From: a virus
Virus record (IMG/VR): IMGVR_UViG_3300022853_000902
Span: 1 to 48,143 of that record
Length of the DNA stretch: 48,143 nt
Direction: 5' to 3' (one strand)
This document shows positions 1 to 48,143 of this stretch, one piece after another; positions within the stretch are counted from its first letter, which is position 1, and each line of letters starts with the position of its first letter. A model generated the notes under the pieces. The model had not been told where the DNA came from. It did no database searches and was given only the letters and a program-made list of their open reading frames with translations. A program made the translations under genes and the position numbers.

Positions 1-85
1 GCAGTTTATCAAACATCCAATTGTTACAGTCAGGTAATCCTGTACCATAAGCATAAGAACAACCAAACGTTATCAGTCTTGACAT
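1..85 (-). CDS. SGNH/GDSL-like protein, N-terminus only (runs off the left edge)
   Basis: Only the first 28 codons are in the window. The protein opens MSRLITFGCSYAYGTG, the strand-turn-glycine pattern that begins SGNH/GDSL hydrolase-like proteins, with Cys where the usual GDS Asp stands. Two further proteins at 20205-21613 begin in a similar way. The start overlaps the end of the QueC-like gene by 13 bases, so the two are probably cotranscribed. The missing Asp could mean a changed or lost hydrolase activity, but the catalytic Ser is present in this block. Function and family remain tentative because the rest of the gene lies outside. Confidence 0.5.
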   Translation of the reverse strand, partial: MSRLITFGCSYAYGTGLPDCNNWMFDKL

Positions 86-879
86 TTGCTTACTCCCCAT
101 TCTCTTTCTTTACACCAAAAACATTTGCCACATACTGGCACAGGCGACCCTTCGACATATGTCTTGTAGTCTAAGTCTCCAAAGACTTCAGGATATGTTT
201 GGTTATCACCTTCACAACTTCTTGTAAGATCAAATAGGTCCATTATGCCTAATTTTTTATATTGAGCAACTATCCAATCTTTTTGAACATGTGTGAAAGG
301 GTGACAAGCCAAGCCGCCCATGTGTATTTTGATTAGTCTATCTAATGTAGCATCTTCGATGTCTCGAGCCAATAGACGACCATCAAATTCTTTATCTGGA
401 TTCTTGGTTACACCACAGTACCAAGCATCTAAATTTTCTGTATGAGCAACATACTCTGCGTGTGCTCTTAACTCTATTTGATTACCGCTTTTTAATTTTC
501 CATACTCATCTTGTATGTTAGGTCCTACTGATCCCCATTCTAAATCAGGAGCAATAAAATTTTCGTGTCTTTTAAATTGTATATTAGGAAAAGAATTAGT
601 AATCCAATTGAACACATTCAAACTGTTGTGTTTTTGCCAAGGTCTGGTCTTCCAACATCTCACGTTAGTAATAATGTGTACATTGGTATTTGATTTTAAT
701 TGAGATATGATACTGCACAACAGCACACTCATCAAGGCACTGTCTGCTCCACCACTCACACTGATACCAATATTTTTCCATTCAGGATTGAAAGGAAATA
801 CTACTCCATTTATATCGTGAAGAATATCACGATAGGCACTAGATTGGTATAGAGATTTTATATTTTCTAAATTGGACAT
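73..879 (-). CDS. queC: QueC-like PP-loop ATPase (7-cyano-7-deazaguanine synthase family)
   Basis: This 268-residue protein has an N-terminal PP-loop, SGGADS at residues 42-47, the ATP-pyrophosphatase signature of QueC and its relatives. Its C-terminus has a Cys4 site, Cys222 plus C250-x2-C253-x2-C256, which matches the zinc site of QueC. QueC converts 7-carboxy-7-deazaguanine to preQ0 using ATP and ammonia. FolE and QueE lie about 18 kb away and a DpdA-type transglycosylase about 27 kb away, which makes this role fit a complete pathway. The gene sits at the edge of an oxygenase-rich island rather than beside queE. It is longer than typical bacterial QueC (about 220-230 residues), with extra sequence around residues 95-190. 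An alternative is a relative acting on another carboxylated substrate. PP-loop assignment is firm; QueC function is probable. Confidence 0.66.
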   Translation of the reverse strand: MSNLENIKSLYQSSAYRDILHDINGVVFPFNPEWKNIGISVSGGADSALMSVLLCSIISQLKSNTNVHIITNVRCWKTRPWQKHNSLNVFNWITNSFPNIQFKRHENFIAPDLEWGSVGPNIQDEYGKLKSGNQIELRAHAEYVAHTENLDAWYCGVTKNPDKEFDGRLLARDIEDATLDRLIKIHMGGLACHPFTHVQKDWIVAQYKKLGIMDLFDLTRSCEGDNQTYPEVFGDLDYKTYVEGSPVPVCGKCFWCKEREWGVSKCQD

Positions 880-892
880 ATATGGACATCTT

Positions 893-900
893 TATTTATC
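893..900 (-). promoter_or_regulatory. T4-late-like promoter box (GATAAATA)
   Basis: On the minus strand this reads GATAAATA, one base from the T4 late consensus TATAAATA. It lies 13 bases before the ATG of the QueC-like gene in the 61-base divergent gap between that gene and the rightward oxygenase gene at 941. On the plus strand a TATAAT at 919-924 could serve the rightward gene, but I see no convincing -35 box for it. Confidence 0.45.
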
Positions 901-940
901 GCTATTAAGTACGCACATTATAATTTACGATAAGTACAAT

Positions 941-1618
941 ATGATGTTACAAAAATTAGAAACCAAAACTGATTCCAAAATATTGTTTGATTTGGTAAAA
1001 CATTTACCAGAAGGTAAAAGTGTTTTAAATAAGCCCACAGGAAATTTTTTTTATGATCCATGGGAGTTATTACCAGAATACAAAGACACTGCCATTGAAG
1101 ATTTATTAAAACAACTACCAGATCACGGAGAGGCAAGAGTTATTGTTTTAAAACCAGGAGAAAGTTATTCTGCCCATGCTGATATAGATGACAGATATCA
1201 TCTCACACTAGATGCAGAACAAAGTTTCCTTCATGATATTGGAGATGAAATGATGTATGCTACCAAACCAGACAACACAGTGTATTTGATGAATGCAGGT
1301 GTGCTTCATTCAGCATCTAATTACGGATACAAAAACAGATATCAATTGGTAATACGCAAGAGATTGCAAAGTAATCACATGATGAAAGATCCAAGACAGG
1401 TTGTTATGACATCAAAAGATCCAGTGTACAATTTAAGATATCTTTTTGACAGTTCTTTTTCAATACTGCTTAATAGATTAGCAAAAGAACAATCAATAGA
1501 CTCATTTGCTAGAATTAATGAACACACAATTAAATTTTTATGTGATGGTTCAAAAATAAATGAACTTTTAAAGATGCAACAAATTTGTGGATTTAAAATA
1601 GATATTGTATATGCATAA
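941..1618 (+). CDS. 2OG-Fe(II) oxygenase-like protein, aspartyl hydroxylase type
   Basis: Counting from the ATG at 941 the protein has 225 residues. It carries the facial-triad pattern of 2-oxoglutarate/Fe(II) oxygenases: H79-A-D81, distal H123 in AGVLHSASN, then R133, which would bind 2-oxoglutarate. The spacing and the phrase around H123 resemble the aspartyl/asparaginyl beta-hydroxylase and cupin group. The reading frame is open upstream to 872, but that extension would cross the divergent promoter region and overlap the QueC-like gene, so the ATG at 941 is preferred; no good ribosome site is visible. The residues after 145 match nothing I recognise. It heads a rightward run of six genes. 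The substrate is unknown. Confidence 0.68.
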   Translation: MMLQKLETKTDSKILFDLVKHLPEGKSVLNKPTGNFFYDPWELLPEYKDTAIEDLLKQLPDHGEARVIVLKPGESYSAHADIDDRYHLTLDAEQSFLHDIGDEMMYATKPDNTVYLMNAGVLHSASNYGYKNRYQLVIRKRLQSNHMMKDPRQVVMTSKDPVYNLRYLFDSSFSILLNRLAKEQSIDSFARINEHTIKFLCDGSKINELLKMQQICGFKIDIVYA

Positions 1619-2231
1619 TTGGAAACATTTTTATAAACATAAACAAGGACTGGCTGTGGCAAATATGCTTTACCAACCGCTTGTGAACGAAGACAACACT
1701 GTGTTCTGTATGAATTGGAATCCAAACGATTATTTTGAGAATGAATCTATGAATGAAGAATTGTACAACTTTTGGTTTGATCAAGAAGTGATGTATCTTT
1801 CAAAATTGAAAGACACAAAATATATTCCAGAATTATTAGACATTGATTATGCTAAAAGAGAAATTAAATTTAAATGGTATAATAAAAATCTTAATGTTTT
1901 GATTGAAAATAACCAAATAGACAGCATACCTAATTGGAAAGAAAAAATTAAACAAATAAAACAAGATTTAGAGCAACAAAACATATATAAAATTAATATG
2001 TACCCTCATACTTTTTACTTTGATGATAACAATGAAGCACACTGTATGGATTTATATGGTTGCACAGACAATGATAATAGATACCTTGATATAAAATATC
2101 TAAAACCATTGATAAGAACGGATAGATTTGATAAATTTATATTAAACAACCAATTAGACACTCATGAACTGTATAAAGAAACAATTAAAACCAATTATGC
2201 AGAGTGGCCAGGAGATTTTTTAAATGCTTGA
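1611..2231 (+). CDS. Kinase-fold-like protein (paralogue of the gene at 7110)
   Basis: The protein has 206 residues and I do not know a characterised homologue. It is clearly paralogous to the protein at 7110-7796: both open M-x-N-[WF]-K-x-[FY]-Y, then share LYxxLxNED and, near the C-terminal half, an NIYK/GIYK segment. The order of parts (an E-V-x-x-L-x-x-L helix, IPELL, then YPHTFYFDD followed by CMDLYG) recalls the lobes, catalytic loop and metal loop of aminoglycoside/choline-type kinases, but the HxD catalytic motif is degenerate. The shared N-terminus favours the ATG at 1611 over the TTG at 1605. It overlaps both neighbours by 8 bases. Kinase fold is an inference and activity is uncertain. 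Confidence 0.5.
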   Translation: MHNWKHFYKHKQGLAVANMLYQPLVNEDNTVFCMNWNPNDYFENESMNEELYNFWFDQEVMYLSKLKDTKYIPELLDIDYAKREIKFKWYNKNLNVLIENNQIDSIPNWKEKIKQIKQDLEQQNIYKINMYPHTFYFDDNNEAHCMDLYGCTDNDNRYLDIKYLKPLIRTDRFDKFILNNQLDTHELYKETIKTNYAEWPGDFLNA

Positions 2232-2769
2232 ATTTGTAGGTAACTGTAACGATATATTAGACTGGAACACAATCATCAAAGAAGTGCAGGATCAAGAAGG
2301 TAAACTTGCTTGTAAATATCTTCCAGTCAAAGATGTACCAGAATTAAAAGAGATTGATGATGCATTATCTACTATAGGCAGTTACAACAGAGAATCTATA
2401 GAATGGATCAATTATTATCCAGGCAATGAGTTTTCAATGGAGGTTGCTGAGAAGTTTGGCGAGTTTGTTGGTGCACCCAGAATGATTAAGAGTTGGATAT
2501 CTAAAATATATCCAGGAAAAACTGCTCCATGGCATTGGGACTGGGACGTTGATTGGAAAAAATACACAGAGCAAGGCAATCCTGTAAGATTCACAGCAAT
2601 GATTAACGAACCTGCACCAGGACACGTGTTCATAGTAGGCGACGAAGCATTGTACAATCAGAAACAAGGAGATGTTCACAAGTGGCCTGACTTTAAATCA
2701 TATCATGGCGGAACTAATTGTGGACTTGTGCCTAAATTTAATTTTAATTACTTGGCATACGCAGAATGA
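2224..2769 (+). CDS. 2OG-Fe(II) oxygenase-like protein, tandem copy 1
   Basis: This 181-residue protein has the oxygenase-like triad H104-W-D106 and a distal H161 in the phrase YHGGTNCG. The residue that should bind 2-oxoglutarate is Lys171 rather than Arg. It starts with FVGNCNDILDWN, and the next gene starts YVGNCSDVIDWN, so the two are tandem duplicates joined by an ATGA overlap. Both share APWHWD, the GHVxIV strand and GDVxKWPD. I assign the double-stranded beta-helix fold from these motifs. The substrate is unknown; the phage context would allow a nucleic acid, peptide or glycan. Confidence 0.62.
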   Translation: MLEFVGNCNDILDWNTIIKEVQDQEGKLACKYLPVKDVPELKEIDDALSTIGSYNRESIEWINYYPGNEFSMEVAEKFGEFVGAPRMIKSWISKIYPGKTAPWHWDWDVDWKKYTEQGNPVRFTAMINEPAPGHVFIVGDEALYNQKQGDVHKWPDFKSYHGGTNCGLVPKFNFNYLAYAE

Positions 2770-3320
2770 AACAATACGTAGGAAATTGTAGTGATGTAAT
2801 AGACTGGAATGCAGTTGTTGAATCCATAAAGAATTCTAAACCAGCATATCAAGGACCAAGACACACAACACAAGATGATCTTCCAGGTATAAAAGAAATT
2901 AGCGAGTCGTGGAACAAAGCAGGATATAAACTTGCATCTGAAGATGGCACAATTGGTTGGGATATGTGTATACCTGAAACTAATTTTGACAGAAGTGTTG
3001 TAAACAAATTTGCAGATTACGTTGGAGTTGATGTTTTAAGTTGTTGGGTTAGTGTTGTGCATCAAGGAAATCATGCTCCTTGGCACTGGGACACACAAGA
3101 CAACGAAGAAGAACTATGTAAATTAAACAACATAGAAAGATTTCATGTACACATGGAAGATACACACCCCGGACACGTATTAATTGTGGAAGATGATTTG
3201 TATTACAATGCCAAAGCAGGTGATGTGTACAAATGGCCAGATAGAAATGCTTGGCACGCCGGCTCCAACTGTGGACAAAGACCCAAATACATCTTTAACT
3301 TCTTTGGAACAAAAAGATAA
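2766..3320 (+). CDS. 2OG-Fe(II) oxygenase-like protein, tandem copy 2
   Basis: This 184-residue protein is the diverged twin of the preceding gene. Its predicted iron ligands are H107-W-D109 and H164 (WHAGSNCG), with R172 or K174 as the likely 2-oxoglutarate anchor. The segment between the two ligand groups holds HPGHVLIVEDD, equivalent to APGHVFIVGDE in copy 1, so the core is conserved while the first 60 residues differ. Translation is probably coupled to copy 1 through the 4-base overlap. Retention of both sets of metal ligands suggests that both copies are active, perhaps on different positions of one substrate; that last point is speculation. Confidence 0.63.
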   Translation: MKQYVGNCSDVIDWNAVVESIKNSKPAYQGPRHTTQDDLPGIKEISESWNKAGYKLASEDGTIGWDMCIPETNFDRSVVNKFADYVGVDVLSCWVSVVHQGNHAPWHWDTQDNEEELCKLNNIERFHVHMEDTHPGHVLIVEDDLYYNAKAGDVYKWPDRNAWHAGSNCGQRPKYIFNFFGTKR

Positions 3321-3321
3321 A

Positions 3322-3900
3322 ATGAAAAAGAAACTTGTATTTGATTACTTTCCATTGCTGAGATCCAGTTACGATGCAAATGAATTTGTATCAGAAGGTC
3401 TTTTAAAAGATGAATTGAATGTATATTGGAACAACAACAATATTTTTAAAGACATACAATCAAGCAAAGAAACTGCCGAGAACGGTTTTATCAAACGCAC
3501 AGTTGATATTGATCTACTTGATAACAACACATTAATACTAGACAACACACAGACTTGGGCCAACGAAGAAAGTATTAAATTAAATGCTGAAATTAAATTG
3601 AACCGCAAACAAGAAGATACTTGGAACTTTCAATTTTGTTACAACTTAACCACAACTAACAACGATGATTACAAAAGTTTTAATGAAAAATTTGGCATAC
3701 TTGACGAAATGTTTCATTTCAAACTGAATGGCGAAGCAATATTGGTTAATGAAAAAGTAGAAGGCGGTAGAAGAATTTTTGCTGAAAAAGATTTTTATTA
3801 CAGAGGAATACACCCGATCATGTTTGAACTGGAAGAATACGGAACAGGTCTTGAAGAAGACAGCAGGTTTATACAGATTGTGAGGTTTACAGTATTATGA
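3322..3900 (+). CDS. Unknown island protein, 192 residues
   Basis: I do not recognise this protein. The ATG at 3322 follows the previous stop by one base, so the longer open frame from 3184, which runs inside the oxygenase gene, is rejected. The sequence is mostly polar with alternating strand-like segments (KRTVDIDLL, KLNAEIKLNR, RFIQIVRFTVL), suggesting an all-beta protein. It contains a single Cys, no metal motif and no membrane segment. It ends in a 4-base ATGA overlap with the Rossmann protein that follows, so it belongs to the same transcription unit. A cupin-like or lectin-like fold is possible, but nothing in the sequence decides it. Confidence 0.6.
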   Translation: MKKKLVFDYFPLLRSSYDANEFVSEGLLKDELNVYWNNNNIFKDIQSSKETAENGFIKRTVDIDLLDNNTLILDNTQTWANEESIKLNAEIKLNRKQEDTWNFQFCYNLTTTNNDDYKSFNEKFGILDEMFHFKLNGEAILVNEKVEGGRRIFAEKDFYYRGIHPIMFELEEYGTGLEEDSRFIQIVRFTVL

Positions 3901-4451
3901 GAATAGCAATCACAGGACACACATCTCCCATGGGAAAAGATGTATATGAACATTATTCAAAAACACATCAGTGTTTAGGTATTAGTAGAACCACAGGATA
4001 TGATTTTACAAATACAGACAGTCTCAACAACACAGTTAGTGAAGTGTTAGCCAGAGATGTATTTTTAAACATAGCACACGTGGGTGCTTCACAATCCTCA
4101 TTACTACTGAAATTACAAGACCGTTGGACACATGACGCACCTTTGCGTAAAGTTATAACAATAGGATCACTAGCAACAAAAGTCCCTAAAAAATTATTAG
4201 ATCAAGTTGGTATCGATAAACAATATCTAAAAGACAAACATCATATAGATGCTGTACACAACGCATTGGCAAATCAAACTCCATTTGGACCGCAATTAAA
4301 GTTCAGTCTTGTTAGAGTATTAAACTATGGCGAGAAAACTGGTGATAGAAGCGGAGAGCCTACTTGTACTGCACAAGATATTACACGCACAATTGATTAC
4401 GTTATTGATGAATCAATGTATATTTCTACACTTGACGTTAGACGTTCCTAA
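3897..4451 (+). CDS. SDR-type NAD(P)-binding protein
   Basis: The 184-residue protein begins MRIAITGHTSPMGKDVY, a TGxxxxxG dinucleotide-binding turn of the short-chain dehydrogenase/reductase or epimerase type, followed by a second strand ending GISR that would contact the NADP ribose. VFLNIAHVG resembles the NxAG strand of SDRs. The YxxxK catalytic pair is not clear, though QYLKDK near residue 123 is a candidate. A related protein with a clear YxxxK is encoded at 8936-9526 and shares ITGHT and the YSRS/ISRT second strand. It closes the rightward block and converges on the leftward gene ending at 4458, leaving only 6 bases, with no visible terminator. An oxidoreductase or epimerase of a small metabolite or sugar is likely. 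Confidence 0.62.
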   Translation: MRIAITGHTSPMGKDVYEHYSKTHQCLGISRTTGYDFTNTDSLNNTVSEVLARDVFLNIAHVGASQSSLLLKLQDRWTHDAPLRKVITIGSLATKVPKKLLDQVGIDKQYLKDKHHIDAVHNALANQTPFGPQLKFSLVRVLNYGEKTGDRSGEPTCTAQDITRTIDYVIDESMYISTLDVRRS

Positions 4452-4457
4452 AAAATA

Positions 4458-5093
4458 TTAATTACTTTCGTATGCTAGATCTTTGAATAAGTCTAGTGCA
4501 TCTTCAAACTGTATGTGTGTGTTATCTTCTATTGTTAGCAAATGATAACTTAAAGTCCAACGTGGTTCGCTGGTATTAAAATTATGTGTTGAATGCAGTT
4601 GCCCAACATTAAGTAAACTGGGTTGACTAATAACTGCTTCGTGTACAACATCACAGTCTTCAACTTCAGCATGATAAAATTTGTCTACTGGGATATCAAT
4701 GTCTACGTCTTTAAAATAAACTTCTTTGTGATAATCTGTATTATCTCTTTCTGTTTGGATTAAAGATTCATCTTTTACTTTGTACCATCTTACTATGCTG
4801 TCTTGAGGTCCCCAAGTAAAATTAATGTTTGATGAATTATTCAAAGTGGAAGCATCGTTGTGCATAGGTAAACCGCCGCCATTAGGTCCATTGTAAAATG
4901 CTTCACAAACATTTGAAGGTTTTAAGCCATATTCTTTCAGCCAATCCACAAACCTTTCATCCCAATGTTCTCTTGTAGCACACCATTCATGCCAATTTTC
5001 GCCACGCATATTTTCAGGCTTTGCTTTGAAACAATCCGGAAACTTATGTTCAAACGGCAATTTTACATAACGGTGATATATGTTTTTATTCAT
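4458..5093 (-). CDS. 2OG-Fe(II) oxygenase-like protein, second family, copy 1
   Basis: The protein has 211 residues. H78-N-D80 in LPMHNDAS, a distal H167 in NVGQLHSTHN and R178 in the last core strand form an oxygenase-like facial triad. It is a tandem paralogue of the next gene upstream: both share YHRYVK near the start, INFTWGP, RW and QPSLxNVGQLHST. This family differs from the APWHWD pair in the rightward block. The gene overlaps the stop of its paralogue by 8 bases. Such proteins in marine phages are often left as hypothetical, and the substrate is unknown. Confidence 0.58.
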   Translation of the reverse strand: MNKNIYHRYVKLPFEHKFPDCFKAKPENMRGENWHEWCATREHWDERFVDWLKEYGLKPSNVCEAFYNGPNGGGLPMHNDASTLNNSSNINFTWGPQDSIVRWYKVKDESLIQTERDNTDYHKEVYFKDVDIDIPVDKFYHAEVEDCDVVHEAVISQPSLLNVGQLHSTHNFNTSEPRWTLSYHLLTIEDNTHIQFEDALDLFKDLAYESN

Positions 5094-5697
5094 ATGTGAC
5101 TTCCTTGAATATATTTAATGCTTTTTCAAACTGTAAATGGGTATAATCTTTATTAAGTAAAAAATAGCACAATGACCAACGTCCATGCGTAGGATCCGGA
5201 TTATATGTAGAATGCAGTTGACCAACATTAATCAAACTAGGCTGATTAATAACCTTTTCATACACCATATCACAATCCTTTTCACTTTCACAAATCAATT
5301 CACGATGCTGATTGTTTTCATCAAAGTGATCTACAATGTCTGGATTTACTATTTCTGTTATGTGTGAACTGTCAGTGATGTCTGTTTTACATAATGATTC
5401 CTCTTTTACATGCCACCACCTTGTAGTGCTAGTATCAGGACCCCATGTAAAATTAATTTTTGTAGCATTTGTTATTTTACTTGTATCATTGTGTATATGT
5501 ACCTTTCCTTTGTTAGGTGGTGTATAGATACCTTCAGTTACATTGGATACAACTATATCAAAGGATTCAATCCAGTTAATAACTGATTGATCAATATCTA
5601 TTTTAGGAACAAATATAACTTCTGACTGCAAGGGTTGATGTGAAAAGCAACTAGGCTTTGTGTGTTCAACTGGTATTTTTACATATCGATGATACAT
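5086..5697 (-). CDS. 2OG-Fe(II) oxygenase-like protein, second family, copy 2
   Basis: This 203-residue paralogue of the protein at 4458-5093 keeps every predicted active-site residue: H69-N-D71 (HIHNDTS), H162 (NVGQLHSTYN) and R173. It lacks about 15 residues present near the other copy's N-terminus, and the loop after INFTWGP differs. It starts one base after the stop of the upstream gene, so the three leftward genes from 6505 to 4458 form one unit. Conserved ligands with variable surface loops fit two enzymes of one chemistry with different targets. Confidence 0.58.
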   Translation of the reverse strand: MYHRYVKIPVEHTKPSCFSHQPLQSEVIFVPKIDIDQSVINWIESFDIVVSNVTEGIYTPPNKGKVHIHNDTSKITNATKINFTWGPDTSTTRWWHVKEESLCKTDITDSSHITEIVNPDIVDHFDENNQHRELICESEKDCDMVYEKVINQPSLINVGQLHSTYNPDPTHGRWSLCYFLLNKDYTHLQFEKALNIFKEVTYE

Positions 5698-5698
5698 T

Positions 5699-6505
5699 TT
5701 AATAATTGGATAAATGATCTATGCCCAACTGCTTTCTGAATTTATCTGTAAACACACAATCAATTCGTAAGCCGTATTCTTGTTCGTTGCTGACATCACC
5801 ACCATGCCAATCTTGATCGTTCCAAAATGCCGCATTGGCATTGATGTAAGTTTTATTTTTTGCTTCAGGATCCCATATGTAGAATCCTCTTTTTGTGCTG
5901 TATCTAACGTGTATGAATTCATTACGGTGATTAGTGTACCCTTGACTGTCGCCGTGTTTGCCATCTAGATCTCTGTGTTCAAATGGCTTGCCATCGTGTT
6001 CACAATGAAAAAATATCACTCTACCGATGCTTTCTATCACACCTGTGTTCACTAATTCTTTAATCCAAGCAACCACACCAGGAAAATATTTTGCTTCTTT
6101 TGTGATATTTCTTTCTGTGTTTCGGTGATCCCAATCTCCTTCTTCCCATAAGAAATAATAAATGTAAGGATCGTTAGCACCTAAAACTGCTTTTAAATAT
6201 CTTGTGAATTGATTCCTTGTTTTGTAATCTTTGATGTTGGAATACAAATCGTCGCCATTTTTTCTAATTGGATGATCTTTAGGCAGTGCTTTGTATTCTT
6301 CTAGTGCTTGATAAATTGGTTTCCAATTTAAAGTATAACTCATGTCTTTGGGATCGAATCCTGGTGACATCCATGTGCCTTCTTTGGCATACTCACGAGC
6401 AAGAGCAAAACCTCTACATATTTCGGTATGCAGTTGTTGAAAACCTTCTATGTCTATGTGTTCGTCTAAATTGATATATGGACTACCGCCAATTCCTCTA
6501 ATCAT
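5699..6505 (-). CDS. 2OG-Fe(II) oxygenase-like protein, third family
   Basis: The 268-residue protein has an extended helical N-terminal half followed by an oxygenase-like core: H177-R-D179, a strand NEFIHVRYS, then H234 in DWHGG and R247 in YGLRID. The order and spacing suit a cupin or 2OG-Fe(II) fold. The first 160 residues match nothing I recognise and may bind the substrate. It is the first gene of a leftward three-gene unit. A late-like AGTAAATA box ends 5 bases before its ATG, so its mRNA may be leaderless. Confidence 0.56.
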   Translation of the reverse strand: MIRGIGGSPYINLDEHIDIEGFQQLHTEICRGFALAREYAKEGTWMSPGFDPKDMSYTLNWKPIYQALEEYKALPKDHPIRKNGDDLYSNIKDYKTRNQFTRYLKAVLGANDPYIYYFLWEEGDWDHRNTERNITKEAKYFPGVVAWIKELVNTGVIESIGRVIFFHCEHDGKPFEHRDLDGKHGDSQGYTNHRNEFIHVRYSTKRGFYIWDPEAKNKTYINANAAFWNDQDWHGGDVSNEQEYGLRIDCVFTDKFRKQLGIDHLSNY

Positions 6506-6510
6506 TAAAG

Positions 6511-6526
6511 TATTTACTTTTAAATA
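6511..6526. promoter_or_regulatory. Back-to-back divergent late-like promoter boxes
   Basis: The 16-base element reads TATTTACT-TTTAAATA. Its left half is AGTAAATA on the minus strand, ending 5 bases before the ATG at 6505. Its right half is TTTAAATA on the plus strand, 18 bases before the ATG at 6545. Both resemble the T4 late consensus TATAAATA. The whole gap between the divergent genes is 39 bases, so the two promoters can hardly be used at the same moment. Confidence 0.42.
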
Positions 6527-6544
6527 CAGTATAGATATTTTATT

Positions 6545-7117
6545 ATGGCTTTTAAATTGGTACCTTATTCAGACAAGTTAAATCTTGAAACGTTTTATCA
6601 TACAGCCGACCAAAAAGGATTTGTCAACAATTCAACCAAAAAAATGTTGGTAGATTCATTATCTAAAGAAGATAGATATCAGGTTTGGATGTTGTTATGG
6701 AATGGCAAAGTGATTGGATCCACTGCGGCACATTCATTTCCAGAAATGGGTCCTGACAGTTATCGTATTGCTTGTCGTATATGTACATTTACAAATGAAT
6801 TGCCTAAAGAATATCAAATGGTTCGTACTCGGGAAACAATTAAAACCCACCAAACAACTACACAACAATTTTTTCAACCAGCAGGAATAATGTGGGCAGG
6901 CTTTAATAAGAACTATTATGTGACAACAAATGAAAATGCAGAAGGAACACAACGATTAGTTCATTCAATTGTTGCACCAACTTTAGAAAGTACAGGTGTT
7001 TACACTAAAGTTAAAGAGTTAAATTATAGAGGCACACAACAAACAGTATGGCGTGTTAATGCTGATGTATATTTCAAACAACTACAACAAGTAAAGGCTT
7101 GGCCCACTTATGAATAA
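6545..7117 (+). CDS. GNAT-like acetyltransferase-fold protein
   Basis: This 190-residue protein has a central segment VWMLLWNGKVIGSTAAHSF, which resembles the beta strands 2-4 of GNAT N-acetyltransferases where a side chain or cofactor passes through. The acetyl-CoA pyrophosphate loop (Q/RxxGxG/A) is not clearly present; NENAEGTQRLVHS near residue 130 is the nearest candidate. It begins a second rightward unit and overlaps the kinase-like gene by 8 bases. The fold call is moderate and enzymatic activity is unproven. Acetylation or acyl transfer to a small molecule or protein is possible. Confidence 0.42.
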   Translation: MAFKLVPYSDKLNLETFYHTADQKGFVNNSTKKMLVDSLSKEDRYQVWMLLWNGKVIGSTAAHSFPEMGPDSYRIACRICTFTNELPKEYQMVRTRETIKTHQTTTQQFFQPAGIMWAGFNKNYYVTTNENAEGTQRLVHSIVAPTLESTGVYTKVKELNYRGTQQTVWRVNADVYFKQLQQVKAWPTYE

Positions 7118-7796
7118 TTTTAAATATTATTATAACAATGTGCCTGGCAAAGGGTTGTGTAGAAACAATTTAATTTACACTAGTTTGATAAACGAAGATG
7201 CTACGGAATTTTGTATGTGGTTTCATAATGATTCAGAATATCATAAAGGACATAATGAAGTGGTAGATCCTGTACTGATGGAATCGAAGTATTATAGAGA
7301 AAAAGATTTCTTATTAACATTAGATGTGGATCATAAAAATTTAATACCAAAACTAACAAAGATTCATACTGATGAACAAAAAATATATTTTGAAATACAA
7401 GGCGTAGATTTTTGGGAACAAAGTCATGGAAAGACATATGAAGATGTGTTACCCAACTGGCAAGATCAAATGTTATATATTATGGAAACGCACAAGAAAT
7501 TAGGTATCTACAAATACAGTCTTCATCCCAGCAGTTACTTCATTATTGACGGTGAATTGAGAACAATCAATTACTTCTTTGCTTATAGAAACAATGAACC
7601 TGCGATCACAGTTCAGGAGCATATGAGTCATATATCTAAAGAAAGACAGCAACAATTGATGCCACAGATGAAAAAATTAGGTATTGAGGAAAACAAAACA
7701 TATCCATTCGATAAACTTCAAGTATTATGTTTAGAAAGTTTTAGGAATGTATATCCGGATTCATTTATAAACAAAGCAATTTCTATCTATAAGTAA
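7110..7796 (+). CDS. Kinase-fold-like protein (paralogue of the gene at 1611)
   Basis: The 228-residue protein is the second member of a paralogous pair in this island. Shared features are MNNFKYYY at the start, LIYTSLINED, then a helix-rich middle, VLPNWQDQ (IPNWKEK in the other copy) and LGIYKYSLHPSSYFIIDGELRTINY. In a kinase reading the last segment would be the catalytic and metal loops, but the expected Asp residues are only partly conserved here. The C-terminal 60 residues extend beyond the paralogue. It follows the GNAT-like gene and precedes the radical SAM gene by 4 bases. A pseudokinase or a distant phosphotransferase are both possible. Confidence 0.48.
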   Translation: MNNFKYYYNNVPGKGLCRNNLIYTSLINEDATEFCMWFHNDSEYHKGHNEVVDPVLMESKYYREKDFLLTLDVDHKNLIPKLTKIHTDEQKIYFEIQGVDFWEQSHGKTYEDVLPNWQDQMLYIMETHKKLGIYKYSLHPSSYFIIDGELRTINYFFAYRNNEPAITVQEHMSHISKERQQQLMPQMKKLGIEENKTYPFDKLQVLCLESFRNVYPDSFINKAISIYK

Positions 7797-7800
7797 TACT

Positions 7801-8943
7801 ATGCAAGATACAAAAACAATCAGTCTATGTCATATATGTTATAAGCACTGCGAAGCAGAAAGAGTTACTAAAGAAGATGGTATACATCTTGTGAAAACTT
7901 GTCCAGAACACGGTGTAAGTGATTATCTTGTGGAAACCAATAAAGAATTTTATAATAATTTAACATATGATAAATCGGGATACTCTATTCCGCAAGGCAT
8001 CATGGTGGAAGTCACAGACAAATGTAATTTAAATTGTCCGCACTGCTATCATAAACCAGACAACAAAACCACAGATAAACCAATAGAACAAATACTATGG
8101 CAAATAGAAAATAGATTTTCAGCAGATGCAGGTGCTGTGATATTGGCAGGTGCTGAACCTACTGTGCGTAAAGACTTACCAGAACTTATAAAACAAATCA
8201 AAGCACTATTGAAAAAATTGAATAGACCTGAAGATGTATGTATATTGACAAATGGCGTAAAACTTTCTAACAGAGCATGGGTAAAAGAAATTGCTGACGC
8301 AGGCACTAGAATGGTTATGATTGGAATGAATCACCACTCTTATCAAGGCGAAAAAGTACACGAAAAACAATTAAAAGGAATTGAAAACTGTATTGCTGAA
8401 GGTATCTTTGTTTATTATGTAGGATACACATTAGAAAATTTAGAACACATGGAAGAAGTGTTAGAAGAAATACAGTCACTAGGCAACAAAGCATGGCAGT
8501 ATAGAATTAGAGCAGGCTCTGATATAGGAAGATCACCTGATGAACCTCAGTTCTTTTTAAGTGACCATGTGCAATTAATAAAAGATATTTGTGATCGTAA
8601 AGGGTGGACTTGGGAAAAAGAACCAGCAGATGATAATCTTTATCACTATATGGTAAAAATAAATGGAATAACTCATAGAATAATACAATGGAGTGATCCT
8701 AAAACCATAGACATGGAACAATTACAGTGTGGTCCTTGGTGTGATTTTGTACCAGGAAAACCTGTTACTAATTTTCTACATCAAATTATGTTGAGAGATG
8801 CTGTGGTGAATGAAGGTTATAATTTACACGACACTGTACCAAACAAATATCTGTTTCAGCCTGAGCAAGTTGATTATGCTGTTACAGAATGGACTTGGAA
8901 AAGTTGGGACGAAGCAGAAGTAAAACAGAAAAAATCTATTTAG
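7801..8943 (+). CDS. Radical SAM enzyme with a Cys-rich N-terminal domain, resembling the COG1964/Tes group
   Basis: The 380-residue protein has the canonical 4Fe-4S motif C75-x3-C79-x2-C82 (DKCNLNCPHCY), followed by AGAEPT, the GGE-type SAM strand, and TNGVKLS. Upstream, residues 9-40 carry C10-x2-C13 and a KTCPEHG phrase. That arrangement is characteristic of radical SAM proteins related to archaeal MJ0619 and the tetraether-lipid synthases. Members of that wider group form carbon-carbon bonds at unreactive carbons or modify pterins and lipids; the substrate here is unknown. It ends the rightward unit and overlaps the end of the opposing SDR gene by 8 bases. A peptide-maturase role is possible but I see no SPASM-type seven-Cys C-terminal domain. 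Confidence 0.8.
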   Translation: MQDTKTISLCHICYKHCEAERVTKEDGIHLVKTCPEHGVSDYLVETNKEFYNNLTYDKSGYSIPQGIMVEVTDKCNLNCPHCYHKPDNKTTDKPIEQILWQIENRFSADAGAVILAGAEPTVRKDLPELIKQIKALLKKLNRPEDVCILTNGVKLSNRAWVKEIADAGTRMVMIGMNHHSYQGEKVHEKQLKGIENCIAEGIFVYYVGYTLENLEHMEEVLEEIQSLGNKAWQYRIRAGSDIGRSPDEPQFFLSDHVQLIKDICDRKGWTWEKEPADDNLYHYMVKINGITHRIIQWSDPKTIDMEQLQCGPWCDFVPGKPVTNFLHQIMLRDAVVNEGYNLHDTVPNKYLFQPEQVDYAVTEWTWKSWDEAEVKQKKSI

Positions 8944-9526
8944 GTTTATAATTTAATTGTGTAGCATCTATTGTTACACTTTGAAAATACATTGTTTCAC
9001 ACAGTAACATTTTAATAATCCATTTGGACAGTTCATTAGGATCAATTTTATTACCTTCCATGTATTCGCTGATTTGTGTATCTGTACATCCTAGTATAAC
9101 ATTAAAGATATGCGGACCATACACATTGATACGATTTTCCACAATTTTATTTTGTTCTTTTTTGGCATTGCCATATTTTTCCATGAAGTCGTTTGTGTCG
9201 GAATCGTTATAGCAGGATTTAGAACTTAGGTTTAAAATTTTTTTATCTTTATTGCCTTCCCAGATTTGAATCATTGCTTTAAGCATTTCAGTTTGTCCAT
9301 CAAACTGTTCAGGTTCTGTCATTGGCAAATCACCATCGGGCCAAGCACAATTAATGAATACATCTGCTTGTTTGGATTCTTCTATAATGATTTGTCTAGA
9401 TTTTGCACTGCTTATATCAAAGCCATTGCTTCTTGAATAACCTACAACGTCATGTCCTTCTGCAACAAGGTCATTGTGTAAACACTTGCCTATGCCTTTG
9501 GTGTGTCCTGTAATTCGGACTATCAT
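8936..9526 (-). CDS. Short-chain dehydrogenase/reductase
   Basis: The 196-residue protein shows TGHTKGIGK at residues 6-14, the classical SDR TGxxxGxG turn, then FDIS at the position where SDRs bind adenine, VFINCAW (the NxAG-like strand), LNLSSKS with the catalytic Ser, and YGNAK, a YxxxK catalytic pair. It is shorter than typical SDRs (about 250 residues), mainly at the C-terminus. It is related to the protein at 3897-4451. It lies 4 bases downstream of the tail-fibre gene and so may be transcribed late with it. The substrate is not evident. Confidence 0.72.
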   Translation of the reverse strand: MIVRITGHTKGIGKCLHNDLVAEGHDVVGYSRSNGFDISSAKSRQIIIEESKQADVFINCAWPDGDLPMTEPEQFDGQTEMLKAMIQIWEGNKDKKILNLSSKSCYNDSDTNDFMEKYGNAKKEQNKIVENRINVYGPHIFNVILGCTDTQISEYMEGNKIDPNELSKWIIKMLLCETMYFQSVTIDATQLNYKPK

Positions 9527-9530
9527 TGGA

Positions 9531-10658
9531 TTATATTAGGCTAGCCCAACCGCCGTTTTCGTAACCTTGGAATTTGTTATCTGTTGAGTTGTATATAACC
9601 ATACCGTTTGCTGGAGTTAGTGCGTTTCTTTCAGTAGTGGTTAATGAACCAAATTGTACAAAGCCTGATGTTTTAATGTTACCAACCACATCTAATTTTT
9701 CTGTTGGAGTTAAAATATTAACACCTAAATTACCATCTTTGTTTATTGTAATAAAATTGTTTGTTGTACCACCATCTGGAGTTGTTCCTAATACTATGTT
9801 TCCTGGTATTGCACCAGAACCCACTGTTGCTTGAGAGTCAACACCTGCTACAATAAAACTAGACTGTACATATGCTGAACCATCGTGACCGTAATTAATA
9901 TAACCAAACAATGAATCATCTGCAACACTCACTGTTGGAGTTACCACTGATCCTCTAGATGCATATGTTTCTATTGAGTTGAATGTGTTGGCATTACCAG
10001 CATCTGAATAAAGTCTTAATGCATTTCTAACTGTGTGATCTGTGTTGAATATTTCTAAGCCAACACCTGCCACTGAACTGTTTGTACCTATTTGAATCCC
10101 GTTGCCTGCTAACAGATTAATAACACTGCCATCAAAGTCTAACACACTGTTTGTGATTCTGTCTGAAGCACCATCTATTCTTAATGAGTTATCATCAGCA
10201 TTTACTGTACCTTTGTGAGTACCAATTGAAGTACCTGTAATTGTTTTTGCTGTGTGGTCAATTATTGTTGTGGAGTCACTTGCTTTTGTGTCACCTGTTA
10301 ATGTTGCTGTTACTGTGCCTGAGTTGGCATTTACTACAACTGTTGAATTGTCTGAAACTATGTTACCTGTAAATGAAGCCGCTTCAATTTCGCCTGTTGC
10401 CACAATACCGTTAAAGTATCCTGTTCTCCAAGCCGCAGTTGTTGTTCCTAAATCTCTTGTGTTAGATGCATCTGGTGTAATATCGCTGTTGACTGAAAGA
10501 TATTGTGCCGCTAGTGTTGTGTCTACTTGTACACCACCTGCTGTAGAACCGTCTCCAACGAATAGTTTATTAGTTTGTGTATCAAGTACTAGTTCTCCAG
10601 CCAAAAATACAACTGGTGTTCTATCTGCTGTTGGTCCTCGTCTAATTTGTAATGCCAT
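9531..10658 (-). CDS. Tail fibre-like structural protein
   Basis: The 375-residue protein begins MALQIRRGPTADRTPVVFLAGELVLDT-like, the N-terminal module of many marine phage tail fibres and tropism determinants, with the LFVGDGS turn following. The body is a low-complexity run of short strands rich in Thr, Asn, Gly and Ser, as expected for a trimeric beta fibre. The C-terminus has TTTERNAL and NGMVIYNSTDNKFQGYENGGW, a tail common to marine phage fibres. Its position next to the accessory island is the usual hypervariable site near host-recognition genes. A late-like promoter and an AGGAG ribosome site precede it. Confidence 0.82.
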   Translation of the reverse strand: MALQIRRGPTADRTPVVFLAGELVLDTQTNKLFVGDGSTAGGVQVDTTLAAQYLSVNSDITPDASNTRDLGTTTAAWRTGYFNGIVATGEIEAASFTGNIVSDNSTVVVNANSGTVTATLTGDTKASDSTTIIDHTAKTITGTSIGTHKGTVNADDNSLRIDGASDRITNSVLDFDGSVINLLAGNGIQIGTNSSVAGVGLEIFNTDHTVRNALRLYSDAGNANTFNSIETYASRGSVVTPTVSVADDSLFGYINYGHDGSAYVQSSFIVAGVDSQATVGSGAIPGNIVLGTTPDGGTTNNFITINKDGNLGVNILTPTEKLDVVGNIKTSGFVQFGSLTTTERNALTPANGMVIYNSTDNKFQGYENGGWASLI

Positions 10659-10689
10659 TTGTAATATGCTCCTAACGTATATTATAGTG

Positions 10690-10697
10690 TATTTATT
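10690..10697 (-). promoter_or_regulatory. T4-late-like promoter of the tail-fibre gene (AATAAATA)
   Basis: The minus strand reads AATAAATAC, 31 bases before the tail-fibre ATG, with a TTAGGAG ribosome site between. This is the clearest example in the window of a late-like box with an ordinary leader. The box lies in a 63-base gap that holds no gene. Confidence 0.6.
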
Positions 10698-10721
10698 CCG
10701 CTGTGCAGATTGCTGGAGTTA

Positions 10722-11051
10722 CTATTTCCGCTTTTTTAGGAAGGTTTTAGTACGTTTTTGAATATCTGCTTTAACCTTGTTGGTATCTATCCTAAAATCA
10801 ACGTTTTTGATGCTGTTTCCGTAATGTTGAAACAGTTCCTTGATATTCTTCTCTAATTCCTTGTTGGTCAATTTCTGACGGTTCTTTTTAACACGAATTT
10901 CCCAATTCTTGCCGTCTTTAAATTCTACTTTGATAGACAGCAAATATTCAATTGGTATTGACTCTATGTGTAGGTCCGAAAACACTTCGGGCCAGTGAGC
11001 CACTACTTCCTTAGGCAATTGTTTTTTACGGAATTTGACCACTACAGACAC
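10722..11051 (-). CDS. Conserved small basic phage protein (unknown)
   Basis: This 109-residue protein starts at a GTG. It is Lys-rich, with a charged helical C-terminal half ending in KRTKTFLKKRK, suggesting nucleic-acid or nucleoprotein contact. The first half (WPEVFSDLHIESIPIEYLLSIKVEF) looks like mixed alpha/beta. I recognise the type as a conserved hypothetical of marine T4-like phages but not its function. It follows its upstream neighbour by 6 bases and lacks a strong ribosome site, so it probably depends on translational coupling. Confidence 0.65.
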   Translation of the reverse strand: MSVVVKFRKKQLPKEVVAHWPEVFSDLHIESIPIEYLLSIKVEFKDGKNWEIRVKKNRQKLTNKELEKNIKELFQHYGNSIKNVDFRIDTNKVKADIQKRTKTFLKKRK

Positions 11052-11057
11052 TATGCT

Positions 11058-11630
11058 TTACTTAGACTTTTTCTTAGTAGGTACAAGTTCTTCCGCTTGT
11101 TCTCTAAGTAGTTTTGCCTCTTTGTACAAACGATCAGCATCACTTCTTAAGTTTGCCGCTAATTTCTCGTCTGTTAAAGGTTGCTCTTTACTTGCTGATG
11201 ACATCTGACTTTGTGCCACTTTAGTAGGAGCCGACGTGTTTGATGGCGTCACTGCTAGGTCATCAATACCTATACCTCTTTGTTTAGCGATGATTTTGTT
11301 TAATTCATCTAACTGAATTGAAGTTGTAGTGTTTGGTGTCATTTCAACTGAGTTAGTTGGAACTTTTTTCATAAATCCACCTGTGTGAAATTTATTCAAC
11401 ATCACTTCACTATTAGGTGCTAGATTCCTTTGCAATACTTCATACAATTCAAATGCCGTTTGACCTTCATTGCTTTCAACAACTTTGATCAAAGCGTCAT
11501 GATCCAATGGATCTATTTTTGCTGTCTCAATAACAACTGCTGATTTTGAATCTCCAGGAATTGTTCTGTAAGCAACAACAACTTTTGCTCCACTGCCTTT
11601 TAGTTTTCCTACATGTTTAATGTCGGCCAT
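11058..11630 (-). CDS. Conserved marine myovirus protein (unknown)
   Basis: The 190-residue protein has a compact N-terminal part (KVVVAYRTIPGDSKSAVVIETAKI) that reads as beta strands. A Thr/Ser/Pro-rich linker spans about residues 125-155, and the C-terminal helix is long and charged (LRSDADRLYKEAKLLREQAEEL), probably a coiled coil. Two-domain proteins of this kind lie among structural genes in marine T4-like phages. It is joined to the preceding gene by a TAATG overlap. A virion or assembly role is suggested only by position. Confidence 0.6.
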   Translation of the reverse strand: MADIKHVGKLKGSGAKVVVAYRTIPGDSKSAVVIETAKIDPLDHDALIKVVESNEGQTAFELYEVLQRNLAPNSEVMLNKFHTGGFMKKVPTNSVEMTPNTTTSIQLDELNKIIAKQRGIGIDDLAVTPSNTSAPTKVAQSQMSSASKEQPLTDEKLAANLRSDADRLYKEAKLLREQAEELVPTKKKSK

Positions 11631-11932
11631 TATTTTGCCTCCGCTGGTTTTTCACCTTCTGGTGAATTGGCATCTTTTTGAGACTGTTCAACAATCTTTA
11701 AAAATGCTTCTAGTTTATTATAAGTTGCACCCACCATTGCCATCTCGTTGGCTTTGAATGCTCCTCGTTGACTTGAAACATCGATAATTTGTTTAAGGAC
11801 GTTTAAGTCTTGAACAGTAAGTTCTGCTCCAGCACCTGCTTGAACTTTTGGTGCCATGCCTGCAACATCTTTTCCAACTACTTCATCTTTCGTCGGAGTC
11901 GTTACAGTTTTTGTTTGGTTTGTATCTGTCAT
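11630..11932 (-). CDS. Conserved small phage protein (unknown)
   Basis: This 100-residue protein has a disordered Thr/Lys-rich first 35 residues, a helical core (LTVQDLNVLKQIIDVSSQRGAFKAN) and a second amphipathic helix ending near residue 85, followed by an acidic Pro-rich tail. It is acidic overall, unlike the next genes downstream. It starts a three-gene unit (11932 to 10722) behind a late-like TTAAATAC box, with AAGGAG about 11 bases before the ATG. A small structural or adaptor protein is likely from context. Confidence 0.6.
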   Translation of the reverse strand: MTDTNQTKTVTTPTKDEVVGKDVAGMAPKVQAGAGAELTVQDLNVLKQIIDVSSQRGAFKANEMAMVGATYNKLEAFLKIVEQSQKDANSPEGEKPAEAK

Positions 11933-11964
11933 TTTAAAATGCTCCTTTATTGTTGTATACAGAA

Positions 11965-11972
11965 GTATTTAA
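11965..11972 (-). promoter_or_regulatory. T4-late-like box (TTAAATAC)
   Basis: The minus strand reads CATTAAATACTTC about 33 bases before the ATG at 11932. It overlaps the last codon of the gene at 11969. It matches the TAAATAC core that recurs before virion genes here, with one base changed from TATAAATAC. Confidence 0.38.
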
Positions 11973-12256
11973 TGACGTTTGATAAATGGGCAACTAAGAT
12001 TGAATATTGATAGCTCTTTGGAGTTTTCGAATCCTACCAAAATATGGTTTACAATTTTTTTGTCTACATCAACTCCTAAATGTTTACCAATATAGAATCT
12101 TCCTTTTAGGTTTTCCAAAATCCACTTCTCCAAAAGTTCTTCGTTGTCATTCCAATCATAGTTTAATTTGAGAAATTCTAATCCGTGAGGTTTTTTGGTA
12201 AACTGCCTACAGTTGAAATAATTTAACGGGTTTACTTGATTAGTTTTTGAAAACAT
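11969..12256 (-). CDS. Conserved small phage protein (unknown)
   Basis: The 95-residue protein contains a helical stretch (NEELLEKWILENLKGRFYIG) followed by a beta pair (KIVNHILVGFENSKELSIFNLSCP). The latter resembles small conserved proteins of marine T4-like phages, with one Cys near residue 16 and one near residue 89. Its start overlaps the stop codon of the VWA gene, so it probably shares that operon. No function is apparent. Confidence 0.6.
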   Translation of the reverse strand: MFSKTNQVNPLNYFNCRQFTKKPHGLEFLKLNYDWNDNEELLEKWILENLKGRFYIGKHLGVDVDKKIVNHILVGFENSKELSIFNLSCPFIKRH

Positions 12257-13512
12257 TATTCATAATGCACAGTAGTACCAAAAGGTGCCTCCATGTTCTT
12301 GTCGTGGTGACCATTGATCACAAACACAGTGTCACAGTAATCATCTTCTCCCCAACCATCCCATGTGTAGCCATCTGTAAACATTATAAATTTTTTAGGA
12401 ACAATGTCGTTTTCTTTCATGTATTCCCAATTAGCCATAAAGTCAGTACCACCGCCACCTTCTATTTTGTATGATTCTAATGTTTCGCCAGATGAATTAA
12501 AGTCTTGTTCATTGTGAACATCAGTGTCAAAACACCATATTTTAATGTTGTAATCTCTGTATTGTTCCATAATGCTTTGTACTTCACCTAAAAAATCTTC
12601 CACTTGTTGACTCATGATAGATCCTGAAGTATCAATAGCAATACAAATGTCTATGGTCTCATCATAATTTGTACCTGGAAGTATTATTCCTGAATGCCAT
12701 CCTTTTCTACTAGGTCTTGAAAATGTATAATCATTTTTAATTACACTTTGAATCTGTTGCTGTAATAATTCTCTCCAATTCATTTTAGGTTCTGTGAATT
12801 GTTGAATAATTCTTTCAATTTCTGCTGGTAAATTTCCAGCACCAGCCGCCTGGGCCGCCGACATCATTGATTCTTTTATCTCATTCTTAATATTTTCCAG
12901 TTCTTCTTTTGAATATGTAGGACCTTTACCTTTTCCACCACTGTTAGGACCTTGCGTTGTTCCACCTGTACTTTCACCTTTTTCCCAATCAATGTGTTCG
13001 TCCAACAGTTTACCTAACTGTTCCATTTGCTCTTTACCTTTTTTATAAATGTCGTCATACACGGCTTCACTTGCCCAACCGTCATATTTCCAATCTTGAA
13101 ATATTTGTACTGCTTTTGGTTTTTCACCAATGTTATCTCTAACCAAAGTATTGTTCACAATGTAATCACAAGCAATATTATGAAGTTGTGGATCTCTGTC
13201 TTCTCTTCTTGTCATGTGATCAAACACACAATGAAGAATCTCATGTGCTATAACAAATTCAATTTCTTTAGATGTCATCTTGCTGAAAAACTCTGTGTTA
13301 AAAAATAAGTTTCTGCCATCAGTTGCGGCAGTAGGACACCAATCATCACACTCTTTAATTTGTAATCTTGTTGCCATGTTACCAAAGAAAGGATGTCTTA
13401 ATAACAATCCAACTCTAGCAACCACAATTTTATCAATAACTTCTGCTCTTAAGTTTTTTAATTCTTCTGGACTTAATTCTTTTTTTTCTATTTCTAAAGT
13501 GTCTGTGCTCAT
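12256..13512 (-). CDS. VWA-like metallopeptidase (DUF2201 type), partner of MoxR ATPase
   Basis: This 418-residue protein has a zinc-peptidase motif H90-E-I-L-H94 in its N-terminal domain, a Gly-rich linker near residues 180-200, and a C-terminal von Willebrand A domain with the MIDAS motif DTSGS at 294-298. The pairing of a predicted metallopeptidase domain with VWA is typical of DUF2201 proteins, which occur next to MoxR-type AAA ATPases; here the MoxR gene lies directly upstream. Such pairs act as chaperone-like machines that insert metals or remodel complexes. Its own sigma70-like promoter ends 6 bases before the ATG, so the mRNA may be leaderless. The phage target is unknown. Confidence 0.8.
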   Translation of the reverse strand: MSTDTLEIEKKELSPEELKNLRAEVIDKIVVARVGLLLRHPFFGNMATRLQIKECDDWCPTAATDGRNLFFNTEFFSKMTSKEIEFVIAHEILHCVFDHMTRREDRDPQLHNIACDYIVNNTLVRDNIGEKPKAVQIFQDWKYDGWASEAVYDDIYKKGKEQMEQLGKLLDEHIDWEKGESTGGTTQGPNSGGKGKGPTYSKEELENIKNEIKESMMSAAQAAGAGNLPAEIERIIQQFTEPKMNWRELLQQQIQSVIKNDYTFSRPSRKGWHSGIILPGTNYDETIDICIAIDTSGSIMSQQVEDFLGEVQSIMEQYRDYNIKIWCFDTDVHNEQDFNSSGETLESYKIEGGGGTDFMANWEYMKENDIVPKKFIMFTDGYTWDGWGEDDYCDTVFVINGHHDKNMEAPFGTTVHYE

Positions 13513-13518
13513 AATACT

Positions 13519-13547
13519 ATTATACTTTCTTTTGGTAAATTAGTCAA
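13519..13547 (-). promoter_or_regulatory. Sigma70-like promoter of the VWA gene
   Basis: The -35 box TTGACT is at 13542-13547 and the -10 box TATAAT at 13519-13524, separated by exactly 17 bases. Only six bases separate the -10 box from the ATG at 13512, so transcription should begin at or beside the start codon. No ribosome site fits in between. Confidence 0.72.
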
Positions 13548-13559
13548 CTCTTTTTTGGT

Positions 13560-13586
13560 ATAGGGCACCGGTAAAAAGTGCCCTAT
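13560..13586. other. Stem-loop between the MoxR and VWA genes
   Basis: ATAGGGCAC at 13560-13568 pairs perfectly with GTGCCCTAT at 13578-13586, giving a 9-base-pair stem and a 9-base loop. It lies between the MoxR stop and the VWA promoter. On the leftward transcript the stem is followed by ACCAAAAAAG rather than a U-run, so it is not a standard intrinsic terminator. It could slow polymerase or protect the 3' end of the MoxR mRNA. Confidence 0.6.
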
Positions 13587-13597
13587 ATTCAACACTA

Positions 13598-14710
13598 TTA
13601 TTTGATGCTTTGAGCGGCAGTAATATATTTGCCGTATTTTTCGTGGAATTCATCAAAACATTTAACAGCATCAGGATCAATCGGTAATTGATACTGAGTT
13701 AATGCCATCTTGATACCCATAACAACAAGTTCTGTATCAAAATTATCCATCATAAATCTAAGAAATTTATTAACTTTGTCGTTAAATTTCTTATCTTTTT
13801 TGTCATTTGCTTCTTTGAGTTCATAACATAGTGAAACCGTAAGCGAGTACATTGCTGATATTTCTTTCGATTTCAGTTCTGTTATTTTTCCTTCAAGTAT
13901 ATCTGAAGGATTAGGTAACTGCGAAGCCACCTTTCGATGAGCCATGAACTTAACTGCAAGTCCTTCGCCCACTGCACCACTGACCAAGTCAGTTATAGTG
14001 TTTTCATCTAAATCATCTGAAAGTAATTCACTCACAAATGACCAAGATCTCGGAGTAGCAAAAGAACGACTAGGTGATTTAGGATCAAAGTCGTATAGGT
14101 CTTTTTTGCTAAAAGTTAGATATCCAACAACATCTTTGTTAATGTTGTTAGCCACTGACCATTCCATCCAGTCGTCAAAGTCCGGTTTCATTTCTAAGTG
14201 GATAAATCTGTTTGCCAACGGAGCAGGCATTCTGTAAACAACACCTTTGTCTGCCTCTCTGTTACCTGCCGCAACAATTAACACATTGTCAGGCAATTCA
14301 TATTGACCTACTTTTCTGTTCAATATAAGTTGATACGCCGCCGCCTGTACTGAAGGTGCCGCAGAATTCATCTCATCTAAAAACAACACAATATTTTTGT
14401 GCTTTTTAGCCATTGCTGAAGTAGGCAATTCTGAAGGTGATGCCCACGTCATGTTGTTTTCTTTTGAATTGTAATAAGGAATACCTTTAATATCTGTAGG
14501 TTCCCATAAACTTAATCTGATATCAATCACCTTAGCATCAATATCTTTAGCAATTTGATGAATAATATCTGATTTACCAATACCAGGGCCGCCCCATAAA
14601 AATATTGGTCTTTTAATTTTTAATGCGTGTAATATACTTGCCTTTGCTTTGTTAGGCGAAAGTTGTCTAGTTGTAAGACCAGCATCTTGTATTTTACTTT
14701 GTTTTACCAT
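13598..14710 (-). CDS. MoxR-type AAA+ ATPase
   Basis: The 370-residue protein has a Walker A motif GGPGIGKS at residues 40-47, a Walker B segment LFLDEMNS near residues 108-115 and a sensor-type segment VAAGNREADKG. The phrase PAPLANRFIHLEM fits MoxR/dynein-like midasin relatives. It works, by family precedent, with the VWA protein encoded next. It has a strong promoter and a GAGGAG ribosome site. Together with its partner this is a conserved pair of marine T4-like phages, and its target is not established. Confidence 0.85.
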   Translation of the reverse strand: MVKQSKIQDAGLTTRQLSPNKAKASILHALKIKRPIFLWGGPGIGKSDIIHQIAKDIDAKVIDIRLSLWEPTDIKGIPYYNSKENNMTWASPSELPTSAMAKKHKNIVLFLDEMNSAAPSVQAAAYQLILNRKVGQYELPDNVLIVAAGNREADKGVVYRMPAPLANRFIHLEMKPDFDDWMEWSVANNINKDVVGYLTFSKKDLYDFDPKSPSRSFATPRSWSFVSELLSDDLDENTITDLVSGAVGEGLAVKFMAHRKVASQLPNPSDILEGKITELKSKEISAMYSLTVSLCYELKEANDKKDKKFNDKVNKFLRFMMDNFDTELVVMGIKMALTQYQLPIDPDAVKCFDEFHEKYGKYITAAQSIK

Positions 14711-14742
14711 TTGTACTCCTCGTTAATTTGTTGTTATACTTA

Positions 14743-14771
14743 ATAATACATTCTGACGTACCAAAAGTCAA
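14743..14771 (-). promoter_or_regulatory. Sigma70-like promoter of the MoxR gene
   Basis: TTGACT at 14766-14771 and TATTAT at 14743-14748 are separated by 17 bases. A GAGGAG ribosome site precedes the ATG. A second TTGACT at 14782-14787 has no matching -10 box. The gap from 14711 to 14819 otherwise holds nothing that I can recognise. Confidence 0.68.
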
Positions 14772-14819
14772 GTGCCTAAGAAGTCAAGGTTTATGCGGGT
14801 AATTTGATCTGTGGATAAC

Positions 14820-15209
14820 TTATTCTGTGGTTTCTAGTCGGGAAAGTGCTTTATTGATACCATATTTTCGGATATCTCCAGAAAACAACATCAATTCCAT
14901 TGCTCTTCTTTCGTTGGTAACAATAATGCCATCGTCTGCTAGGTAGTAAGGACAGTTTAAATATTTGTCCAAAAATATTATGGTTTGTGTGGTAAGGTTA
15001 AAATCAGTAGGAAATGGTACATCATATGTTTGCAGTTGCAGTTTGTCTTTGATAAATGTTAATCCTTCGTCAGTTAGACGTAAACCACCTGAACCTTTGT
15101 CTCTAGTGTTCTTCCACCAAGACGGCATATACTCTTTCAGAGTATTTTCGCTGATGCCTATGTCAGCATTTTTTAAGAAGATTTTGGTGTAGGTTTCTTT
15201 CCAATTCAT
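14820..15209 (-). CDS. Conserved marine phage protein (unknown)
   Basis: This 129-residue protein contains GGLRLTDEGLTFIKDKL, a winged-helix-like helix-turn segment. Then come a strand pair and a helical C-terminus with YGINKAL. The pattern (LTxxG, LDKYLxCPYY, GDIRKYG) is one I know from conserved hypothetical proteins of marine T4-like phages. DNA-binding is conceivable from the first half but not shown. It is joined to the preceding gene by an ATGA overlap, and is followed by the MoxR promoter region. Confidence 0.6.
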   Translation of the reverse strand: MNWKETYTKIFLKNADIGISENTLKEYMPSWWKNTRDKGSGGLRLTDEGLTFIKDKLQLQTYDVPFPTDFNLTTQTIIFLDKYLNCPYYLADDGIIVTNERRAMELMLFSGDIRKYGINKALSRLETTE

Positions 15210-15496
15210 TTTTCACTGACAGTTTCACCCTGGGTCAATTTGACCACTGTGAAGTCTTCAGTGTTGAACATGGTGTTCATCTTTTTGGCTAGATTGAATG
15301 CGTGTCCAGGATTTGAAAACGATACTTTCTTGTATTTTGGTCCCGGGTAGTTGTTCAGCATGTTTGCTGATTTTAGATTGCATGGTTTATTTTTGTGGAA
15401 TACTGCCCATATACCTTCAGCCGCAAGTACCTGTTCGCTCTTGTAAGATTTGCGATCGGTGGATTCTAGTAATATAGTCGGCTTAGGTCGCGACAC
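15206..15496 (-). CDS. Conserved small phage protein (unknown)
   Basis: The 96-residue protein starts at a GTG preceded by GAGGAG at 6 bases, which decides the start although it lies inside the end of the homing-endonuclease gene. It is basic in its middle, with a motif YPGPKYKKVSFSNPGHAFNLAKKMN that suggests a small alpha/beta domain. Its own ribosome site explains how it stays expressed despite the endonuclease gene inserted upstream. No function is apparent. Confidence 0.62.
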   Translation of the reverse strand: MSRPKPTILLESTDRKSYKSEQVLAAEGIWAVFHKNKPCNLKSANMLNNYPGPKYKKVSFSNPGHAFNLAKKMNTMFNTEDFTVVKLTQGETVSEK

Positions 15497-15977
15497 GGAT
15501 AACTCCTCTAATATTTTTTTGGTTAGCTCTTGCTTTTTTAATTTTCATAATTGTTTCAATAGAATGTTTTTTGCCAAGCATTGTTGGTTTTTGTAAAGCT
15601 CTTGCTTTTCTAATTCTTGCTTTTGTTTCTTCTGTGTGTCTAAATTTCTTAGATTTTTCGCTAATAATTTTTCTGCCTTCAGGACTGATGCCTGTGTCAC
15701 CCCCCATTAAGCCGTCTTCTTCTTTTAAATTGGCATAATTGTTTGACTCAACAATGTTGTGCTTTCTAGAATATTCTAATGCGTATTTGTTCAACTCTTT
15801 TTTGTTTGTGAAAGCCTTAGTCCATAAAGTTGATACATCATTTCCGTGCTTCTTTAGATGACTAGTCCAATACACACCTGAACCCGTGTAGGATTCCGGG
15901 TTTTTAACCGTTTTTCCAAAGTACATCAACCCTGTTTGGTTGTGTTTTTTAATGTATAGATGTGTTATGTTACTCAT
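15483..15977 (-). CDS. GIY-YIG-type homing endonuclease with NUMOD3-like repeats
   Basis: The 164-residue protein opens with THLYIKKH and LMYFGKT, the two strands of a GIY-YIG nuclease domain in variant form, then YTGSGVYW. The C-terminal half holds two copies of the NUMOD3-like DNA-binding pattern (FRHTEETKARIRKA and KKHSIETIMKIKKA). This is the architecture of T4 Seg-type free-standing homing endonucleases, which cut DNA lacking the gene and so spread it. A late-like promoter precedes it. It overlaps the conserved gene downstream by 14 bases. Confidence 0.78.
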   Translation of the reverse strand: MSNITHLYIKKHNQTGLMYFGKTVKNPESYTGSGVYWTSHLKKHGNDVSTLWTKAFTNKKELNKYALEYSRKHNIVESNNYANLKEEDGLMGGDTGISPEGRKIISEKSKKFRHTEETKARIRKARALQKPTMLGKKHSIETIMKIKKARANQKNIRGVIRVAT

Positions 15978-15987
15978 ATTATATGAG

Positions 15988-15995
15988 TATTTATC
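15988..15995 (-). promoter_or_regulatory. T4-late-like promoter (GATAAATA) of the homing endonuclease gene
   Basis: The minus strand reads GATAAATAC, 10 bases before the ATG at 15977. T4 seg-type genes commonly have their own late promoters, so the position fits. The 33-base gap also holds a palindrome. Confidence 0.55.
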
Positions 15996-16008
15996 TACCT
16001 CGAGGTAG
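15995..16008. repeat. Perfect 14-base palindrome CTACCTCGAGGTAG
   Basis: The sequence equals its own reverse complement, and lies 3 bases past the stop of the gene ending at 16011 and against the late-like box of the homing endonuclease. In RNA it would form a CUACC/GGUAG stem with a UCGA loop. No U-run follows. It could be an intercistronic hairpin or part of a protein-binding site. Confidence 0.5.
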
Positions 16009-16010
16009 TA

Positions 16011-16250
16011 TTATAAGTTACCGCCGTCTACTTTTATTTCAATTGCTTCGACTTCTGTGCTGGTATTCTGTGCTATTAGACCCTCGTAGTCGCCCGCTAA
16101 ACGGGCCAACACTGTGGCTAGGCTATACGTGACTTGCTTGGCTGTGTTGATGTCTAAACGCACTTCTTTTTGATTACTAAGGTCTGCACCTTTAACTTGT
16201 TGTATAAATTGTTGCAGACTGGCTGTATTAATAGGGTAATTTGTTGGCAT
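16011..16250 (-). CDS. Conserved small phage protein (unknown)
   Basis: This 79-residue protein is predicted to be mostly helical: ASLQQFIQQVKGADLSNQKE, then INTAKQVTYSLATVLARLAGDYEGLI, ending in a strand EVEAIEIKVDGG. It is a type of small conserved protein often found beside the RNase H-like gene in marine T4-like phages. GGAG lies 7 bases before the ATG, inside the end of the upstream gene, which it overlaps by 23 bases. Function unknown. Confidence 0.6.
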   Translation of the reverse strand: MPTNYPINTASLQQFIQQVKGADLSNQKEVRLDINTAKQVTYSLATVLARLAGDYEGLIAQNTSTEVEAIEIKVDGGNL

Positions 16251-16725
16251 TGCTCAACTCCGTTTTCATTTCTAATGATGTTCTAAATGGTCCTTTGTAA
16301 GGATAACTGTTTAATGTTAATAATTTAGGACAGTAACTTCTAACCCATCCTTTTTCAAATTGAATAACATAGTACCCAGCACAGTATAAACTTTTAGATT
16401 TTTTACTTTTATTAAACAATGGTAATTTACGTTTCACATCAAAAACCATATTGAATGCTTTAAATTTTGAAGGGTAATCATAAACTGAATTATCTTCGTT
16501 TTCCTTTTCTTCTATTGGTACACTTAATGTTGTACCCCACATCAACTCTCCATCAAAACTTCCTTGGAGTTGTTGTTGATTATCAAACAGTCTAGTACCA
16601 TCGGTACAACTAAACATATATCTTCTATCTTCTTGTCTACATATAGTTCCTACTTTTTTTCCGTCGGATTCTAATATCCAGAATCTATTTTCTAATATCG
16701 GCTTTGCAAAAAATTTACTTGTCAT
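16228..16725 (-). CDS. Conserved phage protein, beta-rich (unknown)
   Basis: The 165-residue protein appears to consist mainly of beta strands (NRFWILESDGKKVGTICRQED, RYMFSCTDGTRLF, SLYCAGYYVIQFEKGWVRSYCPKLLTL) with five Cys residues spread along it, not in metal-site spacing. It follows the RNase H-like gene with an ATGA overlap and has a strong AGAGGAGG ribosome site. I know it only as a marine T4-like conserved hypothetical. Confidence 0.6.
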   Translation of the reverse strand: MTSKFFAKPILENRFWILESDGKKVGTICRQEDRRYMFSCTDGTRLFDNQQQLQGSFDGELMWGTTLSVPIEEKENEDNSVYDYPSKFKAFNMVFDVKRKLPLFNKSKKSKSLYCAGYYVIQFEKGWVRSYCPKLLTLNSYPYKGPFRTSLEMKTELSNANKLPY

Positions 16726-17720
16726 GCTATTGCCTCCTCTTTAAGTTTATATTTTGCATTTAATGGTTCTGCATACGTTTGTGGATATTCTGCAATTTTT
16801 TGCATATCCCATTTAGCACAAAATTTTATTAATTTTAATCCTACTTGTTCAACAGTTTTAGGTTTAACATCATTAATAGCATCGTTAATCAATGTTCTTA
16901 TTTCTTCAGGTTGTGCTGTTAAGTCACACAATGTTATATTTCTTTGAAAGTCATCCATCACTCTGTGTTCGTTGCCATTGTGATCAACCCAACGTTGTAA
17001 CATTATATTGTTCCAATTGTATCCTTTAGAATTTCTATCTTCAAATGCTTCTTGCAAACCAACTTTTTTTTTAGTTCCTTTTTTTCTAACTCCAGGATAA
17101 GCACTGAACACATTGTCAGCAGTATCGCCTCTCATACATTTTTCAAACAACAACCATTGAGGATTGGGTGCAGGTTTTTCTTCTTTGGTCTTTTTATCTA
17201 TTACTCTTTTTCCTTTTGGGTCAAAGTATCCTTCATGTGTGGTTGTTACTTCAGTTATTCCATTGTATTGACACACATTAGGAGCAATCAATTGAGCAAA
17301 GTCACCGTCTGTTGAAACAATAATATGATTATCATCTGGATGTGATTGTACCCAACCTGCAATTAAATCATCTGCTTCAAGTTTAGGATTTTGAATAGAA
17401 GTACAATTTGTTTTTGTTTCAATAAATTCGTTAAAATTATCAAAAGTTTCCCAAAATATTAAATCTTCTTCGACTTCTTTTTCTGTTCTGGCATCTCTAG
17501 CATTTTTTCTATTACGTTTATAAGGTTCATAAAAGTCTTTACGCCAACTTCTACCTTCCAAACAAAATACAACATGGTCACCTTTAAAATCCTGCCATAC
17601 TTTACGAACACTGTTTAATGTGATATGTAAAGCCATTCCTACCTTAGAATCCAAATCACTCTGTATTGCGTGTTTGGCTCTAAAAAATGTATTGGCTGTG
17701 TCTACAATTATATAATTCAT
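16722..17720 (-). CDS. rnh: FEN-like 5' nuclease, RNase H of T4 type
   Basis: The 332-residue protein has the FEN/5'-exonuclease pattern: an N-terminal IIVDTANTFFRA with the first metal-binding Asp, RKDFYEPYKRNR (the basic helix contacting the DNA), EADDLIAGW and STDGDFAQL, which supply further acidic ligands, and RGDTADNV with the helix-hairpin-helix region. T4 RNase H (305 residues) removes RNA primers from lagging-strand fragments; this protein should do the same with the phage polymerase. It is preceded by two small genes and followed by two conserved ones, in one operon with QueE and FolE. Confidence 0.8.
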   Translation of the reverse strand: MNYIIVDTANTFFRAKHAIQSDLDSKVGMALHITLNSVRKVWQDFKGDHVVFCLEGRSWRKDFYEPYKRNRKNARDARTEKEVEEDLIFWETFDNFNEFIETKTNCTSIQNPKLEADDLIAGWVQSHPDDNHIIVSTDGDFAQLIAPNVCQYNGITEVTTTHEGYFDPKGKRVIDKKTKEEKPAPNPQWLLFEKCMRGDTADNVFSAYPGVRKKGTKKKVGLQEAFEDRNSKGYNWNNIMLQRWVDHNGNEHRVMDDFQRNITLCDLTAQPEEIRTLINDAINDVKPKTVEQVGLKLIKFCAKWDMQKIAEYPQTYAEPLNAKYKLKEEAIA

Positions 17721-17950
17721 TACTCGATATCTGTTCTAACAATGTGCTTTCTTAATGCTCTGACAAGTTCTTCTATTTTGTCTATACAACCAATTAGATC
17801 TCTGTCTGTGATGTACTTGCTTCTCTCTTTAAGTTTGTCGTATTCCTTAAGAGATATCTGTACAGTTGGGGCATAGTTCTCTTGGTGTCCCACACTCTCA
17901 TTTTCCATTGAGGCGTCTAGTGCTCTTTGTTTTTCTTCTGAGTCTGTCAT
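17720..17950 (-). CDS. Small coiled-coil protein (unknown)
   Basis: This 76-residue protein has an acidic disordered start and a helical C-terminal half (LKEYDKLKERSKYITDRDLIGCIDKIEELVRALRKH) with heptad-like leucines, probably a coiled coil. It overlaps the RNase H-like gene by TAATG, so translation is coupled. An AGGAG site lies 5 bases before its ATG. It might be an accessory subunit, but nothing in the sequence proves it. Confidence 0.58.
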   Translation of the reverse strand: MTDSEEKQRALDASMENESVGHQENYAPTVQISLKEYDKLKERSKYITDRDLIGCIDKIEELVRALRKHIVRTDIE

Positions 17951-17958
17951 ATTATCTC

Positions 17959-18354
17959 CTAACTTATTTCTGATTTATCTTCACTTAAATTTTTAGTATT
18001 AATGTATCCAGCACCTCTTGTAGGATCTAAACCTTCTTCATCAAGAATATTTTGAGCTATTGTTCTGAACCAACCATCTACTATTTGTTCATTTGATTCT
18101 CCTTTGTAGCCTGCATCTAACAATTTCTCGATAAACTCATTGTTCCAATCCAGTTCAAAGAACCCGTTTCTTATGTTGTCTCCATTAATTTTTGTGTCTA
18201 ACACAGCAACCCAAGGTTCACCTTTTGCTGTTGCTTGTTCTTTTTCTTTCATTAATGCATCTAACTTTGGATTTTTACCAGTTTCTTTAGAAGTTGTTTC
18301 TTTCTTCTTAATAAACTTGTCCTTTACTTCTTTAATTTTCTTAATGATGTCCAT
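17959..18354 (-). CDS. Conserved marine myovirus protein (unknown)
   Basis: The 131-residue protein has a Lys-rich helical start (IKKIKEVKDKFIKKKETTSKE), then a conserved core GEPWVAVLDTKINGDNIRNGFFELDWNNEFIEKLLDAGYKG and a segment EQIVDGWFRTIAQNIL. The core recurs in my knowledge of marine T4-like conserved hypotheticals, where it lies near replication or nucleotide genes. It is followed at 4 bases by a small coiled-coil gene. No catalytic motif is visible. Confidence 0.6.
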   Translation of the reverse strand: MDIIKKIKEVKDKFIKKKETTSKETGKNPKLDALMKEKEQATAKGEPWVAVLDTKINGDNIRNGFFELDWNNEFIEKLLDAGYKGESNEQIVDGWFRTIAQNILDEEGLDPTRGAGYINTKNLSEDKSEIS

Positions 18355-18386
18355 TATTATTCTCCATTTTTTCCTTGTTTATTTTA

Positions 18387-19286
18387 TCAAGTCCCCCAGG
18401 CATTTCCGAATATGTCGACGTGTAGTCTTGGAGTGTATCTCCATCCTCTTGCCATTGCCAATTCGGCAACTCTTTTTGTGTTGAGTGTGTATGTTTCTGA
18501 TCTGCCTCCCAATGGCATGACATAAACGGGAACGTTGACTCCCACTTGATTGAACTCGGCAACTGCTTGTGCAACTTCATCAACATCGGAAGCATCAGCA
18601 ACCACAAATTTGAAATACATTTCACTATTAGGAATCCCATTATAAGACCTAGCAATTTCAGGTTTGATAGCAGTGTCCCAAGGTTCACCTGATACGGAAA
18701 GTTTTGGAGAGCATGACCAAGTGACTTGGAATCTGTTTTGTTTTCTAAGATAGTCTTCAAAATCCTTATGTAAAGTCTGCGTTGTGTTTGTTTCGAAAGT
18801 AACATTTTTTAAATCCTTCATTCTTGGATGTTCAAATAGTTCGATGTATGTTCTTTGCCATCCTAACAAAGGTTCACCGCCTGTTAAAATAAAGTGTACA
18901 TCTTGTCCATTAGACATAGTCCACTTGCCTTCTGGAGTTAATGATAATATATGATCCACAACCTCGTCAACAGTTTTATCCATCATAAACTTTTTAAACT
19001 CAGGATAGATACTGGCATAAGTGTCACAGCCTGTATGAATTATTGGCAAGTCCTCAAACTTATCCACCTTGTCAGTAATCCCTTCATCTAACAACTTCTT
19101 AACTTCTGGATTGTATTTTATTCCTTGTTTAAGTTTTTCTGCTCTGTTTGGTTCTTTATCTAACCCAAAGTTCATACAACGAAAATTACAGCCAAATGTT
19201 CTTAAGAACACACTGGGTACTCCAACAAAACGTCCTTCGCCTTGTATGGAATAAAATGCTTCTGAATATCGAAGTTTACTACTCAT
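18387..19286 (-). CDS. queE: QueE, 7-carboxy-7-deazaguanine synthase (radical SAM) with a variant cluster motif
   Basis: The 299-residue protein begins SEAFYSIQGEGRFVGVPSVFLRT, the QueE signature before the iron-sulfur motif. The motif is C33-x3-C37, but the expected third Cys (CX3CX2C) is Phe40. A Cys at 87 in HTGCD is the best candidate third ligand after a 49-residue insertion. HFILTGGEPLLGWQ (near residue 131) is the SAM-binding GGEP strand, and FETNTTQ follows. QueE rearranges 6-carboxytetrahydropterin to 7-carboxy-7-deazaguanine. FolE ends 4 bases upstream in the same operon. Length exceeds bacterial QueE (about 210-245 residues). Confidence 0.85.
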   Translation of the reverse strand: MSSKLRYSEAFYSIQGEGRFVGVPSVFLRTFGCNFRCMNFGLDKEPNRAEKLKQGIKYNPEVKKLLDEGITDKVDKFEDLPIIHTGCDTYASIYPEFKKFMMDKTVDEVVDHILSLTPEGKWTMSNGQDVHFILTGGEPLLGWQRTYIELFEHPRMKDLKNVTFETNTTQTLHKDFEDYLRKQNRFQVTWSCSPKLSVSGEPWDTAIKPEIARSYNGIPNSEMYFKFVVADASDVDEVAQAVAEFNQVGVNVPVYVMPLGGRSETYTLNTKRVAELAMARGWRYTPRLHVDIFGNAWGT

Positions 19287-19290
19287 TGAT

Positions 19291-19965
19291 TTAGTTATGA
19301 CCTTTCATGCTCAAACATATATCATAGAACTCTTTCTTAAGAGGAGCATGTTTATCAAACGCACCCAACATGATAGCAGTTGTCATATCTGATTCATGTT
19401 CTCTTACACCTCTGTGTGTCATGCAATGATGTTCTGCTTTGATCAGTACAGCCACATTTGGAGTCTTTGCATATTTTTGTAATGCTTCAGCAATCTGTGT
19501 TGTCATTTCTTCCTGTATTTGAGGTCTTTCAGCAATGTGATGAACTAATCTATTAAATTTAGATAATCCAATAACTTCTTTTTCTGGAAGAACACCTATC
19601 CAACACTTACCTACAATATTCTGAAAATGATGGGCACAAGTCGATTTAACACTGATTGGACCACTTGTGTATAAACTTCTATAACCCATGTTAGGAAAAG
19701 AAGTAATTTTAGGCGGTTGAACAAATCTACCACCAAATATTTCTTTTATATACATTTTAGCAACACGTCTTGCAGTCTCTTTTGTGTTATGATCATTTTC
19801 AGTATCAATTACTAATGCATCGAGTACTCCTGAAAATGAATCTTCAACTTCTTTCTGAAGTTCTTCCAACTCGCCTTGTTCTACAAAATCAGCAATATTG
19901 TCATTGCTATGAAATCTAACGTCTTTTTCTTTAAGCCTTTGTCTTATTCGTTCAGATGCTTTCAT
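19291..19965 (-). CDS. folE: GTP cyclohydrolase I
   Basis: The 224-residue protein has the zinc ligands C110, H113 (STCAHHFQ) and C181 (EHHCMTHRGV), at the same numbers as in the E. coli enzyme, and GLSKFNRLVHHIAERPQIQE, the conserved core. It converts GTP to 7,8-dihydroneopterin triphosphate, the first step of folate and 7-deazaguanine synthesis. The phage has QueE and QueD-like proteins, so the deazaguanine route is the likely purpose. The start overlaps the previous stop by TAATG. Confidence 0.93.
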   Translation of the reverse strand: MKASERIRQRLKEKDVRFHSNDNIADFVEQGELEELQKEVEDSFSGVLDALVIDTENDHNTKETARRVAKMYIKEIFGGRFVQPPKITSFPNMGYRSLYTSGPISVKSTCAHHFQNIVGKCWIGVLPEKEVIGLSKFNRLVHHIAERPQIQEEMTTQIAEALQKYAKTPNVAVLIKAEHHCMTHRGVREHESDMTTAIMLGAFDKHAPLKKEFYDICLSMKGHN

Positions 19966-20177
19966 TAATCCCTCTTGATGTATGTTTCTAATACTTCTAA
20001 TTGATCATGGTATTCAGCAATCACTTTTAATTCTTTTTCTATAGTTTCAAGAATGTCTCCGTGTTCACCAATTCCCACAGCCTTCTCCATGTATATTTCA
20101 ACATTGGCTTTGTGTTTTTCTATATGTCCTTTGGCGTGTGCCACAAGTGCATCATATATGTGTTGTCTACTTGCCAT
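19965..20177 (-). CDS. Small helical protein (unknown), first gene of the folE-queE operon
   Basis: The 70-residue protein is almost entirely helical, with three Lys/Glu-rich stretches (IYDALVAHAKGHIEKHKANVEIY, ILETIEKELKVIAEYHDQLEVLETYI), consistent with a helical bundle or coiled coil. It has a strong promoter and an AGGAG site and is translationally coupled to folE. Its location suggests either an accessory role for FolE or an unrelated early function. Confidence 0.6.
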   Translation of the reverse strand: MASRQHIYDALVAHAKGHIEKHKANVEIYMEKAVGIGEHGDILETIEKELKVIAEYHDQLEVLETYIKRD

Positions 20178-20201
20178 TTTTATTTCTCCTATGTTATTAC
20201 T

Positions 20202-20230
20202 ATATTAACAAATTTTATCTAATTTGTCAA
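20202..20230 (-). promoter_or_regulatory. Sigma70-like promoter of the folE-queE operon
   Basis: TTGACA at 20225-20230 and TAATAT at 20202-20207 are 17 bases apart, and AGGAG precedes the ATG at 20177. The -35 box lies within the 3' end of the SGNH gene, so folE and queE have their own start of transcription. Confidence 0.7.
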
Positions 20231-20813
20231 TGATTTGTTTAAGAACAATTTGGTTTCCTTCTTCAGTGTAGTGATTAATTTCACCTCTATGTTCATGCCA
20301 AATATCTGTTAAATCTAATGTGTTCTTTTCAAAAGAAAATTGGTTACTGATACTAAAATTGTCCACAGCCAAATATGGAATTGGTATGAATCTGTTTATT
20401 TCTTCACGTAAAATTTGATATAGATCTTTTTGGTACTCATCATCGTAATGATGATAAAACCAATTTTTAGCAGTTTTCAACCCTGGATTGAACCAATCAA
20501 CTTTATCGTGTAAATCAGAGTATATCAAATCACAATGTTTATGTAACCCTTGTTTGTGTACAGGATGTTTAGGTGTGTGTATTCTGCTAGGACTAGTATG
20601 ACACACAATAACACAATCATAATTGTTAACCCAATATGAATCATGAGCACTTAAATCATGTAATTGTTTCAGTATTTTATATTCTCCCACACCAGCCTGT
20701 GCTAAATTGTTCACAGCATGAGTTTTGGATAATATCAAAGGCCAACCGATACCTTCACCACCGGGCCATTCACAACCAAAACTGTCGCCTGTTATTAATA
20801 TTCTTTTAGCCAT
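20205..20813 (-). CDS. SGNH/GDSL-like hydrolase family protein
   Basis: The 202-residue protein starts MAKRILITGDSFGCEWPGG, with the GDSF block-I motif of SGNH hydrolases. NLAQAGVGEYKI supplies the block-II Gly region and YDCVIVCHTSPSR the block-III region. A C-terminal DxxH is uncertain. SGNH enzymes cleave acetyl or acyl esters from sugars and lipids, and phage members often act on surface polysaccharides. Its neighbour is a second SGNH protein. The N-terminal start overlaps the neighbour by 19 bases. Confidence 0.62.
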   Translation of the reverse strand: MAKRILITGDSFGCEWPGGEGIGWPLILSKTHAVNNLAQAGVGEYKILKQLHDLSAHDSYWVNNYDCVIVCHTSPSRIHTPKHPVHKQGLHKHCDLIYSDLHDKVDWFNPGLKTAKNWFYHHYDDEYQKDLYQILREEINRFIPIPYLAVDNFSISNQFSFEKNTLDLTDIWHEHRGEINHYTEEGNQIVLKQIIDKLDKIC

Positions 20814-21613
20814 TTCAAATATTCTGTTGCTATTATTGTATGATATTGATTGTTAAAATGTTCTTTGTCTTCAATAAAATAATCTTCTGCTTTGTGTCCT
20901 AATGTATTTAGATGTTGTTCCACACTCTGTTCAGCTCTTTTCAGGGTATCAATTTTACCAAAATAATCTGACTCACTGGGCCACACACCTCTGCTTCTAA
21001 AATTAAACACATACAACTTTGTGTTATTTGCTGTACACATCTTATCCCACATATACATATTTTTTAAAAATTCTCTTTTTTCTATTATAGTGTTACACTC
21101 GTAAAACAATTTTACAGACATATAAGGATCTTTTCTTAGATCAGGTGATGTCAACCCATGTTCTGCTGAAAAGCCAATACTTGGTATTTTTTTATAATCA
21201 TCTCCCACAGGCTTCTGTAATATCTGCACAGTGTTTCCTGCGACAGGTTGATCAGAAAATTTTCTAACATTTTCAGTTGATTCTGGATGTTCGTATGTGA
21301 ATTGATCTAATGGACCTGCTTCATGTTGTAAGTCTGGATCAAAACTTAATTCTATTCTATTCAACGGAGCCAAACAAATAAACACTTCGTCGATATCGTT
21401 ATATTTAGAAAACATATTAGCCAACCAAATTGTGTACAAGTTGTTAGTTGCACCTGGTTGTGCGTAAATCACAATGTCTTTGTTGTGTATTTCAGAATAT
21501 TTTACTGCATAATTGTTATCGTTCCAAAATGTAAAACTACCCGGACCTACTTGTCCTTCGATGGTTTTATATCCTACTGTGTGGCTATCGCCTATAAAAA
21601 GTGATCTACTCAT
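20795..21613 (-). CDS. SGNH/GDSL-like hydrolase family protein, larger
   Basis: The 272-residue protein begins MSRSLFIGDSHTVGYKT, with the GDSH block-I motif, followed by VIYAQPGATNNLYTIW (block II with Gly and Asn) and DEVFICLAPLNRIEL (block III). DKEHFNNQYHTIIATEYLKWL near the end could hold the last catalytic His. It is followed by the smaller SGNH protein and preceded by an oxygenase whose stop overlaps its start. Together the three may act on one surface substrate, which is inference from gene order. Confidence 0.62.
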   Translation of the reverse strand: MSRSLFIGDSHTVGYKTIEGQVGPGSFTFWNDNNYAVKYSEIHNKDIVIYAQPGATNNLYTIWLANMFSKYNDIDEVFICLAPLNRIELSFDPDLQHEAGPLDQFTYEHPESTENVRKFSDQPVAGNTVQILQKPVGDDYKKIPSIGFSAEHGLTSPDLRKDPYMSVKLFYECNTIIEKREFLKNMYMWDKMCTANNTKLYVFNFRSRGVWPSESDYFGKIDTLKRAEQSVEQHLNTLGHKAEDYFIEDKEHFNNQYHTIIATEYLKWLKEY

Positions 21614-22176
21614 TGTTTTACCTTTATATCAAAGTTTGCAATACAACGTGGGCCATTTTTAGGAATCCCACCTCCATGCTTTATTTTACCATCAAAGATA
21701 ATTGCTCTACCTTTTCTTGGTTCAACGGATTTTATAATTTTTCCATCATTGTCAAAAAATACTGTATCACCATCAGCATCGTTAACAAAATAAATCACAA
21801 CCATGTGTTCAACTTCTATATCAATGTGAGGTGCATAGTGTGTTAGTTCTGTTTGGTGTGGCACTGTGATAAACACTCTTGCCAACATAATATTTTGCAA
21901 TATTAAATCATTCACATTGCACAAAGCCTGAGCCACCATTCCGAAATTGTCAAGGTGTTTACTGATCGATGTATGTGATTTAAGCAAATGTACAAAACTC
22001 AATGGCGGTTGATTTGTTTCTTTAGCAGTTATTTCATACTTGCATTTAAAATCAACACTGGGGTCAATGAACTCTTCACCTTTGCTTTTAACACCTAATG
22101 TAATTAACTCAAGATGATCTTGCAAATAAGCAGGTATTAGATCATCATAAACTTTGATAAATGGTTCATTATTCAT
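21610..22176 (-). CDS. 2OG-Fe(II) oxygenase, prolyl 4-hydroxylase type
   Basis: From the ATG at 22176 the protein has 188 residues and matches the P4H-like fold: H117-I-D119 (PHIDIEV), a strand pair MVVIYFVND and GDTVFFDN, then RAIIFDGKIKHGG with H167 and R177 for 2-oxoglutarate. The arrangement is the textbook order of this family. The longer frame starting at 22209 is rejected because the ATG at 22176 overlaps the preceding stop in the manner usual here. Cyanophages and other marine T4-like phages commonly carry such genes, with unknown substrates. Confidence 0.82.
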   Translation of the reverse strand: MNNEPFIKVYDDLIPAYLQDHLELITLGVKSKGEEFIDPSVDFKCKYEITAKETNQPPLSFVHLLKSHTSISKHLDNFGMVAQALCNVNDLILQNIMLARVFITVPHQTELTHYAPHIDIEVEHMVVIYFVNDADGDTVFFDNDGKIIKSVEPRKGRAIIFDGKIKHGGGIPKNGPRCIANFDIKVKQ

Positions 22177-22552
22177 TTTTTGTGTAATCCCCTTTGCTGG
22201 GTATAACATTCCTTACACCACCTTTGGGATTTTCACAATCACCTTTTTTCCTAGGAATAAGATGAACGTGTGGATACATCACAGTTTGTCCTGCCGCTTC
22301 ACCAACATTGATCCCAACATTGTATCCGTCAACAACACCTTTGGCAACATTGTCATTGCCTATTTTAATTGCAAGTTCAACACATCTAATAAGTCTTTCT
22401 TGTGTTGCTTCTTTGGGTACTATTAAAGAATGTCCTTCTGTAACTGGATATCCGTCATTGTACCACATCATGTCTTTAAAATCATACACCACATCTGACC
22501 AAGGTGCTCTTCCGTCTTTCTTTGCTTTTTCTAATGTGTCTACTTCTATCAT
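22169..22552 (-). CDS. HIT-family nucleotide hydrolase or transferase
   Basis: The protein has 127 residues from an ATG that overlaps the preceding stop (TAATG). The HIT motif appears as GQTVMYPHVHLIPR, with catalytic H95 and H97 retained, while the first His of the HxHxHxx pattern is Tyr93. EGHSLIVPK earlier in the chain is typical of the family. HIT proteins cleave dinucleoside polyphosphates or adenylated amines. Position beside a purine phosphoribosyltransferase suggests nucleotide metabolism. Confidence 0.82.
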   Translation of the reverse strand: MIEVDTLEKAKKDGRAPWSDVVYDFKDMMWYNDGYPVTEGHSLIVPKEATQERLIRCVELAIKIGNDNVAKGVVDGYNVGINVGEAAGQTVMYPHVHLIPRKKGDCENPKGGVRNVIPSKGDYTKNE

Positions 22553-23001
22553 TACCATTGCTCCCAAGGAAATACAATCCATTGTGGATTTTCTTCTTTG
22601 TTTATATTATAGCACCAATAATCCAATGTGTCAAACTTGCTTGGCTTATTGTGTATGATTGCGGCTGTTTTTACTCTGTCTTCTCCACCAAAATTTTCAC
22701 GAATGAATTTGAATGTGCTACCGGAATCATTAATGTCATCAATAATTAATATTTTTTTTTGAAATGCATAGGCTTTTTCTAGATTAGATAAATCTGGTTT
22801 TGCTTTATGATCTCTCAATCTAACGTCTAATACTTCGTGTGGAATATGCAATCGATGACTCATATACACACCAGGAATACATCCACCTCTGTTGATACCC
22901 ATAACAAGATCAGGTTCAAATCCATCTTTACCCATTTGCTCACAGATTTTATCCATGCCGTTTCGAACCTGTATCATTGTAAAATAAACTTTATTGTCCA
23001 T
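22552..23001 (-). CDS. Purine phosphoribosyltransferase-like enzyme
   Basis: The 149-residue protein has the PRPP-binding motif ILIIDDINDSGSTF at residues 84-97, with the two acidic residues and the SGST loop, and GINRGGCIPG, the first conserved loop. It resembles xanthine/guanine/hypoxanthine phosphoribosyltransferases such as Gpt. Its role would be to join PRPP and a free purine base to give the nucleotide. A DpdA-type transglycosylase in the same phage would release guanine, which this enzyme could salvage; this link is inference. Confidence 0.8.
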   Translation of the reverse strand: MDNKVYFTMIQVRNGMDKICEQMGKDGFEPDLVMGINRGGCIPGVYMSHRLHIPHEVLDVRLRDHKAKPDLSNLEKAYAFQKKILIIDDINDSGSTFKFIRENFGGEDRVKTAAIIHNKPSKFDTLDYWCYNINKEENPQWIVFPWEQW

Positions 23002-23348
23002 TAGTAGTTTTCTTCATCTGGGTTTTTAGAACAATAATCTGTGTAACAGATTCTCCAAACGTTCTTGAATTTTTCATATGCTATTTGTAATGAAGGATAA
23101 TCGTCACACACTTTATCTATAGTTTCTAAAGTTGGTACTGTGTCTTCAAAAGGTTTACCAGGTAAGAAATCGTCAAACTTCATATTTTCAAAACCTTTTC
23201 CTGCATCTGCACCAAAGTCAATTGGTTCTGTGAGTGTGAATGATGAGGAATCTGTTGAATAACTCACAACCGGTCCTGTTGAACTATTAGTGAGTGATTT
23301 GGAATCAACACTCCATATTTCTTTTTCTTGTTTTTTACTAATTGTCAT
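23001..23348 (-). CDS. Conserved small phage protein (unknown)
   Basis: The 115-residue protein has a Ser/Thr-rich disordered first half (SLTNSSTGPVVSYSTDSSSFTLTE) and a helical second half (LETIDKVCDDYPSLQIAYEKFKNVWRICYTDY) with three Cys residues. I recognise this pattern as a marine T4-like conserved hypothetical. It precedes the phosphoribosyltransferase gene with an overlapping start. An AAGGAG ribosome site is well placed. Confidence 0.58.
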   Translation of the reverse strand: MTISKKQEKEIWSVDSKSLTNSSTGPVVSYSTDSSSFTLTEPIDFGADAGKGFENMKFDDFLPGKPFEDTVPTLETIDKVCDDYPSLQIAYEKFKNVWRICYTDYCSKNPDEENY

Positions 23349-23374
23349 ATAAATTTAACTCCTTTAAGGATATA

Positions 23375-23935
23375 TTAGTATAACTCTTCTACTTTATCAC
23401 AAATCTTAAGTCTTTTTGCTTCTTTGGCATCTAACCACACATCCTGTGGTGGCAGTAAAATTTCTCTAATCTGTTTTTCATTCATGCCTATACATTTTTT
23501 GTAGTGTTCAATCATTCGTTTTGTACTCAATTCGAATTCTTTAACTCTTGCATACAGTTCGTGTTCTTTACCTGCACTGCCCCAACTGTATTGGTGTGAT
23601 AGTATTGCAGTATTAGGTGTCAATATTCTTGAACCTTTTTTACCTGCTATGAATAATAAAAATCCACATGATGCAATTAATCCTAATCCCACAGTTTTAA
23701 TTGGTATAGTACTCGCTTTCATTGTATCAATCAATGCAAATGCGGCGTGTACATCTCCACCAGGTGAATTAATTATCAAAGTTAGTTGTGGTAATCTTGT
23801 GTCTGCTAGATTGTGATTCATAATCCACTGAATGCAACTTCTACAAGATTCCATTGTGATGTCTTCCATTAACACGTAAATACCGTTAGATGCTAGATTA
23901 TTTTGTTGTTCTGGTGGTCGTCCTTTTTTAGCCAT
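23375..23935 (-). CDS. clpP: ClpP-like serine protease
   Basis: From the ATG at 23935 the protein has 186 residues. The catalytic triad is Ser89 in GLIASCGFLL (the usual ASM is ASC), His114 in AILSHQ and Asp165 in PQDVWLDA. INSPGGDV is the conserved oxyanion-hole strand. ClpP forms tetradecamers that degrade proteins fed by AAA unfoldases. The ClpA-like protein at 44360-46609 could be its partner. The start is chosen because the ATG overlaps the glycosyltransferase stop, and no in-frame alternative has a ribosome site. Confidence 0.87.
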   Translation of the reverse strand: MAKKGRPPEQQNNLASNGIYVLMEDITMESCRSCIQWIMNHNLADTRLPQLTLIINSPGGDVHAAFALIDTMKASTIPIKTVGLGLIASCGFLLFIAGKKGSRILTPNTAILSHQYSWGSAGKEHELYARVKEFELSTKRMIEHYKKCIGMNEKQIREILLPPQDVWLDAKEAKRLKICDKVEELY

Positions 23936-24980
23936 TTGATAAAACTCCATATAGTTTATTGCCTGAAAAATATTGTTCTTTCAGTTTTGTTTTTTGTTTT
24001 ATAACAGCAGGAGCATACTTTGAATAGTTTTCCATGTAATCATCTATCTTAGCCATCAACTGTTTTTTGTGTTTTCTGTAACTTTCCATATTCTCTGTCC
24101 ATTCGCTTGGGTATAAGAATTCATTTAGTGCCATCTCTTTGTAACTTAATCGGTCAGGCATCATTGGAATAACTCCAAGTATAGCACCTTCATACCAACT
24201 GATACCTAATGTTTCTTGTAGATTAGCACTGAACATTAATTTTGCTTCTCCTAACAAGTTATGATATTCGTTTTTAGATAAAGTTTTTTCCTGACAAACC
24301 ACAAATTCATATTGTGGTAAAGAGTTTTTTAAATCTTGAAATATTGCAGGTTGTTTTTCAGGAGCCATTCTGTGTGGAAAAAGAATAATATCTTTCTTCT
24401 CCATGTTCTGATACATATCCAAAGTGTGTTCCATATACTCCATGGGCCAACCTACTTTTACAACTTTATCATTGTCTTTGGCTTGTGTAAATGTTTTAGA
24501 AAATAAATCAATATGAAATTGTGTAGCAAAGAAATTGTGATCAAATGTATCAAACATTGCCTGTTCTGTGTTTCTTACCCAAGGTTTATCTCCAATCAGT
24601 CTACCTAAGAAGTCTTGCGGATCATATGAACCGGCGTGCCACATACCGCCTATCTTAATTTTTACTTTTAACAGTTCTGCCATATACTTTAATTGTAACA
24701 CTGTGGGATTCCATGCATCTGTGTACAAAAAGTAATCACCATCTTTTATTTTGCCATCGCAGAACAATTTACCTATCTGTTGCATTTGATTGGCTTTGTA
24801 AACATTAGTGCCACCAAAGTTTAAAAATGCTCCAGGTGTAGTTGCTTGTGGAGTATCTCCTCCATTGATTGTGATAACTTCGCTGTTGGTTGTTTTCTTC
24901 AATTGTTTAGGCAAGAATGTTTTCCACTCTTTGGTGTATCTTGTGTCAACTGCTTCTAAGTCTACAATATAAATTGTCAT
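23928..24980 (-). CDS. GT-B glycosyltransferase
   Basis: From the ATG at 24980 the protein has 350 residues. The C-terminal Rossmann domain has HRMAPEKQP (phosphate contact) and LFSANLQETLGISWYEGAILGVIPMMP, the ETxGxxxxE donor-binding pattern of GT4-like enzymes. The N-terminal lobe begins MTIYIVDLE and has NFGGTNVYK. It would transfer a sugar from a nucleotide donor, to phage DNA or to a host or virion surface glycan. Its place between QueD-like and ClpP genes suggests base hypermodification, but that is not shown. The gene is coupled to the preceding membrane peptide by ATGA. Confidence 0.78.
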   Translation of the reverse strand: MTIYIVDLEAVDTRYTKEWKTFLPKQLKKTTNSEVITINGGDTPQATTPGAFLNFGGTNVYKANQMQQIGKLFCDGKIKDGDYFLYTDAWNPTVLQLKYMAELLKVKIKIGGMWHAGSYDPQDFLGRLIGDKPWVRNTEQAMFDTFDHNFFATQFHIDLFSKTFTQAKDNDKVVKVGWPMEYMEHTLDMYQNMEKKDIILFPHRMAPEKQPAIFQDLKNSLPQYEFVVCQEKTLSKNEYHNLLGEAKLMFSANLQETLGISWYEGAILGVIPMMPDRLSYKEMALNEFLYPSEWTENMESYRKHKKQLMAKIDDYMENYSKYAPAVIKQKTKLKEQYFSGNKLYGVLSNG

Positions 24981-25141
24981 TTGTTTTCCATGTCTAAAAT
25001 AACTGTTAGTCCTGCGAATAAGCAAAAAAGATAATAGTAGATATCACTTATCATCTCGTTACCACCTGTTAGTGGATGAGGCACAGTTACACTGTAACCT
25101 ACTAGACACATAAAAGCAATAATACCTGAAATATAACTCAA
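24977..25141 (-). CDS. Small membrane protein with a TTG start
   Basis: This 54-residue protein fills the gap between the QueD-like gene and the glycosyltransferase gene. The start is TTG, preceded by AAGGAG with a 6-base spacing that includes the previous stop, and the stop overlaps the next ATG. Two hydrophobic stretches are seen: YISGIIAFMCLVGYSVTV, and YYLFCLFAGLTVIL near the end. It is a two-pass membrane peptide of unknown function. Confidence 0.62.
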   Translation of the reverse strand: MSYISGIIAFMCLVGYSVTVPHPLTGGNEMISDIYYYLFCLFAGLTVILDMENK

Positions 25142-25144
25142 GTG

Positions 25145-25528
25145 TTACTCCTTATGATAAATGATCTCACTCCCATTTTCGCCATCCTCACTTACATTAA
25201 TAATAACGTCTCTTCCAGGATATTTCTTGCCAATTTCTTCTGCCAAGTCATCGCTCATCATTTCACAAGATTTATAATCTAACTGTAATGTTTTTTCAGC
25301 ATACAGTTTTTCTAACCATCTTTTGAATTGTATAAACTCTATATCTCTGTCATTATGAAATACTTCAATTTCTACTTTAAAATGAAATATATGTCTGTGA
25401 GGGTATCCTAAAAATGATACATCATATTCATCACCTGTTGCAAGTGCTGGATCTTCCAGTGCCGCAGGATATTTATGAATGCCTTCTTTTTTAAATGTTA
25501 CCCATATAAATGTTTTATGTTTATTCAT
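25145..25528 (-). CDS. QueD/PTPS-like T-fold protein, divergent
   Basis: The 127-residue protein resembles 6-carboxytetrahydropterin synthase in order of parts: H18 in GIHKY, then H44-R-H46 in YPHRHIFHFKVEIEV (compare LHGH in QueD), DIEFIQFKRWLEKLY for the helix after the second strand, and a strand INVSEDGENGSEI at the end. The three His would bind zinc. The usual catalytic Cys and the LDH His of QueD are not evident; LQLDYKS and C88 occupy nearby places. QueD is the missing step between FolE and QueE, so the role is plausible, but this could be a non-catalytic relative. A near-perfect promoter precedes it. Confidence 0.5.
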   Translation of the reverse strand: MNKHKTFIWVTFKKEGIHKYPAALEDPALATGDEYDVSFLGYPHRHIFHFKVEIEVFHNDRDIEFIQFKRWLEKLYAEKTLQLDYKSCEMMSDDLAEEIGKKYPGRDVIINVSEDGENGSEIIYHKE

Positions 25529-25533
25529 ATCTA

Positions 25534-25562
25534 ATTATAGCAATTTTATTCGTCTGTGTCAA
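25534..25562 (-). promoter_or_regulatory. Consensus sigma70 promoter of the QueD-like gene
   Basis: TTGACA at 25557-25562 and TATAAT at 25534-25539 are consensus boxes with a 17-base spacer. The -35 box lies in the coding end of the gene upstream. The -10 box ends 5 bases before the ATG at 25528, so a transcript from here should be leaderless or nearly so. Confidence 0.75.
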
Positions 25563-26073
25563 CGTCAATTACTGTGTCTCCCACATATTCTTTCCAATCT
25601 GTATAGTGCATATCTTTGGTGATTTCTTTTAGATTTCTGCTCCAAACACCTGTGTTTGAATGTCCCCAAGTAACATCATCTATTTTAAGTGTAGCATTGC
25701 CATTCACTTTGTAAATATTTGGAATTTTAGCACTTATCATTGGAATAAATTTTTTATAACTCATCAAACCTGTACTTGTAACAGTTTCCATATATTCTAT
25801 ACCAAAATCAAGTGTTATCCAAAAGTCTTTGTCCAATAATGATTTGATCATTTCATACCACGGTTTCAACTGTTGTTCGTTGTTGATAACAAAACTTTGA
25901 CTAGTTCCGAAATATATGTGTTTTGCTTTGTGACCAACAGCCAATTTTTCAATTTCTTCAGCGGATCTAACACCAACCACAAACAGTGTTTGCCAACCTT
26001 TTGCTATTGTGTTTTCTATCTCGGTACCTGTAAAGTATATTACCTGTTTTCTTTTTGCTGTGTCTAAAGCCAT
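25546..26073 (-). CDS. Conserved phage protein beside the deazaguanine genes (unknown)
   Basis: I do not recognise a family for this 175-residue protein. Alternating hydrophobic strands and helices (VIYFTGTEIENTIAKGWQTLFVVGV, AKHIYFGTSQSF, FWITLDFGIEYMETV) suggest an alpha/beta Rossmann-like fold. There are no Cys residues. The overlap with the MDR dehydrogenase upstream is 10 bases, and the QueD-like gene follows. Because it sits between a predicted deazaguanine enzyme and two dehydrogenases it is a candidate participant in base modification, by position only. Confidence 0.55.
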   Translation of the reverse strand: MALDTAKRKQVIYFTGTEIENTIAKGWQTLFVVGVRSAEEIEKLAVGHKAKHIYFGTSQSFVINNEQQLKPWYEMIKSLLDKDFWITLDFGIEYMETVTSTGLMSYKKFIPMISAKIPNIYKVNGNATLKIDDVTWGHSNTGVWSRNLKEITKDMHYTDWKEYVGDTVIDVDTDE

Positions 26074-26966
26074 TCTATGTATCCTCTGCTGTATCCTGGC
26101 ATTCTTTGATTGCCTTCTTTAAAAGCATCATGCCATTCTGTTTTTCTATTATATCCTTTGCTCCAAAATTTATCTATGTTCAAAGCACCTTTTTCAATCA
26201 TGTTAACTGCTGTCTTCATACATCTTTGAAAATCTTTTTGTCTAGGAGATGGAAACACAACAGTGACAGCATTCCATAACAGTTTGCTAAATGATGTTGT
26301 AATTTTATCTGTTTTCTCTGCACCTAGCACAATTAATCCTTGTGGTTTTATGATATCTCTTACAAAGACTTCATCTCTGGTGTTTAAATCTATCACAATA
26401 TCATACATTCCTTCAAATGTATCTTTTAAATTGTCGCCCCAACGTTCTTTGTTGTGACTGCCTATTACGTCTATTTGAAAGAAATAATTAGCACTTAGAT
26501 ATTGATACACAACCCAACTAAGAAATCCACTGCCTATAATGGCAATTCTTGCATCTTTGCTGTTACGTTTTTCAAACTGGTATTCTTCTTGCATGACCAC
26601 ATTCAACCCACAAGCAACTGGTTCTATGATGTATTTAGGGTCTGCTTCAGGAACACTTACATAAGTTCCTTTATCAGCATTGTATTGATCAGCATATGCA
26701 GGCTCACCTCTTGTTGCAACATAATCTCCCACATCGATATCTTTTACTTCGCTACCTATTTCTAATACTTCACCTAAACCTTCATGACCTTGCATGTTCA
26801 AAGGAAGTGGACCAAAGTCTCCATTCATCATATCAATATCACTTCTACACACACCAGTAAAAACACTTTTTACTCTTATTTGATCAGAGGTAATATCAGG
26901 TACTTCAAAATCACCTTCTTTGAATTCACCTTTACCTTCAGTGTATAATATCTGTACTTTTGTCAT
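26064..26966 (-). CDS. MDR zinc-type alcohol dehydrogenase family protein
   Basis: From the ATG at 26966, which has an AGGAA site, the protein has 300 residues. TGVCRSDIDMMNG at 38-50 and GHEGLGEV at 60-67 are the catalytic zinc segments of medium-chain dehydrogenases (Cys40, His61, Glu62). IAIIGSGFLSWVVYQYL is the nucleotide-binding turn. A structural-zinc lobe of four Cys is absent, and the chain is shorter than most members (about 340). It overlaps the Gfo/Idh/MocA gene by 29 bases. It should oxidise or reduce an alcohol or sugar with NAD(P); the substrate is unknown. Confidence 0.8.
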   Translation of the reverse strand: MTKVQILYTEGKGEFKEGDFEVPDITSDQIRVKSVFTGVCRSDIDMMNGDFGPLPLNMQGHEGLGEVLEIGSEVKDIDVGDYVATRGEPAYADQYNADKGTYVSVPEADPKYIIEPVACGLNVVMQEEYQFEKRNSKDARIAIIGSGFLSWVVYQYLSANYFFQIDVIGSHNKERWGDNLKDTFEGMYDIVIDLNTRDEVFVRDIIKPQGLIVLGAEKTDKITTSFSKLLWNAVTVVFPSPRQKDFQRCMKTAVNMIEKGALNIDKFWSKGYNRKTEWHDAFKEGNQRMPGYSRGYIEWL

Positions 26967-27849
26967 TAATTTTTTCCTGTATGTATAAATCTTGCTCCAA
27001 CTGATTGTTCCAAAACATATCATCTTCTAGATGTATTAAACTGTCTTTGATCATTTCTTCATATGCTTCTTCTGGACATAATCCTAAAGGTATTGATGCT
27101 AAATGTGATTCTCCATCTTTGTAAAAATGTATAGCCATGTCATCGTGTAAGTTAGTTTTCCAATTAGCATACAGTATATAGATTTTGTTACCATCTGTCA
27201 ATTCCATAGTGGCTGAATCATCTACATTATAAACTCCATTTTCATTGACAACACCATAATCTGTGCCTGTGCAATCCGACAAGTTCCATCGTTGCTCTGT
27301 GTGATACTGTCTAACTTTAAAATCTTGATAACTGTTCTTGTTCACTGACATCATTATACTCATTAAGTGAGGTAATAAATCTCTACTCACACCGCCAAAT
27401 GCTTTACTCTTATCTGTAAACCATGTTCCTGGTCCAGGAATTCTATTTTTGTTTACCCAGTTGATCTGTATCATATCACTTGCTTCACAATTTTCTGCTA
27501 TCTGTTTGATATTGTTTCTCCACTGATTATTCTTTGTCATCATAAATCTTGTTGACTTATTTAGGTTTGTAAGCAATCTCCAGTGATTAATTGTTTCCAC
27601 ACCTGGCTTCTCCACAAACACAATCTTTGTGTGTTCTGCTAATTTTAATGCTGTCTTGTAGTGTAAATGATTAGGCACACAAATATGAGCAGTGTCAAAT
27701 GGTGCATGAGCTGTTATGGCTGTTGTAAGTTCTGTGAAGTCTGCATCAGCATTAGGATTTATATCCACAGTAATCACTTCATGTCCCATTCTTTTTAGAA
27801 TGTTAACGTACAACTGTCCAAATCCTAGTCCAACAACCAAACTTTTCAT
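26938..27849 (-). CDS. Gfo/Idh/MocA-family oxidoreductase
   Basis: The 303-residue protein begins SLVVGLGFGQLYVNIL, a GxGxxG dinucleotide-binding turn, and has VPNHLHYKTALKLAEHTKIVFVEKPG with the family signature E80-K-P82. FGGVSRDLLPHLMSIM supplies the conserved C-terminal Asp and His region. Enzymes of this family act on sugars, inositols and biliverdin-like compounds. Its overlap with the MDR gene suggests that the pair performs successive redox steps on a sugar or side chain. Confidence 0.82.
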   Translation of the reverse strand: MKSLVVGLGFGQLYVNILKRMGHEVITVDINPNADADFTELTTAITAHAPFDTAHICVPNHLHYKTALKLAEHTKIVFVEKPGVETINHWRLLTNLNKSTRFMMTKNNQWRNNIKQIAENCEASDMIQINWVNKNRIPGPGTWFTDKSKAFGGVSRDLLPHLMSIMMSVNKNSYQDFKVRQYHTEQRWNLSDCTGTDYGVVNENGVYNVDDSATMELTDGNKIYILYANWKTNLHDDMAIHFYKDGESHLASIPLGLCPEEAYEEMIKDSLIHLEDDMFWNNQLEQDLYIQEKINDKSTDIIH

Positions 27850-27851
27850 TG

Positions 27852-28043
27852 TTATAATGTATCCTGCATTTTCTTTAATTGTGTTTTTAAAAACAGTTTC
27901 ATCTTTTTAAATTTTAAAAGAAGTTCTTTACTGCCCCACGATCTATCATAAGAACGTTCAGACTCCATTTCATTAACTTTACTTTTGTACCACTTGTATT
28001 CTTTTTCAACTGATTTTACTTTTCTACTTTTTCTTATTGTCAT
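27852..28043 (-). CDS. Small helical protein resembling DUF465
   Basis: The ATG at 28043 gives 63 residues with a GAGGAG site formed by the end of the DpdA-like gene. The chain is a hairpin of two charged helices (VEKEYKWYKSKVNEME and LLLKFKKMKLFLKTQLKKM), the layout of DUF465/YdcH-type proteins. It is strongly basic. It could be a small regulatory or DNA-associated protein, but nothing further is evident. Confidence 0.55.
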   Translation of the reverse strand: MTIRKSRKVKSVEKEYKWYKSKVNEMESERSYDRSWGSKELLLKFKKMKLFLKTQLKKMQDTL

Positions 28044-28044
28044 T

Positions 28045-29526
28045 TTAAGCCTCCTCAAATAGGTTAGAAAATTGTGTACTTGCATTCACTGTCTTTTTAC
28101 CTGTTGCTCCTCTAGTGCCAATGATTGACATCCAGAATCTTGAAAACTCTTCGATTACCATGTTTGCTTCATCTCTACTGCTGGTGGCAAATATGGCATC
28201 CACAATATCTTTAAAAGCAACTCTATCAAACTTTTCTTCAACCAACATTTTAGGATTTAAACCTAAATCATATTGTCGATTTGCTTCTTGCACTGCTGAA
28301 ATATGTGTCCACACATTGTGTGCCATTTGTAGTGTGTAACTGAATGAGTCCCAAGATGTTCTACCTTCATTACCCATCTTGTTTAAATCACCTGGTTTAT
28401 AACAGGTAACATCTTTCAGCATCAATCTTTTACTGATAGGACTGTCCATAAATCTTTCAAATATACCTTTTTCTAACACAGCATCTCTAAATAATTTTGT
28501 TTCTAAAGAAAATGCTTTATCATCAACACTTGGTTGCATTCTGTATGTCCATTTCTTTTTGTCTTTAATTTCTATGTCAGTGTAAATTTGACCATTAGCA
28601 CTGGCTAAGAAAGGTGAAGCACAATCAAATGTGATCATAAAGTTTGGATTATGATATTTTCTAATTGCTCTTTGAACATCTGTTAACAACACTGCCCATT
28701 CTAATTTACTTGTTCCTAAAAAGTGCATAACATCATGCACACCTTTTTCTAATAATCCATCAAATCTCAATGCCACCAAACGTTTCAATGCCAAGTGTAT
28801 ATCGCACATGTTCTGTCCACCCATTGCCCAACCATTAAAGTGTGTGCTAGGAAATTGTTTAGGATCACAATAGTGTTTCATTTGTGTGTACCAATCATCT
28901 GCTTGTTGAAAGTTTTCACCTTGTAATACATTTAAAAATTTACAATTACCGTTACGATTTTTCATAAAGTAATCATTGTTGATTTTTGTGCCATCAACTG
29001 CTTCTTGATATGAACTGATCTTACTTGCCGCCGCACCCGCAGGAGAACGAGATACCCAAGCAGGTATATCCAATATCATACCATAATCCATGTTGCCATC
29101 CATGAACGCCAACACTTGTTCACGTTTCTTTTTGGCTTTAGGACAATTAACATCTTTCCAGTCGCCTTCCCAAACACCTTTACCTATTTGGAAACCACCT
29201 GAGTCACCTAGTACCCAGTTATCTTTTCTATCTCTGTTTCTGATGATGTCGTCCCTCACAGAAAAGTGATCCATATTTAAATCAGCATGACCCGCCGAAT
29301 ATAAATGCCACTTGTAATAGAAATAAGTGTCTTTGGAACTCAAGTAATTCATACCCTCAACACCATGTTCAAAGTTTTGTGGAACTCTTTCAGGTTTAAT
29401 GTAGTCTTCTTGATGTCTTGCTTTACCAATATCCCTAGCATAAAAACTGCTCAAAGCAGGAAGAAAAGTTGCGTAATCTTTTTGCTTTTCAGTTAAGTTG
29501 TCAGTGGGTATGTTTTTCTTTTCCAT
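28045..29526 (-). CDS. dpdA: DpdA-type DNA guanine transglycosylase (TGT superfamily)
   Basis: From the ATG at 29526 the protein has 493 residues. It carries the tRNA-guanine transglycosylase signatures: DSGGFQ at 108-113 (with the general Asp), LQGENF at 201-206 (the VQGG strand of TGT), GWAMGG at 232-237 and MITFDCASPFLASANG, where Asp301 is the nucleophile (DCVxPTR in TGT). The Cys-rich zinc site at the C-terminus of bacterial TGT is not seen. This combination in a phage fits DpdA, which inserts 7-deazaguanines into DNA. FolE, QueE, QueC-like and QueD-like genes in the same genome strengthen it. The TTG nine bases upstream is a less likely start. Confidence 0.84.
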   Translation of the reverse strand: MEKKNIPTDNLTEKQKDYATFLPALSSFYARDIGKARHQEDYIKPERVPQNFEHGVEGMNYLSSKDTYFYYKWHLYSAGHADLNMDHFSVRDDIIRNRDRKDNWVLGDSGGFQIGKGVWEGDWKDVNCPKAKKKREQVLAFMDGNMDYGMILDIPAWVSRSPAGAAASKISSYQEAVDGTKINNDYFMKNRNGNCKFLNVLQGENFQQADDWYTQMKHYCDPKQFPSTHFNGWAMGGQNMCDIHLALKRLVALRFDGLLEKGVHDVMHFLGTSKLEWAVLLTDVQRAIRKYHNPNFMITFDCASPFLASANGQIYTDIEIKDKKKWTYRMQPSVDDKAFSLETKLFRDAVLEKGIFERFMDSPISKRLMLKDVTCYKPGDLNKMGNEGRTSWDSFSYTLQMAHNVWTHISAVQEANRQYDLGLNPKMLVEEKFDRVAFKDIVDAIFATSSRDEANMVIEEFSRFWMSIIGTRGATGKKTVNASTQFSNLFEEA

Positions 29527-29527
29527 A

Positions 29528-29743
29528 TTATCCAAATGCCTTTATTGCTAAAAGCGGAACTAACCAAGGAAACACCAAATGCTCAACCAACTCATAAATT
29601 ACCAATGCAGAGAGCAGTATTGCCCACAGTCTTGATGTTCTTGCTTTATAACTCACATATGTAAAGATTTTCGAATGCCATGTTCCAATCTTTTCCACAA
29701 TACCTGGTTTGTTACTTTTTATAGTCTTTTTCTTTTTAGCCAT
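29528..29743 (-). CDS. Small membrane protein (unknown)
   Basis: The 71-residue protein has a very basic N-terminus (AKKKKTIKSNK) followed by an amphipathic stretch, then one long hydrophobic segment (LWAILLSALVIYELVEHLVFPWLVPLLAI) that could span once or twice. It lies between the clamp and DpdA genes and overlaps the DpdA start region. It may anchor to the inner membrane with the N-terminus inside. Function unknown. Confidence 0.6.
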   Translation of the reverse strand: MAKKKKTIKSNKPGIVEKIGTWHSKIFTYVSYKARTSRLWAILLSALVIYELVEHLVFPWLVPLLAIKAFG

Positions 29744-29749
29744 ATGTCC

Positions 29750-30478
29750 TTATTTTGTTTGTGCAGGCAGTATGTAATTGTATTCACCAATTCCACTGTC
29801 CACAGTTATTTGCATTGCTCCTTGATCAGAAATACTCATTTTAACTTTTCCGTCAAGACTCAAAATACTGATCACTTGTTGTATCGGCCAACTCCAAGTG
29901 TTTTTTAATTCACCTGTTAGATTAGATTCAAATACAAATGATCCTGCGTGTGAATTAGCATCACCAAAATAAAACATCAATGTGTTGTTTTCTGTTTTTA
30001 TAGTAAACACAGTTTCTTCAACATGTGCCGCCGCTTGTAATTTCAATCTGTGTATTGCCGCAAGTTTAGGTTCAAAATTAATATCCCAATTAGACCCTTT
30101 AAATTTAACAGACTTTAACTTTTCATTAATAATTTCAGTACTCATAAATCTGTAATCATTTTTAAAATCTCCGCCTGCATTTTCAAAGTGAATATGCGTT
30201 GGAATAGTTTTACCATTTCTTTCTGCTGATTTGATTTCGATCTTTGCTTCTTTTTGATACTCTGGACATTTTAAGTGTAAAGCCAGTTTGTCTAAATTAG
30301 GCATACCAAACACACCATCGAATTCGTTCACTTTAGTATTTGTGTTTGCTGAAAGAATAACTGATCTGTCTTCGGCCATACTTTCTATTTTTGTTTGTTC
30401 TTCGTTACTCACTTTTACAAGGCTAAGAAATCCTAGCGAATGTGTATGTGCAACGATGTCTTGTAAGATGTCTTTCAT
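29750..30478 (-). CDS. 45: Sliding clamp, gp45-like
   Basis: The 242-residue protein has the two-domain pattern of phage T4-type clamps, ending EYNYILPAQTK, a terminus common in PCNA/gp45 relatives, with SISDQGAMQITVDSG before it. T4 gp45 is 228 residues and forms a trimeric ring tethering the polymerase and the late transcription machinery. The polymerase gene lies 0.6 kb upstream and its product ends in a likely clamp-binding tail. The clamp has its own strong promoter. Confidence 0.82.
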   Translation of the reverse strand: MKDILQDIVAHTHSLGFLSLVKVSNEEQTKIESMAEDRSVILSANTNTKVNEFDGVFGMPNLDKLALHLKCPEYQKEAKIEIKSAERNGKTIPTHIHFENAGGDFKNDYRFMSTEIINEKLKSVKFKGSNWDINFEPKLAAIHRLKLQAAAHVEETVFTIKTENNTLMFYFGDANSHAGSFVFESNLTGELKNTWSWPIQQVISILSLDGKVKMSISDQGAMQITVDSGIGEYNYILPAQTK

Positions 30479-30501
30479 TTTTTTATTCTCCTGTTTGTTA
30501 T

Positions 30502-30530
30502 ATTATATTTAGGTTTTGTCGAAAAGTCAA
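30502..30530 (-). promoter_or_regulatory. Sigma70-like promoter of the clamp operon
   Basis: TTGACT at 30525-30530 and TATAAT at 30502-30507 have a 17-base spacer, with CAGGAG 10 bases before the ATG. Transcription from here should continue through the DpdA gene and perhaps to QueD-like, because no terminator is visible. Confidence 0.75.
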
Positions 30531-30533
30531 CTA

Positions 30534-31082
30534 CTAATTGTTCCATCTTGACTTTACTCCAAAATGTTTATAAGCCTTCTGCACACTTTTGGCTTGGAAA
30601 TAACAATCCGCCAATGCATTGTGAAGTGACATCTGTATGTCTTTTCTTGGGTCTTTTGGTAACATATTGAACAGAGTTCTTGAATCTCTAATTTGCCAAT
30701 AGTTCCAAGGACAAGGTTGCCCTAGTTGAGCATACAAATTTTGTAATATGGCATAATCAAAAAGCGGACCTTGGCACCATAATTCGTCCACTCCTACACA
30801 CCATTTGTTTAATTGTTTTATCATATTGCTTAATGAAATTCTGTCTTCATCACCCAGTGCTTCATTTCTAATTTCTTCATCTTGTCGACCCCACCATTCA
30901 AGAGTGTTTTCATCCACATGTCGACCCAATGCACTTTGTTCATCAACATCCACTCTTAGATACAATCCTGCGTGTGGTTCTGAATCTGTGTAAGGATCAA
31001 ATTTTATAGCACCCAATGTTAACAAAGTAGCATCTGGTCTGGTGCTCAATGTTTCCAAATCTATCATTCCGTGTGTAGACAT
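30534..31082 (-). CDS. dexA: DexA-like 3'-5' exonuclease (DnaQ/DEDD superfamily)
   Basis: The 182-residue protein begins with MIDLETL (the DxE motif I), has WCQGPLFDYAIL for motif II, and ends with HNALADCYFQA, the HxxxxxD motif III of DEDDh exonucleases. T4 DexA is a related exonuclease of 227 residues that degrades DNA and RNA ends. The gene lies between the polymerase and the clamp. A GGAGG site precedes it and overlaps the polymerase stop region. Confidence 0.78.
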   Translation of the reverse strand: MSTHGMIDLETLSTRPDATLLTLGAIKFDPYTDSEPHAGLYLRVDVDEQSALGRHVDENTLEWWGRQDEEIRNEALGDEDRISLSNMIKQLNKWCVGVDELWCQGPLFDYAILQNLYAQLGQPCPWNYWQIRDSRTLFNMLPKDPRKDIQMSLHNALADCYFQAKSVQKAYKHFGVKSRWNN

Positions 31083-33752
31083 CTATCCTCCAAAATCAAA
31101 AAGATTGTTAAATGTGTTATTACTTTCGGTTGACTTAATGTCCCAACCTAATACTCCAAGCAAGTTGCCAAGTTTATTATCGATCACTGTGCTTTCCATT
31201 GTGGCATCATCAAATGGCAATTCTTTAAACCATTCTGGAATACGCAATTCATCCACAGGATACGCAACACTGGTAAAGTCTAATGGATTCTTTTTTAATT
31301 TACAAACAATTACTTTCATACCATCCATAATTTCTTGCGAATACTTGTCACTGTTCATACGTTTAAGTGTGTTCCAGTTAATACTTGCTCTTACGTGACC
31401 AGGCATGTTTGCTTTGCCCAGTCTTGCTTCTTTTTTAGAATATTCACCTATGTTGTTTGCTCTACGTGGAGATCCTTTCTCCCAGCCTGGTCTTGTTTTA
31501 AATTCATTTCTAAATTGTGTAATTTTATCCAACACTTGTTCTTCTGTGTTATCGGATAACACCATTAATAGTAATTCAGATAAGAAGTTCTGAATATACA
31601 CAGGTGTGTCTGATCTTTTTAAATCTAGTCCCATTGCTTTAATTTTGCCTGCCTTGCCGTCTTGATCAGTTCTAAATCCTTCTAAATCATAAATCAATAT
31701 GGCATATCTTTTCTTTGTGATAAACAAGCCCGATGTTGCCACACTTTCTCTACCTGCTTGAATTACTTCTGCTCTTGATCTCATACAATGAAATGCTTGT
31801 CCCATAAATTTTTTAAATGAATTGTTCACTTCACCAGCAACTTGATCATACAGTTTTACAACACTTTCTTTTGTCCAAGGTATTTGTCCCGCATCTATTT
31901 CCTTTTTAAGAACTTCATATGCTGAAAAATAAGCCGAGTCTGTGTCACCATAAATTAATGCTTTGCCTACATGATCATAATCACCAGTTATCACTTCGTT
32001 GATCTTGGATGCCATGTGTTTAGATATCTGTCTGCCTGATAATGTTGTTGATTGTCCAATACGTTTGTCAAAGAATCTACAACCTGGATTAAGGATAGCA
32101 CCATACAAACTGTTCAAGTTAATCTTTTTAACCAGTTGTCTTTTATCCCAGAATTCTATTTCTGCTTCGTTTTTTGCTTCTTTGGCTTTCTTCAACATAG
32201 CCTGCATATCTTTTCTTTCTTTATACCAACGTGCAAGTAGTCCAGGTATTACACCTTCAAACTCGCTTGTGAATATTGTTCCATTTGCACTTATCATCAT
32301 TGGATTATTACTATCGAAAATCATTTTGTAAATTTCAGCACCACTCATTATGTCTACTTTTCCATCTTCCCAATCCACATTAATACTGATATCTTTTCTT
32401 TTTTCCATCACAGCGTCATATTCTAATGATCCAAAATGATTTTCCCATGCACCTGCAAATGATTTTTTTTGTAATGTCATTTGTTCATCAATGTATTCAT
32501 CTGTGTATGTTGGTCTCAGTTGTCCCATTACACATTCAGGAGCCATGTTTAAAGCTCTAATCACAGACGGATATAGCGAATTAATATCCATCGAACCAAT
32601 CCATTTGTGCAATCCTTTTTTAGGATATGCCACATAAGCACCTGCGGCTGATGTTGAGTTGTCATCTCTTTTTGGTCTATTTGGTACTTGTACTCCTCGT
32701 CTGTGTGCTTCATTTATAATTGCTTGTTCTGTAACTGCAACTGCACCCATAGTGGTTTGTAGTAAAACTGTGTTACTGTGTGCTAGTTCATTTGATAATG
32801 CTATAAATCTTAACTTACGATCCAATTTATCCAATAGTGCCACGTCTTGTCTGTTGTATTCTATGAATGTTCTAAAGTCTTGATTGTAAAGTTGATCTAA
32901 ACTTCCTTCATACACAGTTTTAGTCTCACCTATTTCATGGTCACCAATAGCATCTAATCTATATGAATGTCGTTCTTCGTAGGTGTATTTTCTATAAAGT
33001 TCCAATGAGTCTAAATGTACTCTGCCAACTAAATCATAAGTTTCTTGTTCTCTACCATATCTTTCAAAAGTTCTTTTCTTAGGCATTTGTTTCCACAAAC
33101 ATAAACGTCTTGTGTCATCTTTGCTCATTACCTTTTTAATTCTGTTTATGATATATGGTAAGTCGTAACCTTCTGAATTCCATCCTGATATTACATCAGC
33201 GTCTTCAATAATATCTAAAAATGCTTTGATCATATCTGCTTCATCTTTATACAGATACACATTGTCTATGCCTTTTGTAGTTTCTTTGGCTTCTTCTATG
33301 CCCATTGTTTTGGGTGGTATGGCAAATGTAACCATAGTGCCTAACCATTGTAACGAAACGGTGATTGCTGTGATTGGCATGAAAGGATCACCGGGTTGAC
33401 TAAATCCTCTTTCAGGATCATAATCTGTTTCAATGTCGAAAAATGCTATATTTAAATCAGGAGCATCTTGATTAAGATAGTTTTCACTTAAACATTGAAA
33501 GATAGGATTTATATCAGATTCAAATAATGTTTTGTTTCTGTTAATTGCAAGTTCTTTGTGAAAATCTTTTGTGTTCTTTGAAACAATTCTACTTAAAGGT
33601 TTACCTGTGGTACTTTTAAACTTTCCACCTGGATCTTCATGATAGAATGTGTATTTGATTGGATATTCTTTGAATACCCTTTCTTTGTTTTGTCGTTCAA
33701 CAACTCTTATGATGTCAGAGTTTCTGTCAAAATATCCGTCTATGTAACTCAT
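31083..33752 (-). CDS. 43: DNA polymerase, family B, gp43-like
   Basis: The 889-residue protein, near the T4 gp43 length (898), has the proofreading motif FDIET at 105-109, the polymerase motif A segment MDINSLYPS at 388-396, KKINLNSLYG (motif B, residues 542-551) and YGDTDS at 601-606 (motif C). The C-terminus NTFNNLFDFGG resembles the clamp-binding tail of T4-type polymerases. It replicates the phage genome with the clamp encoded downstream. The 5' leader holds a hairpin against the ribosome site. Confidence 0.96.
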   Translation of the reverse strand: MSYIDGYFDRNSDIIRVVERQNKERVFKEYPIKYTFYHEDPGGKFKSTTGKPLSRIVSKNTKDFHKELAINRNKTLFESDINPIFQCLSENYLNQDAPDLNIAFFDIETDYDPERGFSQPGDPFMPITAITVSLQWLGTMVTFAIPPKTMGIEEAKETTKGIDNVYLYKDEADMIKAFLDIIEDADVISGWNSEGYDLPYIINRIKKVMSKDDTRRLCLWKQMPKKRTFERYGREQETYDLVGRVHLDSLELYRKYTYEERHSYRLDAIGDHEIGETKTVYEGSLDQLYNQDFRTFIEYNRQDVALLDKLDRKLRFIALSNELAHSNTVLLQTTMGAVAVTEQAIINEAHRRGVQVPNRPKRDDNSTSAAGAYVAYPKKGLHKWIGSMDINSLYPSVIRALNMAPECVMGQLRPTYTDEYIDEQMTLQKKSFAGAWENHFGSLEYDAVMEKRKDISINVDWEDGKVDIMSGAEIYKMIFDSNNPMMISANGTIFTSEFEGVIPGLLARWYKERKDMQAMLKKAKEAKNEAEIEFWDKRQLVKKINLNSLYGAILNPGCRFFDKRIGQSTTLSGRQISKHMASKINEVITGDYDHVGKALIYGDTDSAYFSAYEVLKKEIDAGQIPWTKESVVKLYDQVAGEVNNSFKKFMGQAFHCMRSRAEVIQAGRESVATSGLFITKKRYAILIYDLEGFRTDQDGKAGKIKAMGLDLKRSDTPVYIQNFLSELLLMVLSDNTEEQVLDKITQFRNEFKTRPGWEKGSPRRANNIGEYSKKEARLGKANMPGHVRASINWNTLKRMNSDKYSQEIMDGMKVIVCKLKKNPLDFTSVAYPVDELRIPEWFKELPFDDATMESTVIDNKLGNLLGVLGWDIKSTESNNTFNNLFDFGG

Positions 33753-33762
33753 TTATTCTCCT

Positions 33763-33786
33763 TTTTGTCATTTGTGGCTGACAAAA
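33763..33786 (-). promoter_or_regulatory. Leader hairpin of the DNA polymerase gene, possible translational operator
   Basis: On the transcript, UUUUGUCA pairs with UGACAAAA to give an 8-base-pair stem with the 8-base loop GCCACAAA. The 3' arm runs directly into AGGAG, 5 bases before the polymerase ATG. T4 gp43 represses its own translation by binding a hairpin with an 8-base loop at the same place. The loop sequence differs here. Confidence 0.55.
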
Positions 33787-33816
33787 TACCTAAAATCAAT
33801 TGTGGATGATTCTTCC

Positions 33817-34056
33817 TTACTTTATATAATATAATAGTATACCTCCGAAACCCATTGCTGTCAATACTAAATTTGTTACAATCAGTGCCGGTTCTTTCCA
33901 AAGAAAGGATACTATTAACCAAATTATTCCACCCAAAGCCAAAAGCAATGGACCTACAGGATATAATTCAGGAAATCCTGCGTTTATAAAAGTGCCTATG
34001 ATTAATACTGCGGTTGCTAGCCATTTTAGATTTTTGCCTGTTGTTACCTTTTTCAT
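33817..34056 (-). CDS. Small membrane protein, two or three segments
   Basis: The 79-residue protein has hydrophobic stretches at about residues 10-30, 33-52 and 57-77, separated by short turns (PELYPVG, WKEPA), so two or three membrane passes are likely. The first residues are basic (KKVTTGKNLK), which favours an N-inside topology. It lies between the GMP reductase and the polymerase genes. It is a conserved type of small phage membrane protein of unknown role. Confidence 0.62.
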   Translation of the reverse strand: MKKVTTGKNLKWLATAVLIIGTFINAGFPELYPVGPLLLALGGIIWLIVSFLWKEPALIVTNLVLTAMGFGGILLYYIK

Positions 34057-34059
34057 AAA

Positions 34060-35112
34060 TTAATTTGTTTCATATCTGTCAAATACTCTATTGATTACAT
34101 TGTTCACTCTAACAAAGTGTGCCGCTTTAGGCATATCTTTGATTCTTCTTGCTCCAATGTAAGTACAGGTGCTTCTTACTCCACCTAATATTTGTTCAAC
34201 AGTCTCTCTGACTGGGCCTTTATCTTCTAGTGTTACTGTTTTGCCTTCTACGCCTCTATATCCGTCTTTTCTTTGTCCGTGTGTGTTTAATGCTGTCTGT
34301 GAAGCCATGCCATAAAACACTCTTTTACCATCTTTTAACTCTAATTCTGATTCATCATGTCCTGCTAACATTCCACCTAGCATAACAAAATGTGCACCAC
34401 CGCTCAATGCTTTTGCAACATCACCTGGTTGTGTACAACCTCCGTCTGCAATAATATGACCACCAACACCATTTGCGGCATCTGAACATTCCATAATTGC
34501 TGAAAACTGTGGAACGCCAACTCCTGTTTGTGTTCTTGTTGTACACACACTGCCTGGACCTATACCAACTTTCACAATGTCAGCACCTTTTATAATTAAT
34601 TCTTCAGTCATGTTTGGAGTCACAACATTACCAGCAATGATTATTTTTTCTGGATATTCTTCTCTAATTTTTGTTACAAAGTCTACAAATGATTCATGAT
34701 AAGCATTCGCAACATCAATTGTTATACAAGGTATATCAGGAAATGCTGACATCACTTGTTTTAATGTTTGATAATCTGTAGCATCTTGGTTGTGTATTGC
34801 TCCAGTGCCTACACAGGCAGAAACATATTTAAATTTAAGTCCTGTGCCTGCCGCCTGCTTCCAATCATCTAATGTATAATGCTTTCTAATTACTGTAAGC
34901 ATTTTATATTCTTGTAGCACTCTTGCCATAGAAAAAGTTCCTACACCATCCATATTAGATGCTACAATAGGAACATATGATAATTCTTTACCACTATTTC
35001 TAAATTTAAATTTTCTTAAAATGTCAACGTCACGTCTTGAATTTAATGTGGATCTTTTAGGTTGTAGCAATACGTCTGAATAATCTAAATGTATGTTATA
35101 ATCAATTCTCAT
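34060..35112 (-). CDS. guaC: GMP reductase-like IMPDH/GMPR family enzyme
   Basis: The 350-residue protein has [20 protein letters not shown] with catalytic Cys190, [32 protein letters not shown] and the flap region YGMASQTAL. The length without CBS domains, and the TQTGVGVPQ phrase, fit GMP reductase better than IMP dehydrogenase. GMP reductase turns GMP to IMP and ammonia. In a phage that makes deazaguanine from GTP and frees guanine from DNA, it would rebalance purines; that is inference. It is translationally coupled to the peroxiredoxin gene. Confidence 0.87.
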
Positions 35113-35717
35113 TAAACTTCATTTTCTAAAGATTCAACGTCAATCCCTACCATTGTGTTCATGTCTGAAACAGGGCTAGTTTGAAATTTTAAATAATGCA
35201 TCATGTTTTCTGGAGTAGATTCAATATAAGGATCGCTGTCCTCGCCATCGTTGTTTATGCCTGGCTCTTGCCACCATGCTTCTATAACACCGTTGTTGAT
35301 CACTGCCATATATCTCCAACTTCTATTTCCAAACCCTACGTGGTTCTTTCCAATCAACATTCCCATAAATCTTGTGAAATTACCTGAACCATCTGGAATC
35401 ACTTTAACATTTTTTAATTTTAATGAATCTGCCCATGCGTTCATCACAAATGAATCATTCACTGAACAACAATAAATCTCGTCAATACCCATGCTTTTAA
35501 TTTTGTCTGCATTTGATTCAAATCCTGGCAATTGTTTTGATGTGCAAGTTGGAGTAAATGCTCCTGGTAAACTGAATAGCACAACTCTTTTACCTGCAAA
35601 ATAGTCTTGAGTTGTTTTGTCAGACCAACAACCTTCTTCAAATGTGCATCCACCATCTGGTGCAATATCGCCGTCTCTTACTCTAAATATTACGTGTGGT
35701 ATTTTAAATCCCTTCAT
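35112..35717 (-). CDS. Peroxiredoxin, Prx5-like
   Basis: The 201-residue protein has the peroxidatic Cys in PGAFTPTCTSKQLPGF near residue 58 and WRYMAVINNGVIEAWWQEPG later, typical of Prx5/AhpE-type enzymes. Further Cys residues (about 24, 30, 83 and 84) could serve as resolving Cys. It reduces peroxides with a thiol donor. The last 30 residues are an extension beyond the usual fold. It may protect phage replication from oxidative stress; the substrate is not determined by sequence. Confidence 0.85.
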   Translation of the reverse strand: MKGFKIPHVIFRVRDGDIAPDGGCTFEEGCWSDKTTQDYFAGKRVVLFSLPGAFTPTCTSKQLPGFESNADKIKSMGIDEIYCCSVNDSFVMNAWADSLKLKNVKVIPDGSGNFTRFMGMLIGKNHVGFGNRSWRYMAVINNGVIEAWWQEPGINNDGEDSDPYIESTPENMMHYLKFQTSPVSDMNTMVGIDVESLENEV

Positions 35718-36030
35718 CTTTGCTCCTTAATTCATAACCGCCAAAAAAGTCTGTAGCATTTATGGCTCTATCGTCTATCCAGACATCATAAACTGGTTTT
35801 TTCATTGTGATTGAACTGTGTTTAACATTCCAATCTTTTAGTTGTTGATGTGTAAGTTCAGTCCAGTCTTTGCCTGAGTTACCACCTCTTGCTGTCCAAT
35901 AATGAATTTCGTGTCCTTTATCATACAGTGCATTTAGTTTTGCTATGCGAACAAGGTCTGGTTTACTGTCTACATAGTTGCTGTTTTCATTATAGCAAAT
36001 TGTTCCGTCAATGTCAACCATATATTTCAT
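35704..36030 (-). CDS. HAD-superfamily phosphatase, small
   Basis: From the ATG at 36030 the protein has 108 residues. MVDIDGTICYNE is HAD motif I (DxDGT), YWTARGGNSG holds motif II, and KPVYDVWIDDRAI gives a Lys and the DD of motif IV. It is similar to the short polysaccharide-linked and phage HAD phosphatases. Candidate substrates are phosphosugars or nucleotides. The start was chosen from the TAATG overlap with the upstream gene. Confidence 0.74.
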   Translation of the reverse strand: MKYMVDIDGTICYNENSNYVDSKPDLVRIAKLNALYDKGHEIHYWTARGGNSGKDWTELTHQQLKDWNVKHSSITMKKPVYDVWIDDRAINATDFFGGYELRSKDEGI

Positions 36031-36326
36031 TACCAATACCTCATTGCTATACCAAACCCAAGAATATTCATGCAAAGGAAATAACTAACCAACATTGTGG
36101 GCCAGACTAATTTTCTTCTGTAAAAAGTGAATATGGCTAATGCTGAACCTATTATAAAAAATGGATAGACCATACGCATATCAGGGTTGGTGGCATTGAG
36201 TGCCAACGTCATACTTGCAATAATATTCACAAGTGTGCTGATCATTTCTAACCAAAAGCACAATTTGTCTTGCTTGTATGACTCTTTGAAGTATCCGACT
36301 ATTTTATTTGTCTTTGCCAACTGCAA
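36030..36326 (-). CDS. Small membrane protein with a probable TTG start
   Basis: The 98-residue reading frame begins at a TTG inside the end of the dsbA gene; a second TTG at 36320 is also possible, and neither has a good ribosome site. Three hydrophobic segments are seen at about residues 24-43, 52-68 and 75-95 (LEMISTLVNIIASMTLALN, VYPFFIIGSALAIFTFY, MLVSYFLCMNILGFGIAM). It is probably an integral inner-membrane protein of unknown function. Confidence 0.55.
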   Translation of the reverse strand: MQLAKTNKIVGYFKESYKQDKLCFWLEMISTLVNIIASMTLALNATNPDMRMVYPFFIIGSALAIFTFYRRKLVWPTMLVSYFLCMNILGFGIAMRYW

Positions 36327-36564
36327 TAATTAGGTTTTCTAATGAATCAAAATCATCAGAATATTTGTGCCATTCACCTTTGTGTGCAATTTTAATTGCT
36401 TTATTAATCAATGATGGTTTAACTTCTAATTCTTCTGCCACTGCTTTCACAGTATCTTTTAAGCCTCCACTTAAATCTTCAACTTCGCGTAGCACATTGG
36501 CTCCTTCGTCAATAATTCTTTTAAGTTTTGCTTGTTCTTCTGGTCCGTATGTTCTTGCCGACAT
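36304..36564 (-). CDS. dsbA: DsbA-like double-strand DNA-binding protein
   Basis: The 86-residue protein has a helical design (EEQAKLKRIIDEGANVLREVEDL, then VAEELEVKPSLINKAIKIAHKGEWHKY) that matches the order of T4 DsbA (89 residues), which binds double-strand DNA near late promoters and affects transcription. Its own promoter with a long leader and AAGGAG site suggests early expression. The region before it contains a weak hairpin in the leader (GCGGC/GUCGC). Confidence 0.78.
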   Translation of the reverse strand: MSARTYGPEEQAKLKRIIDEGANVLREVEDLSGGLKDTVKAVAEELEVKPSLINKAIKIAHKGEWHKYSDDFDSLENLIIAVGKDK

Positions 36565-36613
36565 TCTGTTCTCCTTGTATTTTATATGGGCGACTTGTGC
36601 CGCGTAAAGTCTA

Positions 36614-36642
36614 ATTATACTTAATCTTTTTCAAAAAGTCAA
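36614..36642 (-). promoter_or_regulatory. Sigma70-like promoter of dsbA
   Basis: TTGACT at 36637-36642 and TATAAT at 36614-36619 are spaced by 17 bases. The leader runs about 43 bases to the ATG and includes AAGGAG. The gap holds no gene. Confidence 0.75.
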
Positions 36643-36644
36643 GT

Positions 36645-37298
36645 CTATTTTTTGGCTGGGCTGTCTTTTTCTTCGTAGAAGTAATCGTCGGAGTCACCAA
36701 AAGTTACTGTGCTCTCGTTTTCACAGAAAAACTCTTTGGTGCTGACTTGGAAGTCTGGTTTTTTTAATTCAGATGCTGTTAATGATTGTTCGTACCAAAG
36801 CATTCTGTTGTTTGGTTGTGCAAAGTATTGTCCGTTTTCCAGCCTACCAAAGTTGTGTTGTTTGTGCTCGCTGGGCACTTCGGATACTCCGGTGTTGACT
36901 GTGTTGGGATCTCCATGACAAGCATCAATGGTGAACAAATATTCACCTTTTATTCTGTCGCCACCCTTCAACATAATTTCCACATCACAATTTTTCAACA
37001 TGGCTTTGGTCCATACTTGTATATTGGAACTGAATGAATCCCAAAGTTCAAGTGTACCTAGCGGAAGTTGATCTTCTTCTTTGATGTCTGTGTGCCACAC
37101 AAATGCTGATATTGGAAACTTGTCATAACAGGCACCATACTCTGGCAAATATGCTTCGAACATCAACGCTCTACCCTGTACTGATTTGACTGCTATAAGA
37201 ACTGCTTCAATGAATTCACCATGCCCACGTTGAAAGTCGTGTACGTATTCTTTTTTGATCCAACATTTGATGTATGGTATATTTGCAACAAAGTTCAA
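36645..37298 (-). CDS. Conserved phage protein with a TTG start (unknown)
   Basis: The 217-residue protein starts at a TTG preceded by GAGAGGG with 7-base spacing. It is beta-rich with several aromatic residues (YIKCWIKKEYVHDF, MFEAYLPEYGACYDKFPISAFVWH, GEYLFTIDACHGDP). The last 30 residues are acidic and probably disordered. I know the pattern only as a conserved hypothetical of marine T4-like phages. A late-like box precedes it, so it may be virion-associated. Confidence 0.62.
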   Translation of the reverse strand: MNFVANIPYIKCWIKKEYVHDFQRGHGEFIEAVLIAVKSVQGRALMFEAYLPEYGACYDKFPISAFVWHTDIKEEDQLPLGTLELWDSFSSNIQVWTKAMLKNCDVEIMLKGGDRIKGEYLFTIDACHGDPNTVNTGVSEVPSEHKQHNFGRLENGQYFAQPNNRMLWYEQSLTASELKKPDFQVSTKEFFCENESTVTFGDSDDYFYEEKDSPAKK

Positions 37299-37335
37299 GA
37301 CACAGCCCTCTCATGGTTTAAATAATAACTGTGTG

Positions 37336-37343
37336 TATTTATT
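37336..37343 (-). promoter_or_regulatory. T4-late-like promoter (AATAAATA)
   Basis: The minus strand reads AATAAATACACAC, 37 bases before the TTG at 37298, within the 51-base gap before that gene. It resembles the box before the tail-fibre gene (AATAAATACAC), and a GAGAGGG site follows. Confidence 0.55.
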
Positions 37344-37349
37344 GGATTT

Positions 37350-38039
37350 TTATTTTTTCTTGATTGGAACGCAGTTGTCTACTGTTTTGTCACCTTTTTT
37401 CTTGGTGCCCATTCGCTTGTAACCTTTCCAACATACTTTACCATCTACACCTTTTTGCTTTTCTGCTTCGCCCAGTGTTTCCCATGTTGGTTTATTACAC
37501 TCTTTACAAGTTTTTGCGGATTCTTTTAATTTAGATTCAAGTTTATTTGCTAGTGATTCTTTATAGTTGTGTGCATCATGTGAACATTTACATGCTGGCT
37601 TTGGACTTTTAATAATACAACCACAATGTTCGCACATACCTTTTGCTTCATTTGTGCCAATTGGATCAGCCATTGCAGAATCTGTTCCAGACATCATTTC
37701 AAATTCCATGTAATGTTTTACAGAACTTAGATAATCTGCCGCTTTGGTGATCTTTGCTTGTACCCAACCTTCTAAACCTTGTTGTTCAGATACGTTTTTC
37801 AACATGTCATGCAGTTTGATTGAATATTTTGCCGCTTTGTACAAATCTGATCTTGCCATCTGCACTTCATGATCTTGCTCTACTTTTTGAGCCATCAGTG
37901 CTAGGTCTTCTGTTTGTACGTCTTTTTTAGAATCTTTTTTAGGACTTTTGCCGTTCTTCTTTGCTAATGCGTCAATAGCCGCTTGTGGCATTTTGCCTTC
38001 TTTAGCAACGTCTTTTTTTGTTAAATCTGAATGTTTCAT
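37350..38039 (-). CDS. Head/virion-type protein with Cys-rich modules
   Basis: The 229-residue protein has a basic disordered start, a helical core (MARSDLYKAAKYSIKLHDML, GLEGWVQAKITKAADYLSSVKHYMEFEM) and then two Cys clusters. One is CEHCGC with a later CKC, a possible zinc ribbon. The other is a C-terminal module CKECNKPTWETLGEAEKQKG, ending in VDNCVPIKKK. Both modules recur in marine phage structural proteins in my knowledge. A GATAAATA box precedes it. A core-scaffold or decoration protein is likely. Confidence 0.6.
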   Translation of the reverse strand: MKHSDLTKKDVAKEGKMPQAAIDALAKKNGKSPKKDSKKDVQTEDLALMAQKVEQDHEVQMARSDLYKAAKYSIKLHDMLKNVSEQQGLEGWVQAKITKAADYLSSVKHYMEFEMMSGTDSAMADPIGTNEAKGMCEHCGCIIKSPKPACKCSHDAHNYKESLANKLESKLKESAKTCKECNKPTWETLGEAEKQKGVDGKVCWKGYKRMGTKKKGDKTVDNCVPIKKK

Positions 38040-38044
38040 AGTAA

Positions 38045-38052
38045 TATTTATC
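38045..38052 (-). promoter_or_regulatory. T4-late-like promoter (GATAAATA), near-leaderless
   Basis: The minus strand reads GATAAATATTACT then ATG, with 5 bases between the box and the start codon at 38039. Transcription from it would begin at about the A of the ATG. Confidence 0.55.
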
Positions 38053-38278
38053 TTTTTATTGGAGCACCAAAAACTGAGGTACCTTTCATATCTAGAGCAT
38101 TGTCAGTTGGTTTCTGCATTTTTGCTTTGGGTGGCATTGATGAAGCACCTTTTTTGCCATAGGCATCACGTGCTTTTTTGTTGCCTATTGCTATGTGTGG
38201 ATTAGCCACTGATGCAACACTGCCAGCCGACGTGGCTCCTGCAGATGCTACTTCTGATATAATGTCTCTGATACGCAT
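38048..38278 (-). CDS. Small virion-type protein with a capsid-targeting-like N-terminus
   Basis: The 76-residue protein begins MRIRDIISEVASAG. T4 internal head proteins begin MKTYQEFIAE and are cut by the prohead protease after (L/I)xE; I-S-E at 7-9 followed by V fits this. After that the chain is Ala, Ser and Gly-rich, then basic, as in T4 internal proteins. It lies in a run of such genes from 38278 to 42456. The assignment rests on the tag pattern only. Confidence 0.5.
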   Translation of the reverse strand: MRIRDIISEVASAGATSAGSVASVANPHIAIGNKKARDAYGKKGASSMPPKAKMQKPTDNALDMKGTSVFGAPIKR

Positions 38279-38282
38279 AATG

Positions 38283-38465
38283 TTATTTACCGTGTTTGTG
38301 TAAATTCTTTACACGTTTGGATGTTGAATATTTGGCATGAGGCACTTTAAGATTCTTCTTACCGTATATATCTCCCACTTTGTGAGTATATACCAGCATT
38401 TCAGGATCCAGCCCATAATGATAGTCCACACGGGCTTCTACCATTTTGAAATCCTTGTAACGCAT
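38283..38465 (-). CDS. Small basic protein with a capsid-targeting-like N-terminus
   Basis: The 60-residue protein starts MRYKDFKMVEARVDYHYG; M-V-E|A at 8-11 resembles the cleavage site F-I-A-E|A of T4 internal protein III. The remainder is strongly basic and contains YGKKNLKVPHAKYSTSKRVKNLHKHGK, as expected for a DNA-associated packaged protein. It is separated from its neighbours by 4 bases on each side. No catalytic motif. Confidence 0.5.
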   Translation of the reverse strand: MRYKDFKMVEARVDYHYGLDPEMLVYTHKVGDIYGKKNLKVPHAKYSTSKRVKNLHKHGK

Positions 38466-38469
38466 GATA

Positions 38470-38712
38470 CTATAATAAGTTTTTTAGATGTGCAATAGCA
38501 TTATCAATGATTGCTCTTTCTTCATAACTACCGCCTGCTCCAACCGCAGAGTCGCCAGATGTTAATGCATCTAAACCTTCTACATATTTTTCTTGTGTAA
38601 TACTGTCAGATTCAAATCTGCTTTTTAATGATAATATTGAAGAAGCAGTTTCTTTACACCAACCTTCTCTTGTATCACGTGCATTGATTAATCTATTTAA
38701 AAATTCAGCCAT
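38470..38712 (-). CDS. Small helical phage protein (unknown)
   Basis: The 80-residue protein consists of helices with a central Gly/Ser-rich loop (GDSAVGAGGSYEE). It has the opening MAEFLNRLINARDTREGWCKE and no other recognisable feature. It does not begin with the basic targeting-like tag of its neighbours. A late-like GTTAAATA box lies upstream, so it is probably a late gene. Confidence 0.55.
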   Translation of the reverse strand: MAEFLNRLINARDTREGWCKETASSILSLKSRFESDSITQEKYVEGLDALTSGDSAVGAGGSYEERAIIDNAIAHLKNLL

Positions 38713-38739
38713 TTTATTCCTTTTTTGTTTATTTGTATG

Positions 38740-38747
38740 TATTTAAC
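38740..38747 (-). promoter_or_regulatory. T4-late-like box (GTTAAATA)
   Basis: The minus strand reads GGTTAAATACATAC, 27 bases before the ATG at 38712, and partly covers the stop codon of the gene upstream. It has the TAAATAC core seen elsewhere and is followed by AAGGAAT before the ATG. Confidence 0.4.
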
Positions 38748-39057
38748 CTTTTTTACGACCACTCTTCATGTTGGCACACCAATGATACATTTTAGACTTC
38801 TCTCCAGATGCGTTTTTAGCCTTCTTACGCAATGAAGTTACTGTACCATTGCAACTGGCACCTGACTTCTTTACTCTACCTGGTCTGCTTTTGCCTTTTA
38901 CTTGGCCATCAGCAAAATTCTCGTTGGCTTTATTATTACCCACATTTTTAAAACCAAATCTATTATTAGGGCCTATACCTTTTTTATGTATTAATCCTTG
39001 CGGCTTAATTGTTTGAGGCATGATAATCCAATCAGTAATGATGTCTCTTATCTTCAT
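38743..39057 (-). CDS. Small basic virion-type protein with a conserved Cys tail
   Basis: The 104-residue protein begins MKIRDIITDWII, similar to MRIRDIISE of the neighbour but lacking the cleavable E. Its C-terminal half, GRVKKSGASCNGTVTSLRKKAKNASG with a final WCANMKSGRKK, is a module I know from many marine T4-like phage proteins. It is very basic overall. A late head-associated function is likely. Confidence 0.55.
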   Translation of the reverse strand: MKIRDIITDWIIMPQTIKPQGLIHKKGIGPNNRFGFKNVGNNKANENFADGQVKGKSRPGRVKKSGASCNGTVTSLRKKAKNASGEKSKMYHWCANMKSGRKKG

Positions 39058-39779
39058 CTCAGTTTAGGTGGATGCCCTTTTTTGTCTATTTTGAATCCAA
39101 ACTTTGCCGCTTGACGTTGTGTTTCGCCTGGCTTTACATCTGCGGTTGTGTTCTGTTTAGTAATGATTCCAACACCTTCTTGTTTTGTTTGATGTTGTTT
39201 TGTGTATGCTTCCAATTCTGATTTAACTTTACTTAACGAATCTTTGTTTGCTTGATACAGTATTCCAAAGCCACCAGCACTTTGCCATTTTTGTATGTTG
39301 ATAGGTCTATCGTCTATCAGTATGTTGGGCTGTTTGGTTTGTTTGTTTACAGCATAAGATTCTTTTCTACCAGTAATAATTATTTCCTCAGGTTGTTCAA
39401 TATTTTTACTGATCCAAACCTTTTTCCATTTTGCTGAATTCTCATTGTCTCCTCTTAATGGTGAAGAACAAATTGAAAAAGTTCCATCTGTGAAATCTTT
39501 CACCATCTTAATTAATTGATCTGTACTTGCAATTTTTGGTAAAGTTTCAAAAAAGTTTGTGCCTGTGATTCGTTTGATCACATCTGCTTTTAAATCTTTA
39601 GTTCTGTCCGATGTAAGTTCTTTCCAGTGTTTAACACCGTACAATTTTTCAATACCACCAAAGAAGTCAGCCATAACTCCATCCATGTCTAAATATACAA
39701 TTGGTTTCGTTTCCATATCTTCATTATACAACTTTTTGTTGTATTTGTCAATATTGGAATCTAATTCCAAAATACGCAT
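39054..39779 (-). CDS. HAD-superfamily nucleotidase-like protein with phage C-terminal tail
   Basis: The 241-residue protein begins MRILELDS, then a linker, then VYLDMDGVMADFFGG (HAD motif I DxD), ICSSPLRGDNENSAKWKKVW and NILIDDRPINIQKW, which resemble 5'(3')-deoxyribonucleotidases. The last 30 residues (KPGETQRQAAKFGFKIDKKGHPPKLR in outline) form a tail found in other marine phage proteins. It may dephosphorylate nucleotides, and being in a late cluster it might be packaged. The N-terminal tag is weaker than in its neighbours. Confidence 0.68.
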   Translation of the reverse strand: MRILELDSNIDKYNKKLYNEDMETKPIVYLDMDGVMADFFGGIEKLYGVKHWKELTSDRTKDLKADVIKRITGTNFFETLPKIASTDQLIKMVKDFTDGTFSICSSPLRGDNENSAKWKKVWISKNIEQPEEIIITGRKESYAVNKQTKQPNILIDDRPINIQKWQSAGGFGILYQANKDSLSKVKSELEAYTKQHQTKQEGVGIITKQNTTADVKPGETQRQAAKFGFKIDKKGHPPKLR

Positions 39780-41662
39780 TAATTAAAACCTAAATGTGTA
39801 ACTTCTGGGTATCGTTGTTTGATTTTTCTAGCAAGTTCGTTGTGGAGTTTAACCTGTTGGTTCATGTGACCTTCTGGTTTTCCACCCGATATCATTGTAG
39901 GACCACCTGGTTCTTTGTCCACGGTGGTGTCTTGTTTTGGCGATTGTTTGTCTATGTGTTTTTTCAACCACTGAGTTGTTACACCAATAAATTCTTCCAC
40001 AGGCACAGCACTCATTTCTTCAAAATCTGCACTGTAACCCAGACCAGTTAAAAATTCTCTCATGCTGGCATTACTCATATAAGGAGTGTCCAACTCTTTA
40101 TCTTTTGCCCACGCCATTGGAAATTCATACACAGTATGCTTTTCGCCATCAAAATCTTTTTCAGTTTTAAAATAAGGAATCATATTAGCACCTTCTTTAA
40201 CTGAATCTTCAGTTGCGACTGTATCTTTCATTCTCACATTCTTAATGCCCATCTTTTCCAATTTCTCAGGCATCCTTGTGACTATGAACTTACCACCTGT
40301 GTCCTGCTCGTCAAACTCGTAGCCTGCTGTTGTCATTAAATCTTTGATAGCAAAGTTTCCATCAGATGAACCAAATCCTTCTCCATCTGGCCAGTCATCA
40401 TAATTTCGTTCTACTTCCTCTCCTGCCGCTTTTAATTCTTTTGCGTAAGCCGTGTATTCTTCTGCTGATATGAATTTTCTCATCACAGCCAGTCTCACAA
40501 GGTCCATACCTGATCCAAACGGTGCATCTTCTGAAACTGTTTCTTCATTAGTTGATTCGTTCTGTATGCCATGTGATGCCAACACCATGCTCATCGCATC
40601 TGCCAGTCCAACTTTGTCCATGTTCATCTGCTCTAGGTCTGACGTGTCACCGTGGTCATTGAACACCGCCATGTATTCTTTTGCTTTCATTGGATCAAAT
40701 CCTGCCTTGTTTAGGATGTCCTCGCTTCTGTAGTCCAGGTCTTCCTGCACCGCTGATTCTTTTTTGCTGACTTGCACTGTGAATTTATCTCCATCAAACT
40801 CTACATCTTGTCCAGAGATCAATTGATACATCTTTGCCAACAGTCTGTTGTCGTATTCAGGTTTGCCATGTCCTTTTTGAGGTTCTTTAATTTTGTTGGC
40901 TAATATTTGTACAAATGCTGTTTTGTCCACAACCATGGATCCTTCGTTGGTTGTTTGTAGTGCTTTTGCAACACTGGGGTGATCTGCTAGTCCAGGAGCA
41001 ATTTTGTTAATCACTTCAACAGCACCTGTCATGTTACCACCTTTGTATTTAGGATTGTTTAAAACCCCATACGCCATTTTAATTTCTTTATCACTAAAGC
41101 CCATGTTGTCTTCTGTTCTCAATGCTGATCTCTTGTATCCTTTTTGAATAAAATCGTTTTCACGTTCTGCTGGAATCATTATGGTTTTTCCATTTTTATG
41201 AACATACAACGACTTAACTTCAGCACCCATTCTTTTTAAGTCAGTTGCTTGTACACCGTCTTCTGTTTGAGATTTGCCTTTTTGAACTCTATCAAAATAG
41301 TGTGAACTCATGTTACCGTAGCCGTGTCTCCACGCCATCTGTCTCAAAGTCTTTTCGTCTGAATCTTTAAATCTATCTGCCAGTTCTTGATCAGTCATGT
41401 CAGCATATCTTTGTTTGCTTTTGATAACTGATGCTGGCATTCTTTCTTGAACGTTGTCTTCTGTTTTTAAATTTTTCTCAGCCCATCTATGTAATTCTTC
41501 TTTTCTTTTGGCTATTGTTGCTTGTGTTCTAGCATCACTCATTCTAGGATCTTTTTGAATGTCTTGTAGTGAAGCCATTTTGGCTTTGTAATCTTCTCTG
41601 TCTGTGGGATCAGGTTGATTTGCTATTTTAAATTCTACTAAAAATAAATCTCTTAATTTCAT
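39779..41662 (-). CDS. Large virion-type protein with a targeting-like N-terminus and repeated TED segments
   Basis: The 627-residue protein begins MKLRDLFLVEFKI, with L-V-E at 8-10 as a possible prohead protease site. Further LKTED, SQTED, LRTED and VATED segments at about residues 65, 130, 182 and 513 recall repeated cleavage or linker points. The rest is hydrophilic and helical. It has no catalytic motif I can identify. In T4 the head carries large proteins such as Alt that are processed on maturation; this one may be an internal head protein. Confidence 0.55.
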   Translation of the reverse strand: MKLRDLFLVEFKIANQPDPTDREDYKAKMASLQDIQKDPRMSDARTQATIAKRKEELHRWAEKNLKTEDNVQERMPASVIKSKQRYADMTDQELADRFKDSDEKTLRQMAWRHGYGNMSSHYFDRVQKGKSQTEDGVQATDLKRMGAEVKSLYVHKNGKTIMIPAERENDFIQKGYKRSALRTEDNMGFSDKEIKMAYGVLNNPKYKGGNMTGAVEVINKIAPGLADHPSVAKALQTTNEGSMVVDKTAFVQILANKIKEPQKGHGKPEYDNRLLAKMYQLISGQDVEFDGDKFTVQVSKKESAVQEDLDYRSEDILNKAGFDPMKAKEYMAVFNDHGDTSDLEQMNMDKVGLADAMSMVLASHGIQNESTNEETVSEDAPFGSGMDLVRLAVMRKFISAEEYTAYAKELKAAGEEVERNYDDWPDGEGFGSSDGNFAIKDLMTTAGYEFDEQDTGGKFIVTRMPEKLEKMGIKNVRMKDTVATEDSVKEGANMIPYFKTEKDFDGEKHTVYEFPMAWAKDKELDTPYMSNASMREFLTGLGYSADFEEMSAVPVEEFIGVTTQWLKKHIDKQSPKQDTTVDKEPGGPTMISGGKPEGHMNQQVKLHNELARKIKQRYPEVTHLGFN

Positions 41663-41868
41663 TTCTTTCTACCTCTAAACTGTACAGGTCCAGTCATGTA
41701 TGGTTTGGAAAACCATAATTTAAACCAATCCGGATCTCCGGGTTTTAAGCCTAGTTTTCTTTCCTTTTGCTTTAAAGCAGTAGCAGTCTGACTAATGTTT
41801 TCGCCCATGGACGGTTCATTACCCTCTGTGCCAATGCCTGCCAAACGTTTTAAATCGCTTATGTTCAT
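41659..41868 (-). CDS. Small conserved phage protein (unknown)
   Basis: The 69-residue protein starts MNISDLKRLAGIGTEG, a recurrent start of small marine phage proteins, and has LGLKPGDPDWFKLWFSKPYMTGP, also familiar from this group. A perfect late consensus TATAAATA overlaps its ATG by one base, so a transcript from that box could not carry this start codon. It must be translated from an upstream mRNA. The last residues are basic. Confidence 0.58.
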   Translation of the reverse strand: MNISDLKRLAGIGTEGNEPSMGENISQTATALKQKERKLGLKPGDPDWFKLWFSKPYMTGPVQFRGRKK

Positions 41869-41875
41869 ATTTATA
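41868..41875 (-). promoter_or_regulatory. Exact T4 late consensus (TATAAATA) overlapping a start codon
   Basis: The minus strand reads TATAAATATG, where the last A is also the first base of the ATG at 41868. It is the only perfect match to TATAAATA that I found. It probably serves the downstream genes 41662 and onward. Confidence 0.55.
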
Positions 41876-41880
41876 CTGTT

Positions 41881-42456
41881 CTAAATAGTTATAGGGTTTA
41901 GTTTGAGCCCTGTTCTCACTTGATTATACATTTCTTCTGCTGTTTTAGGGTCTATAGGCACAGCATTTATAAAAGTTCTTTTGTCTCCACGAGCGGCTAA
42001 ATCACGCATTTTTGAAGCACTCATGCCTTCAAGACCTTGTGCATCTGGATCTCTTTCACCTGCACTAACCACTTTGATTGAATCAAAGTTATATTCTTTA
42101 CCATTGTACTTGTTTAACAGTTCGTTGAATTGATTTACTCTGTCTGAACCTGCTACATATGTGATATCTGTATATCCCATTTGTTCTAATTTTTTCATTG
42201 CTTCAACCCATGTTTTCACCGACTTGTCTCCTACTTTGATCATTGGAAACATTTTTTGAGCAAAGGTTAATTTTTGTGCAAATGTTAATGGATCAGTTTT
42301 TTCATTTTGAGTATGTGTTATAAAGATATAAGGGTCGCCTATCTGTGCTTTGACAACTTCACCTATTTTTTTGTGTCCTGCTGTTGGAGGATTCATTCTG
42401 CCAAAGGCAAATACAGCAGTTTTATTTGGTGCTTCTACTATCTCGGTAATCAACAT
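41881..42456 (-). CDS. Nucleotidyltransferase (NMNAT/cytidylyltransferase-like), targeting-like N-terminus
   Basis: The 191-residue protein begins MLITEIVEAPNK, in which I-V-E|A fits a prohead protease site. VFAFGRMNPPTAGHKK holds the (T/H)xGH motif (T25-A-G-H28) of the nucleotidyltransferase fold, and GMSASKMRDLA near residue 147 is the SxSxxR-like second motif. Homologous proteins in marine T4-like phages usually start with similar tags. It would transfer an AMP or CMP group to a small phosphate substrate, and may be packaged in the head. Confidence 0.74.
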   Translation of the reverse strand: MLITEIVEAPNKTAVFAFGRMNPPTAGHKKIGEVVKAQIGDPYIFITHTQNEKTDPLTFAQKLTFAQKMFPMIKVGDKSVKTWVEAMKKLEQMGYTDITYVAGSDRVNQFNELLNKYNGKEYNFDSIKVVSAGERDPDAQGLEGMSASKMRDLAARGDKRTFINAVPIDPKTAEEMYNQVRTGLKLNPITI

Positions 42457-42458
42457 GA

Positions 42459-42764
42459 TTACTCTCCATTTTCTTTTTCAGAATCCATTATTCTCTGCAT
42501 CAGCAAAGTTTTATCTTGTGTAGTTATTTGATCTGCTATCTGTTTTGGAATCTTGTATTTTGTGCAATATTCTTTGATGCACGAATCTATCAAAGGCATA
42601 ACTGCTTCATTATCGCCTGTTTGTTTGCACTTGTTCATTGTAGGGTAATAATTTTTTCTATAAAAATCATCATCGTTAATCATGTAAAAGTACATATCAT
42701 CTAATAGATCGTAATCTAAAGTAGGTTCTTGTTCTATCTGATTGAATTCGTTCAGTCTTACCAT
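42459..42764 (-). CDS. Conserved small helical phage protein (unknown)
   Basis: The 101-residue protein begins MVRLNEFNQIEQEP and has a core LLDDMYFYMINDDDFYRKNYYPTMNK followed by a Cys-containing helix (LIDSCIKEYCTKYKIPKQIAD). It resembles a conserved hypothetical of marine T4-like phages from the same gene neighbourhood. The gene comes right after the homing endonuclease. Function unknown. Confidence 0.6.
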   Translation of the reverse strand: MVRLNEFNQIEQEPTLDYDLLDDMYFYMINDDDFYRKNYYPTMNKCKQTGDNEAVMPLIDSCIKEYCTKYKIPKQIADQITTQDKTLLMQRIMDSEKENGE

Positions 42765-42765
42765 T

Positions 42766-43380
42766 TTATGCCGCCTCCTTATAGGTGCTTAACTGTTCTA
42801 CTATAAAACCTTTATGTTTGCCTCTGTTTATGTATTTTCCCATACTTTGTTTCCAATGTAATGTATTATAGTTCCAATTCTTTTCTTTGCAGAGTGTTTT
42901 AAATTCTAGTCCGTTAACAACATATTTTTTGTTTGTGTTAGTTGTTATTTGATATGTGTATTTTTCACTTCTCATACGAGACGAAGCAGATCCGCCTTTG
43001 GCATGCCATTCATAAGACTTGCCTGTAAAGTTTTTAGCATATTGTTGACCTGCGTTGCGCTGATGTTCGATAAACGCATTGTAGTCGTATTGTCTTAATC
43101 CGTGTAAGTAATGCTTGCCGCCGTATGCATTATTATATGACATAGGATCTTTCACTACATCTTCATTAACTATTTCTTTTTCTAAATCCCATAATGCATC
43201 TGCGTTATCTGCTGTTGCAATAATTTCTTTAGTAAAGTTTTCAACGCCATACTTATTGATGGCATTTTTAATACCTATACCACTACCCATATAGGAATCA
43301 TTTACATTTTTAGTAGCGTGTCTACCAATGTAATATTTTCCATTTATATGGTTAGTTATTTTATAGATAGTATAATGCAT
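42766..43380 (-). CDS. GIY-YIG homing endonuclease, Seg-like
   Basis: The ATG at 43380 gives 204 residues. YTIYKITNHINGKYYIGRH and DSYMGSGIGIKNAINKYGVENF are the classical GIY-YIG segments, with Arg and Glu residues further on (DLEKEIVNED). The second half (SSRMRSEKYTYQ, TLHWKQSMGKYINRGKHKGF) is DNA-binding in character. It resembles T4 seg-type free-standing endonucleases. Its start overlaps the stop of the upstream head-type gene (TGATG), so it depends on that gene's transcript. Confidence 0.86.
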   Translation of the reverse strand: MHYTIYKITNHINGKYYIGRHATKNVNDSYMGSGIGIKNAINKYGVENFTKEIIATADNADALWDLEKEIVNEDVVKDPMSYNNAYGGKHYLHGLRQYDYNAFIEHQRNAGQQYAKNFTGKSYEWHAKGGSASSRMRSEKYTYQITTNTNKKYVVNGLEFKTLCKEKNWNYNTLHWKQSMGKYINRGKHKGFIVEQLSTYKEAA

Positions 43381-43967
43381 CACCAAGCTCTACAACTCCA
43401 GTATCTCGCGCCAGTACGCGGTCCTGGGTTCGCACAGTTGTGCCTTGCTCTAAATGATCTACGTCTTGCTGGATTAGATTTTTTAATTCTCATGTTAGGA
43501 TCACCAAAGTTTACTTTTTTAACATTTTTAGTTTTTGGATCACGAACATACACTTTAAACTTCTTAACATCACCCTGCATTGGTTTACCAAGTTTTACTT
43601 TACGTCCTTGATATTCTGCTTCGTCTAATGAGTCATCTTCATCAAACCACATGTCACCATATGCTTCAAAGAAATCTTCACCATTATATGTTTCTTCCAT
43701 AGGATCATTGTTACTCACTTCAACAACATAGTCTTTTAATCCTTGTTTGTTGTAAATTAACTCTAAGTCTTCAACAAAGTCATCTGATTCTTCAACATCT
43801 AGTTGTCGGTGTAACTCAACAGTTAATACATTTTGTCCATCGGTGTTTTCGTATGTGGTGTATTTTGTTTCGTCCTCCAACAAACCGATTGTGCTTAAAT
43901 TGATTGCTGTGTTGATTTCATCTTCTGTGAAAGGTGTATCTTTAATTATGTTTATATAGTGATGCAT
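43380..43967 (-). CDS. Head/virion-type protein with a conserved basic Cys tail
   Basis: The 195-residue protein has an acidic first 125 residues (DEDDSLDEAE) and a basic end: YQGRKVKLGKPMQGDVKKF, VNFGDPNMRIKKSNPARRRS, and HNCANPGPRTGARYWSCRAW. That end module is a common feature of marine T4-like phage proteins. The acid-to-base layout may allow head-to-tail contact or DNA contact. It lies just after a small virion-type gene, in a block led by a late-like promoter. Confidence 0.62.
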   Translation of the reverse strand: MHHYINIIKDTPFTEDEINTAINLSTIGLLEDETKYTTYENTDGQNVLTVELHRQLDVEESDDFVEDLELIYNKQGLKDYVVEVSNNDPMEETYNGEDFFEAYGDMWFDEDDSLDEAEYQGRKVKLGKPMQGDVKKFKVYVRDPKTKNVKKVNFGDPNMRIKKSNPARRRSFRARHNCANPGPRTGARYWSCRAW

Positions 43968-43970
43968 AGT

Positions 43971-44324
43971 TTAATGATTTAATAATATACTGTTAATTGT
44001 TCCGTCAGTGTAAGAAACACTTGCTCTTAACCACACAAAGTTTCCTGTAAAATTGTACACAAAAGCACCGTCTTTACCGGCAGTTGCACTGTCGTATAAA
44101 GCACCATCAATATCAAACCAGTCAGTAGTTGCTGGTGTTGTTGCTAGAGTACCTTGCATTTGTATTGTTCCTGCAACGCCAATAACATTGATTTGAACTG
44201 TGTGGAAACCATCGGATCTGCCGTAGTACCCATCGCCTTTAAAATTTTCACTCACAACTGTTTCAACCGTACTATCTCCCGGGTGTGTTGTTGCTGATAA
44301 TATTATTTCACTTGTTGCTGGCAT
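43971..44324 (-). CDS. Small virion structural protein (unknown)
   Basis: The 117-residue protein is beta-rich, with Gly/Thr/Ala-rich loops (GVAGTIQMQGTLATTPATTDWFDI, YNFTGNFVWLRASVSYTDGTI). The segment IQMQGTLATTP recalls small structural proteins of marine T4-like phages. No Cys. A late-like box ends 7 bases before the ATG. It is probably a decoration or neck/tail component. Confidence 0.6.
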   Translation of the reverse strand: MPATSEIILSATTHPGDSTVETVVSENFKGDGYYGRSDGFHTVQINVIGVAGTIQMQGTLATTPATTDWFDIDGALYDSATAGKDGAFVYNFTGNFVWLRASVSYTDGTINSILLNH

Positions 44325-44331
44325 ATGTGTA

Positions 44332-44339
44332 TATTTAGC
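44332..44339 (-). promoter_or_regulatory. T4-late-like box (GCTAAATA)
   Basis: The minus strand reads GGCTAAATATACACAT then ATG, with 7 bases between box and start codon. The match to TATAAATA has two changes. The structural gene downstream favours a late promoter. Confidence 0.4.
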
Positions 44340-44359
44340 CTATTGAGCGGTTTGAATGA

Positions 44360-46609
44360 TTAGGCTTGTTTTTCAAGCAGTTTAACACTGTTACCAAGAT
44401 CCAATGCCAATTTTTTATCTTTCACTGTGACCTTTACTATACCGCCGTTTTTAAGCGATCCAAACAGTAGTTCTTTTGAAAGGTCTTTCTTAATCTTGTT
44501 GTCAATTAATCTTTGCATAGGTCTTGCACCCATCTTAGCATCGTATCCGTTTTCTACTAGATAATCTATTGCTTCGTCAGTAAGTTCTAATGTTACATCT
44601 TTTTCTTTTAACTGAGTTTTTAATTCAAGCATAAATTTACCAACAATTTTGATCAGTACTTCTTTAGCAAGTTTTTTGAATACAACAGTACCATCTAATC
44701 TGTTTCTAAATTCAGGAGCAAAGTAACGTTTTATATCCTTATCATCATATGAAGAGTCTTTTACGGTGTTGAATCCCATTACATTTTTCTCATTTTGTTC
44801 AGCACCAAGGTTAGTGGTCAGAATCAGCACAATATTTTTAGCACTTGCTGTTTTACCATTATTACCTTGTATCGAACCTTCGTCCATAATTTGTAATAGT
44901 ATTTGTGAAACATCTGGATGAGCTTTTTCTATTTCATCTAATAATAATACACAGTTTGGATACTCTTGTAATTTAGTAATTAATAATCCTGCACTATCTT
45001 CAAACCCTACATATCCTGGAGGTGAGCCAATCAGTTTTGCTACTGCATGTTTTTCTTGATATTCTGACATATCAAACCTAACCATTTTTACTCCCAGTTG
45101 TTCGGATAACTGTTTAGCAGTTTCTGTTTTACCACAACCTGTCGGACCCATGAATACAAATGATCCAATAGGTTTATTGTCACGTTTTAATCCTGCTTGA
45201 GCAACCAACACTTTGTCTATTACCATGTCTATTGCCTCATCTTGACCATACACATTGGCTTTCATGTTTTTTGATAAATTAGCAAGATTACTTGATTCTT
45301 TTTCAGCAATATTTTCTATAGGCATTTTAACCAACTTGGACAATTCATACTGAATTGATTCTTCGTTTACAACCCTGTCAGTTTGTTTTTCTTTTAGATT
45401 AAATCGTGAACAAGCCAAATCAATTAAATCTATTGCTTTGTCTGGTAATTTTTTGTCTGTTTGATATTTTATACTTAATTTTACAGCAGAAGCAATTGCA
45501 TCATCTGTTATAGTTGCGTTGTGATATTCTTCATAGTATTTTTTAAGACCTTGTAATATTTCTAATGCAGTTGTTTTGTCTGGTTCGTCCACAGTTATTC
45601 TAGCAAAACGTCTCATTAATGCTCTGTCTTTTTCAAAATACTTTCTGTATTCTTCCCAAGTTGTAGAAGCAACCACTTTAAGTTCACCTTTAGTTAATAC
45701 CGGTTTTAAAAGATTAGCCAAGTCGTTAGCAGTATTTCCGCCACCACCTGCACCTGCACCTGACATGTTGTGTGCTTCATCTATAAAACAAATTGCTTTA
45801 CCTTTTTTCTTTAAACCGTTTAATACCATTTTAAATCGTTCTTCAAAATCACCACGATATTTAGAACCAGCCAACATTGCACCTATATCTAAATTATAAA
45901 CTTCGTAGCCTTTTAAAAAGTCTGGACAAGTTTCGTTAACAATATTAAATGCAAGTCCTTCAGCAATGGCAGTTTTACCAACACCAGGATCACCAACAAG
46001 TATCACATTGTTTTTCATTCTACGTCCAATAGTTAATGCTATTTGATTTAATTCGTCAATTCTTCCTATTACAGGATCAATTTTTTTCTTCTTAACTTCA
46101 GCATTAAGATTTGATGTATATTTGTTAAGTGCTTTTTTAGTTTCACTCTCATCTATTTCGTCTTCAAACATTTCTGTTATCTCGCTGTGTAGATAATCCA
46201 TAAACTTATCCTTGTCAACTTTTGCTTCAACTAGATAATAGTATGCCCAACTCTTTGTTTCACTCATTAAACTTAAGAATACATCTGTTAAATCTATGTT
46301 AGTCCTACCACTAAACAACACCTGAGTGAATGCTCTGTTGAGTACTCTTTCCACACTGATAGTTTTTTTAGGCTTGTACTTGACTGCTGTTACTTTGATA
46401 CCCTCTAATTTATGATCTAAGTAAGTTATTAAATGTGATTTTAAACTGTCTACATCAGTGCCATATCCTTTTAAGATATTATAAAATTTTTCATCTTCAC
46501 ACATGGCGAACAACATATGTTCAAGAGTAACATATTCATGTTTGTGAGTTTTAGATAACTTTACTGCTCTATCGAATACACTTTGTAAAGCACTACTAGG
46601 TTCAACCAT
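44360..46609 (-). CDS. clpA: ClpA-like AAA+ unfoldase with two ATPase domains
   Basis: The 749-residue protein has a Clp N-domain (residues 1-150), Walker A1 GDPGVGKT at 206-213, Walker B1 CFIDEAH, Walker A2 GPTGCGKT at 488-495 and Walker B2 LLLDEIE. It lacks the middle coiled coil of ClpB, and carries MGF at 611-613, the place of the IGL ClpP-docking loop of E. coli ClpA. With the phage ClpP it could form a complete ClpAP protease. It is preceded by peptide deformylase and DnaJ genes in one early operon. Confidence 0.92.
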   Translation of the reverse strand: MVEPSSALQSVFDRAVKLSKTHKHEYVTLEHMLFAMCEDEKFYNILKGYGTDVDSLKSHLITYLDHKLEGIKVTAVKYKPKKTISVERVLNRAFTQVLFSGRTNIDLTDVFLSLMSETKSWAYYYLVEAKVDKDKFMDYLHSEITEMFEDEIDESETKKALNKYTSNLNAEVKKKKIDPVIGRIDELNQIALTIGRRMKNNVILVGDPGVGKTAIAEGLAFNIVNETCPDFLKGYEVYNLDIGAMLAGSKYRGDFEERFKMVLNGLKKKGKAICFIDEAHNMSGAGAGGGGNTANDLANLLKPVLTKGELKVVASTTWEEYRKYFEKDRALMRRFARITVDEPDKTTALEILQGLKKYYEEYHNATITDDAIASAVKLSIKYQTDKKLPDKAIDLIDLACSRFNLKEKQTDRVVNEESIQYELSKLVKMPIENIAEKESSNLANLSKNMKANVYGQDEAIDMVIDKVLVAQAGLKRDNKPIGSFVFMGPTGCGKTETAKQLSEQLGVKMVRFDMSEYQEKHAVAKLIGSPPGYVGFEDSAGLLITKLQEYPNCVLLLDEIEKAHPDVSQILLQIMDEGSIQGNNGKTASAKNIVLILTTNLGAEQNEKNVMGFNTVKDSSYDDKDIKRYFAPEFRNRLDGTVVFKKLAKEVLIKIVGKFMLELKTQLKEKDVTLELTDEAIDYLVENGYDAKMGARPMQRLIDNKIKKDLSKELLFGSLKNGGIVKVTVKDKKLALDLGNSVKLLEKQA

Positions 46610-47093
46610 TAATAAATCCTTTTAATATTTTTTCTTGTTTCTTTTTTGCCATATCCAAACGCATTTTTGAAACTCTTTGATCAAACGTAATGCCTTGAAG
46701 ATGATCGTATTCATGTAAGAAAACTCTTGCATGAAAACCTTCTAACTTAATTATACATTCTTTTTGTTGTGTGTCAAGATATTTTACTCCCACTATGTCT
46801 GGTCTTTTAACTTTCATAAACAGTCCAGGAAAACTTAAACAACCTTCCATCATTTCCACTTGATTTGTACTTACTTCAGTTATCAAAGGATTAATAATGG
46901 ACATAGGTTTATCTTCACCCATAATAAAAATTTGTGCATCTATGCCTACTTGGTTTGCGGCTAGTCCTACACCTTCGTATTTTTTCATTATATCAAACAT
47001 TTCAGCAGATATTTTTTCAGCATCCATTTTTGTAAAATCAAAGTCGTTAACTTTTTTTTCTAAAAAATCGTCTGGTGCTTTAATTAATTTCAT
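46602..47093 (-). CDS. def: Peptide deformylase
   Basis: The 163-residue protein has all three motifs: GVGLAANQ at 41-48, EGCLSFPG at 83-90 and HEYDH at 127-131, with zinc or iron ligands C85, H127 and H131 and Glu128. It removes the formyl group from new proteins. Marine phages often carry it; it acts on phage or host proteins. Overlaps with DnaJ (14 bases) and ClpA (8 bases) genes show one operon. Confidence 0.93.
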   Translation of the reverse strand: MKLIKAPDDFLEKKVNDFDFTKMDAEKISAEMFDIMKKYEGVGLAANQVGIDAQIFIMGEDKPMSIINPLITEVSTNQVEMMEGCLSFPGLFMKVKRPDIVGVKYLDTQQKECIIKLEGFHARVFLHEYDHLQGITFDQRVSKMRLDMAKKKQEKILKGFING

Positions 47094-47925
47094 TGCGTAT
47101 CCTTGTTAGTGTTTCTACCCATTCTTTTTTGCTTACTGACGGTATGTCTGCTTGAATTGTCAAATAAATGTTTCCTCTACCACCACCTCTTGTGGGTAAT
47201 CCTTGTTCACTGATACTTAACACTGTGCCTGGCTGTGTGCCTTTAGGAATCGTTATTGCTAAATTTCTTCCTTCCAGTGTTTTAACAGTTTGTTTTGTGC
47301 CTAACATCAAGTCAAACACATTTACTCTTTCAATACAATGTAAGTTTATACCTTCTCTTGCCCATTTGGCATGTGGTCTAATTTTAACTCTTACAAGTAG
47401 ATCTCCTCTAGGTAAGTTCTTTTGTAAATCATCTCCCAATGAAGGAAATTTAATTGTGCTGTTGTTTTCAATACCTTTAGGCAATGTTAAGTTTACACTC
47501 TGCTCACGACCGTCTGTTAATCTGTACGAAGCAACTAATTCTTTACCTTTTAAAACATCTTCCAGTTCTATTTGTGCTTCTATCACAATGTCTCTATTTC
47601 TTCTATGTTGTTGTCTTCTAAATGGACTAGCACCACCTCCAAAAAATTGATTAAACACATCTCCTACATCTTGTGGGAAATCGTCTGCTCTAAATTCGTA
47701 TGAACGGCTTCCTCCTTGATTCTGTCCTGAACTAGTACCAAATCTATCATAGTGTGTTTTCTTTTGTGGATTTTTAAGTGTGTCGTATGCTTCATTCACT
47801 TTTTGAAATTGAGCACCATCACCACCTTTGTCAGGATGGTGTTTCATGGCTTGTTTTTTATATGCCTGTTTGATTTCTGATTCTGATGCGTTTCTATTGA
47901 CGCCTAGTGTTGTATAATAATCCAT
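47080..47925 (-). CDS. DnaJ/CbpA-like co-chaperone
   Basis: The 281-residue protein has a J domain with H30-P-D32 and the helix KQAYKKQAM, a Gly/Phe-rich linker (NQFFGGGASPF) and a C-terminal peptide-binding domain. The zinc-finger region of DnaJ is absent, so it is closer to CbpA. It would stimulate host DnaK. Two promoters lie upstream, the nearer of which starts at the ATG. Confidence 0.9.
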   Translation of the reverse strand: MDYYTTLGVNRNASESEIKQAYKKQAMKHHPDKGGDGAQFQKVNEAYDTLKNPQKKTHYDRFGTSSGQNQGGSRSYEFRADDFPQDVGDVFNQFFGGGASPFRRQQHRRNRDIVIEAQIELEDVLKGKELVASYRLTDGREQSVNLTLPKGIENNSTIKFPSLGDDLQKNLPRGDLLVRVKIRPHAKWAREGINLHCIERVNVFDLMLGTKQTVKTLEGRNLAITIPKGTQPGTVLSISEQGLPTRGGGRGNIYLTIQADIPSVSKKEWVETLTRIRNEIN

Positions 47926-47931
47926 GTTTTT

Positions 47932-47959
47932 AATATAGTGTTTCTTTTTTAAATGTCAA
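47932..47959 (-). promoter_or_regulatory. Sigma70-like promoter P1 of the dnaJ-def-clpA operon
   Basis: TTGACA at 47954-47959 and TATATT at 47932-47937 are 16 bases apart. The -10 box is 6 bases from the ATG at 47925, so the transcript is expected to be leaderless. Confidence 0.65.
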
Positions 47960-47989
47960 TAGTATTTAATATTTAAAAGTCACAACTGT

Positions 47990-48018
47990 ATTGTATAGGA
48001 TTTTGGTTTAAAAGTCAA
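47990..48018 (-). promoter_or_regulatory. Sigma70-like promoter P2, upstream of P1
   Basis: TTGACT at 48013-48018 and TACAAT at 47990-47995 are separated by 17 bases. It would give a leader of about 58 bases before dnaJ, unlike P1. It lies just past the end of the gene at the right edge. Confidence 0.62.
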
Positions 48019-48023
48019 CGATA

Positions 48024-48143
48024 TTATTTGGATTTTGGTGGCGATGCTGTGTAGAGTCCAAACCATGCCGCACCCGCACCAACTACTATAGAAACAAGAC
48101 CTGACTGTTCCATTGTGGGAGCAGGCATTTCCATGTACCATAC
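48024..48143 (-). CDS. Small membrane protein, possibly incomplete at the right edge
   Basis: The last 40 codons to the right edge are open, ending at TAA. An ATG at 48134 would give 36 residues, MEMPAPTMEQSGLVSIVVG onward, but the frame is open to the edge, so it may be longer. One hydrophobic segment (LVSIVVGAGAAWFGLYTA) would span the membrane. The tail is SPPKSK. Small membrane proteins of this kind are common among phage early genes. Confidence 0.5.
   Translation of the reverse strand, partial: VWYMEMPAPTMEQSGLVSIVVGAGAAWFGLYTASPPKSK

Follow-up and report, generated by a model that had tools for sequence, protein, structure and literature searches.

Positions 73-9526 of the window, as we call the whole 48,143-nucleotide stretch of DNA analysed here, hold 14 complete genes (A-N; Table 1) of an uncultured aquatic giant-phage relative, adjoining a tail-fibre gene, and this island is probably a viral pathway, not described before, for biosynthesis or surface decoration. 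The reading that we favor, with a probability of roughly 0.4, is that the island encodes a single tailoring pathway specific to viruses, in which exchangeable enzymes complement a constant core and the likeliest target would be a glycoconjugate. Seven families, A, B, C/L, D/E, G, J, and K, make up the core. The first-pass annotation had proposed a single pathway that builds or decorates a substrate; co-occurrence of the core and the folds of its members support the accessory island as one undescribed system, while the word "biosynthetic" and the substrates named at that time are interpretation. Phage accessory metabolism is usually viewed as host metabolism that has been borrowed. If the island encodes one pathway, its chemistry would be made by viruses and not by their hosts.

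The genes form the strand blocks A (-), BCDEFG (+), HIJ (-), KLM (+), and N (-), with divergent spacers of about 60 bp between A and B and of 39 bp between J and K, and with convergent gene ends (G/H and M/N) that abut or overlap, so that the alternation of strand blocks with short junctions described earlier was confirmed by the gene positions. The location beside a tail fibre was likewise borne out: O lies next to N in the window and in its close relatives, and in many lineages that have the core, O is missing from the flank. An SGNH-like gene had also been counted as part of the island; its start at 100..1 (-) corresponds to that of an intact 212-aa gene in a relative locus (L081), but it is cut by the window edge and hence lies almost wholly outside 73-9526. 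The T4 late promoter TATAAATA gave one match versus 5.3 expected by chance.

Table 1. Genes of the island and its flanks, with positions in the window.
Gene	Description	Position	Strand	Remark
c30	SGNH-like hydrolase/acyltransferase gene, first ~33 codons	1..100	-	MGSKQMSRLITFGCSYAYGTGLPDCNNWMFDKL read from strand
A	Divergent QueC-like PP-loop ATP pyrophosphatase, 268 aa, core family	73..879	-	
B	AspH-type 2OG-Fe(II) oxygenase (predicted), core family	941..1618	+	Head-to-head with A
C	Kinase-fold protein, core family	1611..2231	+	First in-frame start TTG 1605
D	2OG oxygenase-like, E paralogue, core family	2224..2769	+	
E	2OG oxygenase-like, D paralogue, core family	2766..3320	+	
F	Protein without assigned family, 192 aa, lineage-restricted	3322..3900	+	
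G	Short SDR/Rossmann-like protein, core family	3897..4451	+	TGHTxxxG motif
H	Putative 2OG oxygenase, I paralogue, lineage-restricted	4458..5093	-	Motif only
I	Putative 2OG oxygenase, H paralogue, lineage-restricted	5086..5697	-	Motif only
J	Probable 2OG oxygenase, most conserved core protein	5699..6505	-	
K	GNAT-fold putative acyltransferase, core family	6545..7117	+	AF2 model and Foldseek
L	Protein-kinase-fold protein, core family	7110..7796	+	AF2 model and Foldseek
M	Radical SAM enzyme, HMPTM-type Zn ribbon, Tes/MoaA-like	7801..8943	+	
N	SDR/epimerase-like protein, G paralogue, lineage-restricted	8936..9526	-	
O	Tail-fibre/receptor-binding protein, Mtd_N domain, flanking gene	9531..10658	-	Pfam Mtd_N 1e-8

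Matches to J, K, and A were found on 159, 288, and 516 viral stretches, respectively, and co-occurrence was counted in the best 80 loci per query (the best 80 of the 516 A stretches and of the 288 K stretches). Most viral loci retrieved independently by J, A, or K have the core families within 10 kb, and with these three as anchors in turn, each core partner was no more than 10 kb away in 64-100% of full-length loci. The 43 full-length loci anchored by J contained C/L in 43, D/E in 42, K in 40, A and B in 38 each, and G/N in 37; corresponding numbers were B 35, C/L 34, J and D/E 31 each, K 29, and G/N 26 for A (n = 35), and C/L 41, J 38, B 35, D/E 34, A 30, and G/N 27 for K (n = 42). Independent occurrence in unrelated contexts, which would have spoken against the one-pathway proposal, was thus not seen for the core; H/I, F, M, and N are confined to particular lineages. 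Because the viruses are related, part of the co-occurrence reflects shared descent; gene distances correlate with T/S.

These counts bear on another explanation, namely that no single pathway exists and that a hot spot by the fibre gene has gathered unrelated metabolic genes. The location is indeed like that of hypervariable host-recognition regions (PMC7029224), and the lineage-restricted genes (M in 36 of 89 loci, F in 16 of 89) as well as flanking families come and go among loci. The distances of some pairs show a poorer correlation (B-J, 0.16; K-T, 0.45), which suggests that genes were exchanged singly. The seven families, however, stay together down to 40-60% identity with their order rearranged, the sub-blocks A-|BCDE..G+ and J-|KL+ remaining intact while their mutual order and orientation change, and every gene tested shows purifying selection, with dN/dS values of 0.02-0.14 against the relative locus L003. 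For L, dS was saturated against L003, and dN/dS was 0.07 against L002 and L005; the highest value measured was about 0.25, for O. One would not expect a random hot spot to retain this set while its order is rearranged, and we regard this explanation as quite unlikely.

Of the six 2OG-Fe(II)-oxygenase-like proteins reported previously, B, D, and E are upheld by profiles, and J, H, and I mainly by an invariant HxD...H...R motif. B is firmly predicted from its sequence to be an AspH-type 2OG-Fe(II) oxygenase: its profile matched the solved AspH-type beta-hydroxylase 7v4f (E 2.4e-16), it carries the HxD...H iron triad plus Arg, and Pfam Asp_Arg_Hydrox scored 4e-4, under the cut-off. The paralogues D and E (34% identity, E 4e-41) have the invariant residues H107xD109...H164, and their profile aligned with that of B across the catalytic core (probability 85%, P 6e-6), so that both combine the triad of 2OG-Fe(II) oxygenases with profile homology to B. 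A 2OG oxygenase is a plausible assignment for J, judging from H177xD179...H234...R247, which is invariant, and from a weak alignment over 196 columns (probability 36%, P 4e-4) with c21, a family of AspH-like proteins in relatives that is itself Pfam-positive; a glycosyltransferase-10 assignment for J was rejected, the PF00852 match (0.036) being under the cut-off and the 2OG motif speaking against it. H and I are also paralogues (42% identity, E 4e-55) with an invariant motif, for which profile searches gave no credible match; a match of their profile to the designed repeat protein Tako8 (E 5e-5) covered a short stretch and was dismissed as spurious.

Protein A was described as QueC-like, which stands with regard to its PP-loop and Cys cluster. 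All 22 A relatives have the SGGxDS PP-loop, PF(x)4K, and a C-terminal SCEG...CxxCxxCxxR cluster (zinc-binding in QueC), and thereby have SGGxDS, PF(x)4K, and the CE...CxxCxxC zinc motif in common with the QueC family PF06508, including QatC and Cap9. A differs from that family in its 7-deazaguanine-recognition motifs: YxQxHxxE, VPxRN, and YPDC, which are motifs of canonical QueC (PMC13329287), each occurred in 0 of 22 relatives, and this motif test rules A out as a canonical QueC. The Pfam model PF06508 did not match the window's A, and phrog_1550 (QueC) matched the C-terminus only (E 3e-4).

It is nevertheless conceivable that the island belongs to the 7-deazaguanine route, in which A would take CDG supplied by FolE/QueD/QueE and the deazaguanine would end up either in modified DNA bases or, as with Cap9 and QatC, attached to a protein or metabolite. 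FolE (Pfam 6e-46) and QueE (phrog 1e-50) are encoded in the window, and strong QueE and QueD were detected in 14 and 10 of 16 records, respectively. A canonical-like QueC was confined to one record (G009), which leaves A as otherwise the sole QueC-family protein seen in most records, and QueC relatives have become ligases (PMC13329287, PMC11996544), a precedent for such repurposing. Besides the missing recognition motifs, a TGT/DpdA-type insertion enzyme was found in 0 of 16 records by a search that a DpdA2-type enzyme could escape; this absence is not decisive, because phages with the 7-deazaguanine pathway but without DpdA exist (PMC6884629). Moreover, a 161-kb T4-like contig that carries a distant A relative, with radical SAMs and an amidinotransferase alongside, has no strong QueE. 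Taken together, a role in 7-deazaguanine metabolism appears improbable.

Most of the remaining predicted folds were supported as well, contrary to the possibility, raised earlier, that most proteins lack them. The two proteins described as paralogous and kinase-like retain both fold and paralogy (E 1e-9): the C/L profile matched the kinase TTK (1e-5), and the structure model, which was made for L (AF2 pLDDT 92), matched kinases in Foldseek with a probability of 1.00, including the RNA kinase Ark1 (E 3e-6). The catalytic HRD Asp, however, has given way to Ser, Asn, or Thr in 32 of 32 C/L sequences in the motif table. In C it is Asn or Thr with the DFG Asp mostly retained, and L has neither Asp; phosphoryl transfer is therefore unlikely, and active kinases are unsupported for both. 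K is a GNAT fold according to its model (AF2 pLDDT 92; Foldseek to PaiA, E 3e-6, probability 1.00, and to other GNATs also 1.00) and thus a putative acyltransferase. The two SDR-like proteins G and N are paralogues (E 9e-8) whose profile matched SDR structures (1e-4), N also matching Pfam Epimerase (1.6e-6). M proved to be a radical SAM protein (Pfam Radical_SAM 4e-19; Zn_ribbon_HMPTM 3e-11) with Tes 7tol as its nearest structure (E 1e-19); it has the HMPTM Zn ribbon and radical SAM core in common with Tes/MJ0619-type enzymes, but at 70 bits is far under the NCBIfam Tes cut-off of 450 and is missing from most loci. F had no credible Pfam or PHROG match.

Peptides and proteins are common substrates of AspH-type 2OG enzymes and of twitch/SPASM radical SAM enzymes. 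The island could accordingly modify virion proteins after translation, hydroxylating, epimerising, or cross-linking the tail fibre or some other structural protein in a RiPP-like manner, the more so since one radical SAM family of relatives is of the twitch type (c2; NF033640, 4e-95), the fibre gene borders the island, and kinase-fold proteins without the catalytic Asp could serve as substrate-binding adaptors. Such a role is unlikely, if somewhat less so than the explanations weighed above: the tightly packed island leaves no room for a small precursor gene, many lineages with the core do not have O in the flank, O evolves fastest whereas the core is strongly constrained, and the GNAT, SDR, and aminotransferase members are better suited to a small molecule.

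In the tailoring pathway that we prefer, the core would work on one common scaffold, to be diversified by radical SAM families (c2, c4, c9, c40) and extra 2OG enzymes, with an amidinotransferase (c25), aminotransferase (c32), epimerase (c34), desaturase (c31), and SGNH proteins (c30/c33) as further exchangeable members. A may adenylate a carboxylate at the expense of ATP and lead to an amide or nitrile-type product by QueC-like chemistry; AspH-type 2OG enzymes would hydroxylate unactivated C-H bonds, G would oxidise, reduce, or epimerise, K would N-acylate, and radical SAM enzymes would perform C-H or C-C chemistry, while the catalytically altered C and L may serve as adaptors or as binding proteins for substrate or nucleotide. 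The likeliest target would be a cell-surface or virion glycoconjugate, with altered host recognition or exclusion of competing phages as the outcome. Whereas the gene content, the co-occurrence, the purifying selection, and most of the folds and motifs are observed, we infer every reaction, the single-pathway logic, and the substrate; a glycoconjugate is tentatively suggested by the tail-fibre gene at the island's border, by the glycosyltransferases of pelagimyophage host-recognition islands, and by comparator phage clusters with common tailoring families that carry envelope-type genes (S-SCSM2R, CP220, and K566), and as the comparator phages are without the core, the link to the surface is one of association. 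A virus-confined biosynthetic pathway whose core builds a scaffold unknown in cells, varied by exchangeable radical SAM and 2OG enzymes, is a more doubtful version; its core would comprise a remodelled ligase of the QueC family together with several oxygenases of the AspH type and the two kinase-fold proteins whose catalytic residues have changed. The core and its lineage variants provide a concrete enzyme list for reconstitution, and the divergent QueC-like and kinase-fold members offer fresh entry points for enzymology.

The core is a seven-enzyme-family set of large aquatic viruses, present in hundreds of uncultured viruses besides this one; six island proteins had no match in the cultured phages searched, and A had no cellular relative in the genomes searched. 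In tblastn searches of 50,697 isolate phage records, J and A (E<0.01), L and K (E<1), and E and I (E<0.1) were unmatched, and megablast of window positions 1-12000 against isolate phages gave nothing. Among 84,980 species genomes, A had one relative (L090), on the 161-kb contig of a 'Chloroflexi' MAG; the ORFs of that contig were read as including T4-type genes for replication and tail, so a cellular origin was rejected in favor of probably mis-binned T4-like phage DNA, and a search of 197 genomes of the same class returned this locus alone. No published description of the core was found in the open-licence papers searched. The window cuts the island off, and in relatives it continues as repeated radical SAM genes, which are there as typical of the island as oxygenases, although the window itself shows only M. 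A non-QueE radical SAM gene lies within 3 kb of A in 12 of 12 large relatives with A located, and most such matches fall within about 25 kb of A. Some relatives add amidinotransferase, aminotransferase, epimerase, desaturase, or further 2OG genes; the amidinotransferase family (E 2e-26) occurs in 22 of 89 loci and is absent from the window. Two frequent neighbours in other lineages (c24/c47) had no Pfam, NCBIfam, PDB, or isolate-phage match.

Several known phage regions resemble the island in part. The host recognition cluster of pelagimyophages and cyanomyophages is likewise large and variable, with tail-fibre neighbours and surface-chemistry genes, but is hypervariable and rich in glycosyltransferases, and two close pelagimyophage genomes differ there by radical SAM cassettes (PMC7029224); the window's island has a conserved core instead, and no glycosyltransferase was recognised in it by Pfam or PHROGs, a result that counts against the glycoconjugate reading. 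Campylobacter phages CP220/CPt10 have an interchangeable module of five radical SAM genes and a glycine-amidinotransferase-like gene (PMC2853527; L253), in which families c4, c40, and c25 (the last at E 3e-59) match those of island relatives. This module lies downstream of baseplate/PAAR-type genes and includes two sugar-transferase-fold proteins; searching the region with the core profiles A, B, CL, DE, HI, J, K, and GN found none. In the surface-glycan region of cyanophage S-SCSM2R (PQ898602, L254), an amidinotransferase adjoins several 2OG-Fe(II) oxygenases, as in island relatives, but KdsA/KdsB and glycosyltransferases are present and the core families are absent in the region searched. 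Phage K566 has radical SAMs near PagP.

The island is composed of a core that moves as a set, namely A (QueC-like PP-loop), B (AspH-type 2OG oxygenase), C/L (kinase-fold), D/E (2OG-like), G (SDR-like), J (probable 2OG) and K (GNAT), and of the lineage-specific genes H/I (putative 2OG), F, M (radical SAM) and N (SDR-like). This division follows from viral loci retrieved with J, A and K as anchors (the best 80 of 159, 516 and 288 stretches, respectively), across all of which HMM profiles of eight families were run, with counts taken from loci of at least 20 kb. J-anchored loci (n=43) contained C/L in 43, D/E in 42, K in 40, A and B in 38 each, G/N in 37 and H/I in 6; A-anchored loci (n=35) contained B in 35, C/L in 34, J and D/E in 31 each, K in 29, G/N in 26 and H/I in 10; and K-anchored loci (n=42) contained C/L in 41, J in 38, B in 35, D/E in 34, A in 30, G/N in 27 and H/I in 11, although such counts are not independent events, because the three sets overlap, several contigs are almost identical, each query was limited to its best 80 stretches and the viruses are related. 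Co-occurrence in other viruses, as expected by the first-pass annotation if the genes form one system, was thus found for the core in most loci of each anchor. Two sub-blocks are both kept, A on the minus strand beside B, C, D, E and further on G on the plus strand, and J on the minus strand beside K and L on the plus strand, while their mutual orientation and insertions vary. Pairwise distance correlations were 0.16-0.92 among island genes and up to 0.86 between island genes and the flank genes S and T. Retention of the set through rearrangement at 40-60% identity is hard to account for without selection for the set.

The earlier gene map was borne out, and the genes form four paralogous pairs (C/L, E 1e-9; D/E, 4e-41; G/N, 9e-8; H/I, 4e-55). 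Six 2OG-like proteins had been proposed. B is an AspH-type oxygenase by sequence (2.4e-16 in profile comparison with a solved beta-hydroxylase; prob 75% to the Pfam-positive family c21), and alignment of the D/E profile with that of B (prob 85%, P 6e-6) covers the catalytic core, so that these assignments stand; J matched c21 weakly, yet over 196 columns (prob 36%, P 4e-4), and H/I are putative members, recognised by an invariant HxD...H...R motif. Most other family pairs gave P 0.02-0.8. The kinase-like pair is likewise paralogous, and a protein-kinase fold is predicted by the structure model of L, but the HRD Asp is substituted in 32/32 C/L members, as is the DFG Asp in the L branch. K is modelled as a GNAT, and M is a radical SAM enzyme closest to Tes. 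The SGNH-like gene is present, but with just ~33 codons at the cut end of the window. In one lineage, F/E are adjoined by a further J paralogue, which has diverged strongly (25% identity to J of the window).

The whole island exceeds the part within the window. Past A, loci L001 and L003 carry SGNH (c30), twitch radical SAM (c2; NF033640, E 4e-95) and radical SAM (c4) genes; Pfam Radical_SAM was matched by c2, c4, c9, c38, c40 and c45. Other lineages add the 2OG families c20 (P4H-type with a cold-shock domain), c21 (AspH-like) and c46 (TauD-like), a class III aminotransferase (c32), an epimerase/dehydratase (c34), a fatty-acid desaturase (c31) and an amidinotransferase-like family (c25; E 2e-26 to HsvA, with SxtG and StrB1 also matched). 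At least five matches to the radical SAM profile were found in 14/15 large relatives, and in all 12 whose A could be placed with the QueC profile, a non-QueE radical SAM gene lay within 3 kb of it. The c20 fusion (28 loci; Pfam 2e-9 and 1e-9) is suggestive of a hydroxylase linked to RNA or ssDNA. The c24/c47 family (360-430 aa), common next to the core in other lineages, gave no family or structure match.

As a kind, phage islands in which surface genes accompany radical SAM and 2OG genes are already known. Campylobacter phage CP220 shares c25, c4 and c40, Vibrio phage K566 shares c2, and cyanophage S-SCSM2R shares c25 and c20. The CP220 radical SAM/amidinotransferase module is described as interchangeable and likely non-essential (PMC2853527). 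Pelagimyophage host-recognition islands adjoin tail fibres and contain glycosyltransferases, and radical SAM cassettes distinguish the islands of one pair of close genomes (PMC7029224). In the literature searched, no description was found of the conserved core, of its divergent members or of its occurrence, so far, in viruses only.

By tblastn, J, A, L, K, E and I had no match in 50,697 phage records. A, the core family searched in 84,980 prokaryote species genomes, had one relative there, on a 161-kb contig of a Chloroflexi MAG (PAAV01000055; locus L090, G016 contig C1). A cellular origin of this relative was rejected: the ORFs read as those of a T4-like phage, and the contig is probably mis-binned. 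In these searches, the core has so far been found in viruses only; a pathway confined to them is possible, though less likely than not. The neighbours of this distant relative belong to c2, c4, c40, c25 and c33, which links A to the chemistry of these families in a second lineage of phages. On the same contig, twitch/SPASM radical SAM genes form a long series, together with an amidinotransferase and glycosyltransferase-like genes.

Two QueC relatives, Cap9 and QatC, conjugate deazaguanine to proteins (PMC11996544, PMC13329287), and hence A might use the same precursor; FolE and QueE adjoin in the window, and a strong QueE occurs in 14/16 records and QueD in 10/16. We consider such use improbable, however, as A lacks three canonical-QueC motifs other than the PP-loop and zinc site (motifs from PMC13329287), and no strong QueE was found on the contig of its relative in L090. 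Among the records checked, a canonical-like QueC was found in G009 alone, and no TGT or DpdA was found in 16.

From the established chemistry of the families concerned, A would use ATP to activate a carboxylate, hydroxylation would fall to the 2OG enzymes, K would acylate an amine, SDR-like proteins would carry out epimerisation or redox steps, and inert carbons would be functionalised by radical SAM enzymes. A pathway with a diversified end product has such a layout: a core that stays constant and exchangeable enzymes around it. We tentatively propose (probability about 0.4 for the whole) one tailoring pathway with a surface or virion glycoconjugate as its target. This first guess at the target comes from fibre gene O next to the island and from comparator clusters, which include genes of envelope type (KdsA/KdsB and glycosyltransferases; PagP; sugar-transferase folds).

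Against L003, island genes had dN/dS of 0.02-0.14 where computable (dS of L was saturated), indicating purifying selection; S and T were similar (0.05-0.10), and O was at about 0.25. The window, an IMG/VR virus record, is AT-rich (GC 0.32-0.39), and a tRNA search of its 48,143 bases found none. Its DNA polymerase is nearest to those of jumbo phages (44-49% identity), such as Sinorhizobium phage Phosso, Agrobacterium phage Atu_ph07, Vibrio phage 2.275.O and Escherichia phages PBECO4/121Q. Since contigs bearing island relatives reach 364 kb, the window is probably a piece of a large phage genome. Outside the island, PHROG 1314, matched by the DUF2201/MoxR pair, is labelled 'HNH endonuclease', a label without support from the Pfam domains.

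Features of the window and of retrieved loci
Sequence	Positions	Strand	Feature
Window	73-9526		Island, genes A to N
Window	12256-13512, 13598-14710	-	DUF2201 metallopeptidase/VWA protein adjoining MoxR-like AAA ATPase
Window	18387-19286	-	QueE
Window	19291-19965	-	FolE
Window	21610-22209	-	Further 2OG-Fe(II) oxygenase-like gene; NCBIfam FlmC family E 1e-10, under cut-off
Window	23375-23950	-	ClpP-like protease, related to head-maturation protease models
Window	26064-27849	-	ADH_N-type and GFO/IDH/MocA-type oxidoreductases, adjoining and overlapping; second sugar/polyol-type enzyme group
Window	34060-35717, 36645-37298	-	IMP dehydrogenase/GMP reductase, peroxiredoxin and ferredoxin-annotated PHROG family
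L078	7646-8497		c20 (and relatives)
L076	11919-13013		c24/c47 family
L033	8078-9361		c24/c47 family
L011	15844-16599	-	Second J paralogue (also L015, L031)
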